Of a stretch of DNA of 64,000 nucleotides, positions 1 to 64,000 are shown piece after piece. A program made the position numbers and the translations under genes. The stretch lies in the IMG/VR virus record IMGVR_UViG_3300044644_002048, positions 1-64,000 of that record; one strand, 5' to 3'. Every line of letters starts with the position of its first letter. Positions within the stretch are counted from its first letter, which is position 1. The notes below the pieces were generated by a model that made no database searches, had not been told where the DNA came from, and saw only the letters and a program-made list of their open reading frames with translations. The DNA is from a virus.

Positions 1-205
1 ACCACCAGCCAATAATACCAAGACCAGAACCATATCTAATATTCTTTTCAACTTGTTCTCTGGTCATTTGTGGGTAAGATATTTTGCCGTCCCAGAATCT
101 ATCAAAAACATATTCTGCGACTTTTTCTTTCTTTGATCTGTTTTTACCAGTGAAGGTAAAACCATATTCTCCCATCATTTTAGTTCGTAATTCTGCCTTA
201 ATCAT
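1..205 (-). CDS. Hypothetical protein (C-terminus outside the window)
   Basis: The first 68 codons of a minus-strand gene are visible, starting at ATG 205 and open to the window edge. The start overlaps the stop of the upstream nuclease gene by 8 bp, so the two are probably translationally coupled. The visible protein is basic (many Lys and Arg) and ends in a Gly/Ile/Trp-rich stretch that may begin a membrane segment. I do not recognise the family. Confidence 0.5.
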   Translation of the reverse strand, partial: MIKAELRTKMMGEYGFTFTGKNRSKKEKVAEYVFDRFWDGKISYPQMTREQVEKNIRYGSGLGIIGWW

Positions 206-2180
206 CTCTAGCCTCCAAATCAACGTTTAATCTTCCACCACCATCGTAAGTTTTCATCCTTGAAAGATCTCCATATTCCGAAGTAACCCAATCTATGCCC
301 TTCTTTTTTATTTGCTCGCTTAGGAATAAGCACGCTGGAGTATCTGGACTTATTGATGGTATTATTTTTGAATATGCACATAGACTTTTACACTTCCAAT
401 TAGTATTCTTATCACTAAGTAATCTTGGACGAGTATTCGACTTAATTGACTCAAATTCTTTTCTAAGCATATTCTCTGCTAATTTGAATTCGTCATCACC
501 AAATGCAAAAGAAAAGATGCCGCCTTCAACAAGAACTTTGTCTATTGTATGATCGTTTATGTAATAAATTGATATGTAGAATCTCTTATCTGGATACTTA
601 CATCTTAAAGCATAATAATACAAAAGCAACTGCTTATCTTCTTTAAGACATTCGTAGGTTTTAACCTTTTCAGTTGCCCAATTATATCTACGTCCAGTAT
701 TGTGTGTAGGTATCATATTTTCTGTACACAAATATGTATGATCATTACTATCCACACTTATACACTGAGTTTCCTTTATGCCAATCTTTTCTATATTTTT
801 GATAGATCTTCTAAAAGAATTTCCATCACCCCAATTTACTTTATCTCTTTTAATTGGTAGTAAGAACGGATTTATACCAACTGGCCTAAAAGATACTGGA
901 TACGCATTTACTTCTAGTCCAAAGCCTTTTGCTATAGTATTAGATAATAATGGTCTTTGCCCAAGAGTTAAAAGTAATGCCTTTACATCCTCTGACAAAC
1001 GCTTATTACAATTCATAAAAACACATTGTTTTCGAGCGTTATTAGCACTACCGTCGCTATCCATTAATCCTCTAAGCAAATCCAACCTTTGATTATAAGA
1101 TGATCTTAAATAAACTTCTGGTATATGTTTATTATTTAATAGATCAAGCTTTCTCAATATTGGTGTTGAATCAAAAATAGTTCTACTCTCACATTTCACT
1201 TCCCTTTTTTCTTGATTTTTACCTACCTTAAAACCTCGCCTCTCAATTTCCTCAAAAATGAATTTATCCCCAGATGTAATTTCGCAACTTCTATTTCTAC
1301 CGTCTCCAAGCCATACACCAAGAACATATGGATCTATAGGTAATTCTATATTACAGCAATCGATAGGGGAGGCTACTTTTATTTTATCTCCTATTTTAAG
1401 TTCAGTAATTTGTTTGACATTTCCATCGAGTAATTTCCAATAATGTTCATCATCGCATTCTACTACCGAAGTGTCGTCAAATACTATACGGAAACATTCT
1501 CTCATCTTTTTAGATGATTTAGCTATAACTTTAGTTTGTTTCCCATATTGATCAAATACAAAATCTCCTACACATAAATCTCCCATTGTACTCCAACCAT
1601 TTGGTGTTGGTATTTTAGTTTCTACTGGTAATCCTTTGTAATCTAATACATGCAGATAATAATCGTCCTCTTTAAATATTAAGTCAACTGTTCCTTTAAT
1701 GCCTAGTTGACCTTCTATTACTTCTCCACCGATCTCATATCTATACTTGGCCCATTCGTGAGGTATCTCAATTTCAAAGAATTCCTCTATAGCGTGTATA
1801 TCTTGCTTCCTTGGGTCTAAGTCGCCATCCATTTTAGTGATAGCTGCTTTTGTCCATTCTAGGGTAATCTGTTCAGCCTTTGGAGGCATGAGTCCGGGAG
1901 CATCATTCTCGTAATAATCATAACTCAGTTTATTGATTAGTTCTAACGAGAATTTCTTGAAGGTAATTTTCCCAAAATTGTCATCTACAAGATATTTCTT
2001 ACCATTTTGTTCTGCTAATTTGTATTTTGCCAGAAGTTCAAGATTCTTGTGTACAACATTACCCATGTAAGCTTTGGCGTTCTTTTTGTCTGGAACACCA
2101 AGCACATAGTTAATAAAGTACTTCTGCTGACACATGGCATAGGAGCCAATGCTTGAAGAACGCAGATAAGTAATTAGCAT
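198..2180 (-). CDS. RecB/Cas4-family PD-(D/E)XK exonuclease interrupted by an intein
   Basis: The frame has 660 codons. The nuclease is residues 1-182 plus 495-660, so 348 aa after splicing. Visible family features are an N-terminal Cys17 (MCQQKYF), a His44 after a Gly-rich turn, Asp166 in GTVDLIF, and the catalytic motif LDYK|TGRR, which forms only when the intein is removed. Two C-terminal cysteines (CKSLC) could hold an Fe-S cluster with Cys17, as in Cas4/AddB; this is inference. It probably processes DNA ends during replication or recombination, fitting its place downstream of the dNMP kinase, primase and helicase genes. Its start overlaps the dNMP kinase end. Confidence 0.85.
   Translation of the reverse strand: MLITYLRSSSIGSYAMCQQKYFINYVLGVPDKKNAKAYMGNVVHKNLELLAKYKLAEQNGKKYLVDDNFGKITFKKFSLELINKLSYDYYENDAPGLMPPKAEQITLEWTKAAITKMDGDLDPRKQDIHAIEEFFEIEIPHEWAKYRYEIGGEVIEGQLGIKGTVDLIFKEDDYYLHVLDYKGLPVETKIPTPNGWSTMGDLCVGDFVFDQYGKQTKVIAKSSKKMRECFRIVFDDTSVVECDDEHYWKLLDGNVKQITELKIGDKIKVASPIDCCNIELPIDPYVLGVWLGDGRNRSCEITSGDKFIFEEIERRGFKVGKNQEKREVKCESRTIFDSTPILRKLDLLNNKHIPEVYLRSSYNQRLDLLRGLMDSDGSANNARKQCVFMNCNKRLSEDVKALLLTLGQRPLLSNTIAKGFGLEVNAYPVSFRPVGINPFLLPIKRDKVNWGDGNSFRRSIKNIEKIGIKETQCISVDSNDHTYLCTENMIPTHNTGRRYNWATEKVKTYECLKEDKQLLLYYYALRCKYPDKRFYISIYYINDHTIDKVLVEGGIFSFAFGDDEFKLAENMLRKEFESIKSNTRPRLLSDKNTNWKCKSLCAYSKIIPSISPDTPACLFLSEQIKKKGIDWVTSEYGDLSRMKTYDGGGRLNVDLEARDD
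699..1634 (-). mobile_element. Intein with LAGLIDADG endonuclease in the RecB/Cas4 motif; class 3-like
   Basis: Residues 183-494 (312 aa) of the nuclease frame. The intein begins GLPVETKIPTPNGW and ends IPTHN before Thr. Position 1 is Gly (GGA), not Cys or Ser. Block B has His followed two residues later by Trp (DDEHYW), block F has Cys (TQCISVD), and block G reads PTHN. The W, C and T positions match the triplet defining class 3 inteins, which lack an N-terminal nucleophile and use the block F Cys. LAGLIDADG-type motifs VLGVWLGDG and LLRGLMDSDG mark a homing endonuclease. The insertion lies between the catalytic Lys and Thr-Gly of the RecB motif. Confidence 0.85.
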
Positions 2181-3025
2181 AGATTAATATTCCTATGTGA
2201 AAGTTCTCTCAAGAATAATTCATGAGTCTCAAGTATAGAAAGATTTCTATTGTCTAATTTGATATCAAACACAACATTCTTCATAGCGTGTTCTGATATG
2301 TGAGTGTCTGGCTCTGTTTCTCTTTCTAGTAGAACAAGTAATCCACCTTTTTCTTTTATAGCATTAGCTTCGTTTTCAAAACGACAATCTGCTATAATAG
2401 CAACTTCTGGATTATCCATCTCAATTTGATTAATAACCAAATCGACCCATACACTATTGTTCATCCTGCGGAATATATCAGTGCCGACGAACTGAAGAAC
2501 TTCTCTGGCCGACATTACGCCACTTTGGTGAACTAATGTGATATCCTGAAACATGTCATTAAGTTCTTCTAGAGTTGGCTCATATCCAATCCTCCATAGA
2601 TTATTTGATTCACCAAATTCAATAGCACATTCCGGAGTGATAACTCCCGGCATATCTTCCCATCGTAATTTAGTTGGGCTATCTTTATCTAAGCCGTATG
2701 CTTGATCATATGTCAGACCAAACATAGACATGCAGATTTCTTTTAATGCATCGGCAAAATGATACAATTTAACATGCGGCCAAATTCTGTTACTAGCGAA
2801 ATCGAAGAATGCTTCATTTTTCTGGGTAAGATCTAATATGCCCATATCTTCAACTACACTACCATCTCTCTCAATACGGTGAGAATTAACTATCAAATCG
2901 CCAAACTCTGATATTTGGTAGTTACGAATAACTTCCTTATTCTTTAAAATTTCCCCATGCATAAAGTTAGCTAGGGTATTCTTTCCACTTCTTTTTTTAC
3001 CTGATATACCAAAAATCTTAGTCAT
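2174..3025 (-). CDS. Deoxynucleoside monophosphate kinase
   Basis: A 283-aa protein with an N-terminal P-loop (GKKRSGKNT, residues 9-17) and the phage dNMP kinase pattern VGTDIFRRMNNSVWVD followed by an ADCRFENEA strand-helix segment. It would phosphorylate dNMPs to dNDPs for phage DNA synthesis, in line with T4 gp1-type enzymes. The ends overlap both neighbours by 7-8 bp, which indicates a coupled operon with primase upstream and the nuclease downstream. Confidence 0.85.
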   Translation of the reverse strand: MTKIFGISGKKRSGKNTLANFMHGEILKNKEVIRNYQISEFGDLIVNSHRIERDGSVVEDMGILDLTQKNEAFFDFASNRIWPHVKLYHFADALKEICMSMFGLTYDQAYGLDKDSPTKLRWEDMPGVITPECAIEFGESNNLWRIGYEPTLEELNDMFQDITLVHQSGVMSAREVLQFVGTDIFRRMNNSVWVDLVINQIEMDNPEVAIIADCRFENEANAIKEKGGLLVLLERETEPDTHISEHAMKNVVFDIKLDNRNLSILETHELFLRELSHRNINLC

Positions 3026-3947
3026 TAAAATATCCCTTTAGGGTTTCTCTTAAAGAAGAAGGAGTCATGTCTCCTGCGTCGTGAGAGGTTGGCCTTTTGT
3101 GTTCTATGTTGAATAATCGTTTAAGTTTTTCATCACACGATGATCTAAATTTATCGCCAGCTACATCATTATCCACAAACGTGATTATATCCATAGCTCC
3201 AGTCCTTTGTAAGAGCAGTTCCTGAGTTGAGCTTATTTGGCTCCCTAACATACCAAAAACATTTCTTATGCCAGACATCCATAATTTTAGATAATCACCC
3301 TGCCCTTCGACAAGTATAATTTTCCCAGAACGGCAAACTTCCGGTAATGCTTTAGCATAGCCATATATGTGTTCTGATTTCTTGAATCCCTTTTGATTTT
3401 TCCATTTCATTGGGTCATCAATTATTGTTCTTCCAACACAACCGGCCATATACTTTCCAGAGAGGTTGTATATTGGGAAGACAATTCTGTTATACATTTC
3501 TTTACTTGGATCGTCACAAAGACCAACATCAAATTCATCTAATGCTTCTTTTGAGAATCCCCTATTGATATAATATGATGATGGTATTTTTAGTTTTGAT
3601 CTAACCTGTTCTCTTGTTATACCACTGTCTTTATCTTTACCTCTTCCTAAGATAGTACTTATATTATCGTGCGTATAAGTGTGTATTTTTTCTCCACATA
3701 ACTTTTCTGCCGCTTTAAGCACTTCAGTAAAGTTCACCTTATCGTCACGACACATTAATCCCCTTAATAATCCAAGCTCATCACCACCATACTCATTATG
3801 ACATCCTTTCGTGTTACAAAACCACCTTCCACAAAATTCAGAGTTTATATCAACATTGACGTTAAACGCTGACGTATTGTCTCCAGCATGAACAGGACAA
3901 TTTGATATTAAGAGTTGTCCAGATCTAAATGTCTTAACATCAAACAT
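3018..3947 (-). CDS. DNA primase (CHC2 zinc finger and Toprim domains)
   Basis: The zinc-binding N-terminus shows NCPVHAGD and FCNTKGCHNEYGGD. The Toprim domain shows ILVEGQGDYL (catalytic Glu) and TFVDNDVAGDKF (Asp pair). It would synthesise RNA primers for the helicase encoded just upstream. I chose the ATG at 3947, 11 nt after the helicase stop. A longer reading from a TTG at 4037 adds 30 residues (including IPEILD, which fits the domain) but would overlap the helicase by 80 bp, so the true start may lie slightly upstream. Confidence 0.85.
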   Translation of the reverse strand: MFDVKTFRSGQLLISNCPVHAGDNTSAFNVNVDINSEFCGRWFCNTKGCHNEYGGDELGLLRGLMCRDDKVNFTEVLKAAEKLCGEKIHTYTHDNISTILGRGKDKDSGITREQVRSKLKIPSSYYINRGFSKEALDEFDVGLCDDPSKEMYNRIVFPIYNLSGKYMAGCVGRTIIDDPMKWKNQKGFKKSEHIYGYAKALPEVCRSGKIILVEGQGDYLKLWMSGIRNVFGMLGSQISSTQELLLQRTGAMDIITFVDNDVAGDKFRSSCDEKLKRLFNIEHKRPTSHDAGDMTPSSLRETLKGYFND

Positions 3948-3957
3948 ATCCAATATT

Positions 3958-5400
3958 TCAGGTATCTTCGTCCTCAACTTCCTCTTCACTAGGTGAATTT
4001 TCGGGGAAATCTCTGCGGTTGATTCGAACGGGTCCAATTTCTTTAATCCTCGCTATGTCACCATTCATCTGACAGCAAATATAACCACCGTCTTCCATTC
4101 CGGGACCATGCCTAGCTACTAGAGGTACTATTTTCTTGTTTCCATTTCTTGGGCCATCATCGGCTATCTCTTCGGCTGATTTATCTTTGAAGATGGAGAT
4201 AGATGTTGCAACCCAAACTAACCTATCAGATCCAGCTATTGTGTCTATAGTTTCTTTAGTGATTCCGTCACGATTAAGTTGAACGAAACACAGGCAAGAA
4301 CAATCATGCTCGACTACAAAATTATGTAGCTGAATCATCTGAAAGCCCAAAACCTGATGTTCTGCTAAAGCATTTGATATACCCTCAGTTGATGTTAGTT
4401 TAAGATAGTCATATATGATTAAACAATCATTTGTTCTTCCGTTTGACTGAAAACCGACATCTTTTAGAATCCATCTTCTAGCTATCGCCAACATCTCTGG
4501 AAAAGGTTTACCAGTTATATTAATATGCTTGCATTTAGTAGATTTCAAAACTTCAGCAGCTTTAAGCACATCTTGTTTAGATTTTGGGTCTCTGACAAAC
4601 CTTCCAGAAGCTATTTCATTAATTGGAACTCCAGAAATATTCGCCAGCATTCTATTTCTATTATCTTCTTCAGACATTTCAGTATCTAATATTAATACTG
4701 GTATTTGTAATTCCGAAGATAAGTGTAATGCTATAGATTGACCCAAAAGAGATTTACCCTGCTTACTTCTGGCAGCTACAAGGTCTATACACTTACGACG
4801 TAAACCTCCACCTATCGATGAATCCCAAGATGGAAAGTTAGTTGGAAGTCCAATACTTGGCTTATCATCACTCATCAAATGAGCTATGTAAGCATCTATA
4901 TCCTCTCCAACACCTTTTGGTCTAAAATCATCCTGTTTGGTATATAATAATGATGCATCTTGTATTGGGGTTTCTACAAGGCCCATTATTTCTGATATAG
5001 ACTCATCACCATTAATAGATGATAAACTTTTCCATGATTCCCTTATGGTGTTTTGTAAATGTCGGCCAAATTGTAGTCTTCGTATCTTTTTAGCATGGAG
5101 CTTAACAGAATTGACATCTACAGGAGTTTCCATTATTCCATGTATATGTTTTAATACCTCCTGTTTTTCTACATACTCTCCAAGAGATAGAGCATGACCT
5201 GCTGACAAAACAGAGACAAAATCTACCTTATCCGACTTTGATAAAATATCCTTTACACACTTATATAGAACCTTATTGTAATCTACACTAAATGTATCTT
5301 CTTCTAGTAATGCCTCTATATCTAAGTAACAATCTAATCCATATCTGCAAATACCAGCTAATACTGCTCGTTCACTAGCTATATTAACAAGTTCACTCAT
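3958..5400 (-). CDS. Replicative DNA helicase, DnaB-like
   Basis: 480 aa with the DnaB architecture: an all-helical N-terminal domain (residues about 1-130, beginning ASERAVLAGI), a linker, and a RecA-fold ATPase with Walker A-like AARSKQGKSLLGQ and a Walker B region CLIIYDYLKL. FVQLNRDG is the usual DnaB motif after Walker B. The C-terminus is acidic (SEEEVEDEDT). It unwinds the fork and should load with the primase encoded next. The start overlaps the stop of the upstream zinc-ribbon gene by 4 bp (ATGA). Confidence 0.9.
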   Translation of the reverse strand: MSELVNIASERAVLAGICRYGLDCYLDIEALLEEDTFSVDYNKVLYKCVKDILSKSDKVDFVSVLSAGHALSLGEYVEKQEVLKHIHGIMETPVDVNSVKLHAKKIRRLQFGRHLQNTIRESWKSLSSINGDESISEIMGLVETPIQDASLLYTKQDDFRPKGVGEDIDAYIAHLMSDDKPSIGLPTNFPSWDSSIGGGLRRKCIDLVAARSKQGKSLLGQSIALHLSSELQIPVLILDTEMSEEDNRNRMLANISGVPINEIASGRFVRDPKSKQDVLKAAEVLKSTKCKHINITGKPFPEMLAIARRWILKDVGFQSNGRTNDCLIIYDYLKLTSTEGISNALAEHQVLGFQMIQLHNFVVEHDCSCLCFVQLNRDGITKETIDTIAGSDRLVWVATSISIFKDKSAEEIADDGPRNGNKKIVPLVARHGPGMEDGGYICCQMNGDIARIKEIGPVRINRRDFPENSPSEEEVEDEDT

Positions 5401-5747
5401 CTTTTAAACCTTTTCGCTGCACATCTATCGCAGGTAAAATTTTCCCTAGCTAAATCTGGATGAACTTCAAATGTTTTTTTACAGCCAGAACAGGACATAG
5501 ATCTCATTTTAAATGGTTTTCTGGATCTTGCTGTTGGAGTAACATTGTCATTAACCTTATCATATCCCGGAATCTTATCTTCTTCATAACCCTTCATTGA
5601 TTCAAACAAGTTTTGTCTCTTGTTGGTTTCGACTGGTTTTACTTCTTCTGCTTCTGTTTGTCCACCAGATAAAATATTGACAACATCAAGTACAGCATCC
5701 CAATCTTTTTCTTTTATGGCTAAAGCCAATTTATCAATTACGTTCAT
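5397..5747 (-). CDS. Small protein with C-terminal zinc ribbon
   Basis: 116 aa, family not recognised. Residues about 80-115 carry CSGCKKTF and CDRCAAKRFKR, a four-Cys zinc ribbon with a basic tail that suits nucleic-acid binding. The N-terminal half looks helical and acidic. It lies directly before the helicase gene and overlaps it, so a replication-accessory role is possible but unproven. Confidence 0.7.
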   Translation of the reverse strand: MNVIDKLALAIKEKDWDAVLDVVNILSGGQTEAEEVKPVETNKRQNLFESMKGYEEDKIPGYDKVNDNVTPTARSRKPFKMRSMSCSGCKKTFEVHPDLARENFTCDRCAAKRFKR

Positions 5748-6225
5748 ACGATTTCCTCTTAGCTAAATTTTCCATGACATCTGCCATTTTACTAACGCTG
5801 TAAATTTTGTCTTTACTTTGGGCCATAATCGAGGTAAAATATATTCTGGCTCTCTCTACCTTTGTGCCAAAAGTATCCTGCTCTATAGCAGCCTGTCTTC
5901 TTACCTCATATTTCATCCAGTTATCAAACTGTTTCCAAGATTTTGCCACCATTCTGTTTATGATCTCTTCACACCACAAGATCTTAGGAAATATTTTATC
6001 ACAACTTTTTCTTAAGAATAAACAGTAAGAATGCAATTTAAAAGCATAAGCACTAGCTTCTTCAGAAGTCAAACTGATAATATCCTCATGAGTTAAATCC
6101 AATATCGACTGCACTATTGGATCAAATTTACAATCAGGAATTAACGCTTCTTCACAATATTTATCAACATATAAGCATAGTTCATCTAATCCCTTGATAT
6201 CGTCGAATCTATTATCTGCTTCCAT
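5734..6225 (-). CDS. Hypothetical protein, helical and basic
   Basis: 163 aa, predicted mostly helical, with several Cys in the N-terminal half and a basic C-terminus (LAKRKSYERN). No motif is recognisable. Its place between a RecA-like gene and the helicase is where some phages carry a recombination mediator (UvsY-type), but I see no sequence signature that justifies that name. It overlaps both neighbours. Confidence 0.65.
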   Translation of the reverse strand: MEADNRFDDIKGLDELCLYVDKYCEEALIPDCKFDPIVQSILDLTHEDIISLTSEEASAYAFKLHSYCLFLRKSCDKIFPKILWCEEIINRMVAKSWKQFDNWMKYEVRRQAAIEQDTFGTKVERARIYFTSIMAQSKDKIYSVSKMADVMENLAKRKSYERN

Positions 6226-6608
6226 TTATCTTCCTCGTTATATGGTAGTACTGCAAAAGATATATTGTTGATTCTTGCCCACTCAGCTTTATCTTTATCT
6301 GCTCGTAACGCAGAATAAAAGTCAGCCTTAGTTTTATGAAAGAAAGATACAAATTCGTAATGCTGTCTACCATGGACCTCGACTATCAGAGGTATTCCCG
6401 GTATAAAAATATCAGCATACAGACAATTAGATTTAAATCTTTTTGATCCGGGGAGAGTTATTTCCTCGTATATAGGGAAACCCGGAAAGACTTCATATAA
6501 AAGAGAAAGTGCAGCCTGATGGGGTGCTGACTTATTCCTATCGGATCTCTTTTTGAATTTGGCAAGATTTAATTTGTGCTCTCTCCCATCAAATCCAGTC
6601 ACTATCAA
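6186..6608 (-). CDS. Vsr/DUF559-like endonuclease, PD-(D/E)XK fold
   Basis: 140 aa. The core CLYADIFIPGIPLIVEVHG followed by RQHYEF matches the D-(n)-ExH pattern of Vsr/DUF559-type nucleases, with Asp and Glu as metal ligands. The preceding segment (SAPHQAALSLLYEVFPG) resembles the helix these enzymes have before the core strand. It probably nicks or cuts DNA during repair or recombination. It sits directly after the RecA-like gene with a 4-bp overlap. Confidence 0.65.
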   Translation of the reverse strand: MIVTGFDGREHKLNLAKFKKRSDRNKSAPHQAALSLLYEVFPGFPIYEEITLPGSKRFKSNCLYADIFIPGIPLIVEVHGRQHYEFVSFFHKTKADFYSALRADKDKAEWARINNISFAVLPYNEEDKWKQIIDSTISRD

Positions 6609-7618
6609 GCTAACACCGATTTAATTTCTTGTTCGAGTTTTGAGAAATATTCAGGATTACTTGCAAATGCCTCATATAGATTTGCCGCACCTTGAAACTT
6701 CTGATCACCAGTTATAGATGGACATGAAAACCATGCCCCAGCCTTATCTATAACGCCAAAAGCTTCTCCCAATTCCATTAACTCTTTTATTGAGTCAATA
6801 CCTCTACCAAATCGCACATAAGAAGTTATAACACTCCCAGCAGATCCATTACCCGAACAGTCAATCTCTGCTGAGATTTTTATACCAACCTTATTTTCGC
6901 CTTCCATCCAATCTTCAGTCTTAACTATATCGATACGGTTAGAAGCCTGATATTGAATAAAAGTTCCACTATCGGCAACATTCTTCTTCCCATAGCCACT
7001 AGTATTTGTAATATAGTGGGTGATCAATATGAGGGAAATTTTATTTGCCGAAACCTTCTGTAGAATCTTTTTGCCCCAATGAGTAATTGTCTTTGGGAGA
7101 TTAGCACGAAGAGTTCCTGAAATTTCTGCGTCCATTTCACTTCTCGGTAAAAGAGAAGATATGGAGTCGAGAACTATGACCGCCCCTTTGTTCGCTGGGT
7201 CTTTGATAATCGATTCTATGATAGTAAACACATCTTCTGCCGCTAGAGCTTCCTGATCTTCGTCTGGCCCTATAACACTCAACAGGTCTTGATCTAAACC
7301 ATTAATACCTGAGAGGTTGTAATTTCTTAGGCGGCATTCTGTGTCAACATAAAATCCTTTTTTCCCAATCTTTTGAGCATTCGCCAAAATTTGAAGGCAA
7401 ATCGTGCTTTTCCCAGATTTTGGCAAGCCAGAAAGAACAGTCCAAGTACCTTCTAGAATTCCACCACCAAGACCATTATCAAAAGAAATACTTACAGGAA
7501 TAGACTTAAGGTTATTATTCCTACTGAATATTTCGGCTCCTGTCCTAATGACATTCCCATACTTCTTTATAATCACAGCCATATTTGATGATGTAACTTC
7601 TTCTTTCTTCTTAGCCAC
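6605..7618 (-). CDS. RecA/UvsX-like recombinase
   Basis: 337 aa. It has Walker A LSGLPKSGKST, a YVDTECR segment after the second strand, Walker B VIVLDSISSL, and a loop region ITHYITNTSGYGKK like the RecA L1/L2 region. It forms the strand-exchange filament in homologous recombination and recombination-dependent replication. It overlaps the upstream gene by one base and the nuclease downstream by 4 bp. Confidence 0.85.
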   Translation of the reverse strand: MAKKKEEVTSSNMAVIIKKYGNVIRTGAEIFSRNNNLKSIPVSISFDNGLGGGILEGTWTVLSGLPKSGKSTICLQILANAQKIGKKGFYVDTECRLRNYNLSGINGLDQDLLSVIGPDEDQEALAAEDVFTIIESIIKDPANKGAVIVLDSISSLLPRSEMDAEISGTLRANLPKTITHWGKKILQKVSANKISLILITHYITNTSGYGKKNVADSGTFIQYQASNRIDIVKTEDWMEGENKVGIKISAEIDCSGNGSAGSVITSYVRFGRGIDSIKELMELGEAFGVIDKAGAWFSCPSITGDQKFQGAANLYEAFASNPEYFSKLEQEIKSVLA

Positions 7619-8025
7619 TATAGATCCCCCAGTTTATTTTTCTTTCCGAACGCTTCTCTTGGTTTATTAAATTCAACCTTGCTTTTTTCTATAACTTTTT
7701 CTTTATCGGTTTTCGCTAGATGAATCCTTTCGACTATTTTAATATAGGCCGGATTTGTTACCGATAAAGCTTTACTTTCCTTGAATGCTGATATCAGCGT
7801 TGATATTGAATATGTCTTTAAGAGCTTATTGATATTTATCAATTGTCCGACATATTGTCCCTTGAATTTTTTATTCAACCACAATTCTTGAGGAACGGCA
7901 TTTTTATCATACTCACCGCGTCTCTGAAAAATTAATTCACAAAGATAGTTCGGTGCAGTTATATATCCCTCTTTGTATAAAGACTTAAACGGTCTAGCTT
8001 CGCTCTGGTCGTATCTTTTGGACAT
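7618..8025 (-). CDS. Hypothetical protein
   Basis: 135 aa from ATG 8025 (MSKRYDQSEARPF), which has an AGG upstream. A longer reading from ATG 8064 is possible but has poor ribosome-site spacing and overlaps the HTH gene by 71 bp. The protein is basic, with a Lys-rich C-terminal third. It sits between a HTH protein gene and recA. Function unknown. Confidence 0.6.
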   Translation of the reverse strand: MSKRYDQSEARPFKSLYKEGYITAPNYLCELIFQRRGEYDKNAVPQELWLNKKFKGQYVGQLININKLLKTYSISTLISAFKESKALSVTNPAYIKIVERIHLAKTDKEKVIEKSKVEFNKPREAFGKKNKLGDL

Positions 8026-8371
8026 GTTTTTGTAGCCTTGGTGACATTTTTTGTCTCGTAGCATCCCCTAACTCAGATGCTGACTCAGTCATTACAACAA
8101 CACCCTTACGTTTATTTTTCACCATAAGGTCATCAACTCTTGGCACTGTTGCTTCTTGAACTTTTACAAGTCTTTCTAGTTCGATCTTTTTCTTCTCAGC
8201 TTCTTCCTCGGCCTTTTTTCTTCTTTCCAAAAGTTTTAAGTATCTATTTACATACACAACTTTAACGTCTAAAGTTCTTGCAATTTCTTTTGCGGTTTTA
8301 TGTGTATGACCCTCTATGTAAAATTTCTCTACAATACTTAGTGGTTTTGGTGGAATTGCTTTTGCCATCAT
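7994..8371 (-). CDS. Small helix-turn-helix protein
   Basis: 125 aa. Residues about 25-46 (TAKEIARTLDVKVVYVNRYL) form a clear helix-turn-helix of the type that reads DNA. A highly charged helix of Lys and Glu follows (about 47-70), and the tail is basic. It could be a transcription regulator or a replication accessory; nothing in the sequence decides between these. It overlaps the FmdB-like gene upstream by 4 bp. Confidence 0.65.
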   Translation of the reverse strand: MMAKAIPPKPLSIVEKFYIEGHTHKTAKEIARTLDVKVVYVNRYLKLLERRKKAEEEAEKKKIELERLVKVQEATVPRVDDLMVKNKRKGVVVMTESASELGDATRQKMSPRLQKHVQKIRPERS

Positions 8372-8691
8372 CCTTCCTCTATATATTTAATCTTTTGCTT
8401 AAGTGTCATCTTATTGATTTCGTCAATTTCTCTTTTCTTTTTCTTCTTAGCTGTCTTTCCAGACTTATCATCCTCTTCCTGAATTTTTGCTCCCATTTTC
8501 TTGGTATTTCTTTCTGCGAGTTGTCCTAGAGTTGTTGCCTCTCTAGCCACGAACCCTATACAAGCAGAAATTAATCTCTCTAGCTTGTTTTTACCACAAT
8601 CATCACATTTCTTTTTAGGAGCATCTTTTATATTCTGGAAAATTTCGCTCTCTTTTCCGCATGATCCACACTTATACTCATATATTGGCAT
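8368..8691 (-). CDS. FmdB-family zinc ribbon protein
   Basis: 107 aa starting MPIYEYKCGSCG, the hallmark of FmdB-type putative regulatory zinc ribbons. Cys8, Cys11, Cys29 and Cys32 form two CxxC knuckles. The rest is a Lys/Glu-rich charged tail. Family function is unsettled; nucleic-acid binding is the usual guess. Confidence 0.75.
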   Translation of the reverse strand: MPIYEYKCGSCGKESEIFQNIKDAPKKKCDDCGKNKLERLISACIGFVAREATTLGQLAERNTKKMGAKIQEEDDKSGKTAKKKKKREIDEINKMTLKQKIKYIEEG

Positions 8692-8692
8692 A

Positions 8693-8893
8693 TTAAACTC
8701 TGTGTTTATCTTTTTCCACTAAATCATATTCCATTATATAGCAATCTTCTGATTTAATGTCTTTGTGTTTATTCTTTCTAAGAAACTGAATCAATGCAAT
8801 CTTTGCATTTTTTAAGGACGTATATAATCCAAGCTTATTTGTCCTATGGATTATCAAGGTTCCGTCCGTCTTGAAAAGTTTGAAAATTCTCAT
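8693..8893 (-). CDS. Hypothetical small protein
   Basis: 66 aa, start overlapping the phoH gene end by 50 bp in another frame. Basic, with a pattern of alternating strands and a helix; no motif recognised. Confidence 0.5.
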   Translation of the reverse strand: MRIFKLFKTDGTLIIHRTNKLGLYTSLKNAKIALIQFLRKNKHKDIKSEDCYIMEYDLVEKDKHRV

Positions 8894-9527
8894 TGTTTAG
8901 CCTTTTCATTATTGGGCCTATGATGGCGTTTCTTACGATGTCACCTGATGTAAATTTAATAGTGCCGACATCGAACATACCTTCAAGTGCTTTATAACAG
9001 AAACTTAGCCCATCTCTCTCTGCGAATTTTAGGTCTGTTTGGTCTGGATCACCATTAATAACCATTTTACATTTTCGACCTATACGAGATATCACTAGTC
9101 TGATTTGTTCTATAGTACAGTTTTGTGCTTCATCCAAAATAAAGAAGCAGTTGTGCATATTTCTGCCTCTAAGAAATTCTGGAGGACATATCTCTATAAT
9201 ACCCTCAAGTATCATTCTATCAACGGTAGTTTTACCCAACCATTTATTAAATTCATCAAGCAAAGGCATCATATATGGAGTGCATTTCTCCAACATACTT
9301 CCCTTTAAAAATCCAATACCATTTCCTGATTCAACTATTGGCCTACTTATTACTATCTTAGTTATTTCATTAGCAAGGATCTTTTCACAAGCTAAGGCTG
9401 CAGGTATTGCTGTTTTAGAAGTCCCAGCTGGACCTATAGCTATCGTGATTTGATTTTCAGCTATCAGACGAATATACTCTTCTTGTTTTTTGTTCCAAGG
9501 AGTAAATTTCTTTTGATCTTTTGCCAT
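8844..9527 (-). CDS. PhoH-like ATPase
   Basis: 227 aa. The core shows AIGPAGTSKTAIPAA (Walker A with Ser where Gly is usual), ISRPIVESGNGIGFLKG, FFILDEAQNC (Walker B) and VINGDPDQTDL, the PhoH signature set. PhoH proteins are P-loop ATPases common in phages, with suspected RNA-processing or helicase roles. Placed directly after the ribonucleotide reductase genes. Confidence 0.85.
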   Translation of the reverse strand: MAKDQKKFTPWNKKQEEYIRLIAENQITIAIGPAGTSKTAIPAALACEKILANEITKIVISRPIVESGNGIGFLKGSMLEKCTPYMMPLLDEFNKWLGKTTVDRMILEGIIEICPPEFLRGRNMHNCFFILDEAQNCTIEQIRLVISRIGRKCKMVINGDPDQTDLKFAERDGLSFCYKALEGMFDVGTIKFTSGDIVRNAIIGPIMKRLNNENFQTFQDGRNLDNP

Positions 9528-9529
9528 TT

Positions 9530-11167
9530 TTATCCTTCACAAGATTTGCATTCTAAAATGCTACGAGTTAGCTCTTGACTTGGGTTATAGCCGCGTTGAT
9601 AATAAAAACCTTTAATACCATTCTCCCAACCATATATTAGTAGTTGACTAACATCTTTCGGTGGAGTTTTTGGAGAAATCATGAGATTCAGACTTTGACC
9701 CTGATCAATGTATTTTTGCCTTTGTATAGCTTGTATTACTATCTCTTTCTGGGAAATTTCCCCAAAAGTCTTAAATACTTCTTTATCATGGTCAGATAAA
9801 AAGGAAAGATGCTGTACTGAGCCGCCATGTTCCAATATAGAGGCCCACGTTTGTGGGGTATCCTCATTCAGTTCTTTAAGTTTTATCTTTAGGTATGGAT
9901 TTTTGTAGGTATGATTACCCTTTGATAATCTCTTAACGAAGTAATTACTATTCAGAGCCTCAATACCTTGGGAAATTTGTCCCAAAATAGCTGAGTTTGA
10001 CGTAGTTGGAGCAACAGCCATTCTGGTTGCCATTCTCTGGCCTGTACCAACCATCAATTCTGGTTCACCAAATTTTTCGGCCAATTCAATACTTGCTAAT
10101 AGAGTCTGCTCATTGATGTATTTAAATATTTCAGTATTCAGGAATTTGGCCTGCATACTTTCAAAAGCTATATTTTTAGACTGCAAATATGAATGCCACC
10201 CTAAAACTCCCAAACCTATTGCTCTTTGGCGTTTCGCAAAATTATGGGCGGATTTTAAGAACTTAATCGATTCTGTTTTTTCTACATATTCAGTAGTAAC
10301 AGTATCGAGAAAATATGTTAGTACTTTAATTAGATCTGTGTTTTTCCATTCATCATAATGTAGTAAGTTTGCAGAAGATAGTACGCATACGTAAGATTCG
10401 TCTTCTTCCAAAGACAGCATTATTTCATTGCAAAGATTACTAGAATAAATTTTCTTATTATGTTTCTTGTAAACTTCTGGTGCATTATTATTTGCATTAT
10501 CAGTAAAAACAAGATAAGGATATCCAGACTCAAATCTCTTCTTTATGATCTGACTCCAAATTTTTAGCTTATCTTTGTCTTTATTTTTTAGATCATTCAT
10601 CCATTTGTCTGATATGCAGACTCCTATAGATAAATCCTGTATTGGATTCCCGATACTTTTGATTCTTAGAAATTCGAGAATGTCCGGATGATCAACAGGC
10701 AAATAAGCCGCCATAGACCCTCTACGAATCGATGACTGAGATATGACCGAGGTAATCTTGTCAAACAATTCCATGAAGTGTACGGGGCCACTAGACTCGC
10801 CACCAGTCGAAATTTTGGCCCCTCTAGGTCTCAACTCACCAAAATAAGCTGAAGTGCCAGCACCATATTTCGTCATTGACGCAATTTCTGCCATCTTAGA
10901 CAAAATACTATCCATATTGTCTTTTATTAGGCTTGAATTACAAGACGCAGGAAGTCCCCTGTTTGTTCCATAATTTGCCCATACTGGACTAGATAAGCCT
11001 ATCCATCCCTTAAGGATATAATCTTCTATTTTATCAGCATATCCTTCTATACCCAAATGTTTTTCAGCAGTTTCAGCTATCTGCCTAATTCTTTCTTCTA
11101 CTGTTTGTCCTTCTGCTAGATAACCTTTAGATAGGAAACTTCTGGATTTTTCATTTAGCCATGTCAT
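9530..11167 (-). CDS. nrdA: Ribonucleotide reductase class I, alpha subunit
   Basis: 545 aa. Catalytic features: SSNLCNEI (active-site Cys with Asn and Glu), PASCNS and VCVLSS (the redox-pair cysteines), and a C-terminal ECKSCEG that can shuttle electrons from thioredoxin or glutaredoxin. There is no N-terminal ATP cone, and the chain is shorter than cellular NrdA (about 750 aa), so dATP feedback may be missing, as in some other phage enzymes. It makes dNDPs from NDPs with the NrdB encoded directly upstream; the two genes overlap by 4 bp. Confidence 0.9.
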   Translation of the reverse strand: MTWLNEKSRSFLSKGYLAEGQTVEERIRQIAETAEKHLGIEGYADKIEDYILKGWIGLSSPVWANYGTNRGLPASCNSSLIKDNMDSILSKMAEIASMTKYGAGTSAYFGELRPRGAKISTGGESSGPVHFMELFDKITSVISQSSIRRGSMAAYLPVDHPDILEFLRIKSIGNPIQDLSIGVCISDKWMNDLKNKDKDKLKIWSQIIKKRFESGYPYLVFTDNANNNAPEVYKKHNKKIYSSNLCNEIMLSLEEDESYVCVLSSANLLHYDEWKNTDLIKVLTYFLDTVTTEYVEKTESIKFLKSAHNFAKRQRAIGLGVLGWHSYLQSKNIAFESMQAKFLNTEIFKYINEQTLLASIELAEKFGEPELMVGTGQRMATRMAVAPTTSNSAILGQISQGIEALNSNYFVKRLSKGNHTYKNPYLKIKLKELNEDTPQTWASILEHGGSVQHLSFLSDHDKEVFKTFGEISQKEIVIQAIQRQKYIDQGQSLNLMISPKTPPKDVSQLLIYGWENGIKGFYYQRGYNPSQELTRSILECKSCEG

Positions 11168-12135
11168 ATTAAGTCATTCTCGTCTACGAATAAATTGCGT
11201 TGATAATCTGTTGGTCGTTGATGGAAAAAGTCTGTTGAATTATTGGCCAATATTTCTTCATTCATCCATTCAAAGTCTCTTTCAACTTCTTCTTTTACTA
11301 CGAATAATTGATTATAGCCAATATCACGAAGCGAATTGTTGATTCTTGACTGAATAAAACCCTTGATAATATCAGAAGAAATCCTAGTACCCACATAACC
11401 GGAAAGCATCCAATCCACTATTTTACACTCAGCCTTATAAGCTTCTTGAGCTTCGTGTAAAATTTTATCTTCAAGGTCTTTGTCAAATAATTCTGGATAT
11501 TCTTTCTTTATGGTATTAATTAATTTGATACCAACTTTACTATGTAATAATTCTTCATTCTTTGTATATGTGATTTGTTGTGTTGTATCTTTTAATACGT
11601 TTTTATATCTACCAAACCACAACATAATGTAGAATTGGGAAAATAATGATACGTTTTCAACAAAGAGAGTGAACAATATAAGTGCATAAATATACTGTTT
11701 CTTGCTGTCTTTGTAGAATTTATGATTGTATTTCTTTAGGTAGTTTACCCTGCCCTTGATACAATCAAGCTGCAAATTCTCAAGGAAGATATCTTCAATT
11801 CCGAGAACTTCTAATAATCGCAGATATGCGTTTGAGTGGATTACTTCTGAGGCACCAAGCACAACACCCAAGTCAGATAGACTCGGGTGTGGTAGATTAT
11901 CTCCAAGTTTCGTCCAGAAGGTTTTTACAGCTACTTCAATTTGAGCAATAGCAGACAATGTGCGTACTACTATCTCTCTTTCTTCTTCGTTCAGTACAAC
12001 CTTAAAATCCTGAATATCACTACTAAAACTAAATTCTTCGTCAGTCCAGAATCCAGCATGCATCGCTCTAATAAAATCTTTTGCCCATGGGTAATTGTCT
12101 GGTTTTCTTGAAATCTGCTCGTCAAAAATACCCAT
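11164..12135 (-). CDS. nrdB: Ribonucleotide reductase class I, beta subunit
   Basis: 323 aa, ferritin-like radical subunit. Metal-ligand segments are visible as ASEVIHSNAY (E..H), FVENVSLF (E) and KNEELLHSKVG (E..H). The C-terminus (FVDENDLI) is the acidic tail that docks into the alpha subunit. It holds the radical cofactor used by NrdA and is co-transcribed with it. Confidence 0.9.
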   Translation of the reverse strand: MGIFDEQISRKPDNYPWAKDFIRAMHAGFWTDEEFSFSSDIQDFKVVLNEEEREIVVRTLSAIAQIEVAVKTFWTKLGDNLPHPSLSDLGVVLGASEVIHSNAYLRLLEVLGIEDIFLENLQLDCIKGRVNYLKKYNHKFYKDSKKQYIYALILFTLFVENVSLFSQFYIMLWFGRYKNVLKDTTQQITYTKNEELLHSKVGIKLINTIKKEYPELFDKDLEDKILHEAQEAYKAECKIVDWMLSGYVGTRISSDIIKGFIQSRINNSLRDIGYNQLFVVKEEVERDFEWMNEEILANNSTDFFHQRPTDYQRNLFVDENDLI

Positions 12136-12168
12136 ATACTTTTCCTTTTTTAAGTGCTGTGCTTATAT

Positions 12169-12909
12169 CTATACGCTGATAAGTGAGACTTGTCGTTTTA
12201 GTTCACTCACTATCTTTTGTCTATCGCAATCGTACCAACCAGCAGATAATAGACTATTTATTTCGACAACTTTCAGCGAGCCATTTTTAAGCCTACATAT
12301 GTCTAAAGTCCACATTGGAGCAGGCTCTTGTAGGTCGGCGAGAACGGTTTCTGCGAATTTTTCGATTTCGGGTGTAACCTCTTCTATAGTAGGAGGATAG
12401 GGTGATCCCGTCAAGATTACCATGTCAGAAATGACAAATCGCCACTCGGCCACAATTTCCTTCAGAGGAGCCATTAATATAAGTTCTTCCGGGAAGAGAA
12501 TCGGAAGATCGTATTTTATATCCTCATATTTGCCACCACTCATTGATTTATATCCATTATTATCTTTAATGAATATATTATCATACTTTATGCTCTGAAT
12601 TAAAAGATGGAAAGTTCCAGCTTCACAAAACATATGAGGGTTATTGAGTGCATTTAGTCCAAGCTGAGGTAGATACTTATTGCAGTCATAGACCTTATCG
12701 TAGAGCCAAGTTATTGCTCTCGGCATCGTTTTAGTGATTCTTCTCCCAATAGGAATTGAACCACGAAATAAAAATGGACCGGATACTTCTTGTGAAAATA
12801 TCGGCCCATCTATTGACGATTCGCATGTTATTATGTCAAATTCAGAATGTAGTACATCATAATCTTCAGGAAAAACTTCTGTCTGATATACTAGCTTATA
12901 ATCTTTCAT
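12169..12909 (-). CDS. ATP-grasp domain protein
   Basis: 246 aa from ATG 12909, which has a GGGAAAG ribosome site. The C-terminal half has EWRFVISDMV and MWTLDICRLKNGSLKVVEIN, matching ATP-grasp (DUF4343-like) proteins; Asp and the Glu/Asn pair would bind Mg-ATP. Such enzymes join an acid to an amine or thiol, but the substrate cannot be told here. It sits between the RNR genes and a run of small genes. Confidence 0.7.
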   Translation of the reverse strand: MKDYKLVYQTEVFPEDYDVLHSEFDIITCESSIDGPIFSQEVSGPFLFRGSIPIGRRITKTMPRAITWLYDKVYDCNKYLPQLGLNALNNPHMFCEAGTFHLLIQSIKYDNIFIKDNNGYKSMSGGKYEDIKYDLPILFPEELILMAPLKEIVAEWRFVISDMVILTGSPYPPTIEEVTPEIEKFAETVLADLQEPAPMWTLDICRLKNGSLKVVEINSLLSAGWYDCDRQKIVSELKRQVSLISV

Positions 12910-13072
12910 TATATCTTTCCCAATAGACCCCAACCCAACATTCAGAATAATCAGGCAAACAATCTTCTTCAAAAGAAAATCTATTGAAGCAAACTGGACA
13001 TTCGCCAGCTTCCCATTCTTCGTATTCAAATTCATGCCCACATGATGGACAATCTAAGTCTGTTTTGCTCAT
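12896..13072 (-). CDS. Small zinc-ribbon protein (58 aa)
   Basis: A short frame from ATG 13072 to TAA 12896. It encodes a CPSCG knuckle near residue 8 and a CPVCF knuckle near residue 25 in an acidic protein rich in Trp and Tyr. The stop overlaps the start of the ATP-grasp gene by 14 bp and the start lies just after the upstream stop, so it fits the operon. Likely a small zinc-binding accessory protein. Confidence 0.65.
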   Translation of the reverse strand: MSKTDLDCPSCGHEFEYEEWEAGECPVCFNRFSFEEDCLPDYSECWVGVYWERYNERL

Positions 13073-13074
13073 AT

Positions 13075-13362
13075 TTAACCTGAAGCCATTATAGATTTGT
13101 TCTGTTCTACGTGAGAAGTACGCTCTCTTTTTATTTTAATTTCTAACTTTATTAATTCTTCGAGCCATTCAATATTAGGATCTAATGATGCTCTTTTATA
13201 TCTATTTATGGCTTCATATAAATCGTCTCTTCGTTTTTCAAGCCACACAATTTTGGGGTCTATTCCAATTGGAGGTTTGTCGATAGTTACATTAAGATAT
13301 GGTGCGAATGGATGTTTAAGACCATCATATAGAGACCATTGAGGCCAATCACCAGTAGGCAT
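13075..13362 (-). CDS. Hypothetical protein
   Basis: 95 aa, beginning MPTGDWPQWSLYDG. The N-terminal third is Pro-, Trp- and aromatic-rich; the rest is a charged helical segment with two WLE motifs (VWLEKRRDDL and EWLEELIKL), which may pair as a helical hairpin. No family recognised. Confidence 0.55.
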   Translation of the reverse strand: MPTGDWPQWSLYDGLKHPFAPYLNVTIDKPPIGIDPKIVWLEKRRDDLYEAINRYKRASLDPNIEWLEELIKLEIKIKRERTSHVEQNKSIMASG

Positions 13363-13373
13363 TATATTCTCCT

Positions 13374-14129
13374 TTATTGTTTTGATCCTATCAATGTATA
13401 AATTTCTCTACTTGTTGGTATTGTATGCATACCACCCGGACCGAAATGAGGCTCGGCTTGCTCCCATATTCCTTTTTCTGGATATATCATCATTTGAGCC
13501 GCTAGTAAATCATGCATGGCTTTGTCATTAGATAAGTCATCATAATATTTTTTTATAGCGACTGGAAAAGCATTTCTTATTTTTGGATCTACATTTGATT
13601 TTTTGTATCCATGACACACATTCTTACCTACGTAGTATCTCTTATTTATTTCTGCCTTATCTCTTAGTAGGATAAAGTCTCTTCTCGCCCCATTTGGATT
13701 AAACGAAGGCACCGATGTTTTACCAACAAATTTTTCTAATGGTCTTATGCTGTTCGCAGAATAGCCTCCTTGAAATACCATCTTGTTGCATTTTATCCAA
13801 AGTCCCTTTGGGGGTCCAATTACTAGTGCTGTAGAACATTCAATAGCTTCATAAGGCGATAGTTCTATGGATGAATCCGAACCAAGAGACAAGATTTCAT
13901 TTATGGCTTTGGAGCCCTGATATTGCTTTAGCGGCTTATGAGAAGCGTATATTGTTGGTCGATTTAATCCAAATTGTCTATAGATAGAATCTACTATTAG
14001 TGCCTGTTCGGAGAATCCGGGATTAATAAAAACAATAGATGGAACATAATCCCCTCTCGAAATCAAATATGACAGAGCGATTATATCATCAGGATCATGA
14101 CCAATATCAGTGTGAAGTAGAAATGTCAT
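13374..14129 (-). CDS. Nucleoside hydrolase-like protein (IUNH fold)
   Basis: 251 aa. The N-terminal LLHTDIGHDPDDIIALSYL matches the calcium-binding Asp cluster of inosine/uridine nucleoside hydrolases, normally DxDxxxDD. FNPNGARRDF and MHDLLAAQ resemble the substrate Asn and the C-terminal His/Asp of that fold. It would cleave nucleosides or a related N-ribosyl compound to ribose and base, which suits salvage beside dCMP deaminase; an NAD- or ADP-ribose-type substrate is also possible. The start overlaps the deaminase end by 23 bp. Confidence 0.65.
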   Translation of the reverse strand: MTFLLHTDIGHDPDDIIALSYLISRGDYVPSIVFINPGFSEQALIVDSIYRQFGLNRPTIYASHKPLKQYQGSKAINEILSLGSDSSIELSPYEAIECSTALVIGPPKGLWIKCNKMVFQGGYSANSIRPLEKFVGKTSVPSFNPNGARRDFILLRDKAEINKRYYVGKNVCHGYKKSNVDPKIRNAFPVAIKKYYDDLSNDKAMHDLLAAQMMIYPEKGIWEQAEPHFGPGGMHTIPTSREIYTLIGSKQ

Positions 14130-14586
14130 AATCTATTTCCCTATATCCAAGTCCAACTTCTTCAATTATCGATCTTGAGAATTCAATATCATCTTTCCAT
14201 CTGTCTGGAATACAAGTATTTTTTATACTAACTATTTCTGATATACCAGCCTGTATCAAAGATACAAGGCATCTAGAGCACGGTGGTCCCGACCATAGTA
14301 CCCCATTTGATTCAGCCGCTAAGTACATAGTACATCCTTGTACACGTATTCCCAGATTGGCTGCAGCCAATATGGCGTTCATTTCAGCATGTACAACCAA
14401 CTTAAGCTTGACTTCTCGATCAAGCAATCGCTCGTCGTCTTTAACGCCTCTAGGGAATCCATTGAATCCAGCAGACACTACCTGTCTATCAGGTGTAACA
14501 ATAACCGCCCCAACTTTTGTGGAGGGGTCCTTGCTTAGTTTGGCGTGAAGCCGACACATATCGATAAAGTGCTTATCCCACTTCAT
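14107..14586 (-). CDS. Deoxycytidylate (dCMP) deaminase
   Basis: 159 aa. Zinc ligands and catalytic Glu lie in VVHAEMNAI (HAE) and PPCSRC (PCxxC). The N-terminal MCRLHAKLSKDPSTKVGA segment is typical of dCMP deaminase. It converts dCMP to dUMP, which thymidylate synthase (encoded about 1 kb upstream) turns into dTMP. Confidence 0.88.
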   Translation of the reverse strand: MKWDKHFIDMCRLHAKLSKDPSTKVGAVIVTPDRQVVSAGFNGFPRGVKDDERLLDREVKLKLVVHAEMNAILAAANLGIRVQGCTMYLAAESNGVLWSGPPCSRCLVSLIQAGISEIVSIKNTCIPDRWKDDIEFSRSIIEEVGLGYREIDYDISTSH

Positions 14587-14666
14587 TCAATCATTTCCAA
14601 AGACTTTACTGCGGCTTCATCTAGGTCGTCAGTTATATTTAAGACTTCTTCGTTTGTTAAGCCCAT
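14583..14666 (-). CDS. Possible 27-aa leader or micro-protein
   Basis: A short frame from ATG 14666 to TGA 14583, preceded by a strong GGGGAG site inside the end of the lipoprotein gene. Its TGA overlaps the ATG of dCMP deaminase (ATGA). The peptide is acidic. It may be a real small protein or only serve to couple translation to the deaminase gene. Confidence 0.35.
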   Translation of the reverse strand: MGLTNEEVLNITDDLDEAAVKSLEMIE

Positions 14667-15070
14667 GTAATTGCACTCTCCCCAGTATCTAAGTTAAAAA
14701 TCTCATAATAATTATTCGGTGCTATATCTGGCCAAGTTGTTTTTTTTATATATTCTTCGTAGTCATGTTCTTTTTTAGATTCAAGTTTGATATAAATATT
14801 GTATGTAACATGGAAAATTATAATACCATTTTCTAGCAAGAATTCATTATCGTATTCTTCATAGAAGCATGATGGCATCCTAAAATTTTTATTTATGGTG
14901 CGACATATTGGATTTAATGAAGATAATTCTGCTCTTTGGAACCTTTCATGATATGGCTTTGCATTCCCAAGCAATGGTAGATCCATAGATCTATTAGTGC
15001 TTGCACACTTACATCCAGCTAATCCGGCTAAAGCTATACCAAAAAGCTTTCTTCTTGAAATTGTGTTCAT
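14657..15070 (-). CDS. Putative Tat-exported lipoprotein
   Basis: 137 aa. The N-terminus SRRKLFGIALAGLAGC combines a twin-arginine motif with a hydrophobic stretch and a lipobox (LAGC), so the mature protein would be exported folded and lipid-anchored at Cys20. The mature part is rich in Tyr, Asn and Glu, with no known domain. An exported lipoprotein inside a nucleotide-metabolism block is unusual for a phage and could act in superinfection exclusion or envelope modification; that is inference. Confidence 0.65.
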   Translation of the reverse strand: MNTISRRKLFGIALAGLAGCKCASTNRSMDLPLLGNAKPYHERFQRAELSSLNPICRTINKNFRMPSCFYEEYDNEFLLENGIIIFHVTYNIYIKLESKKEHDYEEYIKKTTWPDIAPNNYYEIFNLDTGESAITWA

Positions 15071-15085
15071 AATTAATTCATCTCC

Positions 15086-15319
15086 TTAGCACCTATAAAT
15101 TTCGCCAGTATCTTTATCGATTCCCCCAATTTTGGGCGGATTATGAATCTTGTTTAGTTTTGCCTGATGTTCTTCCGAGCCTTGTGACGGATCTATATCA
15201 TGCATGAAAACAAGAGCTAGATGTCTTTTTATTAGATCTGTTTGTTTTTTTGAAAGTGTTTTTGGATCACTTAATTCAAATAAGCCTTGTAGCCAATAAC
15301 AAAAGTCTTGAGTTTTCAT
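15086..15319 (-). CDS. Conserved phage protein of unknown function
   Basis: 77 aa starting MKTQDFCYWLQGLFEL, a start I associate with a widespread family of small phage proteins of unknown role. The first half is helical and the second half is Pro/Gly-rich, ending in Cys. It overlaps the next gene by 4 bp. Confidence 0.6.
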   Translation of the reverse strand: MKTQDFCYWLQGLFELSDPKTLSKKQTDLIKRHLALVFMHDIDPSQGSEEHQAKLNKIHNPPKIGGIDKDTGEIYRC

Positions 15320-15531
15320 TTAATTGTTGCTTTCCCTTCCAATATTTCCACTACACCAACACCCTTAATCACTATATGCGGCTGAGTCTTTCTTATGTGA
15401 GTCCAAGTTTTTACATTACAAACAATACCTTCTACGGAGTGGCAAGCCCCTCCGAAGTGAATCGTCATCATTGGCTTCCCTAGCTTTCTTGAAAGCGGTT
15501 TGTTGTAATGAAACCAGAAGACCCTTTTCAT
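15316..15531 (-). CDS. Hypothetical small protein
   Basis: 71 aa, beta-rich, with a central IHFGGACHSVEGIVCN segment containing two Cys and two His. Small proteins of this type accompany the MKTQDF family next to it in other phages, by my recollection. No function is assigned. It overlaps thymidylate synthase by 4 bp. Confidence 0.55.
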   Translation of the reverse strand: MKRVFWFHYNKPLSRKLGKPMMTIHFGGACHSVEGIVCNVKTWTHIRKTQPHIVIKGVGVVEILEGKATIK

Positions 15532-16553
15532 ACGGTAACTTCGCCCATATCCATCTTCTCTTGCGGATTATATCCTATTAATTCCACTTCATCGTAAGTC
15601 CAGCTAAAAATATCAAACGTCCCATCCTGTTTTCGCTTGATCTTAACTTGTGGTAGTGCTGATTCTTCTCTTTTTACTAGCTCCCTTACTGAAGGTAAGG
15701 TGTTTTCGTATAAGTGACAATCAGATAATACACCAACTAACTCTCCCGGCTCTAGACCGCTTTCTTCACATAAAAGAAGTAGGAGCAGTGCATATGATGC
15801 AATATTTGCCGGGACTCCGTGGCTAAGATCGCAAGATCTCTGGAACCAAGTTAAATTTAGCTTATTACCATATACAACAACGTTAAACAAAATATGGCAT
15901 GGCGGCAAAGCCATTAAAAACTCTTGATTAGGATTCCATGCCGAACATACCATACGACGATCATATGGGGAATTATGTAGCTTCGTTACAATAGAATGAA
16001 GTTGATCTTCACCTTCCATTAGTCCATTACAATCGGAAACAAAAGTATGCTCAAGTTCTACAACCATATCTTTATTTGTATGATCAATATAATGTTTCCC
16101 AAAGTTTCTCCACTGTGCTCCATAAATCGGCCCTAAATCTATTCCTCCCTTTTTTATTCGCTTAATCACCTCATCTGCGGCAGCTTGTGAGCCACCAATT
16201 GGAACAGCTAAAATTTTGGCAAAATCTTCTCCATTTTCTGGTCCAGTTAAATATTCTGATACTGCCTTTGGGCTGCACCATTCATCCCAGAATTTACAGT
16301 TTCTATCTTGGAACCATCTTTTGTTAGTGATTCCCTTAATAAATCCTTCAAGTTCAACCCGAATAGACTTCCAAGGCATTTTACGAAGTGTTGTCAGAGG
16401 AAAGCCCTGACTCATGTCATGACGAAAGATTTCACAGAATGTCCCTATAGTACCATTCTCTACTGGAATAACACTACCATCAGGAGCGTATCGTGTAGCT
16501 TGTTTTGGTTTTCCGTTAATGAGTACGTTTTTTACTATTTCTAAATAGTTCAT
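15528..16553 (-). CDS. thyA: Thymidylate synthase
   Basis: 341 aa. The catalytic Cys lies in LMALPPCHILF; the phosphate-binding and dUMP-binding segments appear as DRRMVCSAWN and WFQRSCDLSHGVPANIASYA; LGPIYGAQWRNFG is the conserved folate loop. It methylates dUMP to dTMP using methylene-tetrahydrofolate, and the DHFR encoded nearby (17665-18144) regenerates the folate. It is somewhat longer than E. coli ThyA (264 aa), mainly through an insertion around residues 100-150. Confidence 0.93.
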   Translation of the reverse strand: MNYLEIVKNVLINGKPKQATRYAPDGSVIPVENGTIGTFCEIFRHDMSQGFPLTTLRKMPWKSIRVELEGFIKGITNKRWFQDRNCKFWDEWCSPKAVSEYLTGPENGEDFAKILAVPIGGSQAAADEVIKRIKKGGIDLGPIYGAQWRNFGKHYIDHTNKDMVVELEHTFVSDCNGLMEGEDQLHSIVTKLHNSPYDRRMVCSAWNPNQEFLMALPPCHILFNVVVYGNKLNLTWFQRSCDLSHGVPANIASYALLLLLLCEESGLEPGELVGVLSDCHLYENTLPSVRELVKREESALPQVKIKRKQDGTFDIFSWTYDEVELIGYNPQEKMDMGEVTV

Positions 16554-16705
16554 TTGCTTACCTTAAAATAACTGGTCCAACTAATACCTAATCTTCCAAA
16601 TAGCAATATTGTACTCGTCTTTACTGTCTTTTCACTTAATGAAGTCCATACTACTAATAGACCCAGCAAAGAAAATCCGTAGTACTCTATATGACTTTCA
16701 GTCAT
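16550..16705 (-). CDS. Small membrane protein (51 aa)
   Basis: A short frame from ATG 16705 to TGA 16550. The stop overlaps the thyA start (ATGA) and the start follows the protease stop by one base, so it fits tightly into the operon. Residues about 10-22 (GFSLLGLLVVWTS) form a probable membrane segment. Function unknown. Confidence 0.5.
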   Translation of the reverse strand: MTESHIEYYGFSLLGLLVVWTSLSEKTVKTSTILLFGRLGISWTSYFKVSK

Positions 16706-16706
16706 C

Positions 16707-17252
16707 TTATTGACCTAAAAAGTTAATCACGGTATCATAAGAGACCGTGTCTGTAGAAGATGGCCCACCACCAAACTGTATTCCGGTGACTACGTCACCG
16801 AAGAAGACGGGAGACCCAGACATTCCTGAAGTAGCTTCGCACGAATACCCAATAATCGGGTAACCGTCGACAGTACCATTATACAAAAATCCGCCGTTTC
16901 TTTCAACGCGATTCCCACCGATGTAGCCAATAATCTTGGCCGATTTTCCCTCTTTTGAGAGTTTGTGTCTTTTTATTTTTACGTATGTGGGTACTGCACA
17001 TTCGTACAAAGCAATATCGGCAATCTTATTTTGCTTCGCGAGTTTAATCTTGACCCCGATTATTTCAGTATCATTTTCAAAATAAGCTACACATTTTTGT
17101 TCGTCTGGATGTGCTACAGTTAAAACACCCTGCTCTATTAATACTCCGGACCACTGTTTATCATTAGTGGCAATTCGGCATATTCCATCAAATTCTTGAG
17201 CTACTACATGACTTGATAGTAGACTAAAAATCAATATTAAGACATTTTTCAT
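16707..17252 (-). CDS. Secreted trypsin-like serine protease
   Basis: 181 aa with a Sec signal peptide (LILIFSLLSSHVVAQ). The triad is visible: His48 in GVLTVAHPD, Asp79 in NKIADIALYE and Ser145 in TSGMSGSPV. The order and spacing fit a small chymotrypsin/V8-like peptidase. It would act outside the cytoplasm, on envelope or surface proteins or as a defence against other phages. It overlaps the YqeY-like gene by 4 bp. Confidence 0.75.
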   Translation of the reverse strand: MKNVLILIFSLLSSHVVAQEFDGICRIATNDKQWSGVLIEQGVLTVAHPDEQKCVAYFENDTEIIGVKIKLAKQNKIADIALYECAVPTYVKIKRHKLSKEGKSAKIIGYIGGNRVERNGGFLYNGTVDGYPIIGYSCEATSGMSGSPVFFGDVVTGIQFGGGPSSTDTVSYDTVINFLGQ

Positions 17253-17680
17253 TTTGCATTTACACTCCTAGCGTTTTCGACCGCGACTTTAAGCGTATCT
17301 CCAGAAACAGTAATTCCCAGATCCTTAAGTGTCTTTGATAAAAGACCTATTGCTTTACCTACAGACTTACATTCAACTAATTCAGGCGTTAGCCTGTCTA
17401 CATGGATTTGAATTTCTTCTAGTGTAGATTCAGAAGGCACATAGCTACGTAGTAGCTCGATTTCCCTTCTCAGTTTCTGTGACTCACCACCTAGTTTTAG
17501 GGTCTCAGTATTGGCTTCAATAATCTTCCGGCAGATCTTGACTACTGTCTCATTAGATGGGTTGGTTTCGGCTCTTTCAGAGTCCGAAACAACTAGTCTC
17601 AGCACATCTTTGGCGACCTGATTGCTGGCTTTTAAAGCCAGCAGTATGTCGCCCCTAATTCGTTCTAGTAACTGGCCCAT
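17249..17680 (-). CDS. YqeY-like (GatB/YqeY domain) protein
   Basis: 143 aa from ATG 17680, which has a well-spaced AGGAG; an ATG at 17698 gives six more residues. The helical pattern with REIELLRSYVPSE and KSVGKAIGLLSKTLKD matches YqeY proteins, relatives of the C-terminal domain of tRNA-dependent amidotransferases. In bacteria YqeY is thought to bind tRNA or charged tRNA; its role in a phage is unknown. Confidence 0.65.
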   Translation of the reverse strand: MGQLLERIRGDILLALKASNQVAKDVLRLVVSDSERAETNPSNETVVKICRKIIEANTETLKLGGESQKLRREIELLRSYVPSESTLEEIQIHVDRLTPELVECKSVGKAIGLLSKTLKDLGITVSGDTLKVAVENARSVNAK

Positions 17681-18144
17681 AAATTTTCTCCTATCCATTT
17701 TTCTAGAGTAAAATTGTCGAACTTTATCTCGCTAGCCTTTTTCCATCCAGAAGGAATCGTGAAGAATTTATCACAATCATACAGACCCTTAATTCTAGAA
17801 ATGTATATTTGATCTAATTCTATGGAGGATAATGCTGCCTTATAGATTTCTTCTCCACCTATGATCCAATCAGCTTCGGATAATGCGGCATCCAGAGTGA
17901 AGAATCCAAACTCCCTGTGTCCATTAGCTGTATCACTCCAAAGAAGCGACTCATTTCTTGTAATTACCATATTATATCTATCGGTAAGTGGCCTTCTTAT
18001 TGAAGACCACGTATTCATACCCATAGCAACTTTGTCACCAATTGTAAGTAGTTTAAACATCTGCTGGTCTTCTTTACAGACCCAAGGAATTTTGCCATTT
18101 TTTGCAATTCCACCAGCTTCATCAACAGCTACGATAAGTTTCAT
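17665..18144 (-). CDS. Dihydrofolate reductase
   Basis: 159 aa. Signature segments are GGIAKNGKIPW (Met20 loop), VAMGMNTWSSI (NADPH binding), DWIIGGEEIYKAAL and YDCDKFF. It reduces dihydrofolate made by thymidylate synthase back to tetrahydrofolate. Length matches bacterial DHFR. The 3' end overlaps the YqeY gene and the 5' end overlaps the broken phosphoesterase gene by 23 bp. Confidence 0.88.
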   Translation of the reverse strand: MKLIVAVDEAGGIAKNGKIPWVCKEDQQMFKLLTIGDKVAMGMNTWSSIRRPLTDRYNMVITRNESLLWSDTANGHREFGFFTLDAALSEADWIIGGEEIYKAALSSIELDQIYISRIKGLYDCDKFFTIPSGWKKASEIKFDNFTLEKWIGENLWASY

Positions 18145-18796
18145 CTAGTATCATTACCTCCAGTTCAGCAAGACACACAAATCTAGTACCATCTATTACT
18201 TTATCGAAACTTTTATGATGATGACCAAAGACCCATAATTTTGGCCTATGTTCTTTTAAGCATTCATCACCTAACAAACTCGTGTTTTCCATAAATCCAT
18301 CAGCAAAACCATATTTGCCTAATATTGAGTTTTCTCGATGTATATGATTTATTACACAGGCTGGTGGAACATGGCTTAAAACTATATCTTGTTTACTATT
18401 CGAGTAATCGTCTAAACATATTCTCATTTCTGGAAATGTTAATTCTTCATTAGAGAACCAAGTTCTAGAAGATCCGGATAACCATTCCCCAACCCTATAT
18501 GTTTTGTCTATAGACAGACCACCCCTAATAAAGAAAAAGGGTATATTATTGAGTTGAGATGTCCCAAAATTGCCAAGAGAATACTGGGAATTTAAGCACA
18601 TTGGGTATTGATCATGGTTACCACATATGATTTTATGTTTATTGTGGTCTAATCCGCTATATCCTAGATTATTCCAAGCTTAAGAAAATCCGAAATCTCC
18701 TAGTTGGATGGAATACTCAGAATTTTTGGCTATGTGTATATAATGGTCAAATTTACCATGTGTGTCACCAATCAGAGTAATTTCATATTGGCCCAT
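18122..18796 (-). pseudogene. Metallophosphoesterase broken by an in-frame TAA
   Basis: Read from ATG 18796, the frame gives all calcineurin-type motifs in order: LIGDTHGKFD, QLGDFGFS, IICGNHDQ, LSHVPP and VFGHHHKS. However, codon 39 is TAA (18680-18682), directly after GDFGFS. Without the stop the protein would be 224 aa. A fragment could restart at ATG 18601 (159 aa) but would lack the first metal ligands and GNHD. The neighbour upstream (18783-19367) is an intact relative. Likely a recent nonsense mutation or assembly error; readthrough is less likely. Confidence 0.8.
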
Positions 18797-19367
18797 ATGT
18801 GTCCCTATACCATTCAACCGGATCATGCCCAGTTTTTTTGTTTAAGATTTCGTAAATCTGATTTTCATCAAAGATTCCAAAATCGCCAAAATGTCTCTTA
18901 TAAGATTCAGGACAAACATCTAGGCTTTTTATGTTGCGTAGATATGGTATCTCGTTCCAAAAATCAGTTCTGGAATCGTGTACGTGCCCATAAAGATGAA
19001 AAGAGCCATAATGTGAGGAAGGCCAGATAAGATGGGGATAATGGGATAAGAAAGTTTTTACCCCAGACATCTTGATTTCCAAAGTGTCGTATACTTTATC
19101 TTTACCGAAGGCCAATCGGCATTGTTCAAGCGATGGGCAATGATTACCCTTTATTAAAATTACATTCTTAAGATTGATCTTAGATCGCCAATTATTTGGC
19201 TTAAATGCAAAATCGCCAAGAATATATAGAGTGTCACCCCTACTTGTTCTTTTATTGATTTCCCCAATGATCATTTCTTGCCATTGTGGAAGCAAAAAAC
19301 CACGACGACCCGGAAACTTCACGGATCGTTCGTGGTCTAAGTGTAAATCAGCAGTGAAAAATTTCAC
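18783..19367 (-). CDS. Metallophosphoesterase
   Basis: 194 aa. Metal-binding motifs: FTADLHLDH, LYILGDFAF, LIKGNHCPS, LSHYPH and LYGHVHDS. It resembles small phage phosphoesterases thought to hydrolyse phosphodiesters or nucleotides; the substrate is unknown. It overlaps the broken paralogue downstream by 14 bp, so the pair may derive from duplication or have acted together. Confidence 0.85.
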   Translation of the reverse strand: MKFFTADLHLDHERSVKFPGRRGFLLPQWQEMIIGEINKRTSRGDTLYILGDFAFKPNNWRSKINLKNVILIKGNHCPSLEQCRLAFGKDKVYDTLEIKMSGVKTFLSHYPHLIWPSSHYGSFHLYGHVHDSRTDFWNEIPYLRNIKSLDVCPESYKRHFGDFGIFDENQIYEILNKKTGHDPVEWYRDTYGPI

Positions 19368-19798
19368 TTCTTCTTCTTCTTTCCGACTACGTATTTGGTC
19401 TTATTAAGAATTGCCCATTTAATGGTTCTGTGGTCAACCTGTCGTAGTCTATGACCATCGAGGATTTCGAGATCCTCAAAGTAAGATCTTCCCAGAAGAG
19501 GTTCTGTAGATAGGAGCCTACCGATCAGAACCCTTTCTCCACCTTCCTGCTTATCGAAACAAACAGTCATTGGAGTATTAAAACTTGTAGAAACAATAGT
19601 TGCAGCTTCTGTGAGTGTAACTTTTTCTTCTTTATCGGTTAATGCTGCAGACTTCAGAGCTTCAACTATAGGCTTTCCACGAATAGAAAACTCACTCTTA
19701 TCGTCTACATCCTTTACGTCAACGTCTCCGTTAGTTTTAACATCTACTACGTGAGCGTAGCGAACGATAGCAACCAAATCGCCCTTACTATGTCCCAT
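19364..19798 (-). CDS. Conserved phage protein of unknown function
   Basis: 144 aa. The central part is beta-rich; the C-terminus has RLRQVDHRTIKWAIL and a poly-Lys tail (GKKKKK). Phage proteins with a similar C-terminal RQVDHRTI segment are common in my experience but have no assigned role. It overlaps its neighbours by 4 and 11 bp. Confidence 0.6.
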   Translation of the reverse strand: MGHSKGDLVAIVRYAHVVDVKTNGDVDVKDVDDKSEFSIRGKPIVEALKSAALTDKEEKVTLTEAATIVSTSFNTPMTVCFDKQEGGERVLIGRLLSTEPLLGRSYFEDLEILDGHRLRQVDHRTIKWAILNKTKYVVGKKKKK

Positions 19799-20489
19799 AA
19801 ATTTCCTCGAACCCTAAAGAGACTAACTTATTTACCAAGTCCACTTTAGACATTGGTTCCAATGATTCAAAACAACTTTCCATTATTTCCTGAAAACCAT
19901 ATTTTGTCATATCGATTTCTACACATTCGTCAATATACTTATGTTTGTTCCAGAAAGACTTTTCAACAATATAAAATTGTGTGAATCCCTTCTTATCGAA
20001 TAGTCCATCTTCTGCCAACATGAAATAATATGGCTTTTTATTTATGTCTTCAAGACACGAAGCTATATCTGCTGGAGAGTAAGATGGGCCTTTCACCCAT
20101 TTTCCGTCATCGCGGCGATATCCGTCGATGAACTTACTCATGTTGCTTCTATCGACTTCTTCTAAAACTTTGCCAAAGTTGAAGCCGCACAATGCCGCAA
20201 CACCACCACAACCTACCCAAAATATATCAGCAGCAGCATCTGCGACACCGATCATATCAAAGTTTTTCGAGGAGTCAATGGAAAAACCCAAAGATTCTTC
20301 AGTTAACTTCTGCCCATTCGCAACAACTTCGACCCCAAGAGCGTCACAAAGCTCTAGGGCTTCTTCCAGAACTAATTTGGCTCTTAGTACCATTTCAGAT
20401 TCTGAAGGAATCGTGATCGAATCTGGGGCGTTCTGTCCAGCACTCTTACTGAACTCTCTGATAATATCTACGTGTTCTGATATATCCAT
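19788..20489 (-). CDS. MazG/HisE-like nucleotide pyrophosphohydrolase with C-terminal extension
   Basis: 233 aa. Residues about 30-140 show LVLEEALELCDALG (the EExxE metal motif), DAAADIFWVGCGGVAAL and EVDRSNMSKFIDGYRR followed by KGPSYSPADI, the standard phage MazG-like core. These enzymes hydrolyse NTPs or dNTPs to monophosphates. About 90 residues follow the core, with no recognised domain. First gene after the promoter at 20524-20552, with a GGAG ribosome site. Confidence 0.8.
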   Translation of the reverse strand: MDISEHVDIIREFSKSAGQNAPDSITIPSESEMVLRAKLVLEEALELCDALGVEVVANGQKLTEESLGFSIDSSKNFDMIGVADAAADIFWVGCGGVAALCGFNFGKVLEEVDRSNMSKFIDGYRRDDGKWVKGPSYSPADIASCLEDINKKPYYFMLAEDGLFDKKGFTQFYIVEKSFWNKHKYIDECVEIDMTKYGFQEIMESCFESLEPMSKVDLVNKLVSLGFEEIYGT

Positions 20490-20523
20490 TAATTATCTCC
20501 AAAAAGGAATTGGTTCAACACAT

Positions 20524-20552
20524 AGTATATAAACAGAAAAATCGTGTGTCAA
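20524..20552 (-). promoter_or_regulatory. Consensus sigma70 promoter
   Basis: On the minus strand TTGACA (20547-20552) is separated by exactly 17 nt from TATACT (20524-20529). It fires toward the MazG gene (start 20489) and the long nucleotide-metabolism operon. The -35 lies immediately after the T-run of the terminator at 20551-20576. As a near-perfect host-type promoter it is probably an early phage promoter. Confidence 0.8.
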
Positions 20553-20576
20553 TAAAAAAGGCGGCAAATTGCCGCC
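20551..20576 (-). terminator. Rho-independent terminator
   Basis: On the minus strand a GC-rich inverted repeat (GGCGGC and GCCGCC with an AATTT centre, 20560-20576) is followed by TTTTTTATT. It would end transcripts coming from the structural-protein genes at 20605 and above, insulating them from the downstream promoter. Confidence 0.85.
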
Positions 20577-20604
20577 CGGAATGGAAAAGATTTTGAGTTT
20601 ATTT

Positions 20605-21114
20605 CTATGTTAGATTGCCGAGAACCGAATAAGAATAGCTCGCTCCAGATCCAGATACATCAAATAGCTGTATGTTTTTTTGGCTTGCACTTACTACGGT
20701 TTTCCATGGGTCTATATAGACATGAGAACCATATGGCCTAATAATTAGATTACCGCTTCCACCATTAAACATATTAGTGAAGGCATTAGAGCCAGTAGCC
20801 ATAACCCTTATATTTCTGCCTGATTCAGTAGACAGGTTAGATATAATAATTGCTTTTACACCAGATAGTGATACTGTTGAACTGTAATTCAAGTACGTTT
20901 TTGTCAAGCTATTAAGATTAATATTTAGGCTTCCGCCAGATGGTAGAACTCCTGTATTTTGAATAGCGGCATCTATTTCTAGAGTTCCACTCCCATATGT
21001 AAAATCTGCTACAGAAGATGTAGTAGATATATCTGACACCAGAAGTCCGTTAGAATTGGTATCTGAAAAGTTAAAATAAACTGAATTTTCAGCCTTTGCT
21101 ACTACTGTTGTCAC
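20605..21114 (-). CDS. Probable structural protein
   Basis: 169 aa from GTG 21114 with a GAGGT ribosome site 5 nt upstream. Composition is rich in Ser, Gly, Thr and Asn with alternating hydrophobic residues, as in beta-rich virion or fibre proteins; no Cys is seen. No family recognised. It is the last gene before the terminator. Confidence 0.55.
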   Translation of the reverse strand: MTTVVAKAENSVYFNFSDTNSNGLLVSDISTTSSVADFTYGSGTLEIDAAIQNTGVLPSGGSLNINLNSLTKTYLNYSSTVSLSGVKAIIISNLSTESGRNIRVMATGSNAFTNMFNGGSGNLIIRPYGSHVYIDPWKTVVSASQKNIQLFDVSGSGASYSYSVLGNLT

Positions 21115-21394
21115 GAGACACCTCTATATCTGGAAGATTTTCTATATCTATTTTGTAAGAAGTTGGTGTAATCGTAATCGAATTTAGTGTTGGAGAAAAC
21201 CAATTTATAAAACGATAAGACCCAATCTTTTTAACAACTATCTTATTTTCACTATCGAACTTTATAACTAACCCACGATCATAATGTAATGAAAAACTAA
21301 CTTCTCCATTACAATGCAATTCTACACCATCATATATAGTACATACTTTATCTTTTACTAGTTTTTCTATTAGTGCTAGATAATTTATCTCCAT
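21089..21394 (-). CDS. Hypothetical protein, beta-rich
   Basis: 101 aa from ATG 21394. Strands dominate and there is no motif I recognise. The 3' end overlaps the structural gene start by 26 bp and the 5' end overlaps the thioredoxin -1 frame extension, so it is probably translated with them. Confidence 0.5.
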   Translation of the reverse strand: MEINYLALIEKLVKDKVCTIYDGVELHCNGEVSFSLHYDRGLVIKFDSENKIVVKKIGSYRFINWFSPTLNSITITPTSYKIDIENLPDIEVSRDNSSSKG

Positions 21395-21564
21395 CTATGA
21401 TCCCTTTCGTGAAGATTGTTCAGCTGATCATCAGATAGATTATTTAGTGTTGACAAACTATGTTTACCCCTATGAATCCCATCAAGAAGAAGGTGCTTTA
21501 TCAAAGTGTCACGAGATTCGTGTGAAGTTCCAATTCGTCCAAATAAATTTGGATTTCTTGCTAC
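21385..21564 (-). other. Possible -1 frameshift extension of the thioredoxin-like gene
   Basis: 59 codons open in the -1 frame directly after the thioredoxin stop, ending at TAA 21385. There is no ATG or GTG start, but the preceding gene ends in A_AAA_AAG_TAG, the classic -1 slippery heptamer with a stop in the next codon. The peptide contains RDTLIKHLLLDGIHRGKH and LSDDQLNNLHERDH, a well-formed repeated helix pattern that looks coding. Alternatives: a TTG-initiated small gene, or a homopolymer sequencing error that splits one gene. Confidence 0.5.
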
Positions 21565-22190
21565 TTTTTTTTTGGGGTCTGTGCGAAAGCGATAAAATCG
21601 CTATATGACATATAACCTACTGCCATTTTCTTTGAACCATCTTTACTTAGGAAGTAAAATGTTGGTATGCTAGAATAAGGTAATTTAAGGTTTTCTATTT
21701 CTGCTATAGAGTCGGGTTCGCTTAAATCCAATACTTGAACATTAGCATCTCTAGTATTAGAAACAACCCACCCAGACTTCTTGTGAGATTCGTCAGTCAG
21801 CTTCTTAAGAACATCCCTTTCTATATTTCTGCATGGAAGACAAGATTTAACATGTGTTATTAAAACAACCCTTGGGAATTTTTCTGTGACTTCAGAAGCC
21901 CCTTTATTACTGTGTACACATCCACAATTGTTAGTCCCATTAGAACATTCACAATCAGTTAGAGATGTACCACCATCATATGAAATTTTCCCAGTTCTTT
22001 TATTACATTTACATTCTTGTTTAGGCTCAGGTTCAGGTTCAGGCTCTGGTTTAGATGATGTTGGAATATAAGTCATTAGACCCGCATAGGCAACAGCTTC
22101 TAAATCCTCATCAAATAAATCTAAATTCTTTTTTACCTGATCTGGTAGCAACATTATCAATATAGCTATAATTACAATTATGTTTCTCAT
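21561..22190 (-). CDS. Membrane-anchored thioredoxin-like protein
   Basis: 209 aa from ATG 22190. Order: a signal or anchor segment (IIVIIAILIMLLP), a Pro-Glu repeat linker (PEPEPEPEP), a Cys-rich part (ECKCN, DCECS, NCGCVH) that could bind metal, then a thioredoxin-like fold with KSCLPCRNIE as the redox CxxC and a cis-Pro-like SSIPTFYF. It probably acts on disulfides outside the cytoplasm. The stop TAG follows nine A residues (see the extension at 21385-21564). Confidence 0.7.
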   Translation of the reverse strand: MRNIIVIIAILIMLLPDQVKKNLDLFDEDLEAVAYAGLMTYIPTSSKPEPEPEPEPKQECKCNKRTGKISYDGGTSLTDCECSNGTNNCGCVHSNKGASEVTEKFPRVVLITHVKSCLPCRNIERDVLKKLTDESHKKSGWVVSNTRDANVQVLDLSEPDSIAEIENLKLPYSSIPTFYFLSKDGSKKMAVGYMSYSDFIAFAQTPKKK

Positions 22191-22192
22191 TT

Positions 22193-23080
22193 TTACCAAC
22201 TTATTGTTGAATCTATAGGTCGTTTAAATCCTTGAAACCCACTAATAGACCAAGCGTCCCCATTCCTCATATGCTCATCTACTTTTTCAGCGTCAACCCA
22301 AAAAGTGCCATCTGGTTGATTAAGTTTACGCTTACGTATCTTTAGCCATCGACGACCCCAAGAGTTAACACAAAGTGCCCCTTTTCTCTTTGAGTCATCA
22401 TCCACAGCACAATAATACATGTCATGACCCCATGTCGTAGTGTGCTTACAAAATCCTTCATCATCAGTTTCTGATGAAAAACCAAGTCTAGAACCAACAG
22501 ATACCGGAAAACCATTAGCGATACTATCTCTAAGTTCTTCCCAAGATTTTACCCTAGCAATAGTTAGTACTATATTATCTTTAGAGATTTCTTCTAAGCT
22601 CTTTGGGAAACCGCTATTACTGCCCCATTTTCTGCATCTATCAGCAGAATAATTAGTAAGATCAATATTTCCATATTTCTTTTTTACAAGTGTGCCATAT
22701 TGATTGACATATTGTGCAGCATATGCAGACACAGCACCATCGCCCCTTATTCTATTTTTACCGATTACTACTCTAGCACCATAGTATATCGGCTCAATAG
22801 CAGTTTCATTTACGTATAGCTCTCTCTCGCCATTAGCGATCTCTGTAGCTTTTAATACGTCTATCTGACCAGATTTTGATGCGGCTACGCAACTTCCAAC
22901 TGGACCCTGATCTGTATAGCAAAATTCTTCTCCTATCTTCGTAAAGCTCTCATGAAGACAGACTATTTTACCTTTACCAGACCCTGTCAAAAAATTAGCG
23001 GCAGAACCAAAGACTCCCATCATTGCTTCTACCGCGTCGGATGCTTCTGGGTTTTCTACCCAGCCAAAATTATCTGGCAT
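22193..23080 (-). CDS. Papain-like (C1A) cysteine protease
   Basis: 295 aa. The papain-family active site is clear: Gln58 and Cys64 in DQGPVGSCVA, His219 in WGHDMYYC and Asn239 in VNSWGRRW. There is no obvious signal peptide. It could be a virion-associated or intracellular protease, or act during maturation. Its place beside a CxxC thioredoxin-like protein and signal-peptide proteins suggests a shared envelope-facing function. Confidence 0.75.
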   Translation of the reverse strand: MPDNFGWVENPEASDAVEAMMGVFGSAANFLTGSGKGKIVCLHESFTKIGEEFCYTDQGPVGSCVAASKSGQIDVLKATEIANGERELYVNETAIEPIYYGARVVIGKNRIRGDGAVSAYAAQYVNQYGTLVKKKYGNIDLTNYSADRCRKWGSNSGFPKSLEEISKDNIVLTIARVKSWEELRDSIANGFPVSVGSRLGFSSETDDEGFCKHTTTWGHDMYYCAVDDDSKRKGALCVNSWGRRWLKIRKRKLNQPDGTFWVDAEKVDEHMRNGDAWSISGFQGFKRPIDSTISW

Positions 23081-23447
23081 TTTTAATAGCCTCTTTTAGT
23101 CCTTCGCTTATGTTATTAAGTTCGGAACTTAATTTATTCTTGTTGTCTTCTGTGAAATCCATAGCCTCAAATTCTTTCAAACTTGTTGCTTTAACAAAAT
23201 TTACATTGCCTTTAGTTGGTAGATTTTTATCTCTGACAACTCGAAGCTTATCAAATACATCACCAAAGTCTTTACAACCTACAGCATCGTATTCTTTGAC
23301 GTAAATATACGCTCCCTTATAGATAGAATACCATTTACGCATATCTTGTTCAGACATACCGTCTTCTTTTACTGAGTCTGTTACAACTTTCGGATCAGCA
23401 GCGTTAGAAACGACACATAAAAGTAAAAGTATACTAAGAATTCGCAT
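23070..23447 (-). CDS. Secreted protein of unknown function
   Basis: 125 aa from ATG 23447, which has GGAG upstream; the longer reading from 23489 looks spurious. A Sec signal (ILSILLLLCVVSNAADP) precedes a Lys/Asp/Glu-rich, mostly helical mature part. No family recognised. It overlaps the protease start and the membrane-protein gene. Confidence 0.6.
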   Translation of the reverse strand: MRILSILLLLCVVSNAADPKVVTDSVKEDGMSEQDMRKWYSIYKGAYIYVKEYDAVGCKDFGDVFDKLRVVRDKNLPTKGNVNFVKATSLKEFEAMDFTEDNKNKLSSELNNISEGLKEAIKNAR

Positions 23448-23733
23448 TTTTAGCTCCAACGTGTAGATCGTAGAATTTACCGTCCACACTTTTAATTACA
23501 TTGACGAGATCCTTATCCCCACACTCCACTGCTCTCTTTCTAAGATGTCTCATAGCCGCCTGATCAGCTTCTTCTACGTCTACTTCAACTTCAACAACCT
23601 TAGATAGACCAGAAAGGCTAGGTAGAGATGGTAATTTGATCTTTGACAAAAGTGTTTTTAGTTGTGGGAAAAATAGGCTAAGAATAATCATAGCCCCACC
23701 GATTGCATATTTATTTTGTACGAGAAAGTCCAT
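23434..23733 (-). CDS. Small membrane protein
   Basis: 99 aa. One transmembrane segment (IGGAMIILSLFFPQL) is followed by a Pro/Leu/Ser-rich stretch (LPSLPSLSG), a short acidic segment and a charged domain. It could be a holin-type or spanin-type helper, but nothing specific shows this. Confidence 0.55.
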   Translation of the reverse strand: MDFLVQNKYAIGGAMIILSLFFPQLKTLLSKIKLPSLPSLSGLSKVVEVEVDVEEADQAAMRHLRKRAVECGDKDLVNVIKSVDGKFYDLHVGAKNANS

Positions 23734-23977
23734 TGTCTTTTATAAACCTCATTAAAAAGTCTGTAGAAACAGCTATAACAAGAGCAGCAAGCATAGAATG
23801 ATTGCCGAACATATCTGGTTTTAAATTTCCCAAAATTTCTACTACTGTGGTTGATCCACCAACTAGTAATGCAGTTCTTACAACTTTTACAATATCGGTT
23901 GCGTTAACAGAAACTGGACCAGATGTATCTGGTAAAGTCTTAACAATACTCGCTTTCAATTTTTCGAAGATATTCAT
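23711..23977 (-). CDS. Small membrane protein, holin-like
   Basis: 88 aa with two likely hydrophobic segments (TALLVGGSTTVVEILG and MLAALVIAVSTDFLM) and a charged C-terminus. Size and topology resemble small phage holins; the next two genes encode a further membrane protein and an exported protein. A GGAGG ribosome site lies just after the hairpin at 23988-24013. Confidence 0.5.
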   Translation of the reverse strand: MNIFEKLKASIVKTLPDTSGPVSVNATDIVKVVRTALLVGGSTTVVEILGNLKPDMFGNHSMLAALVIAVSTDFLMRFIKDNGLSRTK

Positions 23978-23987
23978 AAAGCCTCCA

Positions 23988-24013
23988 ATTGGGCCAGAAT
24001 TAACTGGCCCAAT
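23988..24013 (-). terminator. Strong intergenic hairpin after the structural gene
   Basis: A perfect 10-bp inverted repeat (ATTGGGCCAG and CTGGCCCAAT) with a 6-nt loop lies between the stop at 24027 and the GGAGG of the next gene. On the minus strand no T-run follows, so it may attenuate transcription, protect the 3' end of an abundant structural mRNA or be a processing site. Confidence 0.5.
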
Positions 24014-24026
24014 CTTTTAATTGATA

Positions 24027-24671
24027 CTAAGTGGTTTTGGCTGGATAATCTCTAGCAGCTGGATTAATACCAGAAGCACCCATGAACACTAATTCGCCGG
24101 GTATGCTACGATATGTAACATAATTTGCTTCGTCATCAGCGTTAACAGCATTATTAGTTGTTGACTTGTATGTATAATTCATGCTTGTTGGAGCAGTAGT
24201 CCAGTTAGTACGCTGTGCTGTAGCACCAGTACCAACCTTTGTAAAGCTGAAATAACCAGCACGAAACGCAGTTCCAAAACCATAGCCCTTAGACTTATTA
24301 GTTTCTGAGCTTCTAGGTCTTAGACCTTCAATACCGGGAATAGCTAGAACATTACTTGCTGAACCATTAACCTTTGTGCTATATCCATTAATGAGAAATT
24401 CTCGTTCAGGATTATACTGGAAGGTTCCACCAGTCATAGCTGTTTTAACACTGTACGCATGAGCAGCACCGCTCGCCTGAACAACAACAACTCTACGATT
24501 TCCACCCTTATAAGTGTTGTCATAGATCGGCATTGTAGCAGTCAAAGGATTACCAGTAGTAACCTGAGTCGCACTTGTGATGCCCATTGCAGCACCACCA
24601 ATCTGTTCTGTTGGACTAACGTTGTGAACACCATTTGTGCCTACAACATATCCGGTTGGTAACATCGCCAT
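24027..24671 (-). CDS. Probable virion structural protein
   Basis: 214 aa, rich in Gly, Thr, Ser, Ala and Asn, few charged residues, no Cys, typical of abundant capsid-decoration or tail proteins. It is preceded by an AT-rich gap with TATAAT (no good -35) and a GGAG site, and is followed by a strong hairpin, so it may be transcribed on its own at a high level. Confidence 0.55.
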   Translation of the reverse strand: MAMLPTGYVVGTNGVHNVSPTEQIGGAAMGITSATQVTTGNPLTATMPIYDNTYKGGNRRVVVVQASGAAHAYSVKTAMTGGTFQYNPEREFLINGYSTKVNGSASNVLAIPGIEGLRPRSSETNKSKGYGFGTAFRAGYFSFTKVGTGATAQRTNWTTAPTSMNYTYKSTTNNAVNADDEANYVTYRSIPGELVFMGASGINPAARDYPAKTT

Positions 24672-24748
24672 TTTAATATCTCCACATTGTGTGGCTTATC
24701 CAAGTTTCCAAATATAAATTTCCCGTGTTTTCCTATATTATTATACGT

Positions 24749-25270
24749 TTATTTGTCTTCGGACGTTATTATATTTAGTGGCTCTGTTAATTTTAACTCC
24801 ATCAATTCTTCTTCGAACGATTCTTTTGATGGTAAAACAGTTTTATGTGTTCCATCTTTATAGATAGCAACCAACCAAAAACTTTGGCCTTCTATTTCCT
24901 TTAGTATTTTCTCTTTTGCTGACTCTTTGTTTATACTTAAGGCTATTTCTATCTTTGGCCTTACGTCTGTTAGACTGAATAATTTACCAATACCGACAAA
25001 GAATCTATATCTACTCATAATTCGAAGTATTTCTACGCCATCGATATTATTTAGTATGTATTTTTCTTTATGAGTTATGGGGAAATTAGTATGTCCTATC
25101 CAACAATCAAACATTTTATTTGGAGACATAGATTCAGATGGATTAAACATACCCAGCGGGGTTCTTATCATAATCGGGATTAATTGCATACCCTCTTCCA
25201 TTTCTTCGTCTATAGATAATTCTGAAGAGTTATCAAAATCAATCCATTGTTCCCATGCCATTTTTCTCAT
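24749..25270 (-). CDS. Hypothetical protein
   Basis: 173 aa from ATG 25270, which overlaps the previous stop (ATGA). Mixed alpha/beta with a conserved-looking MFDCWIGHTNFPI segment. No family recognised. Confidence 0.55.
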   Translation of the reverse strand: MRKMAWEQWIDFDNSSELSIDEEMEEGMQLIPIMIRTPLGMFNPSESMSPNKMFDCWIGHTNFPITHKEKYILNNIDGVEILRIMSRYRFFVGIGKLFSLTDVRPKIEIALSINKESAKEKILKEIEGQSFWLVAIYKDGTHKTVLPSKESFEEELMELKLTEPLNIITSEDK

Positions 25271-25545
25271 ATCACACACTCGCTTGGGCTAATGCCCGTG
25301 TCAATAGAGTCAATAAATAGGTTTGCCGAATCTACTTGGCCATTTTTTCTTAGAGTTTCATATATGAGGGCTATTGAAGCATCTCTAACTTTCAAGTTTA
25401 GAACATGATCAGCCACAGCTATTAGTTCTTCAATATCATTATACTGAAATTCTATTTTTAGATTGCCATCAAGAATAAAATATTTTATATATGTTTCTTC
25501 TTTTACTTCTTTTTTCTTAAACAATTTTTTTAGAAAGTTTATCAA
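25267..25545 (-). CDS. Hypothetical protein with basic N-terminus
   Basis: 92 aa. It starts with a Lys/Phe/Leu-rich amphipathic segment (FLKKLFKKKEVKEE), then a small mixed alpha/beta region. Unknown function. It overlaps the glycosyltransferase end by 29 bp. Confidence 0.5.
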   Translation of the reverse strand: MINFLKKLFKKKEVKEETYIKYFILDGNLKIEFQYNDIEELIAVADHVLNLKVRDASIALIYETLRKNGQVDSANLFIDSIDTGISPSECVI

Positions 25546-26545
25546 TACTATTCTCCCATGTAAATTCTTTAGAATCTTTTACACCATTTGAGTTTATGAT
25601 ATAACTTCTATTCTTATGAAATTCTCTCATGTAATTTACTAGTTGATCGAATTGATCCTTACCAAGAGATCTCCACTTAGATGCTCCATTAAAGAATACG
25701 CCATCATAGGCCGATTCAAATTTATCGGGCATGTCTATCATCATTGAGTTATTGGAGTTAGCATATTCCTTATGTCCAGTACAATCACTTATGATTAGGT
25801 GTTTTCCACATGCTAACAGTTCTAGAGGTTCTAAATTCCAACCTTCTGCTCTAGCTGGGAATACGCCACAATGAATTTGGTTCATAACATGGGCTACATC
25901 TTTATGATTAGGTAATCTAGGAACTATTTGAACTTTAGATCCTAACTTAGAATTAAGATACATCTTTTCCCAAGCCGATCTTTGTGTTTCAGATAAGAAT
26001 GGGTTAGAAGGCATCATAACTAATGTGACATTATCATCCTTCTCAAAAGCTGCGTTAAATGCTCTGATAAGAACATCGTGACCCTTGCGAATTTCCCACT
26101 TACCAAAATTCCCAAAGATTGTGTGGTCTTTTTCTTCCTGCGGAGTAGGATAAAAGATTTCATGATCATAACCTAATGGAACAACTGATGCGTTAATCCC
26201 ATGATTTTCACACACCTTTTGAGCCCATTTAGATGCAACTATCAATTTGTCTGGATATTTCATATTCCAAACTTCATTCTCATTAAGATCTTCAAGCTCA
26301 AATACTGTAAAACCTATTTTGGGGCTTCCAGTGAAACCAGATAAATCGAATTGATGCCAAATTTTTAAGCATGGTGCATCATAATGAAATTTTTCTTTAC
26401 CGAACGAAAACTTTTCGTCTGGATTATTTTGTCCAATTGGTAAATGTCTTACATCCCACCCCATCTTTGATAGGTAGTGATATGTATAACTTGAATGATA
26501 ACCATAACTAGTAGTGTTCAATGGTGCAAATAAATTAAGCTTCAT
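25517..26545 (-). CDS. Glycosyltransferase, GT4-like
   Basis: 342 aa from ATG 26545 (GGAGAG upstream). The C-terminal Rossmann-like half has IFGNFGKWEIRKGHDVLIRA and GVFPARAEGWNLEPLELLACG, the GT4 nucleotide-sugar-binding pattern with EGWNLEPLE as the E-x7-E motif. It transfers a sugar from a nucleotide donor. It lies just outside the plus-strand glycan island and probably works with it. Confidence 0.82.
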   Translation of the reverse strand: MKLNLFAPLNTTSYGYHSSYTYHYLSKMGWDVRHLPIGQNNPDEKFSFGKEKFHYDAPCLKIWHQFDLSGFTGSPKIGFTVFELEDLNENEVWNMKYPDKLIVASKWAQKVCENHGINASVVPLGYDHEIFYPTPQEEKDHTIFGNFGKWEIRKGHDVLIRAFNAAFEKDDNVTLVMMPSNPFLSETQRSAWEKMYLNSKLGSKVQIVPRLPNHKDVAHVMNQIHCGVFPARAEGWNLEPLELLACGKHLIISDCTGHKEYANSNNSMMIDMPDKFESAYDGVFFNGASKWRSLGKDQFDQLVNYMREFHKNRSYIINSNGVKDSKEFTWENSIDKLSKKIV

Positions 26546-26930
26546 TAATATTCTCTCCGTCAAAATAAAATACTCTAATACCCAAAGGTTCTAATATGTT
26601 AGTGCAGGATTTACATGGTTTACTTATCATCAACTCATTTTTCTTATTTAGCCTTAGACTGACTAGAGACATTTTAGGCCCAATATGAGTGTTTCCCCAT
26701 AATTTGGCAATCGCATCAATCTCGGCATGTAAAAAAGGAAATGTGATGGTTTTTTCTGCACCGAATCTCCGGCCAAATCTGTAAGCTTTAGCTGACGTAG
26801 TCTCCATATCGTTCTGGCCAATACTCAACAGCTTATTACGGACGTATATAAACGCAAAATGCCTATGGGTTTTATCCGCATAGACATTTAGTTTCGTTGC
26901 TATTCTTATGGAAGAATCAAATATCTTCAT
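26535..26930 (-). CDS. Cytidine/deoxycytidylate deaminase-fold protein
   Basis: 131 aa. FLHAEIDAIAKL (HAE) and KPCKSCTNIL (PCxxC) are the zinc and proton-shuttle motifs. The region before HAE (KAYRFGRRFGAEKT) is basic, unlike the dCMP deaminase at 14107, so the substrate may be a free or unusual nucleoside or a base in nucleic acid. Confidence 0.7.
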   Translation of the reverse strand: MKIFDSSIRIATKLNVYADKTHRHFAFIYVRNKLLSIGQNDMETTSAKAYRFGRRFGAEKTITFPFLHAEIDAIAKLWGNTHIGPKMSLVSLRLNKKNELMISKPCKSCTNILEPLGIRVFYFDGENINEA

Positions 26931-26939
26931 TACTTAAAT

Positions 26940-27080
26940 TCACTCATGGTTTTTTATCTCTTTCAAAAATTTTTCGACTTTTGCTGACTCTATCAATTTC
27001 TTACGTTTTGCAGCTAATTTCGCCTTAACTTTAGCTTCCCTATCATACTTCTTTTTTAACTGTGTCTTTTTATGACTCAT
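26940..27080 (-). CDS. Small basic protein (46 aa)
   Basis: A short frame from ATG 27080 to TGA 26940 encoding a single highly charged helix with about one third Lys. The start lies inside the end of the upstream gene (11-bp overlap), as for its neighbours. It may bind nucleic acid; function unknown. Confidence 0.5.
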   Translation of the reverse strand: MSHKKTQLKKKYDREAKVKAKLAAKRKKLIESAKVEKFLKEIKNHE

Positions 27081-27288
27081 ACTTGCACGATATATACCTT
27101 ATGTTCTTTAATGGAATTAATACGTTTTCAAGATGCTCCTCTTCATTGTTGACAGATATATCAAGACATTGATCCAACAATTCACCAGAGCATAGTTTAT
27201 AAAACTGATCCATTATATCGTCAGCACCTTTATTCGATAGAATGGAAACTATGTCTTTATCTCCAAGAGATACGGTTATTTTTTTCAT
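27070..27288 (-). CDS. Hypothetical small protein
   Basis: 72 aa, starting MKKITVSLGDKDIVSIL; mixed, slightly acidic. No family recognised. Confidence 0.5.
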   Translation of the reverse strand: MKKITVSLGDKDIVSILSNKGADDIMDQFYKLCSGELLDQCLDISVNNEEEHLENVLIPLKNIRYISCKYES

Positions 27289-27298
27289 AGTATCGCTT

Positions 27299-27538
27299 TT
27301 AATTCTGATCTTCCGTTAAAGAGAAAATAAAATCTTCACAAAGATCCAAACTCATTATTATATTTCTGATAAATTTCCTCTGCTCGGAATTAAATTCTAA
27401 CTTATTATCATTAAGAGGACCACCTATACCACATATTCTACTTTTGATGTTTACAATTTCTTGTTTTATTTTTAAGACGACATCTTTCATTTCTTCATTA
27501 CTTTTGACCAGTCTACAAACCAATTCTTCATTCGTCAT
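27299..27538 (-). CDS. Hypothetical helical protein, first minus-strand gene of the divergent region
   Basis: 79 aa from ATG 27538 (MTNEELVCRL); a longer reading from 27580 adds 14 residues and looks less likely. The chain is mainly helical. It begins the leftward operon facing the glycan island. Confidence 0.5.
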   Translation of the reverse strand: MTNEELVCRLVKSNEEMKDVVLKIKQEIVNIKSRICGIGGPLNDNKLEFNSEQRKFIRNIIMSLDLCEDFIFSLTEDQN

Positions 27539-27830
27539 TTTTTGACCTATTTTCCCGTAAAAAGCAGATAAGACAAACACACAGTAAAAAAGGAATGTAT
27601 ATTGGGTGACTCACATACTGCTTCTCTTTTAAGAGTGTCCTGCTATGCGTTAAAACAGTTTTGTTTCACAGATGGTTTGTTTGAACATAACACAATGTTA
27701 GATTTGTTTTTTGCTTCGTAAAGACAGAAAAAATAAAAATTTCCAAAAACAGAAAAACCAAGGAAAAACGCCATGACCGCTTCTTCCCAGAAGAGTATAA
27801 TAGAAGTGTTTACAACTCAAAGGGGAAATC
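27539..27830. other. Divergent intergenic region
   Basis: About 290 bp separate the leftward and rightward operons. It contains the rightward promoter at 27773-27801 and a GGGGAA ribosome site before 27831. On the minus strand there is only a weak TATACA-like -10 near 27630 without a convincing -35. A short imperfect palindrome, CTCTTTTAAGAG, lies near 27632-27643. No coding potential is visible. Confidence 0.5.
27773..27801 (+). promoter_or_regulatory. Promoter for the glycan island
   Basis: A perfect -10 TATAAT (27796-27801) lies 17 nt after ATGACC (27773-27778), which keeps four bases of the TTGACA consensus. It is 30 nt upstream of the first gene of the plus-strand block and is the only good promoter seen for it. 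Confidence 0.65.
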
Positions 27831-28640
27831 ATGCAGAAGATCAATATAAGAAATAGAGACATATACTTTTATGACAATGGATGTAATGTTGAGGAATGGC
27901 TAAAACAAGGTAGTTTATATGGAGAAGCAAACTACAAAATTCTTTCTAAGTTGATCATAAATCAATTTGGGTGGATTTTAGACTGTGGAGCCCATATAGG
28001 AACTTTTTCTTTACCTGCAGAGCTTGACGGTAGAAAAGTTATCAAAATAGAGGCAGCTGCTAAAAATATAGAATGCCTCAATAAGACTTTTGATAGTGAA
28101 GTATATCAAGCTATATTGGCTGATTCGAAAAGGATGTGTCGATTTTCTGAAGAATCCGGCCCATTTGGATGGATTATTGAAGATGAAAATGGAGATGTTC
28201 TAACTGATACAATAGATAGTATTGTAGGTGATAGAAAAATCATCGGCATCAAGTTAGATATTGAGGGTGGAGAAATAAAAGCATTAGATGGGGCAATTAA
28301 AACATTGCAAAGAGACAAGCCGCCAATTTTAATGGAAGTAAATGGTTGGTGTCTAATGCAGCAGGGTAAGAGGTCTGAAGATCTACTAAAGAAAATAGAA
28401 TCTTTTGGTTATGTGTCTTTTGTAATAATTAACAATAGATTTTTCAAAGTAGACACTAGTAAGCTATTCCCATTTTGTAATATAGATGCTATATGTATTC
28501 ATCGTGAAAATTTACCCAATTATCATTTCAATATTTCCCATATTTTATCCGATCATGATATTGAGTATATCTCAAAAGAGATGTGTATGAGATCTAATGA
28601 GGAATGTAAGAAATACTTTAAATCGATAGGAATCGAATGA
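27831..28640 (+). CDS. FkbM-family methyltransferase
   Basis: 269 aa. The SAM-binding motif is ILDCGAHIGTFSLPA, followed by IGIKLDIEGGEIKAL, the conserved DxEG segment of FkbM O-methyltransferases that act on sugars and polyketides. First gene of the glycan island; it overlaps the next gene by 4 bp. Confidence 0.82.
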   Translation: MQKINIRNRDIYFYDNGCNVEEWLKQGSLYGEANYKILSKLIINQFGWILDCGAHIGTFSLPAELDGRKVIKIEAAAKNIECLNKTFDSEVYQAILADSKRMCRFSEESGPFGWIIEDENGDVLTDTIDSIVGDRKIIGIKLDIEGGEIKALDGAIKTLQRDKPPILMEVNGWCLMQQGKRSEDLLKKIESFGYVSFVIINNRFFKVDTSKLFPFCNIDAICIHRENLPNYHFNISHILSDHDIEYISKEMCMRSNEECKKYFKSIGIE

Positions 28641-29452
28641 AAATATCAGTACTTGCCCTGTTTAGGGACAGCGAAAAGATTATATACAGAACGCTAGGTC
28701 TATTAGACAATCTTGAACGTTCGACAGATGCCCAATTCTCTTTTTTCTTTTATGAGAATGATTCTGTAGATAATACCGCAAAAATTCTAGAAGATTGGCT
28801 ATCCACAAAAGAAGGCAAGCTAATTTCTGAGAAACTAAACTATCCTAAATTTGGAAGCGTGTCTTCTGAAGAGAGATTTAGTTTGATGAGTTATTACAGA
28901 AATAAACTGGCCGAGTCTGTTAAACCATTAGATTCAGATTTTACTTTAATACTTGACTCTGATGTTATCATATATAATGATTTAATAAATGACTATATGA
29001 AATACATGACTCATAATTCAGTTATGTTGACTTCTAATACAGTAGTCAAAAGTATAGATTGTAAAATGGGTGGTTCTGGTCCTGTGTATTATGACAGTCT
29101 TGCCCTAACCGATATTCACGGATATAGTGGTATGACTTGGTCATCTTGCCCATTCTATCATGCGAGTGATCGACAGAAGTGGGAAATAGGTTCACCAGTC
29201 CTTGTCAAACACGCATTCGGTGGTGCTGCTCTGATAAGATCATCAATACTAAACATAATTGATTGGTCATCGACTGGATATTGTGAACATTGGGCTTTTT
29301 GTGATCAAGCTGGATTATTTGGGGATATTTTTGTAGTTCCAACTATAATGTGTGAAGTTGAAGCATCTATAGACGATATTCCTCAAACACATATAAATTC
29401 TGTTATAGAAAATCAGAAGAGAAATTATGATTTCATTAATTTTAAACACTAG
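28637..29452 (+). CDS. Glycosyltransferase, GT-A fold
   Basis: 271 aa. The opening ISVLALFRDSEKIIYRTL and FFYENDSVDNT resemble fungal-type Anp1/GT69-like transferases; FTLILDSDVIIY has a DxD-like acidic motif for metal and nucleotide sugar. A late CEHWAFCD segment could be part of the acceptor site. Donor and acceptor are unknown. Confidence 0.65.
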   Translation: MKISVLALFRDSEKIIYRTLGLLDNLERSTDAQFSFFFYENDSVDNTAKILEDWLSTKEGKLISEKLNYPKFGSVSSEERFSLMSYYRNKLAESVKPLDSDFTLILDSDVIIYNDLINDYMKYMTHNSVMLTSNTVVKSIDCKMGGSGPVYYDSLALTDIHGYSGMTWSSCPFYHASDRQKWEIGSPVLVKHAFGGAALIRSSILNIIDWSSTGYCEHWAFCDQAGLFGDIFVVPTIMCEVEASIDDIPQTHINSVIENQKRNYDFINFKH

Positions 29453-30116
29453 AAAAAGAGTTGTATTATTAAACAATCTACTTAGGAGCATACAAGAAAC
29501 AGCATCTTATCCAGAGGATATTCAAGTCATAATAAATTATGATGCTGATGATGATGAAACAGATCTTTTCACACGATCATTATTAGATACAAAATTTGAT
29601 ATTCAGTGGGTCACTGGAGATAGGCCAAATAACCTACATAAATCATTAAATATAATGGCTAATTTTGCTTATGATAGTTCAACTAAATATATCTTTGTAC
29701 TTAATGATGATGTAGAGTTTTTAACCAAGGGATGGGATGATCAAATAAGAAAAATTCCTTCAGACGAGATTTGGTATATAAGCACAAATGATAATAGTGC
29801 GGATAAAGAAAATACAGCACAGTATGCATCTTTCCCTATACTTACAAGAGCTGCATATGAGGCTTTAGGCTATTTTATGTCAGAGAAATTTGTGGGTCTT
29901 GGTGCTGACGTACATCTTTGGCGAATTTTTGATTCGGTTAACAGGATCAAGGAAACAGAAATAGAGCTTGATCACGTATGTCATAGAACAGTATTACACG
30001 TTCATAATCCAGATACGGTTGCTGCGGAGATGCGTAATAATTCTTGGTCGAATTATGTTGATTGTTGGAACGTTGAGATATCTGAAGATGTCGAGAGGGT
30101 TAGAGCATGTCTTTGA
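29427..30116 (+). CDS. Glycosyltransferase family 2-like
   Basis: 229 aa. ISLILNTRKRVVLLNNLL opens a GT-A domain; YIFVLNDDVEF is the DDV metal motif, and an INYDADDDE segment lies earlier. It overlaps the previous gene by 26 bp and the next by 10 bp, consistent with coupled translation in a single glycan operon. Confidence 0.75.
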   Translation: MISLILNTRKRVVLLNNLLRSIQETASYPEDIQVIINYDADDDETDLFTRSLLDTKFDIQWVTGDRPNNLHKSLNIMANFAYDSSTKYIFVLNDDVEFLTKGWDDQIRKIPSDEIWYISTNDNSADKENTAQYASFPILTRAAYEALGYFMSEKFVGLGADVHLWRIFDSVNRIKETEIELDHVCHRTVLHVHNPDTVAAEMRNNSWSNYVDCWNVEISEDVERVRACL

Positions 30117-30688
30117 AGCTAAATCTTGGGTGTTATGATAGAAAAATTCACGGATGGACCAATATTGATATTCGTCCAGATGTAAATCCTGATATTGTTG
30201 ATGATGCATTCAAGCTTGAAAAGTTTGAGCCTAATACAGTAGATATGATCTACTGTTCTCACATGCTTGAACATCTTACTTTTACTGAAGCTCATATGGC
30301 GTTGAGAAGATGGTATGACCTTCTTAAAGAAGGAGGAATACTTCGTCTCGCAGTGCCCGATATGGATGCTGTTTTTGCCCATTATTTCTACTGGAAAAAG
30401 TTGCCACTATTATACAGTGCTTTATGGGGAAGTCAACGGCATGAGTTTGACTATCATAAGTCAGGGTGGGATTTTCAGACTCTTAAAGAGAAATTAGAAG
30501 ATATTGGGTTCGATAATATCGAAAGATGGTATCCAGAGTATACAGATCCTCATAATTACATAGATGATTATTCTCAGGCTTATTATCCTGATGGATGTAA
30601 GCCGATGTTAATGAAAAATGGCAATGTTGTCGATCTTGGCGGAAAATTAATGAGTCTTAACATTCAGGGTCAAAAATGCTCTCTATAA
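30107..30688 (+). CDS. SAM-dependent methyltransferase
   Basis: 193 aa. KLNLGCYDRKIHGWTNIDI (motif I and the acidic residue of strand 2) and IYCSHMLEHLTF followed by LLKEGGILRLAVPD match type 11 methyltransferases seen in polysaccharide loci. Likely methylates a sugar, as a terminal cap or on an intermediate. Confidence 0.8.
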   Translation: MSLKLNLGCYDRKIHGWTNIDIRPDVNPDIVDDAFKLEKFEPNTVDMIYCSHMLEHLTFTEAHMALRRWYDLLKEGGILRLAVPDMDAVFAHYFYWKKLPLLYSALWGSQRHEFDYHKSGWDFQTLKEKLEDIGFDNIERWYPEYTDPHNYIDDYSQAYYPDGCKPMLMKNGNVVDLGGKLMSLNIQGQKCSL

Positions 30689-31455
30689 TAGTCCCCGGCA
30701 TTAGAACGCATCTGTGGCAAAGATTTATAACTAGTGTCGACAAGTCGTGCAAAGAAATGCCACATGAAGTTGTCTTTATTAGCCCATTTGATTTGCCGGA
30801 ATTGCAGACAACGAGTGAAGTTAAGCACATTAAGTCTTATTCTTCTGTTCCTGTGTGTTTACAAATTGGAACTTTAGCAGCAAAATATCCTGTTATATGT
30901 CATGCTGTAGACGATTCAGTATTTCACAAAGAAACATTATCTCATAGTTATGATTATTTTATCATGTCAAATTATGATGTAGTAGGATTAACCTACCAAG
31001 AAAATACAAACCTAATGTCTGCTGAGAAATGGAAGATCAAAAACATATCTGAGTTCAATAATATTCCGCTAGATGGTGAGTGGATAACGTTTGTTCAGCC
31101 GATGATGGATAAATCTCGTTTTATTAATATGGGTGGATTTGATTGCTCTTTTGAATATAGTAATCATTGCCACCATGATTTAGCGTTTAGAATGTGGATG
31201 ATGGGTTTTAATATTGATGTTGTTCCATTCACTGTTTCTTATGCGAGCCATATGCCAGAAAGAACCGGAGATCATGCAGCTATTCATGATGCTCAGACTG
31301 GTCCTGACGAAAAGAGATTCCGTGATAAATGGAAAGAGCCAAATACTGTAGATCTTGTTATTGATTACAACAACTACCGTCAATATGATGTTCCTTGGAT
31401 AAGAAGATTCAAAAAAGAGTACTCGTCTTACGAAGAAATGGTAAAAGACCAATGA
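30676..31455 (+). CDS. Glycosyltransferase, GT2-like (paralogue A)
   Basis: 259 aa. LSIIVPGIRTHLWQRFITSV opens the fold; CHAVDDSVF is the DD metal motif; FDCSFEYSNHCHHDLAFRMW is shared in pattern with the two genes at 33210 and 33934, so the three look like paralogues with different specificities. Confidence 0.72.
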   Translation: MLSIIVPGIRTHLWQRFITSVDKSCKEMPHEVVFISPFDLPELQTTSEVKHIKSYSSVPVCLQIGTLAAKYPVICHAVDDSVFHKETLSHSYDYFIMSNYDVVGLTYQENTNLMSAEKWKIKNISEFNNIPLDGEWITFVQPMMDKSRFINMGGFDCSFEYSNHCHHDLAFRMWMMGFNIDVVPFTVSYASHMPERTGDHAAIHDAQTGPDEKRFRDKWKEPNTVDLVIDYNNYRQYDVPWIRRFKKEYSSYEEMVKDQ

Positions 31456-32315
31456 AGATATTAGTTACTGGCTCTAATGGATTTATGGCATCTGAATTAA
31501 TCAGACAGGCTAATAGTAGAGGATTGGTAACATTTGGCGTGTCTAGAAAAACCCATGGAGAACTTTGGTATAAGTTTCCATATTTGCATGTGGTTGATGC
31601 TGGATATGACGACATAGCTGAAATTATTCGTAAGTGTGACATAGACATAATCTATCATTTTGCAGCAAACCCACTTGTATCAGCGACAGAAAACATAATT
31701 GAGTCAAATGTTGTTCTTACGGATAAAATTTGTAGAGCATCTATTGGTAGGAAGTTAGTTTTTGCATCTTCAGTCAGCGTGTATGGCTGTAAGCAAAAGA
31801 CTTTTACTTTAGACGACCCAGTAGATCCAGAAACTTTGTATGCTGTGACTAAAGTGCAGTCAGAGGAACTTATCAAGTTTTATTGCAAGAGAGGTTTAAA
31901 TGCCACATGTATTCGTTATGTAACAAACGTAGGTCGTGGTTCTACTCATGGTGTTCTTCCGGATATTATTTCTAAAATTAAAGATTCTATACATGATAGA
32001 TTTAATGTAATAGAAGTGTTCGGAGAGTATCCCGGATCTTGTAAGCCTTACTTACATGTTGCAGATGCTATGAAAGCAACTTTGGATATTGATATTAAGC
32101 CCGGATTCAATGTTATTAATATGTCGCCAGACGATAATATTTGTGTAAGTGACATAATTAATATTGTACAAGAGCAATTAGACACAAGTGTTAGTAGATA
32201 TTGGAATCCAAACCGCGTTTGGCAGGGAGACCAAAAGTATTTTAGGGTTAAATCAGATATAAAGTTTCGTCCAAGCAAAGAAGCCATCATTATGGCAACT
32301 AAGGAACTCATATGA
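31452..32315 (+). CDS. NAD-dependent sugar epimerase/dehydratase
   Basis: 287 aa from ATG 31452, overlapping the previous stop. Extended SDR features: TGSNGFMASEL (nucleotide-binding), LVFASSVSVYG (catalytic Ser) and YAVTKVQSEEL (YxxxK). It changes the configuration or oxidation of a nucleotide sugar. Confidence 0.8.
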   Translation: MKILVTGSNGFMASELIRQANSRGLVTFGVSRKTHGELWYKFPYLHVVDAGYDDIAEIIRKCDIDIIYHFAANPLVSATENIIESNVVLTDKICRASIGRKLVFASSVSVYGCKQKTFTLDDPVDPETLYAVTKVQSEELIKFYCKRGLNATCIRYVTNVGRGSTHGVLPDIISKIKDSIHDRFNVIEVFGEYPGSCKPYLHVADAMKATLDIDIKPGFNVINMSPDDNICVSDIINIVQEQLDTSVSRYWNPNRVWQGDQKYFRVKSDIKFRPSKEAIIMATKELI

Positions 32316-33235
32316 AGTTATTAATAACTGGATCTTCTTCAATGGTTGGGCAGGCTTTATTAAGAAATGAGTCGCTACGAGAAAAATATGACTTAATTCA
32401 ATGTGACCATTATGAATATGATCTTACATCTAAAGAGGCAACAAGATCTTTATTCAGAAAACATAAGCCAAATTATGTTATACATCTAGCCTCATTAAAT
32501 GGTAATATTGCATTCAACGACGAAAACCCAGCTAGTATATTTCTCGACACAACAGAAATAGCCATGAATGTTTTGAGGACAGCATGTGAGTTCGGCGTAT
32601 CGAAGGTTGTGTCAGCTATATCGTCGTGTGCATACCCATCAATTCCTCTTTTACGGGAATCTGATTTCTTCTTTGGTGAGCCGCATGGATCAATTGAGTC
32701 ACACGGATTCGCAAAACGATATATTATTGAGTTAAGTAGACAGCTTTATCGTCAGTACGGCTTTATGTCCGTTGGAATGTGTTTTAACACAGCATACGGT
32801 CCTCATGACAGCTTCGATCTAAAAAAGACTAAGGTTATGGGGTCTTTGATCAAACGCTTCGTAGAGGCAAGGAGAGCCGATTCTAACGAGGTTATCTTAT
32901 GGGGTTCTGGATCTCCAAGAAGAGAATTTATATATGTAGATGATGTGGCCAGAATGTTTGATCTTGTCTTACACAAATATAATGATCCACTCTATCCAAT
33001 CAATGTTGGTTCAAAAACTGATATATCAATATCTCACTTATCCACGCTAGTGGCAGGGATAGTTGGCTATAAAGGAAGAATTGTATTTGATATGTCTAAG
33101 CCAGACGGTCAGATGAAAAAACTTCTATCTAACGAAAAAATGCAGAAACATTTTGGACAACAGATGTTCACTTCTCTTGAAGACGGAATTAAAAGGACTG
33201 TTGATTGGTATGAATCTAACTATAATAATTCCTAG
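32312..33235 (+). CDS. GDP-fucose synthase-like protein lacking the catalytic Tyr
   Basis: 307 aa. The fold matches GDP-fucose synthase/extended SDR proteins: LLITGSSSMVGQAL, SAISSCAYPSI and GSGSPRREFIYVDDVA. The usual YxxxK reads H131-GFA-K135, with His replacing the catalytic Tyr. The related protein at 34677 keeps Tyr. It may have altered chemistry, a regulatory role, or be inactive. Confidence 0.75.
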   Translation: MKLLITGSSSMVGQALLRNESLREKYDLIQCDHYEYDLTSKEATRSLFRKHKPNYVIHLASLNGNIAFNDENPASIFLDTTEIAMNVLRTACEFGVSKVVSAISSCAYPSIPLLRESDFFFGEPHGSIESHGFAKRYIIELSRQLYRQYGFMSVGMCFNTAYGPHDSFDLKKTKVMGSLIKRFVEARRADSNEVILWGSGSPRREFIYVDDVARMFDLVLHKYNDPLYPINVGSKTDISISHLSTLVAGIVGYKGRIVFDMSKPDGQMKKLLSNEKMQKHFGQQMFTSLEDGIKRTVDWYESNYNNS

Positions 33236-33941
33236 TATAAGAATTAATAAATGGCCAGAATTAATCGAGTCGATCAAAAAATCTTGTAAGAATTACAGTT
33301 ATGAGATTATATTTGTAGGCCCAGAAATTAATCACGTCATAGACGAATATAAAAACATTAAGTACGTTAGGGACTTTGGTCATCCTAACAGATGTCAACA
33401 AATTGGCGTTCTTCTCTCCGAAGGAGAGTATATTACTTGGGGATCTGATGATGGTTTATATGTCGAAGATGCTATTGACTCATGCTTACATGAAATATAT
33501 GAAAATAAGCTTGACTATTTGGCAACAGGATATAATGAGGGTGGTAATGTTGCCGTTAATAATTACTCAATTAGATCATGTTATTTTGTTGGAAAAGAGG
33601 TAAAGCCTGAGTATTTTATTTTCAATGTCGCATTTATAAAACGCGAAATACTTGAGCATGAAGGCTTTGATACAACATTTGAAGTAACATGTATTGGTCA
33701 TACGGATTTAGCATGGAGAATTCAAAAAAAATACAAGAATGGAAAGCTACTTGTAAAAGAAATAATGAATTGCGAGCATATGGAAGGAAGGTCAGGAGAT
33801 CATGGACCTATCTATGATGCACAGACATTCTATGACGCACCTAAACTCGCCATGAAAACTCATGATAGTATTTATGCTTCAGTCAAGTGGAATGAGTGGA
33901 AATATAATACAACACCTGTTTGGGAGAGAAGATTTGGTTGA
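33210..33941 (+). CDS. Glycosyltransferase, GT2-like (paralogue B)
   Basis: 243 aa from ATG 33210 (MNLTIIIPSIRINKWPELI); the longer frame upstream overlaps the previous gene needlessly. ITWGSDDGLY carries the DD motif, and TCIGHTDLAWRIQKKY aligns with HHDLAFRMW and THDLAFRMQ of the other two paralogues. Confidence 0.72.
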   Translation: MNLTIIIPSIRINKWPELIESIKKSCKNYSYEIIFVGPEINHVIDEYKNIKYVRDFGHPNRCQQIGVLLSEGEYITWGSDDGLYVEDAIDSCLHEIYENKLDYLATGYNEGGNVAVNNYSIRSCYFVGKEVKPEYFIFNVAFIKREILEHEGFDTTFEVTCIGHTDLAWRIQKKYKNGKLLVKEIMNCEHMEGRSGDHGPIYDAQTFYDAPKLAMKTHDSIYASVKWNEWKYNTTPVWERRFG

Positions 33942-34680
33942 TTTAACTGTGGTTGTACCAAGTATTAGGCCGGAAAAGATTAAAAGAATGGCCGATAGTC
34001 TAAAAGAGGCTGTTGGAGAGTATTCGTATGAGCTAATTGTTGCTGGTCCTTATGACGCTAGTAAGATTGTTGACTGTTTATGGCTTGAAAGCTTGGCATC
34101 ACCAAACCTTTGTGTACATAAAGCAATCGTTGAAAAGGCAAATGGCAAGTATGTAAAATGGTCAACAGATGACGCCGTTTACTACCGTAACGGGATTTCT
34201 AACCTTCTCAATAAAATGAGAGGGAAGGATTGTTTTGGTGTTGTTAAGTACACAGAAGAAGGCCCACCCGGATATCCTTCAGGAAGAGATGATATTTATT
34301 ATACAGCAGTAACACATGCAGACTTAAGAAGACTTCCCGGAGTAAAAAGTCATTACAAAATTGCTCCTGTTGCTATATATCATAAGACTGAATTTATTGC
34401 ATTGGGAGGTCTTGATTGCAGATACGAACATATAAATCTATCAACTCATGACTTAGCATTTAGAATGCAGGAGTATGGTGAAGAAGCCATTATATCAGAC
34501 GAAGTCGTTATGCATTGCGACTCTGATGGACAGGCAGTAGATCATAGACCTCTTGATTTTGCCCATTTTAATAATGACTACCCAATATTTGCAGATAAAT
34601 ATAAAGAGATGTTAAATAAAGCTCATATATCTCTAGCCAATTATCTTGCATATGACAAACCTTGGAGAAGATTTCAATGA
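33934..34680 (+). CDS. Glycosyltransferase, GT2-like (paralogue C)
   Basis: 248 aa. I chose TTG 33934 because GGGAGAG lies six bases upstream and the protein then starts directly at the fold (VDLTVVVPSIRPEKI). VKWSTDDAVY is the DD motif and LSTHDLAFRMQEYG matches paralogues A and B. It overlaps the previous stop by 8 bp. Confidence 0.72.
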   Translation: MVDLTVVVPSIRPEKIKRMADSLKEAVGEYSYELIVAGPYDASKIVDCLWLESLASPNLCVHKAIVEKANGKYVKWSTDDAVYYRNGISNLLNKMRGKDCFGVVKYTEEGPPGYPSGRDDIYYTAVTHADLRRLPGVKSHYKIAPVAIYHKTEFIALGGLDCRYEHINLSTHDLAFRMQEYGEEAIISDEVVMHCDSDGQAVDHRPLDFAHFNNDYPIFADKYKEMLNKAHISLANYLAYDKPWRRFQ

Positions 34681-35606
34681 GAATACTTGTAACTGGGTCT
34701 AATGGGCTTTGTGGAAATGCAATAAAAGAAGAATCTAGGGGTAGTGATCATGTATTCCATTTTGCTACTCGTAAGGATGCTGATTTAACAAATAGAGACG
34801 CTGTCCGACGCTTGATCTATCATTCAAAACCAGACTGTGTAATTCACACAAGTGCGAAGTGTGGAGGCATAGGAGGGAATCAAGCATTCCATTCTGATTT
34901 CTTCGTAGATAACATACTAATGAATACAAATATATTAGAAGAGGCTCGATGGGCTGGGATTAAGAAAGTTTTCGCGTTTAGTTCTGTGTGCGTTTTCCCA
35001 CATGATCTTTCTCTTTTACAAGAAGACAAGATGCATGATGGTCCTGTTTATGGGGCGAACTTTGCATATGGCTACGCAAAACGAATGGTAGATGTTCAAA
35101 TTAGGGCTATAAAAGAACAGTATGGTTTGAATTACTGCTCAATTATTCCCGGCAATATTTATGGATGCAATGATCTTTACTCTATAGAGTATGGGCATAT
35201 TATACCATCACTAATTCACAAACTATATAGGGCTAAACATTATGGGGAAAAATTTGTAGTTTGGGGAGATGGGTTAAGTTGCAGAGAATTCATTTATGTT
35301 AATGATCTAGCACAGATTATTCTAAAACTAGTTGATATTGATGATATTCCACAACGTATCATAGTATCAGGTAAAGAGGAAATACCAATTAGAGATGTAG
35401 TTAATATTCTTGTAAGAGTTTCGGGATATGAAGGAGAGGTAGTCTGGGATAAAACAAAACCGAACGGTCAACGAAATCGGCCTTCTGACAAGAGCGTTCT
35501 AGACGGAATTGTATCACACAACTATACTATTTTGGAAGAAGGTTTGCAAAAATCTTGGGATTGGTTTTCTAGTAACTTCCCAAATATTCGGACTAAATAC
35601 ACATGA
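34677..35606 (+). CDS. GDP-L-fucose synthase-like epimerase/reductase
   Basis: 309 aa from ATG 34677. ILVTGSNGLCGNAI, FAFSSVCVFP and YGYAKRM (intact YxxxK) match GDP-4-keto-6-deoxymannose epimerase/reductase proteins. GDP-fucose synthase makes GDP-L-fucose from GDP-4-keto-6-deoxy-D-mannose; a related deoxysugar is equally possible. It overlaps its neighbours by 4 bp. Confidence 0.8.
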   Translation: MRILVTGSNGLCGNAIKEESRGSDHVFHFATRKDADLTNRDAVRRLIYHSKPDCVIHTSAKCGGIGGNQAFHSDFFVDNILMNTNILEEARWAGIKKVFAFSSVCVFPHDLSLLQEDKMHDGPVYGANFAYGYAKRMVDVQIRAIKEQYGLNYCSIIPGNIYGCNDLYSIEYGHIIPSLIHKLYRAKHYGEKFVVWGDGLSCREFIYVNDLAQIILKLVDIDDIPQRIIVSGKEEIPIRDVVNILVRVSGYEGEVVWDKTKPNGQRNRPSDKSVLDGIVSHNYTILEEGLQKSWDWFSSNFPNIRTKYT

Positions 35607-36217
35607 TATCAAAACAAGAGTTAATTGATTTTGAAAAAGATATAGAACAGATATACCAAACTAGTGTTATTCGTGGACCCATTCACTTAAGAGATGGGAA
35701 CGAAGACCACTTAATATCAATCTTTAAGTATTACCATCGAAAGGGAGATTATGTTTTTTCTACTTGGGCAAATCACCTGCACGCTTTACTTGCTGGGATT
35801 CCGAAAGAAAAAGTGAAGGCTAGGATTCTGGAAGGTCAGTCAATGGCGATGAACTTTCCAGAGTATAACTTTTATACATCGGCTATCGTCGCAGGAATAT
35901 TACCAATAGCTGTTGGTGTTGCTAGTACAATAGAACAAAAATCAGGTCATGATAGGGTTCTGTGTTTTATTGGAGATATGGCGGTTAGAACTGGTATTGC
36001 TCATGAATCAATTATTTATGCTGCAAATAATCAACTACCTATTTTGTTCGTTGTTGAAGATAATGGCAAATCCGTAGGAACTATAACTGACGATGTATGT
36101 CCAAATAGTATAGTTGATCTTGTTGATTTTTATAGCGATCTTGGTGCTGATATTACTTATTACAAGTATGATCTAAAGTATCCTCATAGTGGGACGGGGA
36201 ATTTTATTGCATTCTAA
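35603..36217 (+). CDS. TPP-dependent dehydrogenase E1 alpha-like subunit
   Basis: 204 aa. CFIGDMAVRTGIAHES followed by VVEDNGKSVGT is the thiamine diphosphate and Mg motif (GDG...N type) in slightly altered form, and the C-terminus YPHSGTGNFIAF matches E1 alpha ends. The partner beta-like subunit is at 37821, separated by an endonuclease and a glycosyltransferase. No E2 or E3 genes are visible, so it more likely transfers an activated acyl or C2 unit to a sugar than fuels metabolism. Confidence 0.72.
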   Translation: MISKQELIDFEKDIEQIYQTSVIRGPIHLRDGNEDHLISIFKYYHRKGDYVFSTWANHLHALLAGIPKEKVKARILEGQSMAMNFPEYNFYTSAIVAGILPIAVGVASTIEQKSGHDRVLCFIGDMAVRTGIAHESIIYAANNQLPILFVVEDNGKSVGTITDDVCPNSIVDLVDFYSDLGADITYYKYDLKYPHSGTGNFIAF

Positions 36218-36244
36218 ACACATACGTATCGTTTGTGTTTTTTT
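36216..36244 (+). terminator. Weak terminator-like hairpin
   Basis: AAACACA (36216-36222) pairs with TGTGTTT (36234-36240) around an 11-nt loop and a T-run follows (36238-36244). It starts at the stop of the E1 alpha gene. The stem is AT-rich, so termination would be partial. It may have come with the homing endonuclease insert. Confidence 0.35.
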
Positions 36245-36290
36245 GGCGTATATATTATTGGTATTATATCATCACCAAAAGGAGCAAATA

Positions 36291-36899
36291 ATGTATTCGC
36301 AAGAACTAAGAGACAAAGTGATAGATTTAAGAAGACAAAATAAGAGTATTAGAGATATAGCTCTAGAAGTTGGTAAGACTAATGCGGCTATTAGAACTTT
36401 TCTTTCAAAAAACAAAATATTGAAGTATGATCAAAAGAAAACAACTATAGACTTATTATCTAGTGAAGAGTTAGCTTATATAGCTGGAATTATAGATGGA
36501 GAAGGTTCCATAATAATAAGTAAACAAAAGCCAAATAAGAAAAAGGGTGAAATTAATATTAGGTATCAATTATTTTGTAAGGTTGTAAATACTGATAAAA
36601 GACTTATAGAATATTTATCTAAAAAAACTGGACAACTTATATTTTCAGAAAAAACTAGAGATAATAAAATTAATTGTAGAAATACATTTAGTATACATTG
36701 GCCTGTCAAGGTAACAACTTATCTTTTAAAAAAAATTAGAGATTATTTGGTTATAAAAAAAGAACAGGTTGATTTAGCTGTTAAATTTATAGACACATTT
36801 CATGGTTGCGGTCATACTGATGCTGATAAAAATATTATGCAGTTAAGGGAAGAGTGTTATATTGAAATGAAAATGCTACATAGGAGAGAGTTCATTTGA
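36291..36899 (+). CDS. LAGLIDADG homing endonuclease with N-terminal HTH
   Basis: 202 aa from ATG 36291, which has a perfect GGAG site. The N-terminus is a helix-turn-helix (RDIALEVGKTNAAIRTFL); AYIAGIIDGEGSIII is a LAGLIDADG motif, single in this protein, so it probably acts as a dimer. It is free-standing, lies between the E1 alpha gene and a glycosyltransferase gene, and is more AT-rich and Lys-rich than its neighbours. Confidence 0.8.
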   Translation: MYSQELRDKVIDLRRQNKSIRDIALEVGKTNAAIRTFLSKNKILKYDQKKTTIDLLSSEELAYIAGIIDGEGSIIISKQKPNKKKGEINIRYQLFCKVVNTDKRLIEYLSKKTGQLIFSEKTRDNKINCRNTFSIHWPVKVTTYLLKKIRDYLVIKKEQVDLAVKFIDTFHGCGHTDADKNIMQLREECYIEMKMLHRREFI

Positions 36900-37834
36900 A
36901 CATATTATTTTGTACTGAGAAATGGTGCGATGCATCACCTGATCGTGGACTAACAAATAATTTCCACAATCTTTTTAATTCGTTTGAGCAATCTCGCCCA
37001 GAAGATACAATAAATACATTACATCTTGATGAGTGTAGTCTTGTATATGGTAGATCAATCGATAGCATACTACTATCTTACTGTTCCCAAAACAAAACTG
37101 ATGTAGTTATTTTTAGTCTATTAGGAAATTCTCCACTAAATCCATCTATTGAAACTATTAATAGCTTAAAAGCGGTTGGTATAAAAACCGTGTTTATGTG
37201 GCCAGATACTTCCGAGTGGGCTCTTAATCAGATTTTTAGTTTAGATGGTATAGCTGACCTAAGTGTTTCTTGGGATAATGCATATTCAGATAGACACAAC
37301 TCAATAAAATATCCGGCCAATCATAGGAATATGTGGGTTCCACAAGATTCCAGTATGTTTTCTTTTCAATACCAGAATATGAAAAACATCGATGTTAGTT
37401 TTGTTGGGTCAATATATGCTGATAGGGCTATGTTCTTAGCACTCTCTTCAAAGGATATATCTATTTATGGTGGACAGAGAGGTAAAAGACTTAGTTCATA
37501 TCAGTATGCCGACGTTATAAGAAATAGTAAGATATCACTCAACTTCCCACTTAGTCCATGTAATACTTTCTATCAAATAAAAGGAAGAGTATATGAGATT
37601 TTCTCGTGTGGATCTATGCTTCTTGAGATGAAGAACGATACAACACCTAAATTATTCAGGCCCGGAATAGATTATGTTGAATTTGATTCTGTTTCAAATA
37701 TGGATGAAGCTATAGAGTATTATCTAAATAATGAATACGAAAGAGAAAAGATTGCAATAAGTGGCAGTATAAAATATGTCAATATGTATAGTTCAAAAAT
37801 ATTTTGGGACACAATAATTAATGAAATACATTGA
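36896..37834 (+). CDS. Glycosyltransferase, CgeB/GT4-like
   Basis: 312 aa from TTG 36896 (GGAGAG upstream). NILFCTEKWCDASPDRG opens the fold; VFMWPDTSEWAL, VSFVGSIYADRAMFL and VYEIFSCGSMLLEMK match CgeB-type (DUF3880-like) glycosyltransferases. It overlaps the E1 beta-like gene by 14 bp. Confidence 0.7.
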   Translation: MNILFCTEKWCDASPDRGLTNNFHNLFNSFEQSRPEDTINTLHLDECSLVYGRSIDSILLSYCSQNKTDVVIFSLLGNSPLNPSIETINSLKAVGIKTVFMWPDTSEWALNQIFSLDGIADLSVSWDNAYSDRHNSIKYPANHRNMWVPQDSSMFSFQYQNMKNIDVSFVGSIYADRAMFLALSSKDISIYGGQRGKRLSSYQYADVIRNSKISLNFPLSPCNTFYQIKGRVYEIFSCGSMLLEMKNDTTPKLFRPGIDYVEFDSVSNMDEAIEYYLNNEYEREKIAISGSIKYVNMYSSKIFWDTIINEIH

Positions 37835-38345
37835 TGAAATTCAAAAGGGTATGGATCTGTTAAGTTCTGCCGGGGCAGTATTCGTTGGTCAAGCGGTAAG
37901 ATACAAAGGAACTTCTATTACTAATCAAGTAAAGAATTATCCAGATGATCAACTAATTGAACTTCCAGTTGCCGAAGAATTCCAGATGGGATTTTGTTTG
38001 GGTATGGCGATAGGAGGGAAATTACCAGTAAGTATATATCCTAGAGCGAATTTTGCAATTCTCGCCTGCAACCAATTGGTAAACCATATCGATAAATGGC
38101 ACGCTATGGGTGGTAGGAACGAAAAAGTCATCGTTAAAATAGCGGTAGGGTCTTCTTACCCATTAGACCCCGGCGAGCAACACAAGGCCAATTATGCAGA
38201 AGCTTTTAGGTCTATGTGTACCTCAGTAGTGGTGCATGATCTACTATATCCACATCAGATTTATCCTGCCTATCGGCAGGCGTTAGAATCTGAAGGATCT
38301 CACATATTGATAGAACACGCTGATTTATATAGGTTAGAAGTATGA
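37821..38345 (+). CDS. TPP-dependent dehydrogenase E1 beta-like subunit
   Basis: 174 aa. ELPVAEEFQMGFCLGMAIGG resembles the pyrimidine-binding domain of E1 beta and transketolase, where the Glu (AEE) activates TPP. It is half the normal beta length (about 330 aa): the C-terminal domain is missing. It should pair with the alpha-like subunit at 35603. Confidence 0.68.
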   Translation: MKYIDEIQKGMDLLSSAGAVFVGQAVRYKGTSITNQVKNYPDDQLIELPVAEEFQMGFCLGMAIGGKLPVSIYPRANFAILACNQLVNHIDKWHAMGGRNEKVIVKIAVGSSYPLDPGEQHKANYAEAFRSMCTSVVVHDLLYPHQIYPAYRQALESEGSHILIEHADLYRLEV

Positions 38346-39853
38346 CTAGAAAAATGATTGATCTATTATTAATTTCGCCGAATTCAAAAAAAATGTATCA
38401 GGATTTGGCTGAAAAATATAGTGCCATAGAAACAAATCCAAGATTAGGGTATCTAGCGGCATGTGTTAGAAATAAATTTGGTGTTTCAATATACGATATG
38501 GAAGCAGAACCCCCAAAGAGCGATATCGATATTATAAATAAGGTTAACGAATGTAATCCTAAAACTATAGTTTTTGTAGCAGAAGGGCAAAATGTTAATG
38601 CTAGTGCTTGTGTGATGAGTGCTGTTTGTGATACTGCCGAAATAATACGAAATTATATACCAGATATAAAAATTGGTGTTTGTGGAGGATATTGTTCTGC
38701 ACTCCCAGACAAAGTTCTTAATGACCATTCATTTATAGATTTTGTTTTTTTGAACGAAGGATTTTATTCATTAAAGAATCTTTTGGAAAATAATGGAAGT
38801 CCAGAAGGTATTCCGGGAATTTGGTACAAAAGTAATGGCAGGATCGAGATTAATAAGCCGGAGAGAGTCGTTCCTCAAGATCTTATGGCGAGGGATATAG
38901 GGCACTGTGCATACGACTTGATGCCAAGTTTAGATAAATATAGATGTCCATTATGGCATTCTGAATATTCGGATGACACAACACCATATGCTTCAATTTA
39001 TACGAGCTTTGGATGCCCATACCAGTGTCAATTTTGTGCTGCTGCTAATTCTCTTAATAGAAACAGCAATGATTTAAATAAGACTGCTGCTGATTTTAAT
39101 ATATTTAGACATTTTGATCCTGAATTTATAATAAAAGATTTTGAATACTTGGCAAGTAAAGGTGTTAGAAATATAAAGATAACAGACGAATTATTTGTGT
39201 TAAAGAAAACTCATTTTTTACCCATATGTAATTTAATAAAGGAAAGATTTGGTAACTACTTTAGAATTTGGTGTTATTCTCGTATCAATACTATTAGAAG
39301 TGAGTACTTAAAATCTCTTAAAGATGCCGGGGTATTTTCTTTAGCTTTGGGAATAGAGGCTTCAAGCCAAGTTGTTCGACAAGAAATAGACAAGGGTAGG
39401 TTTACAGACGTTGATATTAGAACAATAGTTAGGATGATAGAGGAATCAGGAATACAGTGTTGTAACAACTTTATAGTTGGATTGCAGGGGGATACTTGGG
39501 AGACTATGCAAGAAACTCTAAATTTAGCACTGGAATTACTCGGCACAAATACTAATATATACAGTGCATGTGCGTTGCCGGGTTCTCCATTATATTTGAT
39601 GGATAAGTCGGCTGGAAAGAGAGTGCCAGAAAAATATTCAGAATTTGGTTTTTTGAGTTACGACCATGTGTGTTCTTCAACAGACACACTATCTTCTGCT
39701 GATGTACTCTCTTTTAGAGATTATTTTTTTACTACAGTATTTGAAAATCCAAGATTTCACAACAAGATAAAAAATCTATATGGAGAAAATGCTGTGCAAA
39801 ATATTAAAGATATGACTAAGATTAAACTAAAAAGAAAACTTCTCGGAGATTAG
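38342..39853 (+). CDS. B12-binding-type radical SAM protein
   Basis: 503 aa. The N-terminal part (residues about 5-170) has a cobalamin-binding-like alpha/beta fold; CPYQCQFCA is the CxxxCxxC cluster motif, followed by a TIM-barrel-like pattern (GVRNIKITDELFVL, GVFSLALGIEASSQ). Such proteins often methylate unreactive carbons or rearrange sugars. In this island a C-methyl or other radical step on a deoxysugar is a reasonable guess. Confidence 0.8.
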   Translation: MTRKMIDLLLISPNSKKMYQDLAEKYSAIETNPRLGYLAACVRNKFGVSIYDMEAEPPKSDIDIINKVNECNPKTIVFVAEGQNVNASACVMSAVCDTAEIIRNYIPDIKIGVCGGYCSALPDKVLNDHSFIDFVFLNEGFYSLKNLLENNGSPEGIPGIWYKSNGRIEINKPERVVPQDLMARDIGHCAYDLMPSLDKYRCPLWHSEYSDDTTPYASIYTSFGCPYQCQFCAAANSLNRNSNDLNKTAADFNIFRHFDPEFIIKDFEYLASKGVRNIKITDELFVLKKTHFLPICNLIKERFGNYFRIWCYSRINTIRSEYLKSLKDAGVFSLALGIEASSQVVRQEIDKGRFTDVDIRTIVRMIEESGIQCCNNFIVGLQGDTWETMQETLNLALELLGTNTNIYSACALPGSPLYLMDKSAGKRVPEKYSEFGFLSYDHVCSSTDTLSSADVLSFRDYFFTTVFENPRFHNKIKNLYGENAVQNIKDMTKIKLKRKLLGD

Positions 39854-39854
39854 T

Positions 39855-40982
39855 GTGAAACGCATAGAATTTGGTGAGTTGAGAATAGGGACTCTAGCAA
39901 GAGATCATATCAAGGACTGCCTAGATCGCAACTGGATCAGCATGGGTCCAAAGGTAGAGTTGCTTGAAAAAGAGTTCGCTATGATTATGGGGACTCGGTA
40001 TGCCGTTGCTACCTCAAGCGGAACAAGTTCTATCGTAGCAATGACTCTTGCTTTACCAGAGCTTTGTAAGAGAAAGGTTGTAAGAGGTAAAAGTAATATT
40101 TTATGTCCTGCACTTGGTTTCATCGCAAATAGTTCTGCGATTGTATCTGGCAGATTAATTCCTAGACCAATAGAAATAAAGTGTGAAGATCTTAATATAG
40201 ACGAAAATTTAGTTGAAGAATCTATAGATGATAATACTGTGGCTATTTATGCTATAGGGACAATGGGCTGTCCTTCAAATATGGATAAGCTTAAAGACAT
40301 TGCCGATAGATATGATTTAATCTTATTTGAAGATGGATGTGAAAATTATGGTAGCAAGATTAATGGAGAATTTTCTCACAAAAGAGCTATAGCTGGATGT
40401 AGTTCTTTATATACTGCTCATTTAGTTGTTGCATCAGAAGGATCATTAATATATACCGATAGTGAAGTTCTTAGAGATTTGCTTAAAAGTATACGTTCAC
40501 ACGGAAGACATCCAGACTCACAATTTTTTGACCATATCAGATTTGGTAGTAATTTTAAAATGACTGACTTAGCTGCTTCTATAGGTCTTGAGGGCGTAGC
40601 CAAGTTTCACGAGAATATTGCTTTACGAAAACGGAACTGGCAGTCATTAGTCGATTTTACTGAACAGTTTAAAGACAGGGCTTGGTTTAGTAATGAGCCA
40701 GATGGGGTAGAGGTTATGCCTCATGGTTTTAGTATTACGATTAAACCAGATTCAGGATTAGATATAAATAATTTGATTAGAATTCTTGATGAAGCAAATA
40801 TTCATTGGAAGAAAAATTTTGGAGCAATATATACTCATCCAGCGATGTCAGAATTTAAGTACAAAGATTGTCCAAAGGCAGAGTGGTGCGGAAATAATGG
40901 GATACATGTTGGTGTCCACAGATATTTGGAAGAAGAAGATATTACTAGAATTTGTAAATCGATACAAGAATTTTTTAATTAA
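39855..40982 (+). CDS. DegT/DnrJ-fold PLP enzyme with His in place of Lys (3-dehydratase-like)
   Basis: 375 aa from GTG 39855. The fold matches sugar aminotransferases (TSSGTSSIVAM, FEDGCENYGS, GSNFKMTDLAASIG). At the place of the PLP Schiff-base Lys the protein reads SSLYTAHLVVASEGS, with His189. His at this position is the feature of sugar 3-dehydratases such as ColD and E1, which remove the C3 hydroxyl instead of transferring an amine. So it probably makes a 3-deoxy or 3,6-dideoxy sugar. Confidence 0.72.
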   Translation: MKRIEFGELRIGTLARDHIKDCLDRNWISMGPKVELLEKEFAMIMGTRYAVATSSGTSSIVAMTLALPELCKRKVVRGKSNILCPALGFIANSSAIVSGRLIPRPIEIKCEDLNIDENLVEESIDDNTVAIYAIGTMGCPSNMDKLKDIADRYDLILFEDGCENYGSKINGEFSHKRAIAGCSSLYTAHLVVASEGSLIYTDSEVLRDLLKSIRSHGRHPDSQFFDHIRFGSNFKMTDLAASIGLEGVAKFHENIALRKRNWQSLVDFTEQFKDRAWFSNEPDGVEVMPHGFSITIKPDSGLDINNLIRILDEANIHWKKNFGAIYTHPAMSEFKYKDCPKAEWCGNNGIHVGVHRYLEEEDITRICKSIQEFFN

Positions 40983-40991
40983 GAGTATTTG

Positions 40992-41771
40992 ATGTTACAT
41001 ATACCAAGAATTGAAAAAGATCTGACCGGATTAAAATTTGGTTATTGGACTATTTTGGGTCTTGGAGAAAGAGCTAAAAACGGTCGAATTATGTGGAATT
41101 GCGTATGTGATTGTGGCAAATTTGGTTCTGTCAGCACATCGCATTTAAACTCTGGTAGAAGTAAGCGATGTAGAAATTGTAATGGTACAGAGAAACATTC
41201 TGAAGAATATCTAAAATCTAAAATAGGAACTAAAGTAAAAAATAGAACTATAATAGGGTATGTCAGTAAAAACAAAAGTTACAAATTAATATTGTCTTGC
41301 GATTGTGGATCAGAATCTATATACTCTCCGTCTGTTATAGAGAACGGATATGTGCCAGACAAATGTAAAAGTTGTACTAGTTGGGAAGGTTCTGGAGAAA
41401 TTTCTTTAACATATTTTTCTGAAATACAAAGAAGTGCAAAAGGTAGAAATATTGTTTTTGATGTCAATATAGAGTATTTATGGGATCTTTTTCTATCTCA
41501 AAATAAAAAGTGCATATATTCTGGAGTAGAATTAAATTTCTATAGAGATAAAAATAAATCACAATCAGCCTCATTAGATAGAATAGATAGTCGTGATGGT
41601 TATATAAAATATAATGTTCAATGGGTACACAAAAGAATTAATGTTATGAAACATAATATTCCAGATAAAGAATTTAAAGATATATGCTGTATGGTTGTAA
41701 AAAATTGCAATCTTGACATAGAAGACATTCAAACGACAGAATTTACTAAAATTTCATATATTAAGGACTAA
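40992..41771 (+). CDS. HNH-type homing endonuclease
   Basis: 259 aa from ATG 40992. The N-terminal zinc module has LKFGYWTILG, WNCVCDCGKFG and CRNCNG; a second cysteine block (LSCDCGS, CKSCTSW) follows. The C-terminus SLDRIDSRDGYIKYNVQWVH is a common catalytic segment in phage free-standing endonucleases. It lies in a tight gap between the DegT-fold gene and an epimerase gene. Confidence 0.78.
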   Translation: MLHIPRIEKDLTGLKFGYWTILGLGERAKNGRIMWNCVCDCGKFGSVSTSHLNSGRSKRCRNCNGTEKHSEEYLKSKIGTKVKNRTIIGYVSKNKSYKLILSCDCGSESIYSPSVIENGYVPDKCKSCTSWEGSGEISLTYFSEIQRSAKGRNIVFDVNIEYLWDLFLSQNKKCIYSGVELNFYRDKNKSQSASLDRIDSRDGYIKYNVQWVHKRINVMKHNIPDKEFKDICCMVVKNCNLDIEDIQTTEFTKISYIKD

Positions 41772-41772
41772 C

Positions 41773-42705
41773 ATGAAAATAGTTGTAACTGGTGCTGGCG
41801 GATATATTGGATCAAATCTTACTGGTATGTTGTCTGCAATGTCATCAATCGGTTTTAAGGTGACAGCGTTTGATAACTTCTTTTACAATCAATCTGATCT
41901 TGTACAGGATTTGTATAGTAAGTGTGATTTCAACTATGAGTCGATACTAAAGTGGAGTCCTAAGTTATGCAAAGCCATAGAAGAGGCTGACGTAATTTAT
42001 CACTTAGCCGCTTTGGTTGGTGCTCCACTGTGCGATAAATATCCTGAGCTTTGTGTAGAATTAAATGAAAAGTGGTCAGAGAAACTACTTAAAAGACTCA
42101 GTAATCAGATTGTAGTTTATCCAAACACAAACTCTTCATATGGTAGCAATCCGGGAGTATGTACTGAAGAAACCCCAATTAATCCTCTCTCTCTTTATGC
42201 GAAAACTAAGCAGGCATCTGAAGATACTCTTATGAGCTACAAAAATACTACTGCGTTTAGATTGGCCACTGTCTTTGGTGGTTCAAGACGTAATAGAGTA
42301 GATCTTCTAATTAATAACCTTGTAGGAAATTCCCTTAAAGGTGAAATAGAAGTTTTTGATGGCCATTTCAGAAGAAACTACATCCATATCGCTGATGTAG
42401 TACAGGCTATGATAATGCCAACTTATAATGAAGATATGCGACAGCAAATCTATAATCTTGGCAATGACTCAATAAATTCTACTAAGTTAAAGCTTGTACA
42501 AGATATTTGTGAGATTACTGGTGGTAAGTACAAAGTCGTAGATAATAAAACAGATCCAGATAAAAGAGATTATGAAGTAAGTAGCGAAAAACTATATTCG
42601 CTTGGATTTAAACCATATTTTTCACTTAGCGACGGTGTCAAAGAAATGATATCTATTTACAAAGGTGGTTTGTCTTTAGATGACCTAAGATGTAGGAACT
42701 ACTAA
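41773..42705 (+). CDS. NAD-dependent epimerase/dehydratase
   Basis: 310 aa. VTGAGGYIGSNL, HLAALVGAPLC and LYAKTKQASED (YxxxK) mark an extended SDR sugar epimerase. NTNSSYGSNPG holds the catalytic Ser/Thr. Its start follows the HNH gene by one base and its stop overlaps the kinase start. Confidence 0.8.
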   Translation: MKIVVTGAGGYIGSNLTGMLSAMSSIGFKVTAFDNFFYNQSDLVQDLYSKCDFNYESILKWSPKLCKAIEEADVIYHLAALVGAPLCDKYPELCVELNEKWSEKLLKRLSNQIVVYPNTNSSYGSNPGVCTEETPINPLSLYAKTKQASEDTLMSYKNTTAFRLATVFGGSRRNRVDLLINNLVGNSLKGEIEVFDGHFRRNYIHIADVVQAMIMPTYNEDMRQQIYNLGNDSINSTKLKLVQDICEITGGKYKVVDNKTDPDKRDYEVSSEKLYSLGFKPYFSLSDGVKEMISIYKGGLSLDDLRCRNY

Positions 42706-43649
42706 TGATTATATGTAAAACTCCATACAGGGTATCATTATTTGGTGGCTCGACTGATTATGCGAATTACTATGAAGAGTATGGTTCTCTCCTAATTGGG
42801 TTCGCCTTAAAACAATATAATTACACGACCATTAGATATACACCTAAGTTGCTTAGTTATAAAACCAAGGTGTCTTATTCTCAGACTGAATATGTCGACG
42901 ATAATAGGAATATAAAGAATAATGCAGCTAGGGGAGTCCTTGAATTCTTGGGAATTTCAGATGCGGTAGAAATTACCCACATGTCTGATCTCCCAGCACA
43001 AACAGGCATAGGATCTTCTTCTTCTTTTATTGTGGGATTATTGAATGCAGCATATTCCCTGATGGGCGAGCCCACGAATAAAGAAAAAATAGCTAAGGAA
43101 GCCGTATACATAGAGAGAGTACTACTAGATGAGCCCGGTGGGTGTCAGGATAGTATATGGGCGAGTTATGGTGGTCTTAATTCTATACACATAGATAAAA
43201 CTGGGGAATTTGATGTAAGACCCTTACCGTTATCACAAGAATTTACCCAGAAATTAATGGATAGATCTATTATGGTCTATACTGGTAATTCTAGACAATC
43301 TTTTGATTTGGCTAGATCACACAAACCAGATAAAAAAGAAATTCACAGATTGGCCAAATATGCATTACTTTCTTTTTATGAGTGTGATTTAAATAGTGTG
43401 GCTAGACTACTAGGAGAGACTTGGGAAGCGAAGAAAGCCATATCAGATCAAATTACCACCCCAGAAGTTGACGCAATATATAATGATTTAAAATCTATGG
43501 GGATGATTGGTGGTAAATTACTTGGGGCTGGTGGTTCTGGTTTTATCTTTGGTATTCTGTCTGAAGATTTCGATAGAATGATTTACACTAAGTATGGTAA
43601 CCTTATGGTTCCTGTTGGTATTGACTATAAAGGGTCTAATATCTTATGA
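42705..43649 (+). CDS. GHMP-family sugar kinase (heptose-7-phosphate kinase-like)
   Basis: 314 aa. ICKTPYRVSLFGGSTDYANYY is close to the opening of HddA-type D-glycero-D-manno-heptose kinases; SDLPAQTGIGSSSSFIVG is the phosphate-binding GHMP loop; KLLGAGGSGFIFG is motif 3. It phosphorylates C1 of a sugar phosphate. The next genes encode a small HAD phosphatase and an HxGH nucleotidyltransferase, which completes a kinase-phosphatase-nucleotidyltransferase series. Confidence 0.78.
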   Translation: MIICKTPYRVSLFGGSTDYANYYEEYGSLLIGFALKQYNYTTIRYTPKLLSYKTKVSYSQTEYVDDNRNIKNNAARGVLEFLGISDAVEITHMSDLPAQTGIGSSSSFIVGLLNAAYSLMGEPTNKEKIAKEAVYIERVLLDEPGGCQDSIWASYGGLNSIHIDKTGEFDVRPLPLSQEFTQKLMDRSIMVYTGNSRQSFDLARSHKPDKKEIHRLAKYALLSFYECDLNSVARLLGETWEAKKAISDQITTPEVDAIYNDLKSMGMIGGKLLGAGGSGFIFGILSEDFDRMIYTKYGNLMVPVGIDYKGSNIL

Positions 43650-44011
43650 GCGATAAAAGATACACGGTATTTGTAGATTTTGATGGTACATGTTGTTATC
43701 ACTGGGAAACCCTAACAGAGATAATGAAGCATGGTGGAGAAGTTCTGGATGGGGTTTTTGAGAAGTTTCAGGAGTGGCGGTCTAAAGACTATTACGTTGT
43801 TTTAACGACGGCACGTCCAGAATCTCTCAGAGCCTTCACAACGCAACAGATCGTTGATATGGGCCTTCACTTCGACCAGCTTGTTATGGGCCTTCCTACT
43901 GGTCCCAGAGTGGTTATAAACGACGAGAAGCCCAATGGGATGGTTACGGCGTTCGCAAAATGTGTTAGAAGGAATAAAGGTCTCAGACATGTAGATATTG
44001 AAGGTCTATGA
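43646..44011 (+). CDS. Small HAD-family phosphatase
   Basis: 121 aa. FVDFDGTCC (motif I), LTTARPESL (motif II) and INDEKPNGM (motif IV). No cap domain. It could remove the C7 phosphate in an NDP-heptose pathway (GmhB-like role), judged only from context. Confidence 0.72.
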   Translation: MSDKRYTVFVDFDGTCCYHWETLTEIMKHGGEVLDGVFEKFQEWRSKDYYVVLTTARPESLRAFTTQQIVDMGLHFDQLVMGLPTGPRVVINDEKPNGMVTAFAKCVRRNKGLRHVDIEGL

Positions 44012-44154
44012 GGGATGATGAGGACTCAATATTAGAACGGATATTCATGTTTGTATTTTGGTTGTTCTTAGTATTTCTTTTATTTGTTGTATTTTTGCAC
44101 TTTATTTATGATTGTGGTATAACTGCATATGAAGAAAGAAGGCGTAATAATTAA
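44008..44154 (+). CDS. Small membrane protein (48 aa)
   Basis: A short frame from ATG 44008 to TAA 44152-44154, overlapping the phosphatase stop (ATGA). Residues about 13-33 (FMFVFWLFLVFLLFVVFLHF) are one long hydrophobic segment, followed by a basic tail. It may anchor a pathway enzyme at the membrane. Confidence 0.55.
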   Translation: MRDDEDSILERIFMFVFWLFLVFLLFVVFLHFIYDCGITAYEERRRNN

Positions 44155-44601
44155 ATGTTTATTGGTGTAGCAAGCGGATTCTTTAACCCACTTCACGCAG
44201 GTCACGTAGATTACCTAGAATACGCAGCTTCTAGATGTGATATGCTGATTGTCATCGTAAACAACGACTTACAGGTGAGCCTGAAAGGCTCAGTTCCATT
44301 CCTTGATCAGAATGAGCGAATGAAAATCGTTGCTGCATTACATGCGGTGAATGAGGTAGTTCTTTCTATTGACACTGATTCTAGCGTATCTAAAACTTTA
44401 AGGATGATAGCTGAGGACAAATGTTTACCCATGAGATTCTTTAACTCGGGCGACAGATCGCCCGATAATCAGTCCTCTAAAGAAGATGAAGTTTGTAGAG
44501 AATTAGGTATTGAGCAGGTTTTTCTTGATCTACCTAAAGTAAATTCTTCGTCTAGTATTAAAACAAAAATAGCCCAGTCTTTCGACAGGGCTACTTTATA
44601 A
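44155..44601 (+). CDS. HxGH nucleotidyltransferase (cytidylyltransferase-like)
   Basis: 148 aa. ASGFFNPLHAGHVDYLEYA carries the HxGH motif, and NSSSSIKTKIAQ is the C-terminal loop of the family (ISSTxIR-like). Relatives include the C-terminal domain of HldE, which makes ADP-heptose. Last gene of the plus-strand island; its 3' end also encodes, on the other strand, a strong terminator. Confidence 0.78.
   Translation: MFIGVASGFFNPLHAGHVDYLEYAASRCDMLIVIVNNDLQVSLKGSVPFLDQNERMKIVAALHAVNEVVLSIDTDSSVSKTLRMIAEDKCLPMRFFNSGDRSPDNQSSKEDEVCRELGIEQVFLDLPKVNSSSSIKTKIAQSFDRATL
44559..44593 (-). terminator. Rho-independent terminator embedded in a convergent gene
   Basis: On the minus strand TAGCCC and GGGCTA (44588-44593 and 44570-44575) form a stem with an inner GTC-GAAA-GAC hairpin and a T-rich tail (TTTTTGTTTT). 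It ends leftward transcripts just after the tRNA-like gene. On the plus strand the same stem is followed by CTTTAT and may also slow rightward transcription. Confidence 0.8.
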
Positions 44602-44733
44602 TGATGCGGGTTGGAATCGAACCAACCAACGCGAGGAGCTACCTCTATTGCTATTCCAAATCAAGCTGGGAATCGAACCCAGAGCACCCGCCAAGGGATC
44701 ACGGAATCGAACCGTGTACGTTCCATTCGCATC
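44602..44733 (-). tRNA. Aberrant tRNA-Ser(GGA)-like gene with extra T-arm hairpins
   Basis: On the minus strand GATGCGA (44727-44733) pairs with CCGCATC (44603-44609), one mismatch. Between them is an anticodon-like arm with loop TTGGAAT (anticodon GGA), a long variable arm (GAGG/CCTC) and a T-arm (GTTGG TTCGATT CCAAC), all fitting tRNA-Ser. The D-arm is absent; instead two further T-arm-like hairpins (CACGG/CCGTG and CTGGG/CCCAG around TTCGATT) occur. At 132 nt it is far too long. It may be a fusion of decayed tRNA genes or an unusual structured RNA. Confidence 0.45.
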
Positions 44734-44749
44734 GTTTATCATTAATATA

Positions 44750-45028
44750 TTACATCGAAGTACCGCATTCTCGAAACGATGCTGGATAGTGAAATGCTCG
44801 ACGTTCCTGCATCTGTGATGTAATATCTAAAGACAAGTCGTAGACTTCCATGATTATCTGCATATTCTTTCCATTGTACTGGGCATGTTTTTGTTTAAAC
44901 TCAGCCTCAGTGCAAAAGACTGGGTAATCTTCGTGATCATACGTGTCGCACACGACAATTACGAAATCCGCACCATTCGTCTTACCACGAATCAACCATC
45001 CCATGATATCTTGTGACGTTGCTGCCAT
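44750..45028 (-). CDS. Conserved phage protein of unknown function
   Basis: 92 aa. The DIMGWLIRGKTNGADFVIVV and DTYDHEDYPVF segments recall a small protein family seen in many phages, with no assigned function. It ends shortly before the tRNA-like gene. Confidence 0.6.
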   Translation of the reverse strand: MAATSQDIMGWLIRGKTNGADFVIVVCDTYDHEDYPVFCTEAEFKQKHAQYNGKNMQIIMEVYDLSLDITSQMQERRAFHYPASFRECGTSM

Positions 45029-45056
45029 AAAGCACCACCTAACAATCGAATATGAG

Positions 45057-45081
45057 AATCACACGCCGCAATCGTGTGATT
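45057..45081 (-). other. Intergenic hairpin
   Basis: A perfect 9-bp inverted repeat (AATCACACG and CGTGTGATT, 7-nt loop) lies between two minus-strand genes. There is no T-run on either side, so it is probably an RNA-stability or processing hairpin, or a protein-binding palindrome, rather than a classical terminator. Confidence 0.5.
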
Positions 45082-45088
45082 GGTAACG

Positions 45089-45232
45089 TTATGATATTTT
45101 CCACACAGCTAGACATATCCCAAAGATTGAAATACCAACAACTAGTGGTACTCCCATAGTTGCTGAAGACAAAGCTCCACACAAAGCCCCAAAGAAGAAA
45201 CTGGCGAATGCTATAAATTTAAGTTTATTCAT
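45089..45232 (-). CDS. Small membrane protein
   Basis: 47 aa from ATG 45232, which overlaps the previous stop; a longer reading upstream is unlikely. Two hydrophobic segments (FIAFASFFFGALCGAL and VPLVVGISIFGICLAV) span most of the chain. Unknown function. Confidence 0.5.
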   Translation of the reverse strand: MNKLKFIAFASFFFGALCGALSSATMGVPLVVGISIFGICLAVWKIS

Positions 45233-45443
45233 TTTCAAATTTTTCCGAATGTCCAGTTTCAGGATTCCATTTCCATCCAGTCCAAGATGATTTTGGTGCA
45301 ATATACAAACAAAAGCAACCAATTACGATTTCTACAAAAGGTTCGCACCCAATAAGTCTTCGTGGTTTCATGATTAAAAACCCGAAACCGCAAATAGGTT
45401 TAATGCACCAACAAATATTTTTTGTGAGTCCGTATGTTCGCAT
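45225..45443 (-). CDS. Hypothetical protein, Cys-rich N-terminal half
   Basis: 72 aa. It has two likely hydrophobic stretches with several Cys (CWCIKPICGFGFLI and VIGCFCLYI) and a polar tail with SWTGWKWNPETG. Start overlaps the upstream stop by one base. Unknown. Confidence 0.45.
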   Translation of the reverse strand: MRTYGLTKNICWCIKPICGFGFLIMKPRRLIGCEPFVEIVIGCFCLYIAPKSSWTGWKWNPETGHSEKFENE

Positions 45444-45664
45444 TATTTATTAATCTCCATATGGAATTTAAACCCACCACCCTCTAGCTCTGTATTTTTG
45501 GTAGCTTCTTTCCATACAGGATCTATTTTTTCTATGATACTATCTTCTGTTGTAGCATAAATCTTTGCTCCAGAGAGCCTCACAGATAGATACATAAAGA
45601 AAAATACCCAACCGACTAAGACTGGAATCAAACTTACGCGGTTGAAAAACTCTATTTTTGTCAT
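45443..45664 (-). CDS. Small membrane protein
   Basis: 73 aa. One transmembrane segment (LIPVLVGWVF followed by FFMYL), then a charged domain. The start overlaps the kinase stop by one base. Confidence 0.5.
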   Translation of the reverse strand: MTKIEFFNRVSLIPVLVGWVFFFMYLSVRLSGAKIYATTEDSIIEKIDPVWKEATKNTELEGGGFKFHMEINK

Positions 45665-46542
45665 TAGAATTCCTCGTCATTCTGGTTACAATCGAACACA
45701 TGTAGTCCAATACTTACCCACATTCTTTTAACTGACTTTCTGTCGTCATATACAGATACGACGTGGTACAAATCACGAACAATATTAAACATTTCGTATT
45801 TGACCTGCGTATCCTGACGCATATCATTCTTAGAACGCATTAGCAAAAGATCATATCCAATATTGTTATTTTCAAGCCACTGCATCGTTTCCTCATGGCA
45901 TACAGAGTCTCGACCGCTAAAGATTAAGATATTATATCCACGCTCCATATAGGTACGCAAAGCTTCAACGACTGGATAATTTGGGCTATCTAGGCCGACC
46001 TTTTTCCAATCGTATGGACTTCGATCACCCATTATAGCTAAAGTGCCATCGATATCAAATATAACAGCCTTTGGCCTACTAACGTCTGGGACGTACTTTA
46101 TCATATCGATTTTGTCGTAGAAGTCATCAAAATCCTTCCTGACTTTATCGTAATTATTGTGCATGTTTTTAATTACGCTGTCTGGAACCTTCATTTCTCT
46201 TAGAGAGTTTCTCTCCATAGCTTCTTTAAGACTAATGTCAAAAAACTGTAGAGAAACGTCATCAAGGTATTGGCAAAAACTAATAAGCTTTCGCAAATAC
46301 TTTGGGTTACAGTTAGTCTGATCTACGATTACGTCGTATCCCTCCGATACAGCCTGTCTTATGGAAGACTCAACCAGCTGGGATACGAGTTCTTCTCCCT
46401 TACCCTGCATCATCTGGGATGACTGCAACATCTGTCTGAAATCATCTCGACAGATTCTAACTATGCCTTGGTCTCGCTTAGACTCAGCTTTTGACCATGT
46501 GCTTTTTCCACTAGCTGGAATACCTACTGTTAAAGTAATCAC
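45664..46542 (-). CDS. Polynucleotide 5'-kinase / 3'-phosphatase (T4 Pnk-like)
   Basis: 292 aa in two domains. Residues about 1-150 are the kinase (P-loop VGIPASGKSTW, then CRDDFRQML). Residues about 155-292 are a HAD phosphatase (VIFDIDGTLAIMG, ILIFSGRDS, YDDRKSVKRMW). It heals RNA or DNA ends, and in T4 it repairs host-cleaved tRNA, which fits the tRNA genes in this genome. No RNA ligase is seen in the window. Confidence 0.88.
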   Translation of the reverse strand: MITLTVGIPASGKSTWSKAESKRDQGIVRICRDDFRQMLQSSQMMQGKGEELVSQLVESSIRQAVSEGYDVIVDQTNCNPKYLRKLISFCQYLDDVSLQFFDISLKEAMERNSLREMKVPDSVIKNMHNNYDKVRKDFDDFYDKIDMIKYVPDVSRPKAVIFDIDGTLAIMGDRSPYDWKKVGLDSPNYPVVEALRTYMERGYNILIFSGRDSVCHEETMQWLENNNIGYDLLLMRSKNDMRQDTQVKYEMFNIVRDLYHVVSVYDDRKSVKRMWVSIGLHVFDCNQNDEEF

Positions 46543-46564
46543 GAGTTACACTTGACCTTTCTTA

Positions 46565-46750
46565 TTAATTTAATTCCCCAGATTTTCTTTGTATTTCTTT
46601 TGGTACGTGCTCTTTACATAAATTACACGCATGTTTTATTGGACCACCCATTTTTACCCAAACCCAGTCCTTTGGTAATCCACTATTAACTGTGGCGTTA
46701 CATCCACAATAATCACAACGAAATACTTCGACTGATCCTAGATAAGTCAT
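46565..46750 (-). CDS. Small zinc-ribbon protein
   Basis: 61 aa. CDYCGC near residue 12 and CNLCKEH near residue 42 form a zinc ribbon. It overlaps the stop of the polymerase gene by 4 bp, which may reflect a functional link with the polymerase. Confidence 0.6.
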   Translation of the reverse strand: MTYLGSVEVFRCDYCGCNATVNSGLPKDWVWVKMGGPIKHACNLCKEHVPKEIQRKSGELN

Positions 46751-49700
46751 AGTTCTACTGCTCTATTAATAACCAAGGAACCCTTTTGACTCTTTTCCCC
46801 GAATATACCAACAAAAGCCCCCGGATACAAGAACCTTCCGAACATTTCGTACTCTTTTTTGAAAATCACAGCATCTAATTCCCCAGTGTCATCCTCAATC
46901 GTCAGAAAAGCCATTTTACTATCATCTTTGAGGACGTGTTCTTTTATTTCCTTAACTTTGATATTCAGGGACATCTTACCAGATCTTCCGTTCTTAAAAT
47001 CTTGGCATGTGGCATCAGCTGTTCCTGCTGCGAGGCAGGAGTCCATATACCCACAAGATAATGGAATACCTATAAGATCGTCTTCAATGCTCGCTATGCG
47101 AGCCGGAGTGTCTTCTAGGGATCTTCCGGGATTTATCAGAACTTCATAGATCGCCTGCAATTTAGGAAGTCTAGCCGCAGTAGAAGCTGCTCCACCTTCC
47201 TTCTTCAGCCTAGCTGACTCTAAGACAGCAGTTTCGAAGCTGTCAAATTTATTCTTCTTGAAGAATTCTACTTCTTTTGCTGTGAACATGTTGCTACAGG
47301 TGTAGTAGTGTAAGAGCTTCGCTCTAGAAATTCCTAAATAGCCGAATGCTCCACAATTTATGAGTGATTCACATGTTCTTTTGTTAATGTGTTGAAGCAC
47401 ATCAAATAAAAGAGAGGGAATACTTAGTATTACTCCGTACTCAGTCAGTAGTTGGAATAGCTTATCAAGCTCTTTTGAGCTTACTCCCTTAATATGGGTC
47501 AGGCCAAAATGAACCCTGCCTTCCCTAATGAAGAATTCTGGAGTCAAGAATTTTACAGATGGCGGCTCTATTTCATAATTATCTGCTCTTGCAGAAAGTA
47601 CAAGATTACGAACTTCTGCGTGTGGATCTAATTTGTGATCTGATGTGTTTAACCATTCTCTATAGAATTCTAAGGGCTTAGTTTTTTTTGTATAAGCTGA
47701 CCAATAGGATAAATAGGAATAAGAAATAGAATGCGATTTATTAAACAAATATCTGCTAGATTTTTTAATCGTATCAAATAGTGTCTTTGCTTCTGACTCA
47801 TTAATCACATTAACTTTTTTACATCCATCAAGGAATTGTTGCTCTAAAGAAAATAGTAACTTAGCGTTTTTCTTACCGACACTATTATGAACTAAAATAC
47901 CATTTATAAATCCACAATGATTTGAGTCTTCAGTTTCATAATCAAAAGTTTCTATTTTTCCAACACTAATAATATCTTTTACCTGAACATAATAAAAGTC
48001 TGAGTCTAAAACCTCCTGCATAAAAGGAGAACAGACTAATTTATTAAGATATCTTGCCTTGTCTACGGTCAGACTGTTGTTATAACATTGGCCAGCATTA
48101 ATAAAGTGCCCAATTATAGAATTTAGTTTTTCTGATCCAAAACAAGACTGAACTATCTCTTCTGGAATCCTAAATTTATTGGTAGACATTTCATCATTAT
48201 AATCTTGCTCTATAATAGATAGGATTTTATTTTTTTTGTTTTCACAAATAAATTCCGTATACAAATTATAGAATTTACTAACATCTCTTTTGGTAAGTAT
48301 GTTAAGATTGTAGTAGTATTTTTCGTAATTTTTATCATACTTTTGAGATATAGAAGAATATATTCCGTCGCATAATAAAATAGATTGTACTTGTCTCAAT
48401 AGAATTAATGACGCTGATGTTAATTGAACATTATTTTTACTAATAGTTCCATCACCATCAAACATACAAGATATTATTGTTCTAAGATGATTTTGAGGAA
48501 GAGTTATGAATCTTTGTGGGATAAATTTTTCTGCTGATTTATTTTTTTGAAAATTATCAACGATGAACTTTCTTGCCTTAGATAAAAGTCTTATATCCAT
48601 AACACCATTTTCGAAATTGGTTTTCCCGACTGAATCATCGCCAAATTCTGATTTGATGCTTTTTTCCAATAAATCTATTACGTTTTGATCCTTATTAGTA
48701 ATTTTAGGATACGGCGTAAGTTCTGTATAACATCCTTCTGTAATAAAATAACCGATGATAATAGATTTTTCTTTCGAATGGATATATCCACGATCATAAT
48801 TATAGTTTTTGGGTATAACTATATAATGGCTCTCATCAATTTCAGATAATTTTAACCATCCCCTACTTGTTAAGATTTGATGATTTTGGGTTACATCTAT
48901 ACTGAACCCATTGGCAGATCTTATTCTGAAAACTTCTTGTTCTCCTGTCGACCAGACTCGCTTAATTTTGGCGAAATAAGACTTCCCATTATTCACCGAG
49001 AGAATTTCTTCTCCAGAAGAAACAGCATCTATTCTTTTCGGCCCTTTTCTAGTGTAGACCAATGAGTCACAAGAAATGCACTTCATCATCTTAATAGAAC
49101 TGGCACTATTAAATCCGGCCAACTCTTTACAGATCTTCAATAGGGTTTCTTGATAAATAAGAACGCCATATGTGTCAATTACCTTATTGATATTGTTGTC
49201 TGGTATTTCCTCTAGACCGTTTTTCCTTTCACAATAAACTTTGGTCATACTACGACCAGATTCATCCTTACTAGAAAGTGTTCCCGGTCTTAAAATGGCT
49301 GTCAGTGCTCCAAGCTGCTCTATATTTTCTGGACCTAATTCTTTGGCCCAATGCATTCCAAGCTTACCTTCAAGCTGGAAGAATCCCTTAGTGTTGCCAG
49401 ACTGAATAAGTTCCCACGTATCTTCATCATCTAATGGTGCTGATAGAATCTCGGCCCCCATAACTGCGGAAATCTTATTTAGAATATCCACCCCAAGAAA
49501 GTCGAACTTAACAAGTCCTACTTTTTCTAAGTCCTGCATATCTAATGCGGCAACTGAGCTTCCATCCTTAGCTGGAGCCATAGGACTTATATCTGAGATC
49601 TTCTCGGATGAAATTATAACGCCAGCTGCGTGTTTCCCTATGGTTTGAAAAGTCCCTTCAAGTTTTAGGGCTTTCTTAAAAGCATCAGCATATTCCCCAA

Positions 49701-50250
49701 GGATTTCGTCATTTTCCCCGAGATAAGCGTAGTCATTGATTTCTTTTACATGCTCTAAACACCACAATAAAATAGAAGGGGTATCCATTTCTTCTAGTTG
49801 GTCTGAGATAGCTGCTTCGTCTGGAATATGTTCTGTTATTAAATTTTGTGTATAAGAGTCACATAACTCGGCTGTACGTAGCACAGCTTTAAGTGCTGAT
49901 CGTCCAGATAGTCGCCCAAAGGTTACAATTTGGCAAACCTTATCCGAACCGTACTTGTTTCGGACATAGTCGATGGCTACTTCTCGGTAATCTGTGGGGA
50001 AGTCCGTATCAATATCTGGTAGTGCTGTTGCACTTTTTGTGAATGAGCATGGTTTAGTTAGGTCGATGCTATCAACCATTCCCAACAAATACATATAGTA
50101 TGAGTTTTTGGGATTAGAACGGTCGAGAACAACATTTTGTACTACGTAGTTATAATAATCTACTCCGTCTGGTATAGCTTTTAGAACTTCAAGTTCTTCC
50201 TGATAAAATGGCGATGCGAGGGCTTTTTGTTCTATTTCTTCTCTTGTCAT
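46747..50250 (-). CDS. DNA polymerase III alpha, C-terminal part (DnaE-like), with intein
   Basis: 1167 aa from ATG 50250 (ATGA overlap with the previous stop). Residues about 78-84 read PDIDTDF (two catalytic Asp), followed by the fingers and KFDFLG (third Asp), then QLEGKLGMHW, the helix-hairpin-helix and a C-terminal OB-like region (SLNIKVKEIKEHV). Residues 391-789 are an intein, leaving 768 aa. The PHP and GRGSA region is missing here and is encoded separately at 52799-53755. It copies the phage genome together with that partner. Confidence 0.85.
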   Translation of the reverse strand: MTREEIEQKALASPFYQEELEVLKAIPDGVDYYNYVVQNVVLDRSNPKNSYYMYLLGMVDSIDLTKPCSFTKSATALPDIDTDFPTDYREVAIDYVRNKYGSDKVCQIVTFGRLSGRSALKAVLRTAELCDSYTQNLITEHIPDEAAISDQLEEMDTPSILLWCLEHVKEINDYAYLGENDEILGEYADAFKKALKLEGTFQTIGKHAAGVIISSEKISDISPMAPAKDGSSVAALDMQDLEKVGLVKFDFLGVDILNKISAVMGAEILSAPLDDEDTWELIQSGNTKGFFQLEGKLGMHWAKELGPENIEQLGALTAILRPGTLSSKDESGRSMTKVYCERKNGLEEIPDNNINKVIDTYGVLIYQETLLKICKELAGFNSASSIKMMKCISCDSLVYTRKGPKRIDAVSSGEEILSVNNGKSYFAKIKRVWSTGEQEVFRIRSANGFSIDVTQNHQILTSRGWLKLSEIDESHYIVIPKNYNYDRGYIHSKEKSIIIGYFITEGCYTELTPYPKITNKDQNVIDLLEKSIKSEFGDDSVGKTNFENGVMDIRLLSKARKFIVDNFQKNKSAEKFIPQRFITLPQNHLRTIISCMFDGDGTISKNNVQLTSASLILLRQVQSILLCDGIYSSISQKYDKNYEKYYYNLNILTKRDVSKFYNLYTEFICENKKNKILSIIEQDYNDEMSTNKFRIPEEIVQSCFGSEKLNSIIGHFINAGQCYNNSLTVDKARYLNKLVCSPFMQEVLDSDFYYVQVKDIISVGKIETFDYETEDSNHCGFINGILVHNSVGKKNAKLLFSLEQQFLDGCKKVNVINESEAKTLFDTIKKSSRYLFNKSHSISYSYLSYWSAYTKKTKPLEFYREWLNTSDHKLDPHAEVRNLVLSARADNYEIEPPSVKFLTPEFFIREGRVHFGLTHIKGVSSKELDKLFQLLTEYGVILSIPSLLFDVLQHINKRTCESLINCGAFGYLGISRAKLLHYYTCSNMFTAKEVEFFKKNKFDSFETAVLESARLKKEGGAASTAARLPKLQAIYEVLINPGRSLEDTPARIASIEDDLIGIPLSCGYMDSCLAAGTADATCQDFKNGRSGKMSLNIKVKEIKEHVLKDDSKMAFLTIEDDTGELDAVIFKKEYEMFGRFLYPGAFVGIFGEKSQKGSLVINRAVEL
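47884..49080 (-). mobile_element. Intein with LAGLIDADG endonuclease in DnaE
   Basis: 399 aa. It starts with Cys (CISCDSLVYTRKGPKRID) and ends GILVHN before Ser, the standard class 1 pattern. LAGLIDADG-like motifs IIIGYFITEGCY and IISCMFDGDGTIS mark a homing endonuclease. The site is KMMK|SVGKK, in the conserved GKK motif that inteins often target in DnaE. Splicing would restore an uninterrupted polymerase. Confidence 0.9.
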
Positions 50251-50444
50251 TGTTTTACTCTGCCAAAGGTTATATTGTTCACAACTACTATATCTTTTGG
50301 GCGATATTCCCATATTTCGCCCGTAGATTTAACTATACAGGTGAATATCTTTTCTGTCTCATATCCATATTCTGTTACTAGCCATATTGTAGCACGACCT
50401 TTCGGCGTGTCAACCTCTACGCAGTTCTGTGGCTCAAGTATCAT
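50247..50444 (-). CDS. Hypothetical small protein
   Basis: 65 aa, beta-rich, containing IWLVTEYGYETEK and EIWEYRPKDIVV. The start overlaps the upstream stop by 11 bp and the stop overlaps the polymerase start by 4 bp. Confidence 0.5.
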   Translation of the reverse strand: MILEPQNCVEVDTPKGRATIWLVTEYGYETEKIFTCIVKSTGEIWEYRPKDIVVVNNITFGRVKQ

Positions 50445-51003
50445 TTATCACGACCCTAGAATCTCTTAAGCATAATTGATTGTATAATTCTTTGTCTGAG
50501 GACCACTCTACTCCAGTCCACCATTCGGCCCCTTTAAAATTCATCTTATAGATGGAACTCTTTTCATATCCGCCAAGAATATAGACATAATCTATTTTTT
50601 CTTTATTGGCGAATTCACATTCATACCACTGGGAAATCTTACCCATAGAAATGTCGCTACAACAAAAATCGTAGATAAATTGTAGGGACACTAATGATTT
50701 ATGGTATCTTTTTGAAAATGTACAGGCCACTAATCGCCCATCTTTCTCAAAAAGAAAAAATGTGTCTGATGCTGAGATAATAGCGGATAGATCTATTGTT
50801 CTTGTGAAACCATGACGATCACAATATTTTTTGTATATTGTCTCAAGAGTAGAAATATCATCTATATTGTTCAATATTTTACAGGTGATTTTGCCCTTTG
50901 GTTTTTTGTGCTTAATATGTTCAGAAGCTTTAATTCTTACTGATCTTATATTATACAGTTTTTCTTCCCATAAGATCCATCCACGAGACAGAAGAACATC
51001 CAT
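50434..51003 (-). CDS. ATE/Bpt-like aminoacyl-transferase fold protein
   Basis: 189 aa from ATG 51003. LLSRGWILWEEKLY and the C-terminal sequence YVYILGGYEKSSIYKMNFKG resemble arginyl/leucyl-tRNA-protein transferases (the LGYxI..C.KM.YK segment), a GNAT-like fold. The cysteines of the N-terminal motif are missing. Coding similarity (FIHAPCYRIPDTLDD) continues upstream of this ATG in the same frame to about 51100, but no ATG, GTG or TTG start is present there. Confidence 0.55.
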   Translation of the reverse strand: MDVLLSRGWILWEEKLYNIRSVRIKASEHIKHKKPKGKITCKILNNIDDISTLETIYKKYCDRHGFTRTIDLSAIISASDTFFLFEKDGRLVACTFSKRYHKSLVSLQFIYDFCCSDISMGKISQWYECEFANKEKIDYVYILGGYEKSSIYKMNFKGAEWWTGVEWSSDKELYNQLCLRDSRVVINDT

Positions 51004-51103
51004 ATCATCTAAAGTATCTGGAATTCTATAACACGGTGCGTGTATAAAATCCTTCTCTTCGACTTTGCCGAATCCAGAGATATGGTCAAAAACTATGATA
51101 GTA

Positions 51104-51538
51104 TCACCCGACTTCTGTAATGAAATGAAGTGCTATTGGTAGATCAAATCTACCCTCTAAATTTCCCTTAAGTTCACGCAATACCTCAATATCTAGACTT
51201 CCTGTAAGGAGATCAACTCTACCATAATTTTCTGTATCTCCCAATTCATAGCCGACCCAGAGATAATTATCATCATCAGACCAGAAAGTTCCAGCTTCAA
51301 ATCCATAGTCTGATTTGATCATGTTAACCAGATTATATAGATCGTCAGCAACAATATCGACAAACTTAAAATAAGACTCTTCCTCTCTAATCATCACTTT
51401 TTCTTTATGTGTCTCTTTACCAGTTTTTGTATCATATCTCGATTGTAGCTCGAACTGCTCCTCTTGGTCGATTACCGTGAGTTCTTTTTTAGAAAGAATG
51501 AAACCGACGATACACTTTTGTTCAAAATTAGTTCCCAT
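51104..51538 (-). CDS. Hypothetical acidic protein
   Basis: 144 aa, acidic, mixed alpha/beta, with FWSDDDNYLWVGYELGD. No family recognised. The sequence ends GTC GGG TGA; the frame one base ahead leads into the ATE-like coding region downstream. Confidence 0.5.
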   Translation of the reverse strand: MGTNFEQKCIVGFILSKKELTVIDQEEQFELQSRYDTKTGKETHKEKVMIREEESYFKFVDIVADDLYNLVNMIKSDYGFEAGTFWSDDDNYLWVGYELGDTENYGRVDLLTGSLDIEVLRELKGNLEGRFDLPIALHFITEVG

Positions 51539-51540
51539 TT

Positions 51541-51783
51541 TTATTCCTTTTGAATATAAAGATTAAAGTTGTTTGTTTCTATTACGTATCCGGGACCAAA
51601 AAGTCTGGGCGGTTGTTCATGCCCACAACGTGGGCAGGTAAACGCCCCAATACACAAACAAATTTCATCTGATACTATGCAGCCGCACTTATCGCAAGCG
51701 GCTATGTCGGTACATCCACCATATTTCTGAGGCTGATTGTATTTTGATGGTTCTGTAGTAGTTCTACCTGTGTCTTTAGCCAT
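51541..51783 (-). CDS. Small zinc-ribbon protein
   Basis: 80 aa with CDKCGC and CPRCGHE, a double CxxC zinc ribbon, plus a CLCIG in between. One of several such small proteins in the genome; may bind nucleic acid or a partner protein. Confidence 0.6.
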   Translation of the reverse strand: MAKDTGRTTTEPSKYNQPQKYGGCTDIAACDKCGCIVSDEICLCIGAFTCPRCGHEQPPRLFGPGYVIETNNFNLYIQKE

Positions 51784-51822
51784 ATTGTTTCTCTAACATA
51801 ATCTTATTTACATGACTACGTC

Positions 51823-52392
51823 CTAAAACTTGATGCGAATTTTTACAAAACCTAGTTCATCTTGTTTAGAAATTGTTTTGCCATACTTTATCGGTGTTTT
51901 ACGCCATGTAATTTTGTCACTTTTGGCGTCGTAATATAGTTTTTGTCCTACTGGAAGTTGCCAATTCAAAGGGAACTTTCCAGATATTTCTCCCGATTTC
52001 ATTATACCAATTTTACCACCAATGGCTACGTCAGACAACCTATATGATTGATAAATATTCATATCCATGGTCACCATATTATAAATACTAACGCCTATTG
52101 GTAATCCTTCTGGTTTTTTTGTAACTAGCATTTGATTTGTTGGATGCTGAAACAAAAGATCGCCAATTTTTATTTCTTCTTGAGCGAAGTATGATATATC
52201 AACACCCATTATGTCTGAGCAACCACAAGCTAATTTAACATCATAAGCTTCAGACTCAACTATTCTGGCTAGTTTTGATCTATACTCTGATATTTTCTGG
52301 CCAAGAATTCTTACTCGTTCGTCTTTATGATTCTTGCAGAACTTATCTATTTCAGGAATCCCGAATTTCTGTGTCTTCATATATGTGCCCAT
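51823..52392 (-). CDS. Hypothetical protein with beta-rich C-terminal half
   Basis: 189 aa. The N-terminal third is helical and charged; the rest is beta-rich with GDLLFQHPTNQMLVTKKPEG and LPVGQKLYYDAKSDKITW, as in small virion-decoration or fibre-tip domains. Not assignable with confidence. Confidence 0.5.
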   Translation of the reverse strand: MGTYMKTQKFGIPEIDKFCKNHKDERVRILGQKISEYRSKLARIVESEAYDVKLACGCSDIMGVDISYFAQEEIKIGDLLFQHPTNQMLVTKKPEGLPIGVSIYNMVTMDMNIYQSYRLSDVAIGGKIGIMKSGEISGKFPLNWQLPVGQKLYYDAKSDKITWRKTPIKYGKTISKQDELGFVKIRIKF

Positions 52393-52774
52393 CTATTTTC
52401 AGATGCGTAGTATTATTAGTTAAGCTTTTGTATTCATATAAAAAAGTATCATCATCAAGATACCAACATAATCTATCTTCATTCCATGAAACTTCCCATC
52501 TACCCCAATCATCTTCACTTTCGAAGTATAATAGAATATCGCCTTCAAAGATTTCGACACCTTCCGAATCGAAGATTCCAGTACTTTGTTGGATAACTAT
52601 ATCATCTTCATTAAGAGATATCCAGCCCCTTTTATCTCTGTCATAGACAGCAACATCTACGCCCCACTTACTATCAGTATAATCTTTGAGATTAAAAATA
52701 GGGTCTTCCTCGTCCCACGGATCTAGGAATCTCTTCTCAATCTTGTGCCAAACTCGAAAGTGAAATTTCCTCAA
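52352..52774 (-). CDS. YopX-family protein
   Basis: 140 aa from TTG 52774 with GAGAGG upstream. FHFRVWHKIEKRFLDP and the C-terminal QSTGIFDSEGVEIFEGDILL match YopX, a phage/prophage family of unknown function. The beta-rich core is complete. Confidence 0.78.
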   Translation of the reverse strand: MRKFHFRVWHKIEKRFLDPWDEEDPIFNLKDYTDSKWGVDVAVYDRDKRGWISLNEDDIVIQQSTGIFDSEGVEIFEGDILLYFESEDDWGRWEVSWNEDRLCWYLDDDTFLYEYKSLTNNTTHLKIDGHIYEDTEIRDS

Positions 52775-52790
52775 AGTATATCATCCTCTC

Positions 52791-52809
52791 TGGCCATCTT
52801 AGATGGCCA
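52791..52809. repeat. Perfect inverted repeat centred on a stop codon
   Basis: TGGCCATC and GATGGCCA flank the stop codon of the polymerase N-terminal gene (TAA on the minus strand at 52799-52801). No T-run follows. It could be a protein-binding site, an RNA hairpin limiting translation of the YopX gene, or a scar of the event that split the polymerase gene. Confidence 0.55.
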
Positions 52810-53755
52810 CATCTCGCCACACGTCCACGAAGGGGCACTCATCAAAGCTTAAATGCTTAGGATAAGATCTGGCTGCGTTAAAGAACCGACTAAATAGGAG
52901 TCCGTAGGGTAAGGGATCGATTAGTGTGATACCAGTAAGGTAAGATACTAAACAGCCCGAAGCCGACCCTCTTCCTGCCCCGACCAATACACCTTTTTGT
53001 CTAGCTTCGTTGCAGAAGTCCTGAACAATAAGAAAATAACCAGCCAAATTATTTAGCTCAATTACCTTCATCTCTTTGTTGAGTCGATCCCTATATCTAG
53101 GGATCTCGTCAACCGGGATCATTTTACTAAAGCCAATTTCAACAAGGTCTCGTAGTAATTCAATCTCAGGCTTGTCTCCAGCGAAACCGGGCAGCTTAGG
53201 ACTCGTAAAAAAGGAATAGGGCTCTATAAGACCAAGGAATTCAGACATTCTCGGGGCGACTATTTCAGACGGAAACTCATAGCCCTTAGTATTTTCTACT
53301 AATTTGGTTATGGTTGTCTTGTTTGCCATAGCCCTAAGAATTCTGTATGATTCTTCATCAGACACATCAATATATCTGCAATCTCTAAGACCTAAATCAG
53401 TCTCAGAGAAGCGAATTTTGAACTTTTCTTCATCGGAAACGAAGATAAGGTTTTCTGACTGGAATACAGAAGGCTCAATCGGCATAGAATGGGCGATGTT
53501 GTTAACTAAACTAATTAACTCATACCATCCAGTTAGATTTCTAGCGAAGACTTTGTACTGTAAGTCACAACCAATTATGGGAATAATCCCATGATTTTGG
53601 CAACATTCCACGAAATCTACTGCTGCTGATAGTGTACCGAAATCACATAGGCCGACATGAGTATGTCCAAGTTTTTTTGCAGCCAACACCAAATCTATTG
53701 GCTTATTAAAAGCTTGTAGTACTGAATAATGAGTACGATTAAGTAATTGGGCCAT
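52799..53755 (-). CDS. DNA polymerase III alpha, N-terminal part (PHP + GRGSA region)
   Basis: 318 aa from ATG 53755 (AAGGA upstream). Residues about 1-200 are a PHP-like domain; its HxH motif is degenerate (NRTHYSVLQ), so the phosphoesterase is probably inactive. Then GYFLIVQDFCNEARQKGVLV and GAGRGSASGCLVSYLTG match DnaE up to RFFNAARS, the exact point before PDIDxDF. The last 20 residues are unrelated to DnaE. The catalytic Asp residues are in the other gene (46747-50250). Confidence 0.85.
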   Translation of the reverse strand: MAQLLNRTHYSVLQAFNKPIDLVLAAKKLGHTHVGLCDFGTLSAAVDFVECCQNHGIIPIIGCDLQYKVFARNLTGWYELISLVNNIAHSMPIEPSVFQSENLIFVSDEEKFKIRFSETDLGLRDCRYIDVSDEESYRILRAMANKTTITKLVENTKGYEFPSEIVAPRMSEFLGLIEPYSFFTSPKLPGFAGDKPEIELLRDLVEIGFSKMIPVDEIPRYRDRLNKEMKVIELNNLAGYFLIVQDFCNEARQKGVLVGAGRGSASGCLVSYLTGITLIDPLPYGLLFSRFFNAARSYPKHLSFDECPFVDVWRDVAI

Positions 53756-53756
53756 T

Positions 53757-53894
53757 TTATTTCCTTGATGTTGGTACAACCGTAGTTATAAGACCTACGA
53801 ATAGAAAAAATCCCCAACCACCTTTGTCTTGTGAAGCCAAATAAGCTGCTGATACTATTGACGTGATTGATACGAGATTATACAGAAGAACCAT
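53757..53894 (-). CDS. Small membrane protein (45 aa)
   Basis: A short frame from ATG 53894 to TAA 53757-53759, overlapping the previous gene's 3' end by 17 bp. Hydrophobic segments (YNLVSITSIVSAAYLA and GFFLFVGLITTVV) flank a short polar turn. It sits just before the polymerase gene. Confidence 0.45.
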   Translation of the reverse strand: MVLLYNLVSITSIVSAAYLASQDKGGWGFFLFVGLITTVVPTSRK

Positions 53895-54270
53895 GGAACA
53901 CAGCCTTTCTATTTTCGTCAATAAATTGCCCAATTTCTACATGAGTCATATCACTATTATCATTTAGACTAACTAGACTTGTGTGTGGTTCTATTCGTTC
54001 AAGCCATTTTTTCTTTACATATTCTTTTTTTATATTTCCGGCACCGGATACGCCAATAGCTTTTCCAGTTAACTTAAAGTCGTCAAGATCCTCATTATGT
54101 AATCCTTCTACCTCATTCCTATTAGGCAATTCTTCTATTCCACAAACCTTAACGGCAACACCTAAGCAACACATACACTGGTTAAGTGTGTTCATAGCCC
54201 CTTTAAGTTTTCGGGTTTTCCCCGATTTGAGGGTGTCGATCCATAGCTTTTGATATTTGTTCAGTCTCAT
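53878..54270 (-). CDS. Conserved phage protein of unknown function
   Basis: 130 aa. Features: MNTLNQCMCCLGVAVKVCGIEE (Cys-rich turn) and LNDNSDMTHVEIGQFIDENR at the C-terminus, a pattern familiar from small phage proteins with a CCLG motif. Function unknown. Confidence 0.6.
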   Translation of the reverse strand: MRLNKYQKLWIDTLKSGKTRKLKGAMNTLNQCMCCLGVAVKVCGIEELPNRNEVEGLHNEDLDDFKLTGKAIGVSGAGNIKKEYVKKKWLERIEPHTSLVSLNDNSDMTHVEIGQFIDENRKAVFHGSSV

Positions 54271-54486
54271 TTATCTTCTCCTAATAATGTAACCACGACC
54301 AAATGGCCTGATCATTTCTTTTTTACTGATATACCCGTTTCCAAACTTTCGTACTATATCCGTAGAACCATTTCGTGTAACGATTATATTTTGGCCAAAT
54401 TTACGAATTTCATCCCCCAGACTCTGGGAAGATATCGCTAGGATGATCAATAGGAAAAAAGATCGGCAAATTATACCATTCACCAT
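54271..54486 (-). CDS. Secreted basic repeat peptide
   Basis: 71 aa from ATG 54486. A signal peptide (SFFLLIILAISSQSLG) is followed by three tandem repeats of the form (I/V)R(K/P)FGxx(I/Y)I, at IRKFGQNIIV, VRKFGNGYIS and IRPFGRGYII, ending RRR. A cationic repeat peptide exported by the host may bind envelope polymers or act on the membrane. No family recognised. Confidence 0.5.
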   Translation of the reverse strand: MVNGIICRSFFLLIILAISSQSLGDEIRKFGQNIIVTRNGSTDIVRKFGNGYISKKEMIRPFGRGYIIRRR

Positions 54487-54826
54487 TGAAGAAATCTGAT
54501 GGTTTTTTGCCGGACGATTGGAGGGTATCAACAAGAACCTCCCATATTTCTCTAACAGGCGATGAAAAAGCATTTTTAGATCCTTTGTTGCTACTTAACC
54601 AAAATTCAATAGAACCACTTATATCTGATGGCTGCACTGAATATTCTGGTAGGAGTGTTTCAGTAAATGAAATCAAAACATCTTCGTGTACTGGAATGAA
54701 TGGGCATTGTGCCTTTAGTTTATTACTAACATAGGAGATAGCGATAAACCATATGGGCGTATCTTCGTCTTTACCGACAATCATCACATGATAATAACCA
54801 TCGAAATAAACTTCGCCGATCTTCAT
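54410..54826 (-). CDS. Hypothetical protein
   Basis: 138 aa, beginning MKIGEVYFDGYYHVMIVGKD, beta-rich, with a helix near residue 90. Its 3' end overlaps the secreted peptide gene by 77 bp. No family recognised. Confidence 0.5.
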   Translation of the reverse strand: MKIGEVYFDGYYHVMIVGKDEDTPIWFIAISYVSNKLKAQCPFIPVHEDVLISFTETLLPEYSVQPSDISGSIEFWLSSNKGSKNAFSSPVREIWEVLVDTLQSSGKKPSDFFNGEWYNLPIFFPIDHPSDIFPESGG

Positions 54827-55086
54827 TATACCTTCCTTTTTGGTGGAGTCCAGCCTTGTTCTAGTAAATCTTTCTCTAATTTCTGGGTCATTTTGGTATG
54901 AGGCATATAAAAGAAAAGATGACCTGATACGTTACCGAAAACAAAAGAAACAAACGGGGATGCAAAGATAGAATCCTGCACGAATCTACTGATTGATGAA
55001 TCTACCCCATAGAAGCATACTACAATAAGATCATATATACCGAGACCTATCATGCATGCAAGGCAAATTATAGCTGTTTTAGACAT
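54826..55086 (-). CDS. Membrane protein
   Basis: 86 aa with an N-terminal membrane segment (AIICLACMIGLGIYDLIVVC) and a second hydrophobic stretch (FASPFVSFVFGNVSGHLFFY), then a charged C-terminus with LLEQGWTPPKRK. Unknown. Confidence 0.5.
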   Translation of the reverse strand: MSKTAIICLACMIGLGIYDLIVVCFYGVDSSISRFVQDSIFASPFVSFVFGNVSGHLFFYMPHTKMTQKLEKDLLEQGWTPPKRKV

Positions 55087-55345
55087 ACTTATCTTCTATA
55101 ACCTCGAAAAAAACTTTTGGCACATTAATTAAATATTGACGATCTCCATCTATACAACCATCTGACCAAACTAATATATTACAATAATCTGGTTTTCTTC
55201 CAGTTAAAGTCTTTGGTGGCGTTTCTACAGATATGACTTCGAATGGGACTGGTTTTATTTGTATCGCTTTTGTTTCGTAAAGTCCCATAAAGCCACCACC
55301 TTTTTGTTCTAACACAAAAGTTGGTTCATGAAATTTTATAATCAT
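55079..55345 (-). CDS. Hypothetical protein
   Basis: 88 aa, mostly beta, with GGGFMGLYETK. It overlaps the membrane-protein gene by 8 bp. No family recognised. Confidence 0.5.
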   Translation of the reverse strand: MIIKFHEPTFVLEQKGGGFMGLYETKAIQIKPVPFEVISVETPPKTLTGRKPDYCNILVWSDGCIDGDRQYLINVPKVFFEVIEDKYV

Positions 55346-55351
55346 TAGTAC

Positions 55352-55855
55352 TCAAAATTTCTCCCTAGTGTCTTCGACACTCGATAAAGTAGAAATATGA
55401 TTTAATTGGTCGATCCTTATAGACCTACAATCTTCTTTCACTTCAAAAGACCCATCCATATCTCCCTTCTTTTGGGCGATTCCGTCAGACAAAAGTCTTT
55501 CTTTCGTTATATACCCCAAAAGCCAGCACTTCTTCTTAGTGAGATCTACCCTAGCGAATACGTATTGATCTGTATCGTTGCCAAGCTGGTATTCCATTAC
55601 AGAGCATAGATAATTCCCCTTTGGTTTTGACGAGGCTGATTTGGTCTTTACATCCACCCTCTTTTCTTTTATGAGGATATCATGATCATAATTATCAACT
55701 ATAATCCCGCCAGTATATTTAGCGGTTATAATTTCCCCTATGAAACCTACAACATTTCCTTTACCATAGAGTCTTGACGATGACAATATGCCCATCAATT
55801 CACTACGTCTCTCAGCTTCGATGATATCATCATCATATATGTCAAACTCTATCAT
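55352..55855 (-). CDS. PD-(D/E)XK nuclease-like protein
   Basis: 167 aa. NVVGFIGEIITAKYTG (Glu), DNYDHDILI (Asp) and RVDVKTKSA (D-x-K) form the catalytic pattern of restriction-endonuclease-like folds. Resembles small phage nucleases that may degrade host or foreign DNA. Substrate unknown. Confidence 0.65.
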   Translation of the reverse strand: MIEFDIYDDDIIEAERRSELMGILSSSRLYGKGNVVGFIGEIITAKYTGGIIVDNYDHDILIKEKRVDVKTKSASSKPKGNYLCSVMEYQLGNDTDQYVFARVDLTKKKCWLLGYITKERLLSDGIAQKKGDMDGSFEVKEDCRSIRIDQLNHISTLSSVEDTREKF

Positions 55856-56028
55856 TTTTTACTCCGTTGTAGGATCTCAGAAATCTGTTCGAGTTCTAGG
55901 GAACTTAAACCTTTTCTGTATTCATGATCAGAAACAAGCTGGGAAAATTTACCTTCCTTAGTAATCTGCCCAACTATTTTGTTTTGTGTATCCACCACTA
56001 AAGTTTTCGTTTTATCTAAATAGAACAT
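55852..56028 (-). CDS. Small protein (58 aa)
   Basis: A short frame from ATG 56028 to TGA 55852 with a near-consensus GGAGGAAT ribosome site. The N-terminal half is beta (LVVDTQNKIVGQIT) and the C-terminal half helical. It overlaps both neighbours (ATGA-type with the nuclease gene). Unknown. Confidence 0.55.
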   Translation of the reverse strand: MFYLDKTKTLVVDTQNKIVGQITKEGKFSQLVSDHEYRKGLSSLELEQISEILQRSKK

Positions 56029-56252
56029 TATTCCTCCACTATTTTTAATTCCCCAACAAAATTTGATACAACCTGATATGCACTACATCTCAACTTTTGA
56101 CAACTACAATCAGTTGGTATAGATACCACATCAGCCGGATGAATCTTGCATATCATTATGTGATGATGTGATTTAACATATTCTAGGGTTCCCACATGGA
56201 ATCCACTACCACAACCGTTATTCCTATTATCGTCAACCTTATTTCTTGGCAT
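56028..56252 (-). CDS. C-terminal fragment of an RIIB-like protein
   Basis: 74 aa from ATG 56252. GSGFHVGTLEYV, KIHPADVVSIP and CSCQKLRCSAYQVVS match the conserved C-terminus of RIIB-like phage proteins, normally about 300 aa. Similar sequence continues upstream in frame (GDFVDAHSRSYRNNIGDH) but meets TAG at 56370-56372. So the gene is probably decayed or truncated at its 5' end. Confidence 0.6.
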   Translation of the reverse strand: MPRNKVDDNRNNGCGSGFHVGTLEYVKSHHHIMICKIHPADVVSIPTDCSCQKLRCSAYQVVSNFVGELKIVEE

Positions 56253-56427
56253 ATGATTATGGTCGCCAATGTTATTTCTATATGAACGACTATGAGCATC
56301 AACGAAATCCCCATTTTTTAGGGGTCTTCCAAGAGCATCTAACTTGTCTGGCCCAGATCTGTTAATATGCTAAAATCTACTTGGGATCAAGAATCTTTCA
56401 TACAAATTTGTAGAAATGTTGCAAAAA

Positions 56428-56877
56428 CTAATCCAGAGAATAAATAAACCATTTACCAAAATTAGTAAAAGGTTCTAGTATTTCTAGAACTATCTTTTTA
56501 TTTGCTCCACCCAAATTGCAACCTATCCAAGGTAGACCTATATGTTTGCTAGAAAGATCAAAATCTCTAACAAAACATTCTAGGCTTCTTTTGAGGGCAC
56601 CATACTCGAATCTTCTGTAGTTTGTACCATAGTCAAACTGAGTATATAAGTTTACCACAGTAAGTCTATTATAAATTGTATGTGAATAGCCACCTATCCG
56701 TTCGGCTGGAGTTCTAACATCCTCAATATCTACCTTATAGGCTGATGGCCAAGTAGATCTGATTAGTTTGGCTACTCCTGCCCCCATAGTAGAATAACAA
56801 TTACATCCATGTAAAAGAAAATCTATCTCATTTGAGAGACCGGCTTTAATAAGATCGCCCTTCACTATCTCAATCAT
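56428..56877 (-). CDS. Macro domain protein (ADP-ribose-binding)
   Basis: 149 aa. GDLIKAGLSNEIDFLLHGCN and STMGAGVAKLI are the macro-domain binding segments for ADP-ribose. HIGLPWIGCNLGGANKKIV is the second loop region. It could remove ADP-ribose marks or hydrolyse ADP-ribose derivatives, which in phages may counter host NAD-consuming defence; the latter is inference. Confidence 0.82.
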   Translation of the reverse strand: MIEIVKGDLIKAGLSNEIDFLLHGCNCYSTMGAGVAKLIRSTWPSAYKVDIEDVRTPAERIGGYSHTIYNRLTVVNLYTQFDYGTNYRRFEYGALKRSLECFVRDFDLSSKHIGLPWIGCNLGGANKKIVLEILEPFTNFGKWFIYSLD

Positions 56878-57043
56878 CTAATCTAATCCTAAATGCTACT
56901 GGTAGTACTAAAAACATAGCGATAATTCCTGTTATTGTAGATGCTCCATCGTCGAAACCAAAACTTTCTGCTATGTGACAATATCCATTACATACGCCAA
57001 TCAAAAACATGTATATAATTACGAATCTACAAATCTCTTTCAT
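56870..57043 (-). CDS. Small membrane protein (57 aa)
   Basis: A short frame from ATG 57043 to TGA 56870, overlapping the macro-domain start by 8 bp and the upstream stop by 4 bp. Two hydrophobic stretches (CRFVIIYMFLIGVCNGY and TGIIAMFLVLPVAF). Unknown. Confidence 0.5.
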   Translation of the reverse strand: MKEICRFVIIYMFLIGVCNGYCHIAESFGFDDGASTITGIIAMFLVLPVAFRIRLDD

Positions 57044-57264
57044 ATTAACTTTTTCCTTTTAAGGAGCGTTCTTATATTCTTATATTCCTTGTATACACAA
57101 ACAAAAAAGGGCTCAGACCATAAGTCAGAACCCTTATCTTTATGCATTTCTTCGTAATATTTTTCCCAATCACGAAGTTTTCTAATTGCTGCTTGTACTA
57201 CATATTGGCTTGGGTCTTTGAATGAAAGTTCGTATTCGAGTTCTGATATGAAGTCTCTAGCCAC
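57040..57264 (-). CDS. Hypothetical helical protein
   Basis: 74 aa, helical, charged, with YEEMHKDKGSDLW in the middle and a basic C-terminus. It overlaps the VWA gene end by 67 bp in another frame. Confidence 0.5.
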   Translation of the reverse strand: MARDFISELEYELSFKDPSQYVVQAAIRKLRDWEKYYEEMHKDKGSDLWSEPFFVCVYKEYKNIRTLLKRKKLI

Positions 57265-57734
57265 TTTTTAAATTCCTCAATTGTAAAACAGAAGAAACCT
57301 TCTATATTTACCATCTTATCCAGATATACCATTATACATGTTTTACCATATGGTTTTGGTACTTCTGAAAATTCTCCGTCTGTTATGACTATAAGTAGAT
57401 CTGGTTTCATCTCGTAGTGGGAAACATGGTCTACCGCTTGTTTCGGGTAGATTCCACCTCCACCAAGACATCTTATACCACGACGAAGGGATTGATCAAG
57501 GGCTAATCCATAATAATCGGGAACTTTTTCGGTGATATCTGTTTTGGTGTAGTCATCACCACCAGACGCATAAATAGTCAGACTTTCACATCGTTCCTTT
57601 AGTTCAACAACCAAACTTATAGCAGAGTCAAGCATAGATTCTATAAATAGCATAGAACATGATGAATCTACTATAAGTAAGGTTTCCCCACCAATTTTTG
57701 GTAAAGAAGCGAGATGTTGAATATCGTACATCAT
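57198..57734 (-). CDS. VWA-domain protein A (TROVE/Ro-like type)
   Basis: 178 aa. TLLIVDSSCSMLFIESML is the MIDAS motif (DxSxS); LGGGGIYPKQAVDHV and LLIVITDGEFSEVP give the remaining metal ligands (T and D). The arrangement resembles the VWA half of Ro/TROVE proteins, although no TROVE ring is visible. Adjacent to a second VWA gene with a 4-bp overlap. Confidence 0.78.
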   Translation of the reverse strand: MMYDIQHLASLPKIGGETLLIVDSSCSMLFIESMLDSAISLVVELKERCESLTIYASGGDDYTKTDITEKVPDYYGLALDQSLRRGIRCLGGGGIYPKQAVDHVSHYEMKPDLLIVITDGEFSEVPKPYGKTCIMVYLDKMVNIEGFFCFTIEEFKKWLETSYQNSNTNFHSKTQANM

Positions 57735-58342
57735 CCGAAAATTCCCATAGTTTGTTTTTCTGATGTGTCGTAGCTGTTCACTACGATCTCATTACGACTT
57801 GATTGACCTCTCATACGTGTAACTTTAGAGATTGTTGCATCGTACATACCAGTGGTTTTTACTTTCTGGTCCACAGCATAAGCATCAGCAACAGTCTGCA
57901 TGTCTGTTGCTAAACCAATATCTGTACACAGAAATGTAGTTTCAAATCCAGAGTTCCTGATAGCATTAATAGCTTCAGTCTTCGTCGTAGAACCCTGATT
58001 ATTTAAACCATCTGTAACAACAACAAAAATAACAAGGGGCTTTTTCTTCTTGTTCTTCTTGATCTTGTTTACATATGTGGTGGTTTCATTGACAGCCTGT
58101 ACAATGGTATTATAAAGGCGGGTCATCCCTCTTGGAACAAGTGTGTAAGACTTATCCTTAATAGGTGTATTTCTATACACAACATTAATATCACTATCAA
58201 ACTCATAAAGGGAAAGTGTACAATCTCCTAAGTTTGCGTCTGATTGAGATGCTAGAAATCGATTAATACCGTTTTCGGCTTCTCGCTTGATTGAATCCAT
58301 ACTTCCTGAACGATCAATTACCATACAAATGTGAGTGTTCAT
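57731..58342 (-). CDS. VWA-domain protein B
   Basis: 203 aa. HICMVIDRSGSMDSIKREA (MIDAS DxSxS), VPRGMTRLYNTIVQA (T) and FVVVTDGLNNQGS (D). It has a good GGGG ribosome site. VWA proteins usually assemble with ATPases or nucleic-acid-binding partners; the partner here could be the large unknown protein at 61031. Confidence 0.82.
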   Translation of the reverse strand: MNTHICMVIDRSGSMDSIKREAENGINRFLASQSDANLGDCTLSLYEFDSDINVVYRNTPIKDKSYTLVPRGMTRLYNTIVQAVNETTTYVNKIKKNKKKKPLVIFVVVTDGLNNQGSTTKTEAINAIRNSGFETTFLCTDIGLATDMQTVADAYAVDQKVKTTGMYDATISKVTRMRGQSSRNEIVVNSYDTSEKQTMGIFG

Positions 58343-58397
58343 ATTTTCCCCTTTAAGTGTTGTTAACCAAAACCTTCACTATATTATAGTCTGAAAA

Positions 58398-58859
58398 TCA
58401 GAATAATTCCTTAGCCGTATTCTCGAAAATGCGGATAAGTTGTGGGCTCATTTCAAAACGTTGTCCATTTATCTCAATAGACTTCAAAATGTTGCCGTCA
58501 TTATGTCTCTCGCTCGCAGCCTTCCAATCCGCCAGCATTTCAACTAGGTCGAGGAGCGTCATATCGTCGATACCTCGCTTATGATGCTCTGGGTGATGTC
58601 GATTATTAGCGTAGTGATGATCTAACGCAGGCTTGATTGCTGCTAAATACCCTTTATATTCATCACTACCATAAGTACATGTCGCCAACTTTGGAGTATA
58701 TTCTGTAAAAGCTTCAACCTCTGGCGACTCAAGCTTGCTCTGATCGTGTTTTTCTCCCCTATCGAGAAGATTACGAATTACCAAATTAAGGTAGTTCCTA
58801 ACCTTTTCGATATGACGCATTGTTACGTAGTTTGTAGCTTGTTGATCAGGTGTTAGCAT
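58398..58859 (-). CDS. DUF5662-like protein
   Basis: 153 aa. EKHDQSKLESPEVEAF and NNRHHPEHH are the histidine/aspartate signature of a phage family related to HD-type metal hydrolases. It could act on nucleotides; activity unproven. Confidence 0.72.
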   Translation of the reverse strand: MLTPDQQATNYVTMRHIEKVRNYLNLVIRNLLDRGEKHDQSKLESPEVEAFTEYTPKLATCTYGSDEYKGYLAAIKPALDHHYANNRHHPEHHKRGIDDMTLLDLVEMLADWKAASERHNDGNILKSIEINGQRFEMSPQLIRIFENTAKELF

Positions 58860-59185
58860 TTATAGAAACCCTCTAGAACTTGTTTAAAAATTTCAGGATC
58901 GATTTGACAGTCGTCATCTTGGATTAATGGTTCTTGTCTATATCCCCTAACAATCTCTTGCGTAGCAAAGCATTTTGCATCATGTAACTCATAATGCTCA
59001 TAATCATCTATTTTAAGAATTGTGGCTATAATCCACCCAAAGTCTGGATTGTAAACCATAAATCCAACATCATACGTATGACCTTTAATACATCTACATG
59101 TATCAATTATTTCCCCGCGAAGTGTAATATCTGGAGAATCTTGAATACATAAAATGCGATCTTTATTTTTGAATGGCGGATTCAT
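58853..59185 (-). CDS. Hypothetical protein
   Basis: 110 aa with Cys pairs (CRCIKG) and an acidic C-terminal third. It starts within the upstream gene (23-bp overlap) and overlaps the DUF5662 start by 7 bp. No family recognised. Confidence 0.5.
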   Translation of the reverse strand: MNPPFKNKDRILCIQDSPDITLRGEIIDTCRCIKGHTYDVGFMVYNPDFGWIIATILKIDDYEHYELHDAKCFATQEIVRGYRQEPLIQDDDCQIDPEIFKQVLEGFYKC

Positions 59186-59396
59186 AATTTTTCCTATTTA
59201 CAGACCACCTATTAGCATCAGCCAATCCAGTATCCAGTCTGCTTCGTAGAGTCTTATATACTCCACGTTCGTCTTTACAGAGAACTTCGTCTTCAGACAA
59301 GATATGCCCATCAAGATTTACGATCATATCAGTATGAGATCCGTAGGGCGATTTTCCAGTCCAAATTGTACCAACATCATGCTTGCTTTTTGCCAT
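59163..59396 (-). CDS. Hypothetical protein
   Basis: 77 aa, mixed, with GTIWTGKSPYGSHTDMI. The start overlaps the upstream stop by one base. Unknown. Confidence 0.5.
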   Translation of the reverse strand: MAKSKHDVGTIWTGKSPYGSHTDMIVNLDGHILSEDEVLCKDERGVYKTLRSRLDTGLADANRWSVNRKNYESAIQK

Positions 59397-60205
59397 TAGT
59401 CAACACCTTCTTCAGAATAAGACTGTAACGACGTATTTTCCAGAGCGAAATACCAACCCTTTAGGTTTAGGGAAACGTGTTGAGGATGACTGACGGATGG
59501 TGTTCTAAACACAGGAATGGGATTCCCACCATTTATATTAAGCGTGTCCTCAACTAGATAAGCTCGACTAAAACTTACCTTGTGTGGATTTGATGTAATT
59601 TTATCATTTCTACCTCTAAGAATGTAGCAACTATCGCTAATTTTTTCTTTGATGTAGTCTTTTGGATCATCTGTTTTAACGAAAAACCATTCGCCCTGAC
59701 GATGAAAGTCCATATCTCTAATATATTCTGGAATAAGACACTCATACGCATGTTCTATAGAATAAACAGTTTCTGGTAATAAAACTCCAAAATACTGATC
59801 ATCATCTATTCCTAGTAAAATAGACTTACTTCCATAACCGAACAGAACAGATGCTGGTTTATGCCAGTAATCTTTTGCTATTTTTGTAAATCCAAATCCC
59901 GGAGAGGTTTTAGAATGTGTTCTAATATCTGTGCTACTATCTCTCAGATGTAGATGAATCATAGAATCTAGATATTTTGTGTAATTATAATTAGGCTCTG
60001 AAGATCCTGACATGAATCTAGACAGGCATCTAAAAGAGATAGTTATTGCATCGTCATCATCTGCGTATGTGTTTGCGTCCTGATCACCATTAAGAAATAA
60101 TTTGTCATCAATAAAAGTAGCAGATGGTACTTTATGATTTCTCCTATAGAAACAACCGTGTCTTTCTCGGCATGATCTCAAAAAACTAAAGGTATCGTAG
60201 TTCAT
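59396..60205 (-). CDS. Conserved phage protein of unknown function
   Basis: 269 aa. Beta-rich with SKSILLGIDDDQYFGVLLPE and HRQGEWFFVKTDDP, segments I associate with a phage family lacking a function. The N-terminus has CRERHGCFYRRNHK, a Cys/His-rich basic patch. Confidence 0.6.
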   Translation of the reverse strand: MNYDTFSFLRSCRERHGCFYRRNHKVPSATFIDDKLFLNGDQDANTYADDDDAITISFRCLSRFMSGSSEPNYNYTKYLDSMIHLHLRDSSTDIRTHSKTSPGFGFTKIAKDYWHKPASVLFGYGSKSILLGIDDDQYFGVLLPETVYSIEHAYECLIPEYIRDMDFHRQGEWFFVKTDDPKDYIKEKISDSCYILRGRNDKITSNPHKVSFSRAYLVEDTLNINGGNPIPVFRTPSVSHPQHVSLNLKGWYFALENTSLQSYSEEGVD

Positions 60206-60254
60206 GTTAATTCTTTCTATGAAAAGTGATTATTAAATTCCTATGTAGGAATTA

Positions 60255-60324
60255 AGGGAAGTTTGGGAGTTGAACCCAACACTCGGGATTGAAGGCCCGA
60301 TACTACACCTCGTAGTTACCTCCC
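60255..60324 (-). tRNA. tRNA with UCA anticodon and enlarged anticodon loop
   Basis: Acceptor GGGAGGT pairs with ACTTCCC (one G-T pair). D-arm CTA/TAG has a GAGG-containing loop. Anticodon stem TCGGG/CCCGA encloses an 8-nt loop CCTTCAAT, whose CTTCAAT part reads as anticodon UCA (complementary to UGA). The T-arm TTGGG TTCAACT CCCAA is regular, with a 3-nt variable loop. Anticodon could also be read CAA (Leu) if the loop register shifts by one. Confidence 0.6.
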
Positions 60325-60330
60325 GGCAGA

Positions 60331-60648
60331 CTATGTCTGCAACCAGTCCAACACTTCCTGCTGAGTTATTGACCTAGACCAACCACAGAACTTACATAGT
60401 TTACCACATAATTTCTTGATGTCAATAGGTTTTTTGGAAGTTTCCACCCTTGATCTTGGCATTCCCTTTAGGAAGCCGAGGGCTAAATGGGCCAACCTCG
60501 CTTCTGGCTTAACGATCAAGGTTTTATGATTCCATAGCCTTGATTTTACCAGTGGATCTTTTGTTTTGGCCATCTCTTGGCGAATTATGGCAGCTTCTGC
60601 GGCCAAGCTTTTGATATTAATTCTTGCGACATGAATTTCAGTTTTCAT
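60331..60648 (-). CDS. Conserved phage/bacterial protein of unknown function
   Basis: 105 aa from ATG 60648 (GAGGT site). The start MKTEIHVARINIKSLAAEAA and RPEARLAHLALGFLKG-like helix (VKPEARLAHLALGFLKG here) recall a small helical family found in phages and some bacteria. Two C-terminal CxxC-like pairs (CGKLCKFCG) may bind zinc. Confidence 0.65.
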   Translation of the reverse strand: MKTEIHVARINIKSLAAEAAIIRQEMAKTKDPLVKSRLWNHKTLIVKPEARLAHLALGFLKGMPRSRVETSKKPIDIKKLCGKLCKFCGWSRSITQQEVLDWLQT

Positions 60649-61030
60649 AATTACCTCATAAAAGAAAAAGTATACATGGATGAACATAGTACTACTTTCT
60701 CTTTATGGTGGTCTGCATTCAGAACATGGCTCTGCTCCTAATCAAATAGTTTTTAATAATACATACGCAATCTCGCGATTGCGAGTGGAACTTTCCGGGA
60801 TCGAACCGGAGTCTTAACAACATCAATAATAGAGATGTACATGCTTCTCGGCTATGCCGAGGGTTTTAGCTTATATTACAGAACGTTCTGGATTTTGTTA
60901 ATAAGGCATCCAGAGACCCCATCAGCTACGCTGCAACAGCAAAAGATTTTGCGTTTATTTTTTTTAGCCATTATTTTGGAGTTGGCTAACTCCGCATGTA
61001 TCTATTACATCAAATTATTAATCAAGTCCA
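60649..61030. other. Non-coding region with hairpins and a tRNA T-arm remnant
   Basis: About 380 bp without a credible gene. It holds a perfect T-arm with the 3' acceptor half of a tRNA on the minus strand (60786-60810: TCCGG TTCGATC CCGGA then AAGTTCC A), but no matching 5' half. Three perfect hairpins occur at 60766-60783 (CGCAATC), 60847-60861 (CTCGGC) and 60978-60993 (GGAGTT), plus a 12-bp palindrome at 60879-60890. The region looks like a decayed tRNA locus. Confidence 0.5.
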
Positions 61031-62770
61031 TTAAGTCCCAAAAAGGTTTATGAAAGTACTTTTATCAATCTTATTAACCGAAAGATCTAGTCCCCTATCT
61101 GGACTATCTACAATATTTGCACCAAGATGCTTAACTAAAGTCTTGAAATTTAATGGTGTTTCATACTGTTCGTACAGTGCCTGTAGACCATTAGAATTTC
61201 TTGATACTTTAGCCTGTCCACTGCCACAATTAATTAGGACAAATGACTGTCCTTTTTCTTCTGGTAGAACAATACCAAAAATCATCTGATTTTGTACAGA
61301 GCAGGTTTTGATTTCAGCCATAACCTTATTAGGGTCCATCATATAAGGCTTAGAGATTTCATCACCAGATCCAACAACAATCTTATATCCAGTAGTGTCA
61401 GAGCCACGGAAGATATTAATATTGACTATTTTTGGACCGAATACATTCTGGAAATGCAGATATTCAACAGCCCCATTCGGTGCATATGTTATATCTCCAC
61501 TATAGATTACATCTTTTGTAGAGTATCTAGAGTTCCATCCAATCTTATGGTTATTGATATCAGTACATGACAAGTCAATATCACGAGCACCCCAACTATT
61601 TTCCCAATATACTCCAATAGCTAATTTTTCACCATGGAATTTTGTTCCGGCAGGAATATTGCCGACAAACATCTTTTCAGACGTAGGTACAGCATATTCA
61701 ACGCCTTCTGGAATGAAAATGTTCACACCAGACATATCCCATCGTTTTTTAGCATAATCCATGAGCATACTAAAATTCGAAGCAAGTAAATCAAGATTTG
61801 CAGAAGTATTTTCACCAACCCATGATTTTCCATTACGAATTCTATAACAGAAAGAGGTCTGACCCTGCATTCTACTATGGATAGCTGCCAATGCCTTAAA
61901 GAAGGCAAATGGTGTAGCATTATCTAACCAGTGCAAATCCTTTTCGGACAGTCTTTTGTTAGTAACCTGATTCAGTGGATTAGATACTAAAGGCTTATGA
62001 TTCACCTTAGAATATCTAGCAATGACATTAATAGTATGCGGACACTTTTTCTTGAATGCTAAAAATAGTGGCTTAAATCTATTGAAGATTTTGCCTAAGT
62101 TATCCACTCCATGCTTCTGGAATATAGAAGATGGGTCAAATTCACTAGACTTAATAGCCTGAATAGATGCCGCATTCTTAATAAGAAGAGATTTGCCCGT
62201 AGCCTTGTAGATACAATACCGGAATAGTTCGGTTGTATCGGCTGGCATTATCCCGTGCAGATCGGCAATCTTAATTATTGCTTCTCTGTTCTTAATGTTT
62301 TCTTTACCAGTGAACTTATATCCGACTTCATCCAGTACGGATAGAATGTCATCTATAGTTTCTTCTTTAAGGGCTACGCCACCAAGCATCGTCAGACACT
62401 TAGAGATGATTTCTTCTTTTGTCAATCCCCGAACTACTCTGAATGAGAGCTTTGCTTCAGGAATTTCCAAAATTTCGTCTGGAATATAGATTTCGCCTTC
62501 AAAATTTGTCCCGTATGTGGAACAGTAATGGCGAATCTGATCGGCAAGAAGTTCTGCCCGAGAAGAAGACTGAACTTTCTGAAAGCTCTTGTGGAAAGAT
62601 TTGTTTAGATCATTACCACTTAACTTTTGGTCTCTATAGTATTTTACTATGTGACTGTGTGCCCAGTCTGCTGAACTATCTATTACGAGACCAAATTCAA
62701 GGTCAACCGTATTAGATTTTGATTTTGGTGCTTTTGCGACAACAGCATTGAACAAAGAAAGAGTCTTCAT
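61031..62770 (-). CDS. Large conserved protein of unknown function
   Basis: 579 aa from ATG 62770 with an AGGAC site. The start MKTLSLFNAVVAKAPKS, HYCSTYGTNFEGEIYIPDE, FRVVRGLTKEEIISKCL and the central IYWENSWGARDIDLS are features of a family found in large phages and bacteria, with no assigned function that I know. The C-terminal third is beta-rich. It is the only gene controlled by the structured leader at 62771-62959, and may cooperate with the two VWA proteins nearby. Confidence 0.65.
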   Translation of the reverse strand: MKTLSLFNAVVAKAPKSKSNTVDLEFGLVIDSSADWAHSHIVKYYRDQKLSGNDLNKSFHKSFQKVQSSSRAELLADQIRHYCSTYGTNFEGEIYIPDEILEIPEAKLSFRVVRGLTKEEIISKCLTMLGGVALKEETIDDILSVLDEVGYKFTGKENIKNREAIIKIADLHGIMPADTTELFRYCIYKATGKSLLIKNAASIQAIKSSEFDPSSIFQKHGVDNLGKIFNRFKPLFLAFKKKCPHTINVIARYSKVNHKPLVSNPLNQVTNKRLSEKDLHWLDNATPFAFFKALAAIHSRMQGQTSFCYRIRNGKSWVGENTSANLDLLASNFSMLMDYAKKRWDMSGVNIFIPEGVEYAVPTSEKMFVGNIPAGTKFHGEKLAIGVYWENSWGARDIDLSCTDINNHKIGWNSRYSTKDVIYSGDITYAPNGAVEYLHFQNVFGPKIVNINIFRGSDTTGYKIVVGSGDEISKPYMMDPNKVMAEIKTCSVQNQMIFGIVLPEEKGQSFVLINCGSGQAKVSRNSNGLQALYEQYETPLNFKTLVKHLGANIVDSPDRGLDLSVNKIDKSTFINLFGT

Positions 62771-62959
62771 TTTAAGTCCTAAAAAACGGGGAGTAATTAA
62801 GTTGAATCCCCGAAGGGATGAATAGGAACTCCGTATGTTTTACAACAAGAGCGAAAGGTAATTTACATTAAAAGTGTTTATAGGAACCTTTTGTGCTCAT
62901 TTTCTTCATAGCGAGAGGTAATTTACCAAAAAATTATAGGAACCTCTTGTGCTTATGTA
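62771..62959 (-). promoter_or_regulatory. Repetitive structured 5' leader with terminator/antiterminator
   Basis: Three copies of a motif (62910-62953, 62850-62897, 62790-62833) share GTTCCTAT...AATTAC between pairing arms that covary: AGAGG/CCTCT, AAAGG/CCTTT and GGAG/CTCC. The third copy is special: CGGGGA (62807-62812) and TCCCCG (62787-62792) form a stem followed by six T (62781-62786), a terminator just before the ribosome site. Alternatively AUCCC-UUCG-GGGAU (62806-62819) forms and blocks it. The arrangement is riboswitch-like. Confidence 0.6.
62781..62812 (-). terminator. Conditional terminator in the leader
   Basis: The 6-bp stem CGGGGA/TCCCCG (62807-62812 and 62787-62792), 14-nt loop, runs into TTTTTT immediately upstream of the AGGAC ribosome site of the 579-aa gene. 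Both arms overlap bases used by the alternative hairpins, so it can only form when they do not. Confidence 0.6.
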
Positions 62960-63097
62960 TTATAGTAGGCTTTCAATAAATTTCTTGGCCATGCATCTTT
63001 TCTTCTTAGCCTTAAACTTCATCCACCTACATTCAGCACATTTTTTCTTTTTATGGCTGATGTATCTATCTCCACACCATTTACAAAGCTTTTTCAT
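62960..63097 (-). CDS. Small zinc-finger protein (45 aa)
   Basis: A short frame from ATG 63097 to TAA 62960-62962. It encodes a CKWCG and a CAEC knuckle in a strongly basic chain (about 13 Lys), fitting a small nucleic-acid-binding zinc protein. It lies between a tRNA gene and the structured leader. Confidence 0.6.
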   Translation of the reverse strand: MKKLCKWCGDRYISHKKKKCAECRWMKFKAKKKRCMAKKFIESLL

Positions 63098-63100
63098 AAA

Positions 63101-63174
63101 TGCGATAGACAAGACTTGAACTTGCAACCTTTTGTTTGGAAAACAAACACTCTAGCCAATTGAGTTACTATCGC
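63101..63174 (-). tRNA. tRNA-Gly(UCC)
   Basis: Perfect acceptor GCGATAG/CTATCGC, D-arm ACTC/GAGT with AATTGGCTA loop, anticodon stem TTTGT/ACAAA with loop TTTCCAA (anticodon UCC), variable loop AGGTT and T-arm GCAAG TTCAAGT CTTGT. 74 nt including the discriminator A. No 3' CCA is encoded. Confidence 0.9.
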
Positions 63175-63177
63175 AGA

Positions 63178-63345
63178 TTAAACTTGGATTTCTTTTATTT
63201 CCCTCATGAATACGTAATACTGACCAAAATTACTATCGCTCGATACTGCTGTATGTGATATTAATTTCCAGCCATTAGAGCCAAGTTCATTTAACTGCTT
63301 GTCTGAAAGTTTCCACTGAAAAGATACATATTCATACTTTTGCAT
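63178..63345 (-). CDS. DUF4177-like small protein (55 aa)
   Basis: A short frame from ATG 63345 to TAA 63178. The sequence MQKYEYVSF, LNELGSNGWKLIS and GQYYVFMREI follows the DUF4177 pattern (beta-alpha-beta) of small phage and bacterial proteins with unknown role. Confidence 0.6.
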   Translation of the reverse strand: MQKYEYVSFQWKLSDKQLNELGSNGWKLISHTAVSSDSNFGQYYVFMREIKEIQV

Positions 63346-63840
63346 TTATGGTTTCCATATTCTTACCGTATATCCAGCTTTTTCAAAACATTCTTTTTGG
63401 TACTCATATGTTGCATCAGTATTACAAGTAATACATGATTCCATGCAGTAATTAAATCCTTTGGGCTGAATAGGTGTACATCCAAATTCATCTACGAAAT
63501 CATCGAATTCCTCATCTGACATATTGTCTGGCTTGTCCCACTCCCACCCATCGGGACAATGCCCATGTTCGTCAAAGTATTTGATTGGTGCAACCCACCA
63601 GTAATCACTTTCTTTATCGTACAGGGCATACCATCCATCACCCCAGATTTCAGGGACTTGCTGGACCGTTGGTTTCGCAAGATCTTCCTTGATTCGGCTG
63701 ATTAAGTCGATTATATCAGAGACTCTTACATAGTCAAGATCTTCTCGAAAAGTTTCTCTAGTTTTTCCCCATCTTTGATCGAAATAAACGCCGACCTTTT
63801 CGAGCGATTCTAATTCAGAGACAATTTCTTCGGGAGTCAT
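63346..63840 (-). CDS. Hypothetical protein
   Basis: 164 aa from ATG 63840; a TTG four codons earlier is also possible. It has GWYALYDKESDYWWVAPI, an acidic stretch (SDEEFDDFVDEFG) and several Cys (CMESCITCN). No family recognised. Confidence 0.5.
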   Translation of the reverse strand: MTPEEIVSELESLEKVGVYFDQRWGKTRETFREDLDYVRVSDIIDLISRIKEDLAKPTVQQVPEIWGDGWYALYDKESDYWWVAPIKYFDEHGHCPDGWEWDKPDNMSDEEFDDFVDEFGCTPIQPKGFNYCMESCITCNTDATYEYQKECFEKAGYTVRIWKP

Positions 63841-63863
63841 CGTTTTAACCAATAAAAATGAAG

Positions 63864-63949
63864 CGGAAGAGAAGGGAATCCCACCCTTGAGGCGTTTTAC
63901 CGCCCAGCCGTTTTCAAGACGGTGTCCTCGTGTATGCCGGACCTCTTCC
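63864..63949 (-). tRNA. tRNA-Ser(UGA)
   Basis: Perfect acceptor GGAAGAG/CTCTTCC, D-arm GTCC/GGAC, anticodon loop CTTGAAA (anticodon UGA) on a CCGT/ACGG stem, long variable arm (GGCG/CGCC) as in all tRNA-Ser, and T-arm AAGGG TGGGATT CCCTT with an unusual T-loop lacking the normal TTC. 86 nt. No 3' CCA is encoded. Confidence 0.85.
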
Positions 63950-64000
63950 GAAAAAGAGATGTTCGAATCATTAAAGCGTATATAGTTGTGAGCCTATGAA

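What the first reader, a model, noticed from the sequence alone, without database searches (positions are those of the whole stretch)
62771..62959. Three tandem structured motifs with covarying stems and a terminator/antiterminator: candidate new regulatory RNA
Upstream of the 579-aa gene, the minus strand carries three copies of GTTCCTAT...AATTAC. Copies 1 and 2 also share flanking AGCACA and CGCT, which can extend the stem. The closing stems differ between copies but stay paired (AGAGG/CCTCT, AAAGG/CCTTT, GGAG/CTCC), which is covariation. In the third copy an alternative stem CGGGGA/TCCCCG with six T forms a terminator, while AUCCC-UUCG-GGGAU excludes it. This layout is typical of ligand- or protein-sensing leaders, with two upstream modules possibly giving cooperativity. 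I know no named riboswitch with this consensus. Caveat: TATAAT in copy 1 and TATAAA in copy 2 could instead make these promoters.
Basis: partly seen in the sequence, partly recalled or inferred. Interest (0 to 1): 0.82.

Follow-up and report, generated by a model that had tools for sequence, protein, structure and literature searches.

The report
tRNA-mimicking small RNAs with TerD partner
The three repeats are copies of an unnamed family of small folded RNAs, found in phages and bacteria beside one conserved protein gene, that share one stem and often carry imitation pieces of transfer RNA at the tip, possibly as bait against enzymes that cut tRNA.

Summary
The three minus-strand copies (62783-62955) share one structure: a 4-5 bp outer helix, an ANA/C internal loop, a 5 bp helix, then UUCCU...UA and a variable tip. 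Across 56 diverse copies both helices covary strongly (94% of cells paired against 70% shuffled).

Copies precede homologues of the 579-aa gene in 110 of 116 loci from phages and Bacteroidota. RNA and full-length protein co-occur in 11 of 120 genomes of one family, with one weak RNA-only hit. They are not just leaders: copies also lie downstream of the gene and, in jumbo phages, 2-11 nt from tRNA genes.

Tips mimic tRNA parts: anticodon stem-loops (7-nt loop, U33, purine 37; 66 seen, 18.9 expected), D-arm plus anticodon arm, or T-arm plus closed acceptor. In Chryseobacterium a whole tRNA body carries the stem as its anticodon arm. The protein is a helical domain plus a TerD fold, unrelated to Ro60/TROVE by sequence; bacterial loci usually also carry RtcB and often RlaP.

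Best reading: a Y-RNA-like but distinct RNP of RNA-repair islands and phage tRNA arrays. Decoy or bait action against tRNA-cleaving enzymes is inferred. The riboswitch/terminator and promoter readings are not supported.

The parts
62908..62955 (-). RNA copy 1: P1 UAAGC/GCUAU (inner 3 bp pair), ACA/C internal loop, P2 AGAGG/CCUCU, UUCCU...UUA, short tip
   Evidence: R1 50.6 bits, E 4.6e-13
62848..62899 (-). RNA copy 2: P1 GAGC/GCUC, ACA/C, P2 AAAGG/CCUUU; tip can form ACA-CUUUUAA-UGU, a Lys(UUU)-like anticodon loop
   Evidence: R1 54.8 bits, E 2.1e-14; loop identical to that of the phage's own tRNA-Lys; the 3-bp tip stem is not the MFE pairing
62868..62874 (-). CUUUUAA loop of the copy 2 tip (anticodon-loop mimic)
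   Evidence: enrichment of such loops in the family
62783..62841 (-). RNA copy 3: P1 AAAAC/GUUUU, AUA/C, P2 (C)GGAG/CUCC(C), tip with UUCG-capped helix AUCCC/GGGAU
   Evidence: R1 46.4 bits, E 1e-11; sequence
61031..62770 (-). 579-aa protein: helical N-domain plus TerD-fold C-domain; proposed RNA-binding partner
   Evidence: AF2 model pLDDT 86.8; Foldseek TerD 2kxt E 1.8e-5; no Pfam hit
60785..61039 (-). tmRNA directly downstream of the protein gene (context)
63100..63175 (-). tRNA-Gly(UCC) upstream, last gene of the phage tRNA array (context; six further tRNAs lie at record positions 64600-65808)
45664..46542 (-). Polynucleotide kinase/phosphatase-like protein, an RNA end-healing candidate (context)
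   Evidence: PF25109 HAD_PNKP 6.1e-41, AAA_33 2e-18

Best explanation
The repeats encode small noncoding RNAs of one new family. A constant stem (P1, ANA/C internal loop, P2, UUCCU...UA) is the binding handle for the neighbouring helical-TerD protein. The variable tip often displays a piece of tRNA: an anticodon stem-loop, D-arm plus anticodon arm, T-arm plus capped acceptor, or, in a permuted form, a whole tRNA body. The RNA-protein particle would work like the Ro60-Y RNA particle in RNA-repair settings: it would offer tRNA look-alikes to tRNA-cleaving toxins or defence nucleases, as decoy or as damage bait, and so spare phage or host tRNAs or recruit end-healing and ligation enzymes. Shown here: structure, covariation, co-occurrence, genomic position, and tip mimicry as sequence statistics. 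Inferred: transcription and processing, protein binding, and the decoy/bait action. My estimates: structured RNA 0.97; RNA partner of this protein 0.8; tRNA mimicry functional 0.7; decoy/bait against tRNA nucleases 0.4.
For: Covariation. Copies upstream of 110 of 116 homologues. Co-occurrence 11/1/0/108 in 120 genomes (Fisher p 1e-14, which treats related genomes as independent). RNA patterns alone lead to new homologues. Copies squeezed between tRNA genes. Tip mimicry of anticodon loops, of T-arm/acceptor/D-arm in YrlA order, and permuted tRNA bodies. RtcB and RlaP beside bacterial copies. Pnkp-like enzyme in the window phage.
Against: No expression, binding or cleavage data. The position upstream of the gene also fits a cis role. 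Most tips are not clear anticodon loops (66 of 232 short tips against 18.9 expected by chance). The window's own copy 2 tip stem is only 3 bp and is not the predicted MFE pairing; copies 1 and 3 show no clear tRNA part. No RNA ligase was found in the phage record, and RtcB is absent from the viral flanks searched.
Confidence: 0.5

Rival explanations
1. Y-RNA-like tether or gate: the tRNA-like tip docks tRNA-handling enzymes (nucleases, ligases, modification enzymes) onto the protein, with no decoy role.
For: Same plan as YrlA; sub-threshold YrlA matches over the tRNA-like part; RtcB neighbourhood. In Deinococcus a Y RNA tethers Rsr to PNPase (PMC7790460).
Against: Many tips are single anticodon loops with different anticodons, more diverse than one docking partner would seem to need.
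Confidence: 0.3
2. Cis-acting leader: the protein binds stems in its own mRNA and represses it, with tandem copies giving graded control.
For: Nearly all homologues have copies just upstream. A U-run (T5 or more) follows the last copy in 75 of 110 loci, with no control for AT content.
Against: Copies downstream of the gene, in tRNA arrays and dispersed in jumbo phages; tRNA-like tips. It may be an additional role.
Confidence: 0.1
3. Processing or spacing elements of tRNA arrays: the hairpins guide cutting of polycistronic tRNA transcripts.
For: Copies lie 2-11 nt from tRNA genes in jumbo phages.
Against: Bacterial copies stand beside RtcB and the protein gene without a tRNA array being needed; this does not explain the tips.
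Confidence: 0.07
4. Ligand-sensing riboswitch with terminator/antiterminator.
For: Conserved loops; a possible alternative GC stem followed by U in copy 3 (sequence).
Confidence: 0.02
5. Tandem promoters containing TATAAT/TATAAA.
For: TATAAT falls in copy 1.
Against: Stem pairing is conserved by compensatory change. No sigma-70-like site on the minus strand here.
Confidence: 0.01

Closest known systems
Bacterial Y RNA YrlA (RF02553) with Ro60/Rsr (TROVE), rsr-yrlBA-rtcBA operons
   Same: Stem plus tRNA-like module (T-arm, closed acceptor, D-arm); RtcB neighbourhood; a protein partner gene beside the RNA
   Different: Stem lacks the YrlA stem sequence and has P1-ANA/C-P2-UUCCU instead; best copies score 36 bits against a gathering score of 69; partner is helical-TerD, not TROVE; many tips are single anticodon loops; an open-acceptor permuted form exists
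SPFH/Band-7 scaffold with a tRNA-like RNA in RNA-repair systems (Burroughs and Aravind 2016; from memory, paper not held)
   Same: Scaffold protein plus tRNA-like RNA with RNA ligases and nucleotidyltransferases
   Different: Different protein family; the RNAs could not be compared here
TerD-domain proteins and the MXAN_6230/SCO0854 RING family (NF041916)
   Same: C-terminal TerD fold; 11 of 40 members give weak NF041916 matches, confined to the TerD region where looked at
   Different: Helical N-domain without a solved relative; scores far below the NF041916 cut-off of 600 bits
Flavo-1 RNA (RF01705)
   Same: Flavobacterial small RNA family
   Different: No Flavo-1 match at the loci of this RNA that were scanned; found at TROVE loci instead

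Membership tests
Y RNA (YrlA, RF02553) | Score above the Rfam gathering threshold | tested here: not met
   Best 36.2 bits against 69
Y RNA (YrlA, RF02553) | tRNA-like module of T-arm, closed acceptor and D-arm | tested here: met
   In some copies only: L046, L035, L024; not in the window's three copies
Y RNA (YrlA, RF02553) | Encoded with, and bound by, a Ro60/TROVE protein | tested here: not met
   Neighbour is unrelated to TROVE by profile comparison; no R1 hit at the TROVE loci searched, L134/L135. Binding itself not testable here
Ro60/TROVE protein | TROVE domain by profile | tested here: not met
   No PF05731 in 40 members; hhalign probability 0.6%
Ro60/TROVE protein | HEAT-ring plus vWA fold | tested here: inconclusive
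   C-domain is TerD, not vWA; the helical N-domain gives no significant PDB match
TerD fold | Structural match to solved TerD | tested here: met
   2kxt E 1.8e-5, prob 1.00
RNA-repair island | RNA ligase and nucleotidyltransferase genes nearby | tested here: met
   Bacterial loci: RtcB in 70, RlaP in 51. Not found in the viral flanks
Riboswitch/attenuator leader | Copies confined to leaders, with a conserved expression platform | tested here: not met
   Copies outside leaders; platform in copy 3 not confirmed
tRNA | Covariance-model match | tested here: met
   Only the open-acceptor permuted forms: L054 49.2 bits, L012 51.4 bits
SPFH/Band-7-associated tRNA-like RNA | Sequence and structure of that RNA | not tested
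   Source paper not held

The most novel reading that the evidence does not exclude
A new class of RNP in which one protein-binding stem presents interchangeable pieces of tRNA (anticodon loops of many identities, D/T/acceptor modules, circular permutants) as a decoy or bait set against tRNA-cleaving immunity and toxins, used by phages and by bacterial RNA-repair islands.
Probability: 0.4. Interest if true: 0.93.

Novelty: new variant of a known kind. Interest (0 to 1): 0.86.

Why it matters
It would add a further scaffold-plus-noncoding-RNA pair to RNA-repair systems beside Ro60-Y RNA. It would explain a conserved hypothetical gene in phage tRNA arrays (S-CRM01, S-CBWM1, Phass-1), and it offers a testable answer to how tRNA-rich phages might resist anticodon nucleases.

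Tried and rejected
A close-relative protein scan with the window protein alone found nothing; an alignment with phage homologues solved this. TROVE homology of the protein: not supported by hhalign or by Foldseek of the N-domain (nothing below E 0.001). My first anchor regex had wrong spacing and gave 7 hits; corrected. Two of the three first DNA-pattern loci (L005, L006) show no flanking tandem copies and look like chance matches. Tips with GGTTCAAATCC are T-arms, not anticodon loops; none is among the 66 loops listed. The first structural scan for permuted forms had many reverse-strand chance hits, so I relied on the tRNA-anchored set instead. Literature searches found no description of this RNA or protein; Chen 2014, Sim 2020 and Burroughs 2016 are not held.

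Full report
Observation. The three repeats are present and not due to chance. The window is part of a 69.7 kb virus record. Just upstream lies tRNA-Gly and, beyond the window, a tRNA array with Tyr, Lys(UUU), Pro, Asn, Thr and Met. Downstream come the 579-aa gene and a tmRNA.

Finding relatives. A pattern scan of viral contigs returned L004, with three tandem copies in front of a homologous gene. tblastn found the protein in cyanophages S-CRM01 and S-CBWM1 and in gut phage Phass-1; the two cyanophage genes lie within large tRNA arrays. The alignment A1 then gave 44 viral loci and 121 genome hits, of which 80 were kept, mostly Chryseobacterium and other Bacteroidota.

Structure. Each copy is P1 (4-5 bp), an ANA/C internal loop, P2 (5 bp), UUCCU, a variable tip and UA. 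In an anchor-only collection of 206 distinct copies, made without asking for pairing, every one of the ten pairs exceeded all 500 shuffles. On 56 diverse copies 94.3% of cells pair against 69.7% shuffled, nine of ten pairs show changes on both sides, and slid structures collapse to 39-56%. Covariance model R1 finds the window copies at 46-55 bits, and also copies it was not trained on, such as five in Phass-1. In the window, copy 3 has P1 AAAAC/GUUUU, so its T-run is a helix strand; copy 2 has a potential Lys(UUU)-like loop.

Association. Of 116 homologue loci 110 have one to five copies within 700 nt upstream, against one copy on the reverse strand of most of the same regions. In 120 genomes of the family 11 have full-length protein and RNA, one has a weak RNA hit only, and none has the full protein only. 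Starting from RNA patterns alone, 97 viral loci were tested: 70 have R1 hits, 20 hold the protein, and all 20 are among the 70. In whole records, 7 of 13 with R1 hits encode the protein (those of 165-424 kb); the other six are records of 20-291 kb, possibly fragments; two records without R1 hits lack it too.

Not merely a leader. Phass-1 copies lie more than 1 kb downstream of the gene, S-CRM01 has one after the gene, and S-CBWM1 has one amid tRNAs 2.5 kb upstream. In jumbo phages many copies sit 2-11 nt from tRNA genes.

tRNA mimicry. Some copies contain a T-arm, closed acceptor and D-arm in YrlA order and match RF02553 below its gathering score. In 62 loci an open-acceptor tRNA body carries the same stem, permuted, in place of the anticodon arm; among 32 distinct ones acceptor pairs are 97-100% formed with several pair types, and cmscan calls the two I scanned tRNA (L054, L012). 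Hence two circular permutations of one architecture occur. Short tips are enriched for best hairpins with 7-nt loops (52 of 232 against 19.8, maximum 31) and for 7-nt loops with U33 and purine 37 (66 against 18.9, maximum 36). In viral tips with stems of five or more pairs the figure is 14 against 2.2, with no excess for 8- and 9-nt loops. Loops match Lys(UUU), Asn(GUU), Gln(UUG), Cys(GCA), Phe(GAA) and others; where a cognate tRNA was found in the same locus the loop was often identical while the stem differed. Some longer tips add a D-arm (listed).

Protein. AF2 gives a confident model (pLDDT 86.8): helical N-domain and TerD-fold C-domain. There is no relation to TROVE by profile comparison and no significant fold match for the N-domain. 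BFVD lists distant full-length relatives in Campylobacter and Lactobacillus phages.

Neighbourhood. RtcB is found in 70 loci, directly upstream in those inspected, and RlaP in 51, all bacterial (Pfam). TROVE lies elsewhere in some of the same genomes, and R1 finds nothing at the one TROVE locus searched with it. The window phage encodes a Pnkp-like end-healing enzyme and an R2K ATP-grasp protein.

Interpretation. I conclude that these are small noncoding RNAs acting with the helical-TerD protein, Y-RNA-like in plan but failing Y RNA membership on model score and partner. Transcription, binding and function are inferred. The decoy/bait mechanism is my preferred but unproved reading; it fits the known cleavage of tRNA-Lys by PrrC and its repair by Pnkp and ligase (general knowledge).

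Limits. The loop-mimicry tests keep base composition, not ancestry, although near-identical tips were removed. No family tree was built. The window's own copies show the stem clearly but tRNA mimicry only weakly. Key papers on Y RNAs and RNA repair were not held, so prior description cannot be fully excluded.

Noticed in passing
L134:688-776, L145:698-779, L146:2435-2512, L150:2401-2488, L152:726-813: Flavo-1 RNA (RF01705, unknown function) lies just beyond the 3' end of the TROVE/Ro60 gene in five of six Chryseobacterium-family loci scanned. It could be the Y RNA of flavobacterial Ro60, or only a conserved element of one orthologous locus.
   Followed up: no
L151:409-477: Sub-threshold YrlA match (34.9 bits, E 2.2e-4) downstream of a TROVE gene on the same strand: possible Y RNA.
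   Followed up: no
window 62961-63098: Small basic ORF with CxxC pairs (MKKLCKWCGDRYISHKKKKCAEC..., read by eye) between tRNA-Gly and copy 1, possibly a zinc ribbon.
   Followed up: no
window 46747-50313 and 52799-53779: A DnaE-like polymerase appears split into two ORFs about 2.5 kb apart, and the larger one seems to hold an intein-like insert; read from the translations, not tested.
   Followed up: no
window 198-2180: RecB/Cas4-like nuclease ORF with an apparent intein (translation).
   Followed up: no
window 27831-44601: Long plus-strand block of glycosyltransferase, sugar-epimerase and kinase-like genes inside a phage record otherwise mostly on the minus strand.
   Followed up: no
window 57198-58342: Two adjacent vWA-like proteins; one weakly matches a PHROG RNA-binding family (phrog_850, E 0.075).
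   Followed up: partly
L287 (jumbo phage record G124), copy tip: Tip ACGGA-CUUUAAA-UCCGU resembles an anticodon loop UUA, which would read the stop codon UAA.
   Followed up: no
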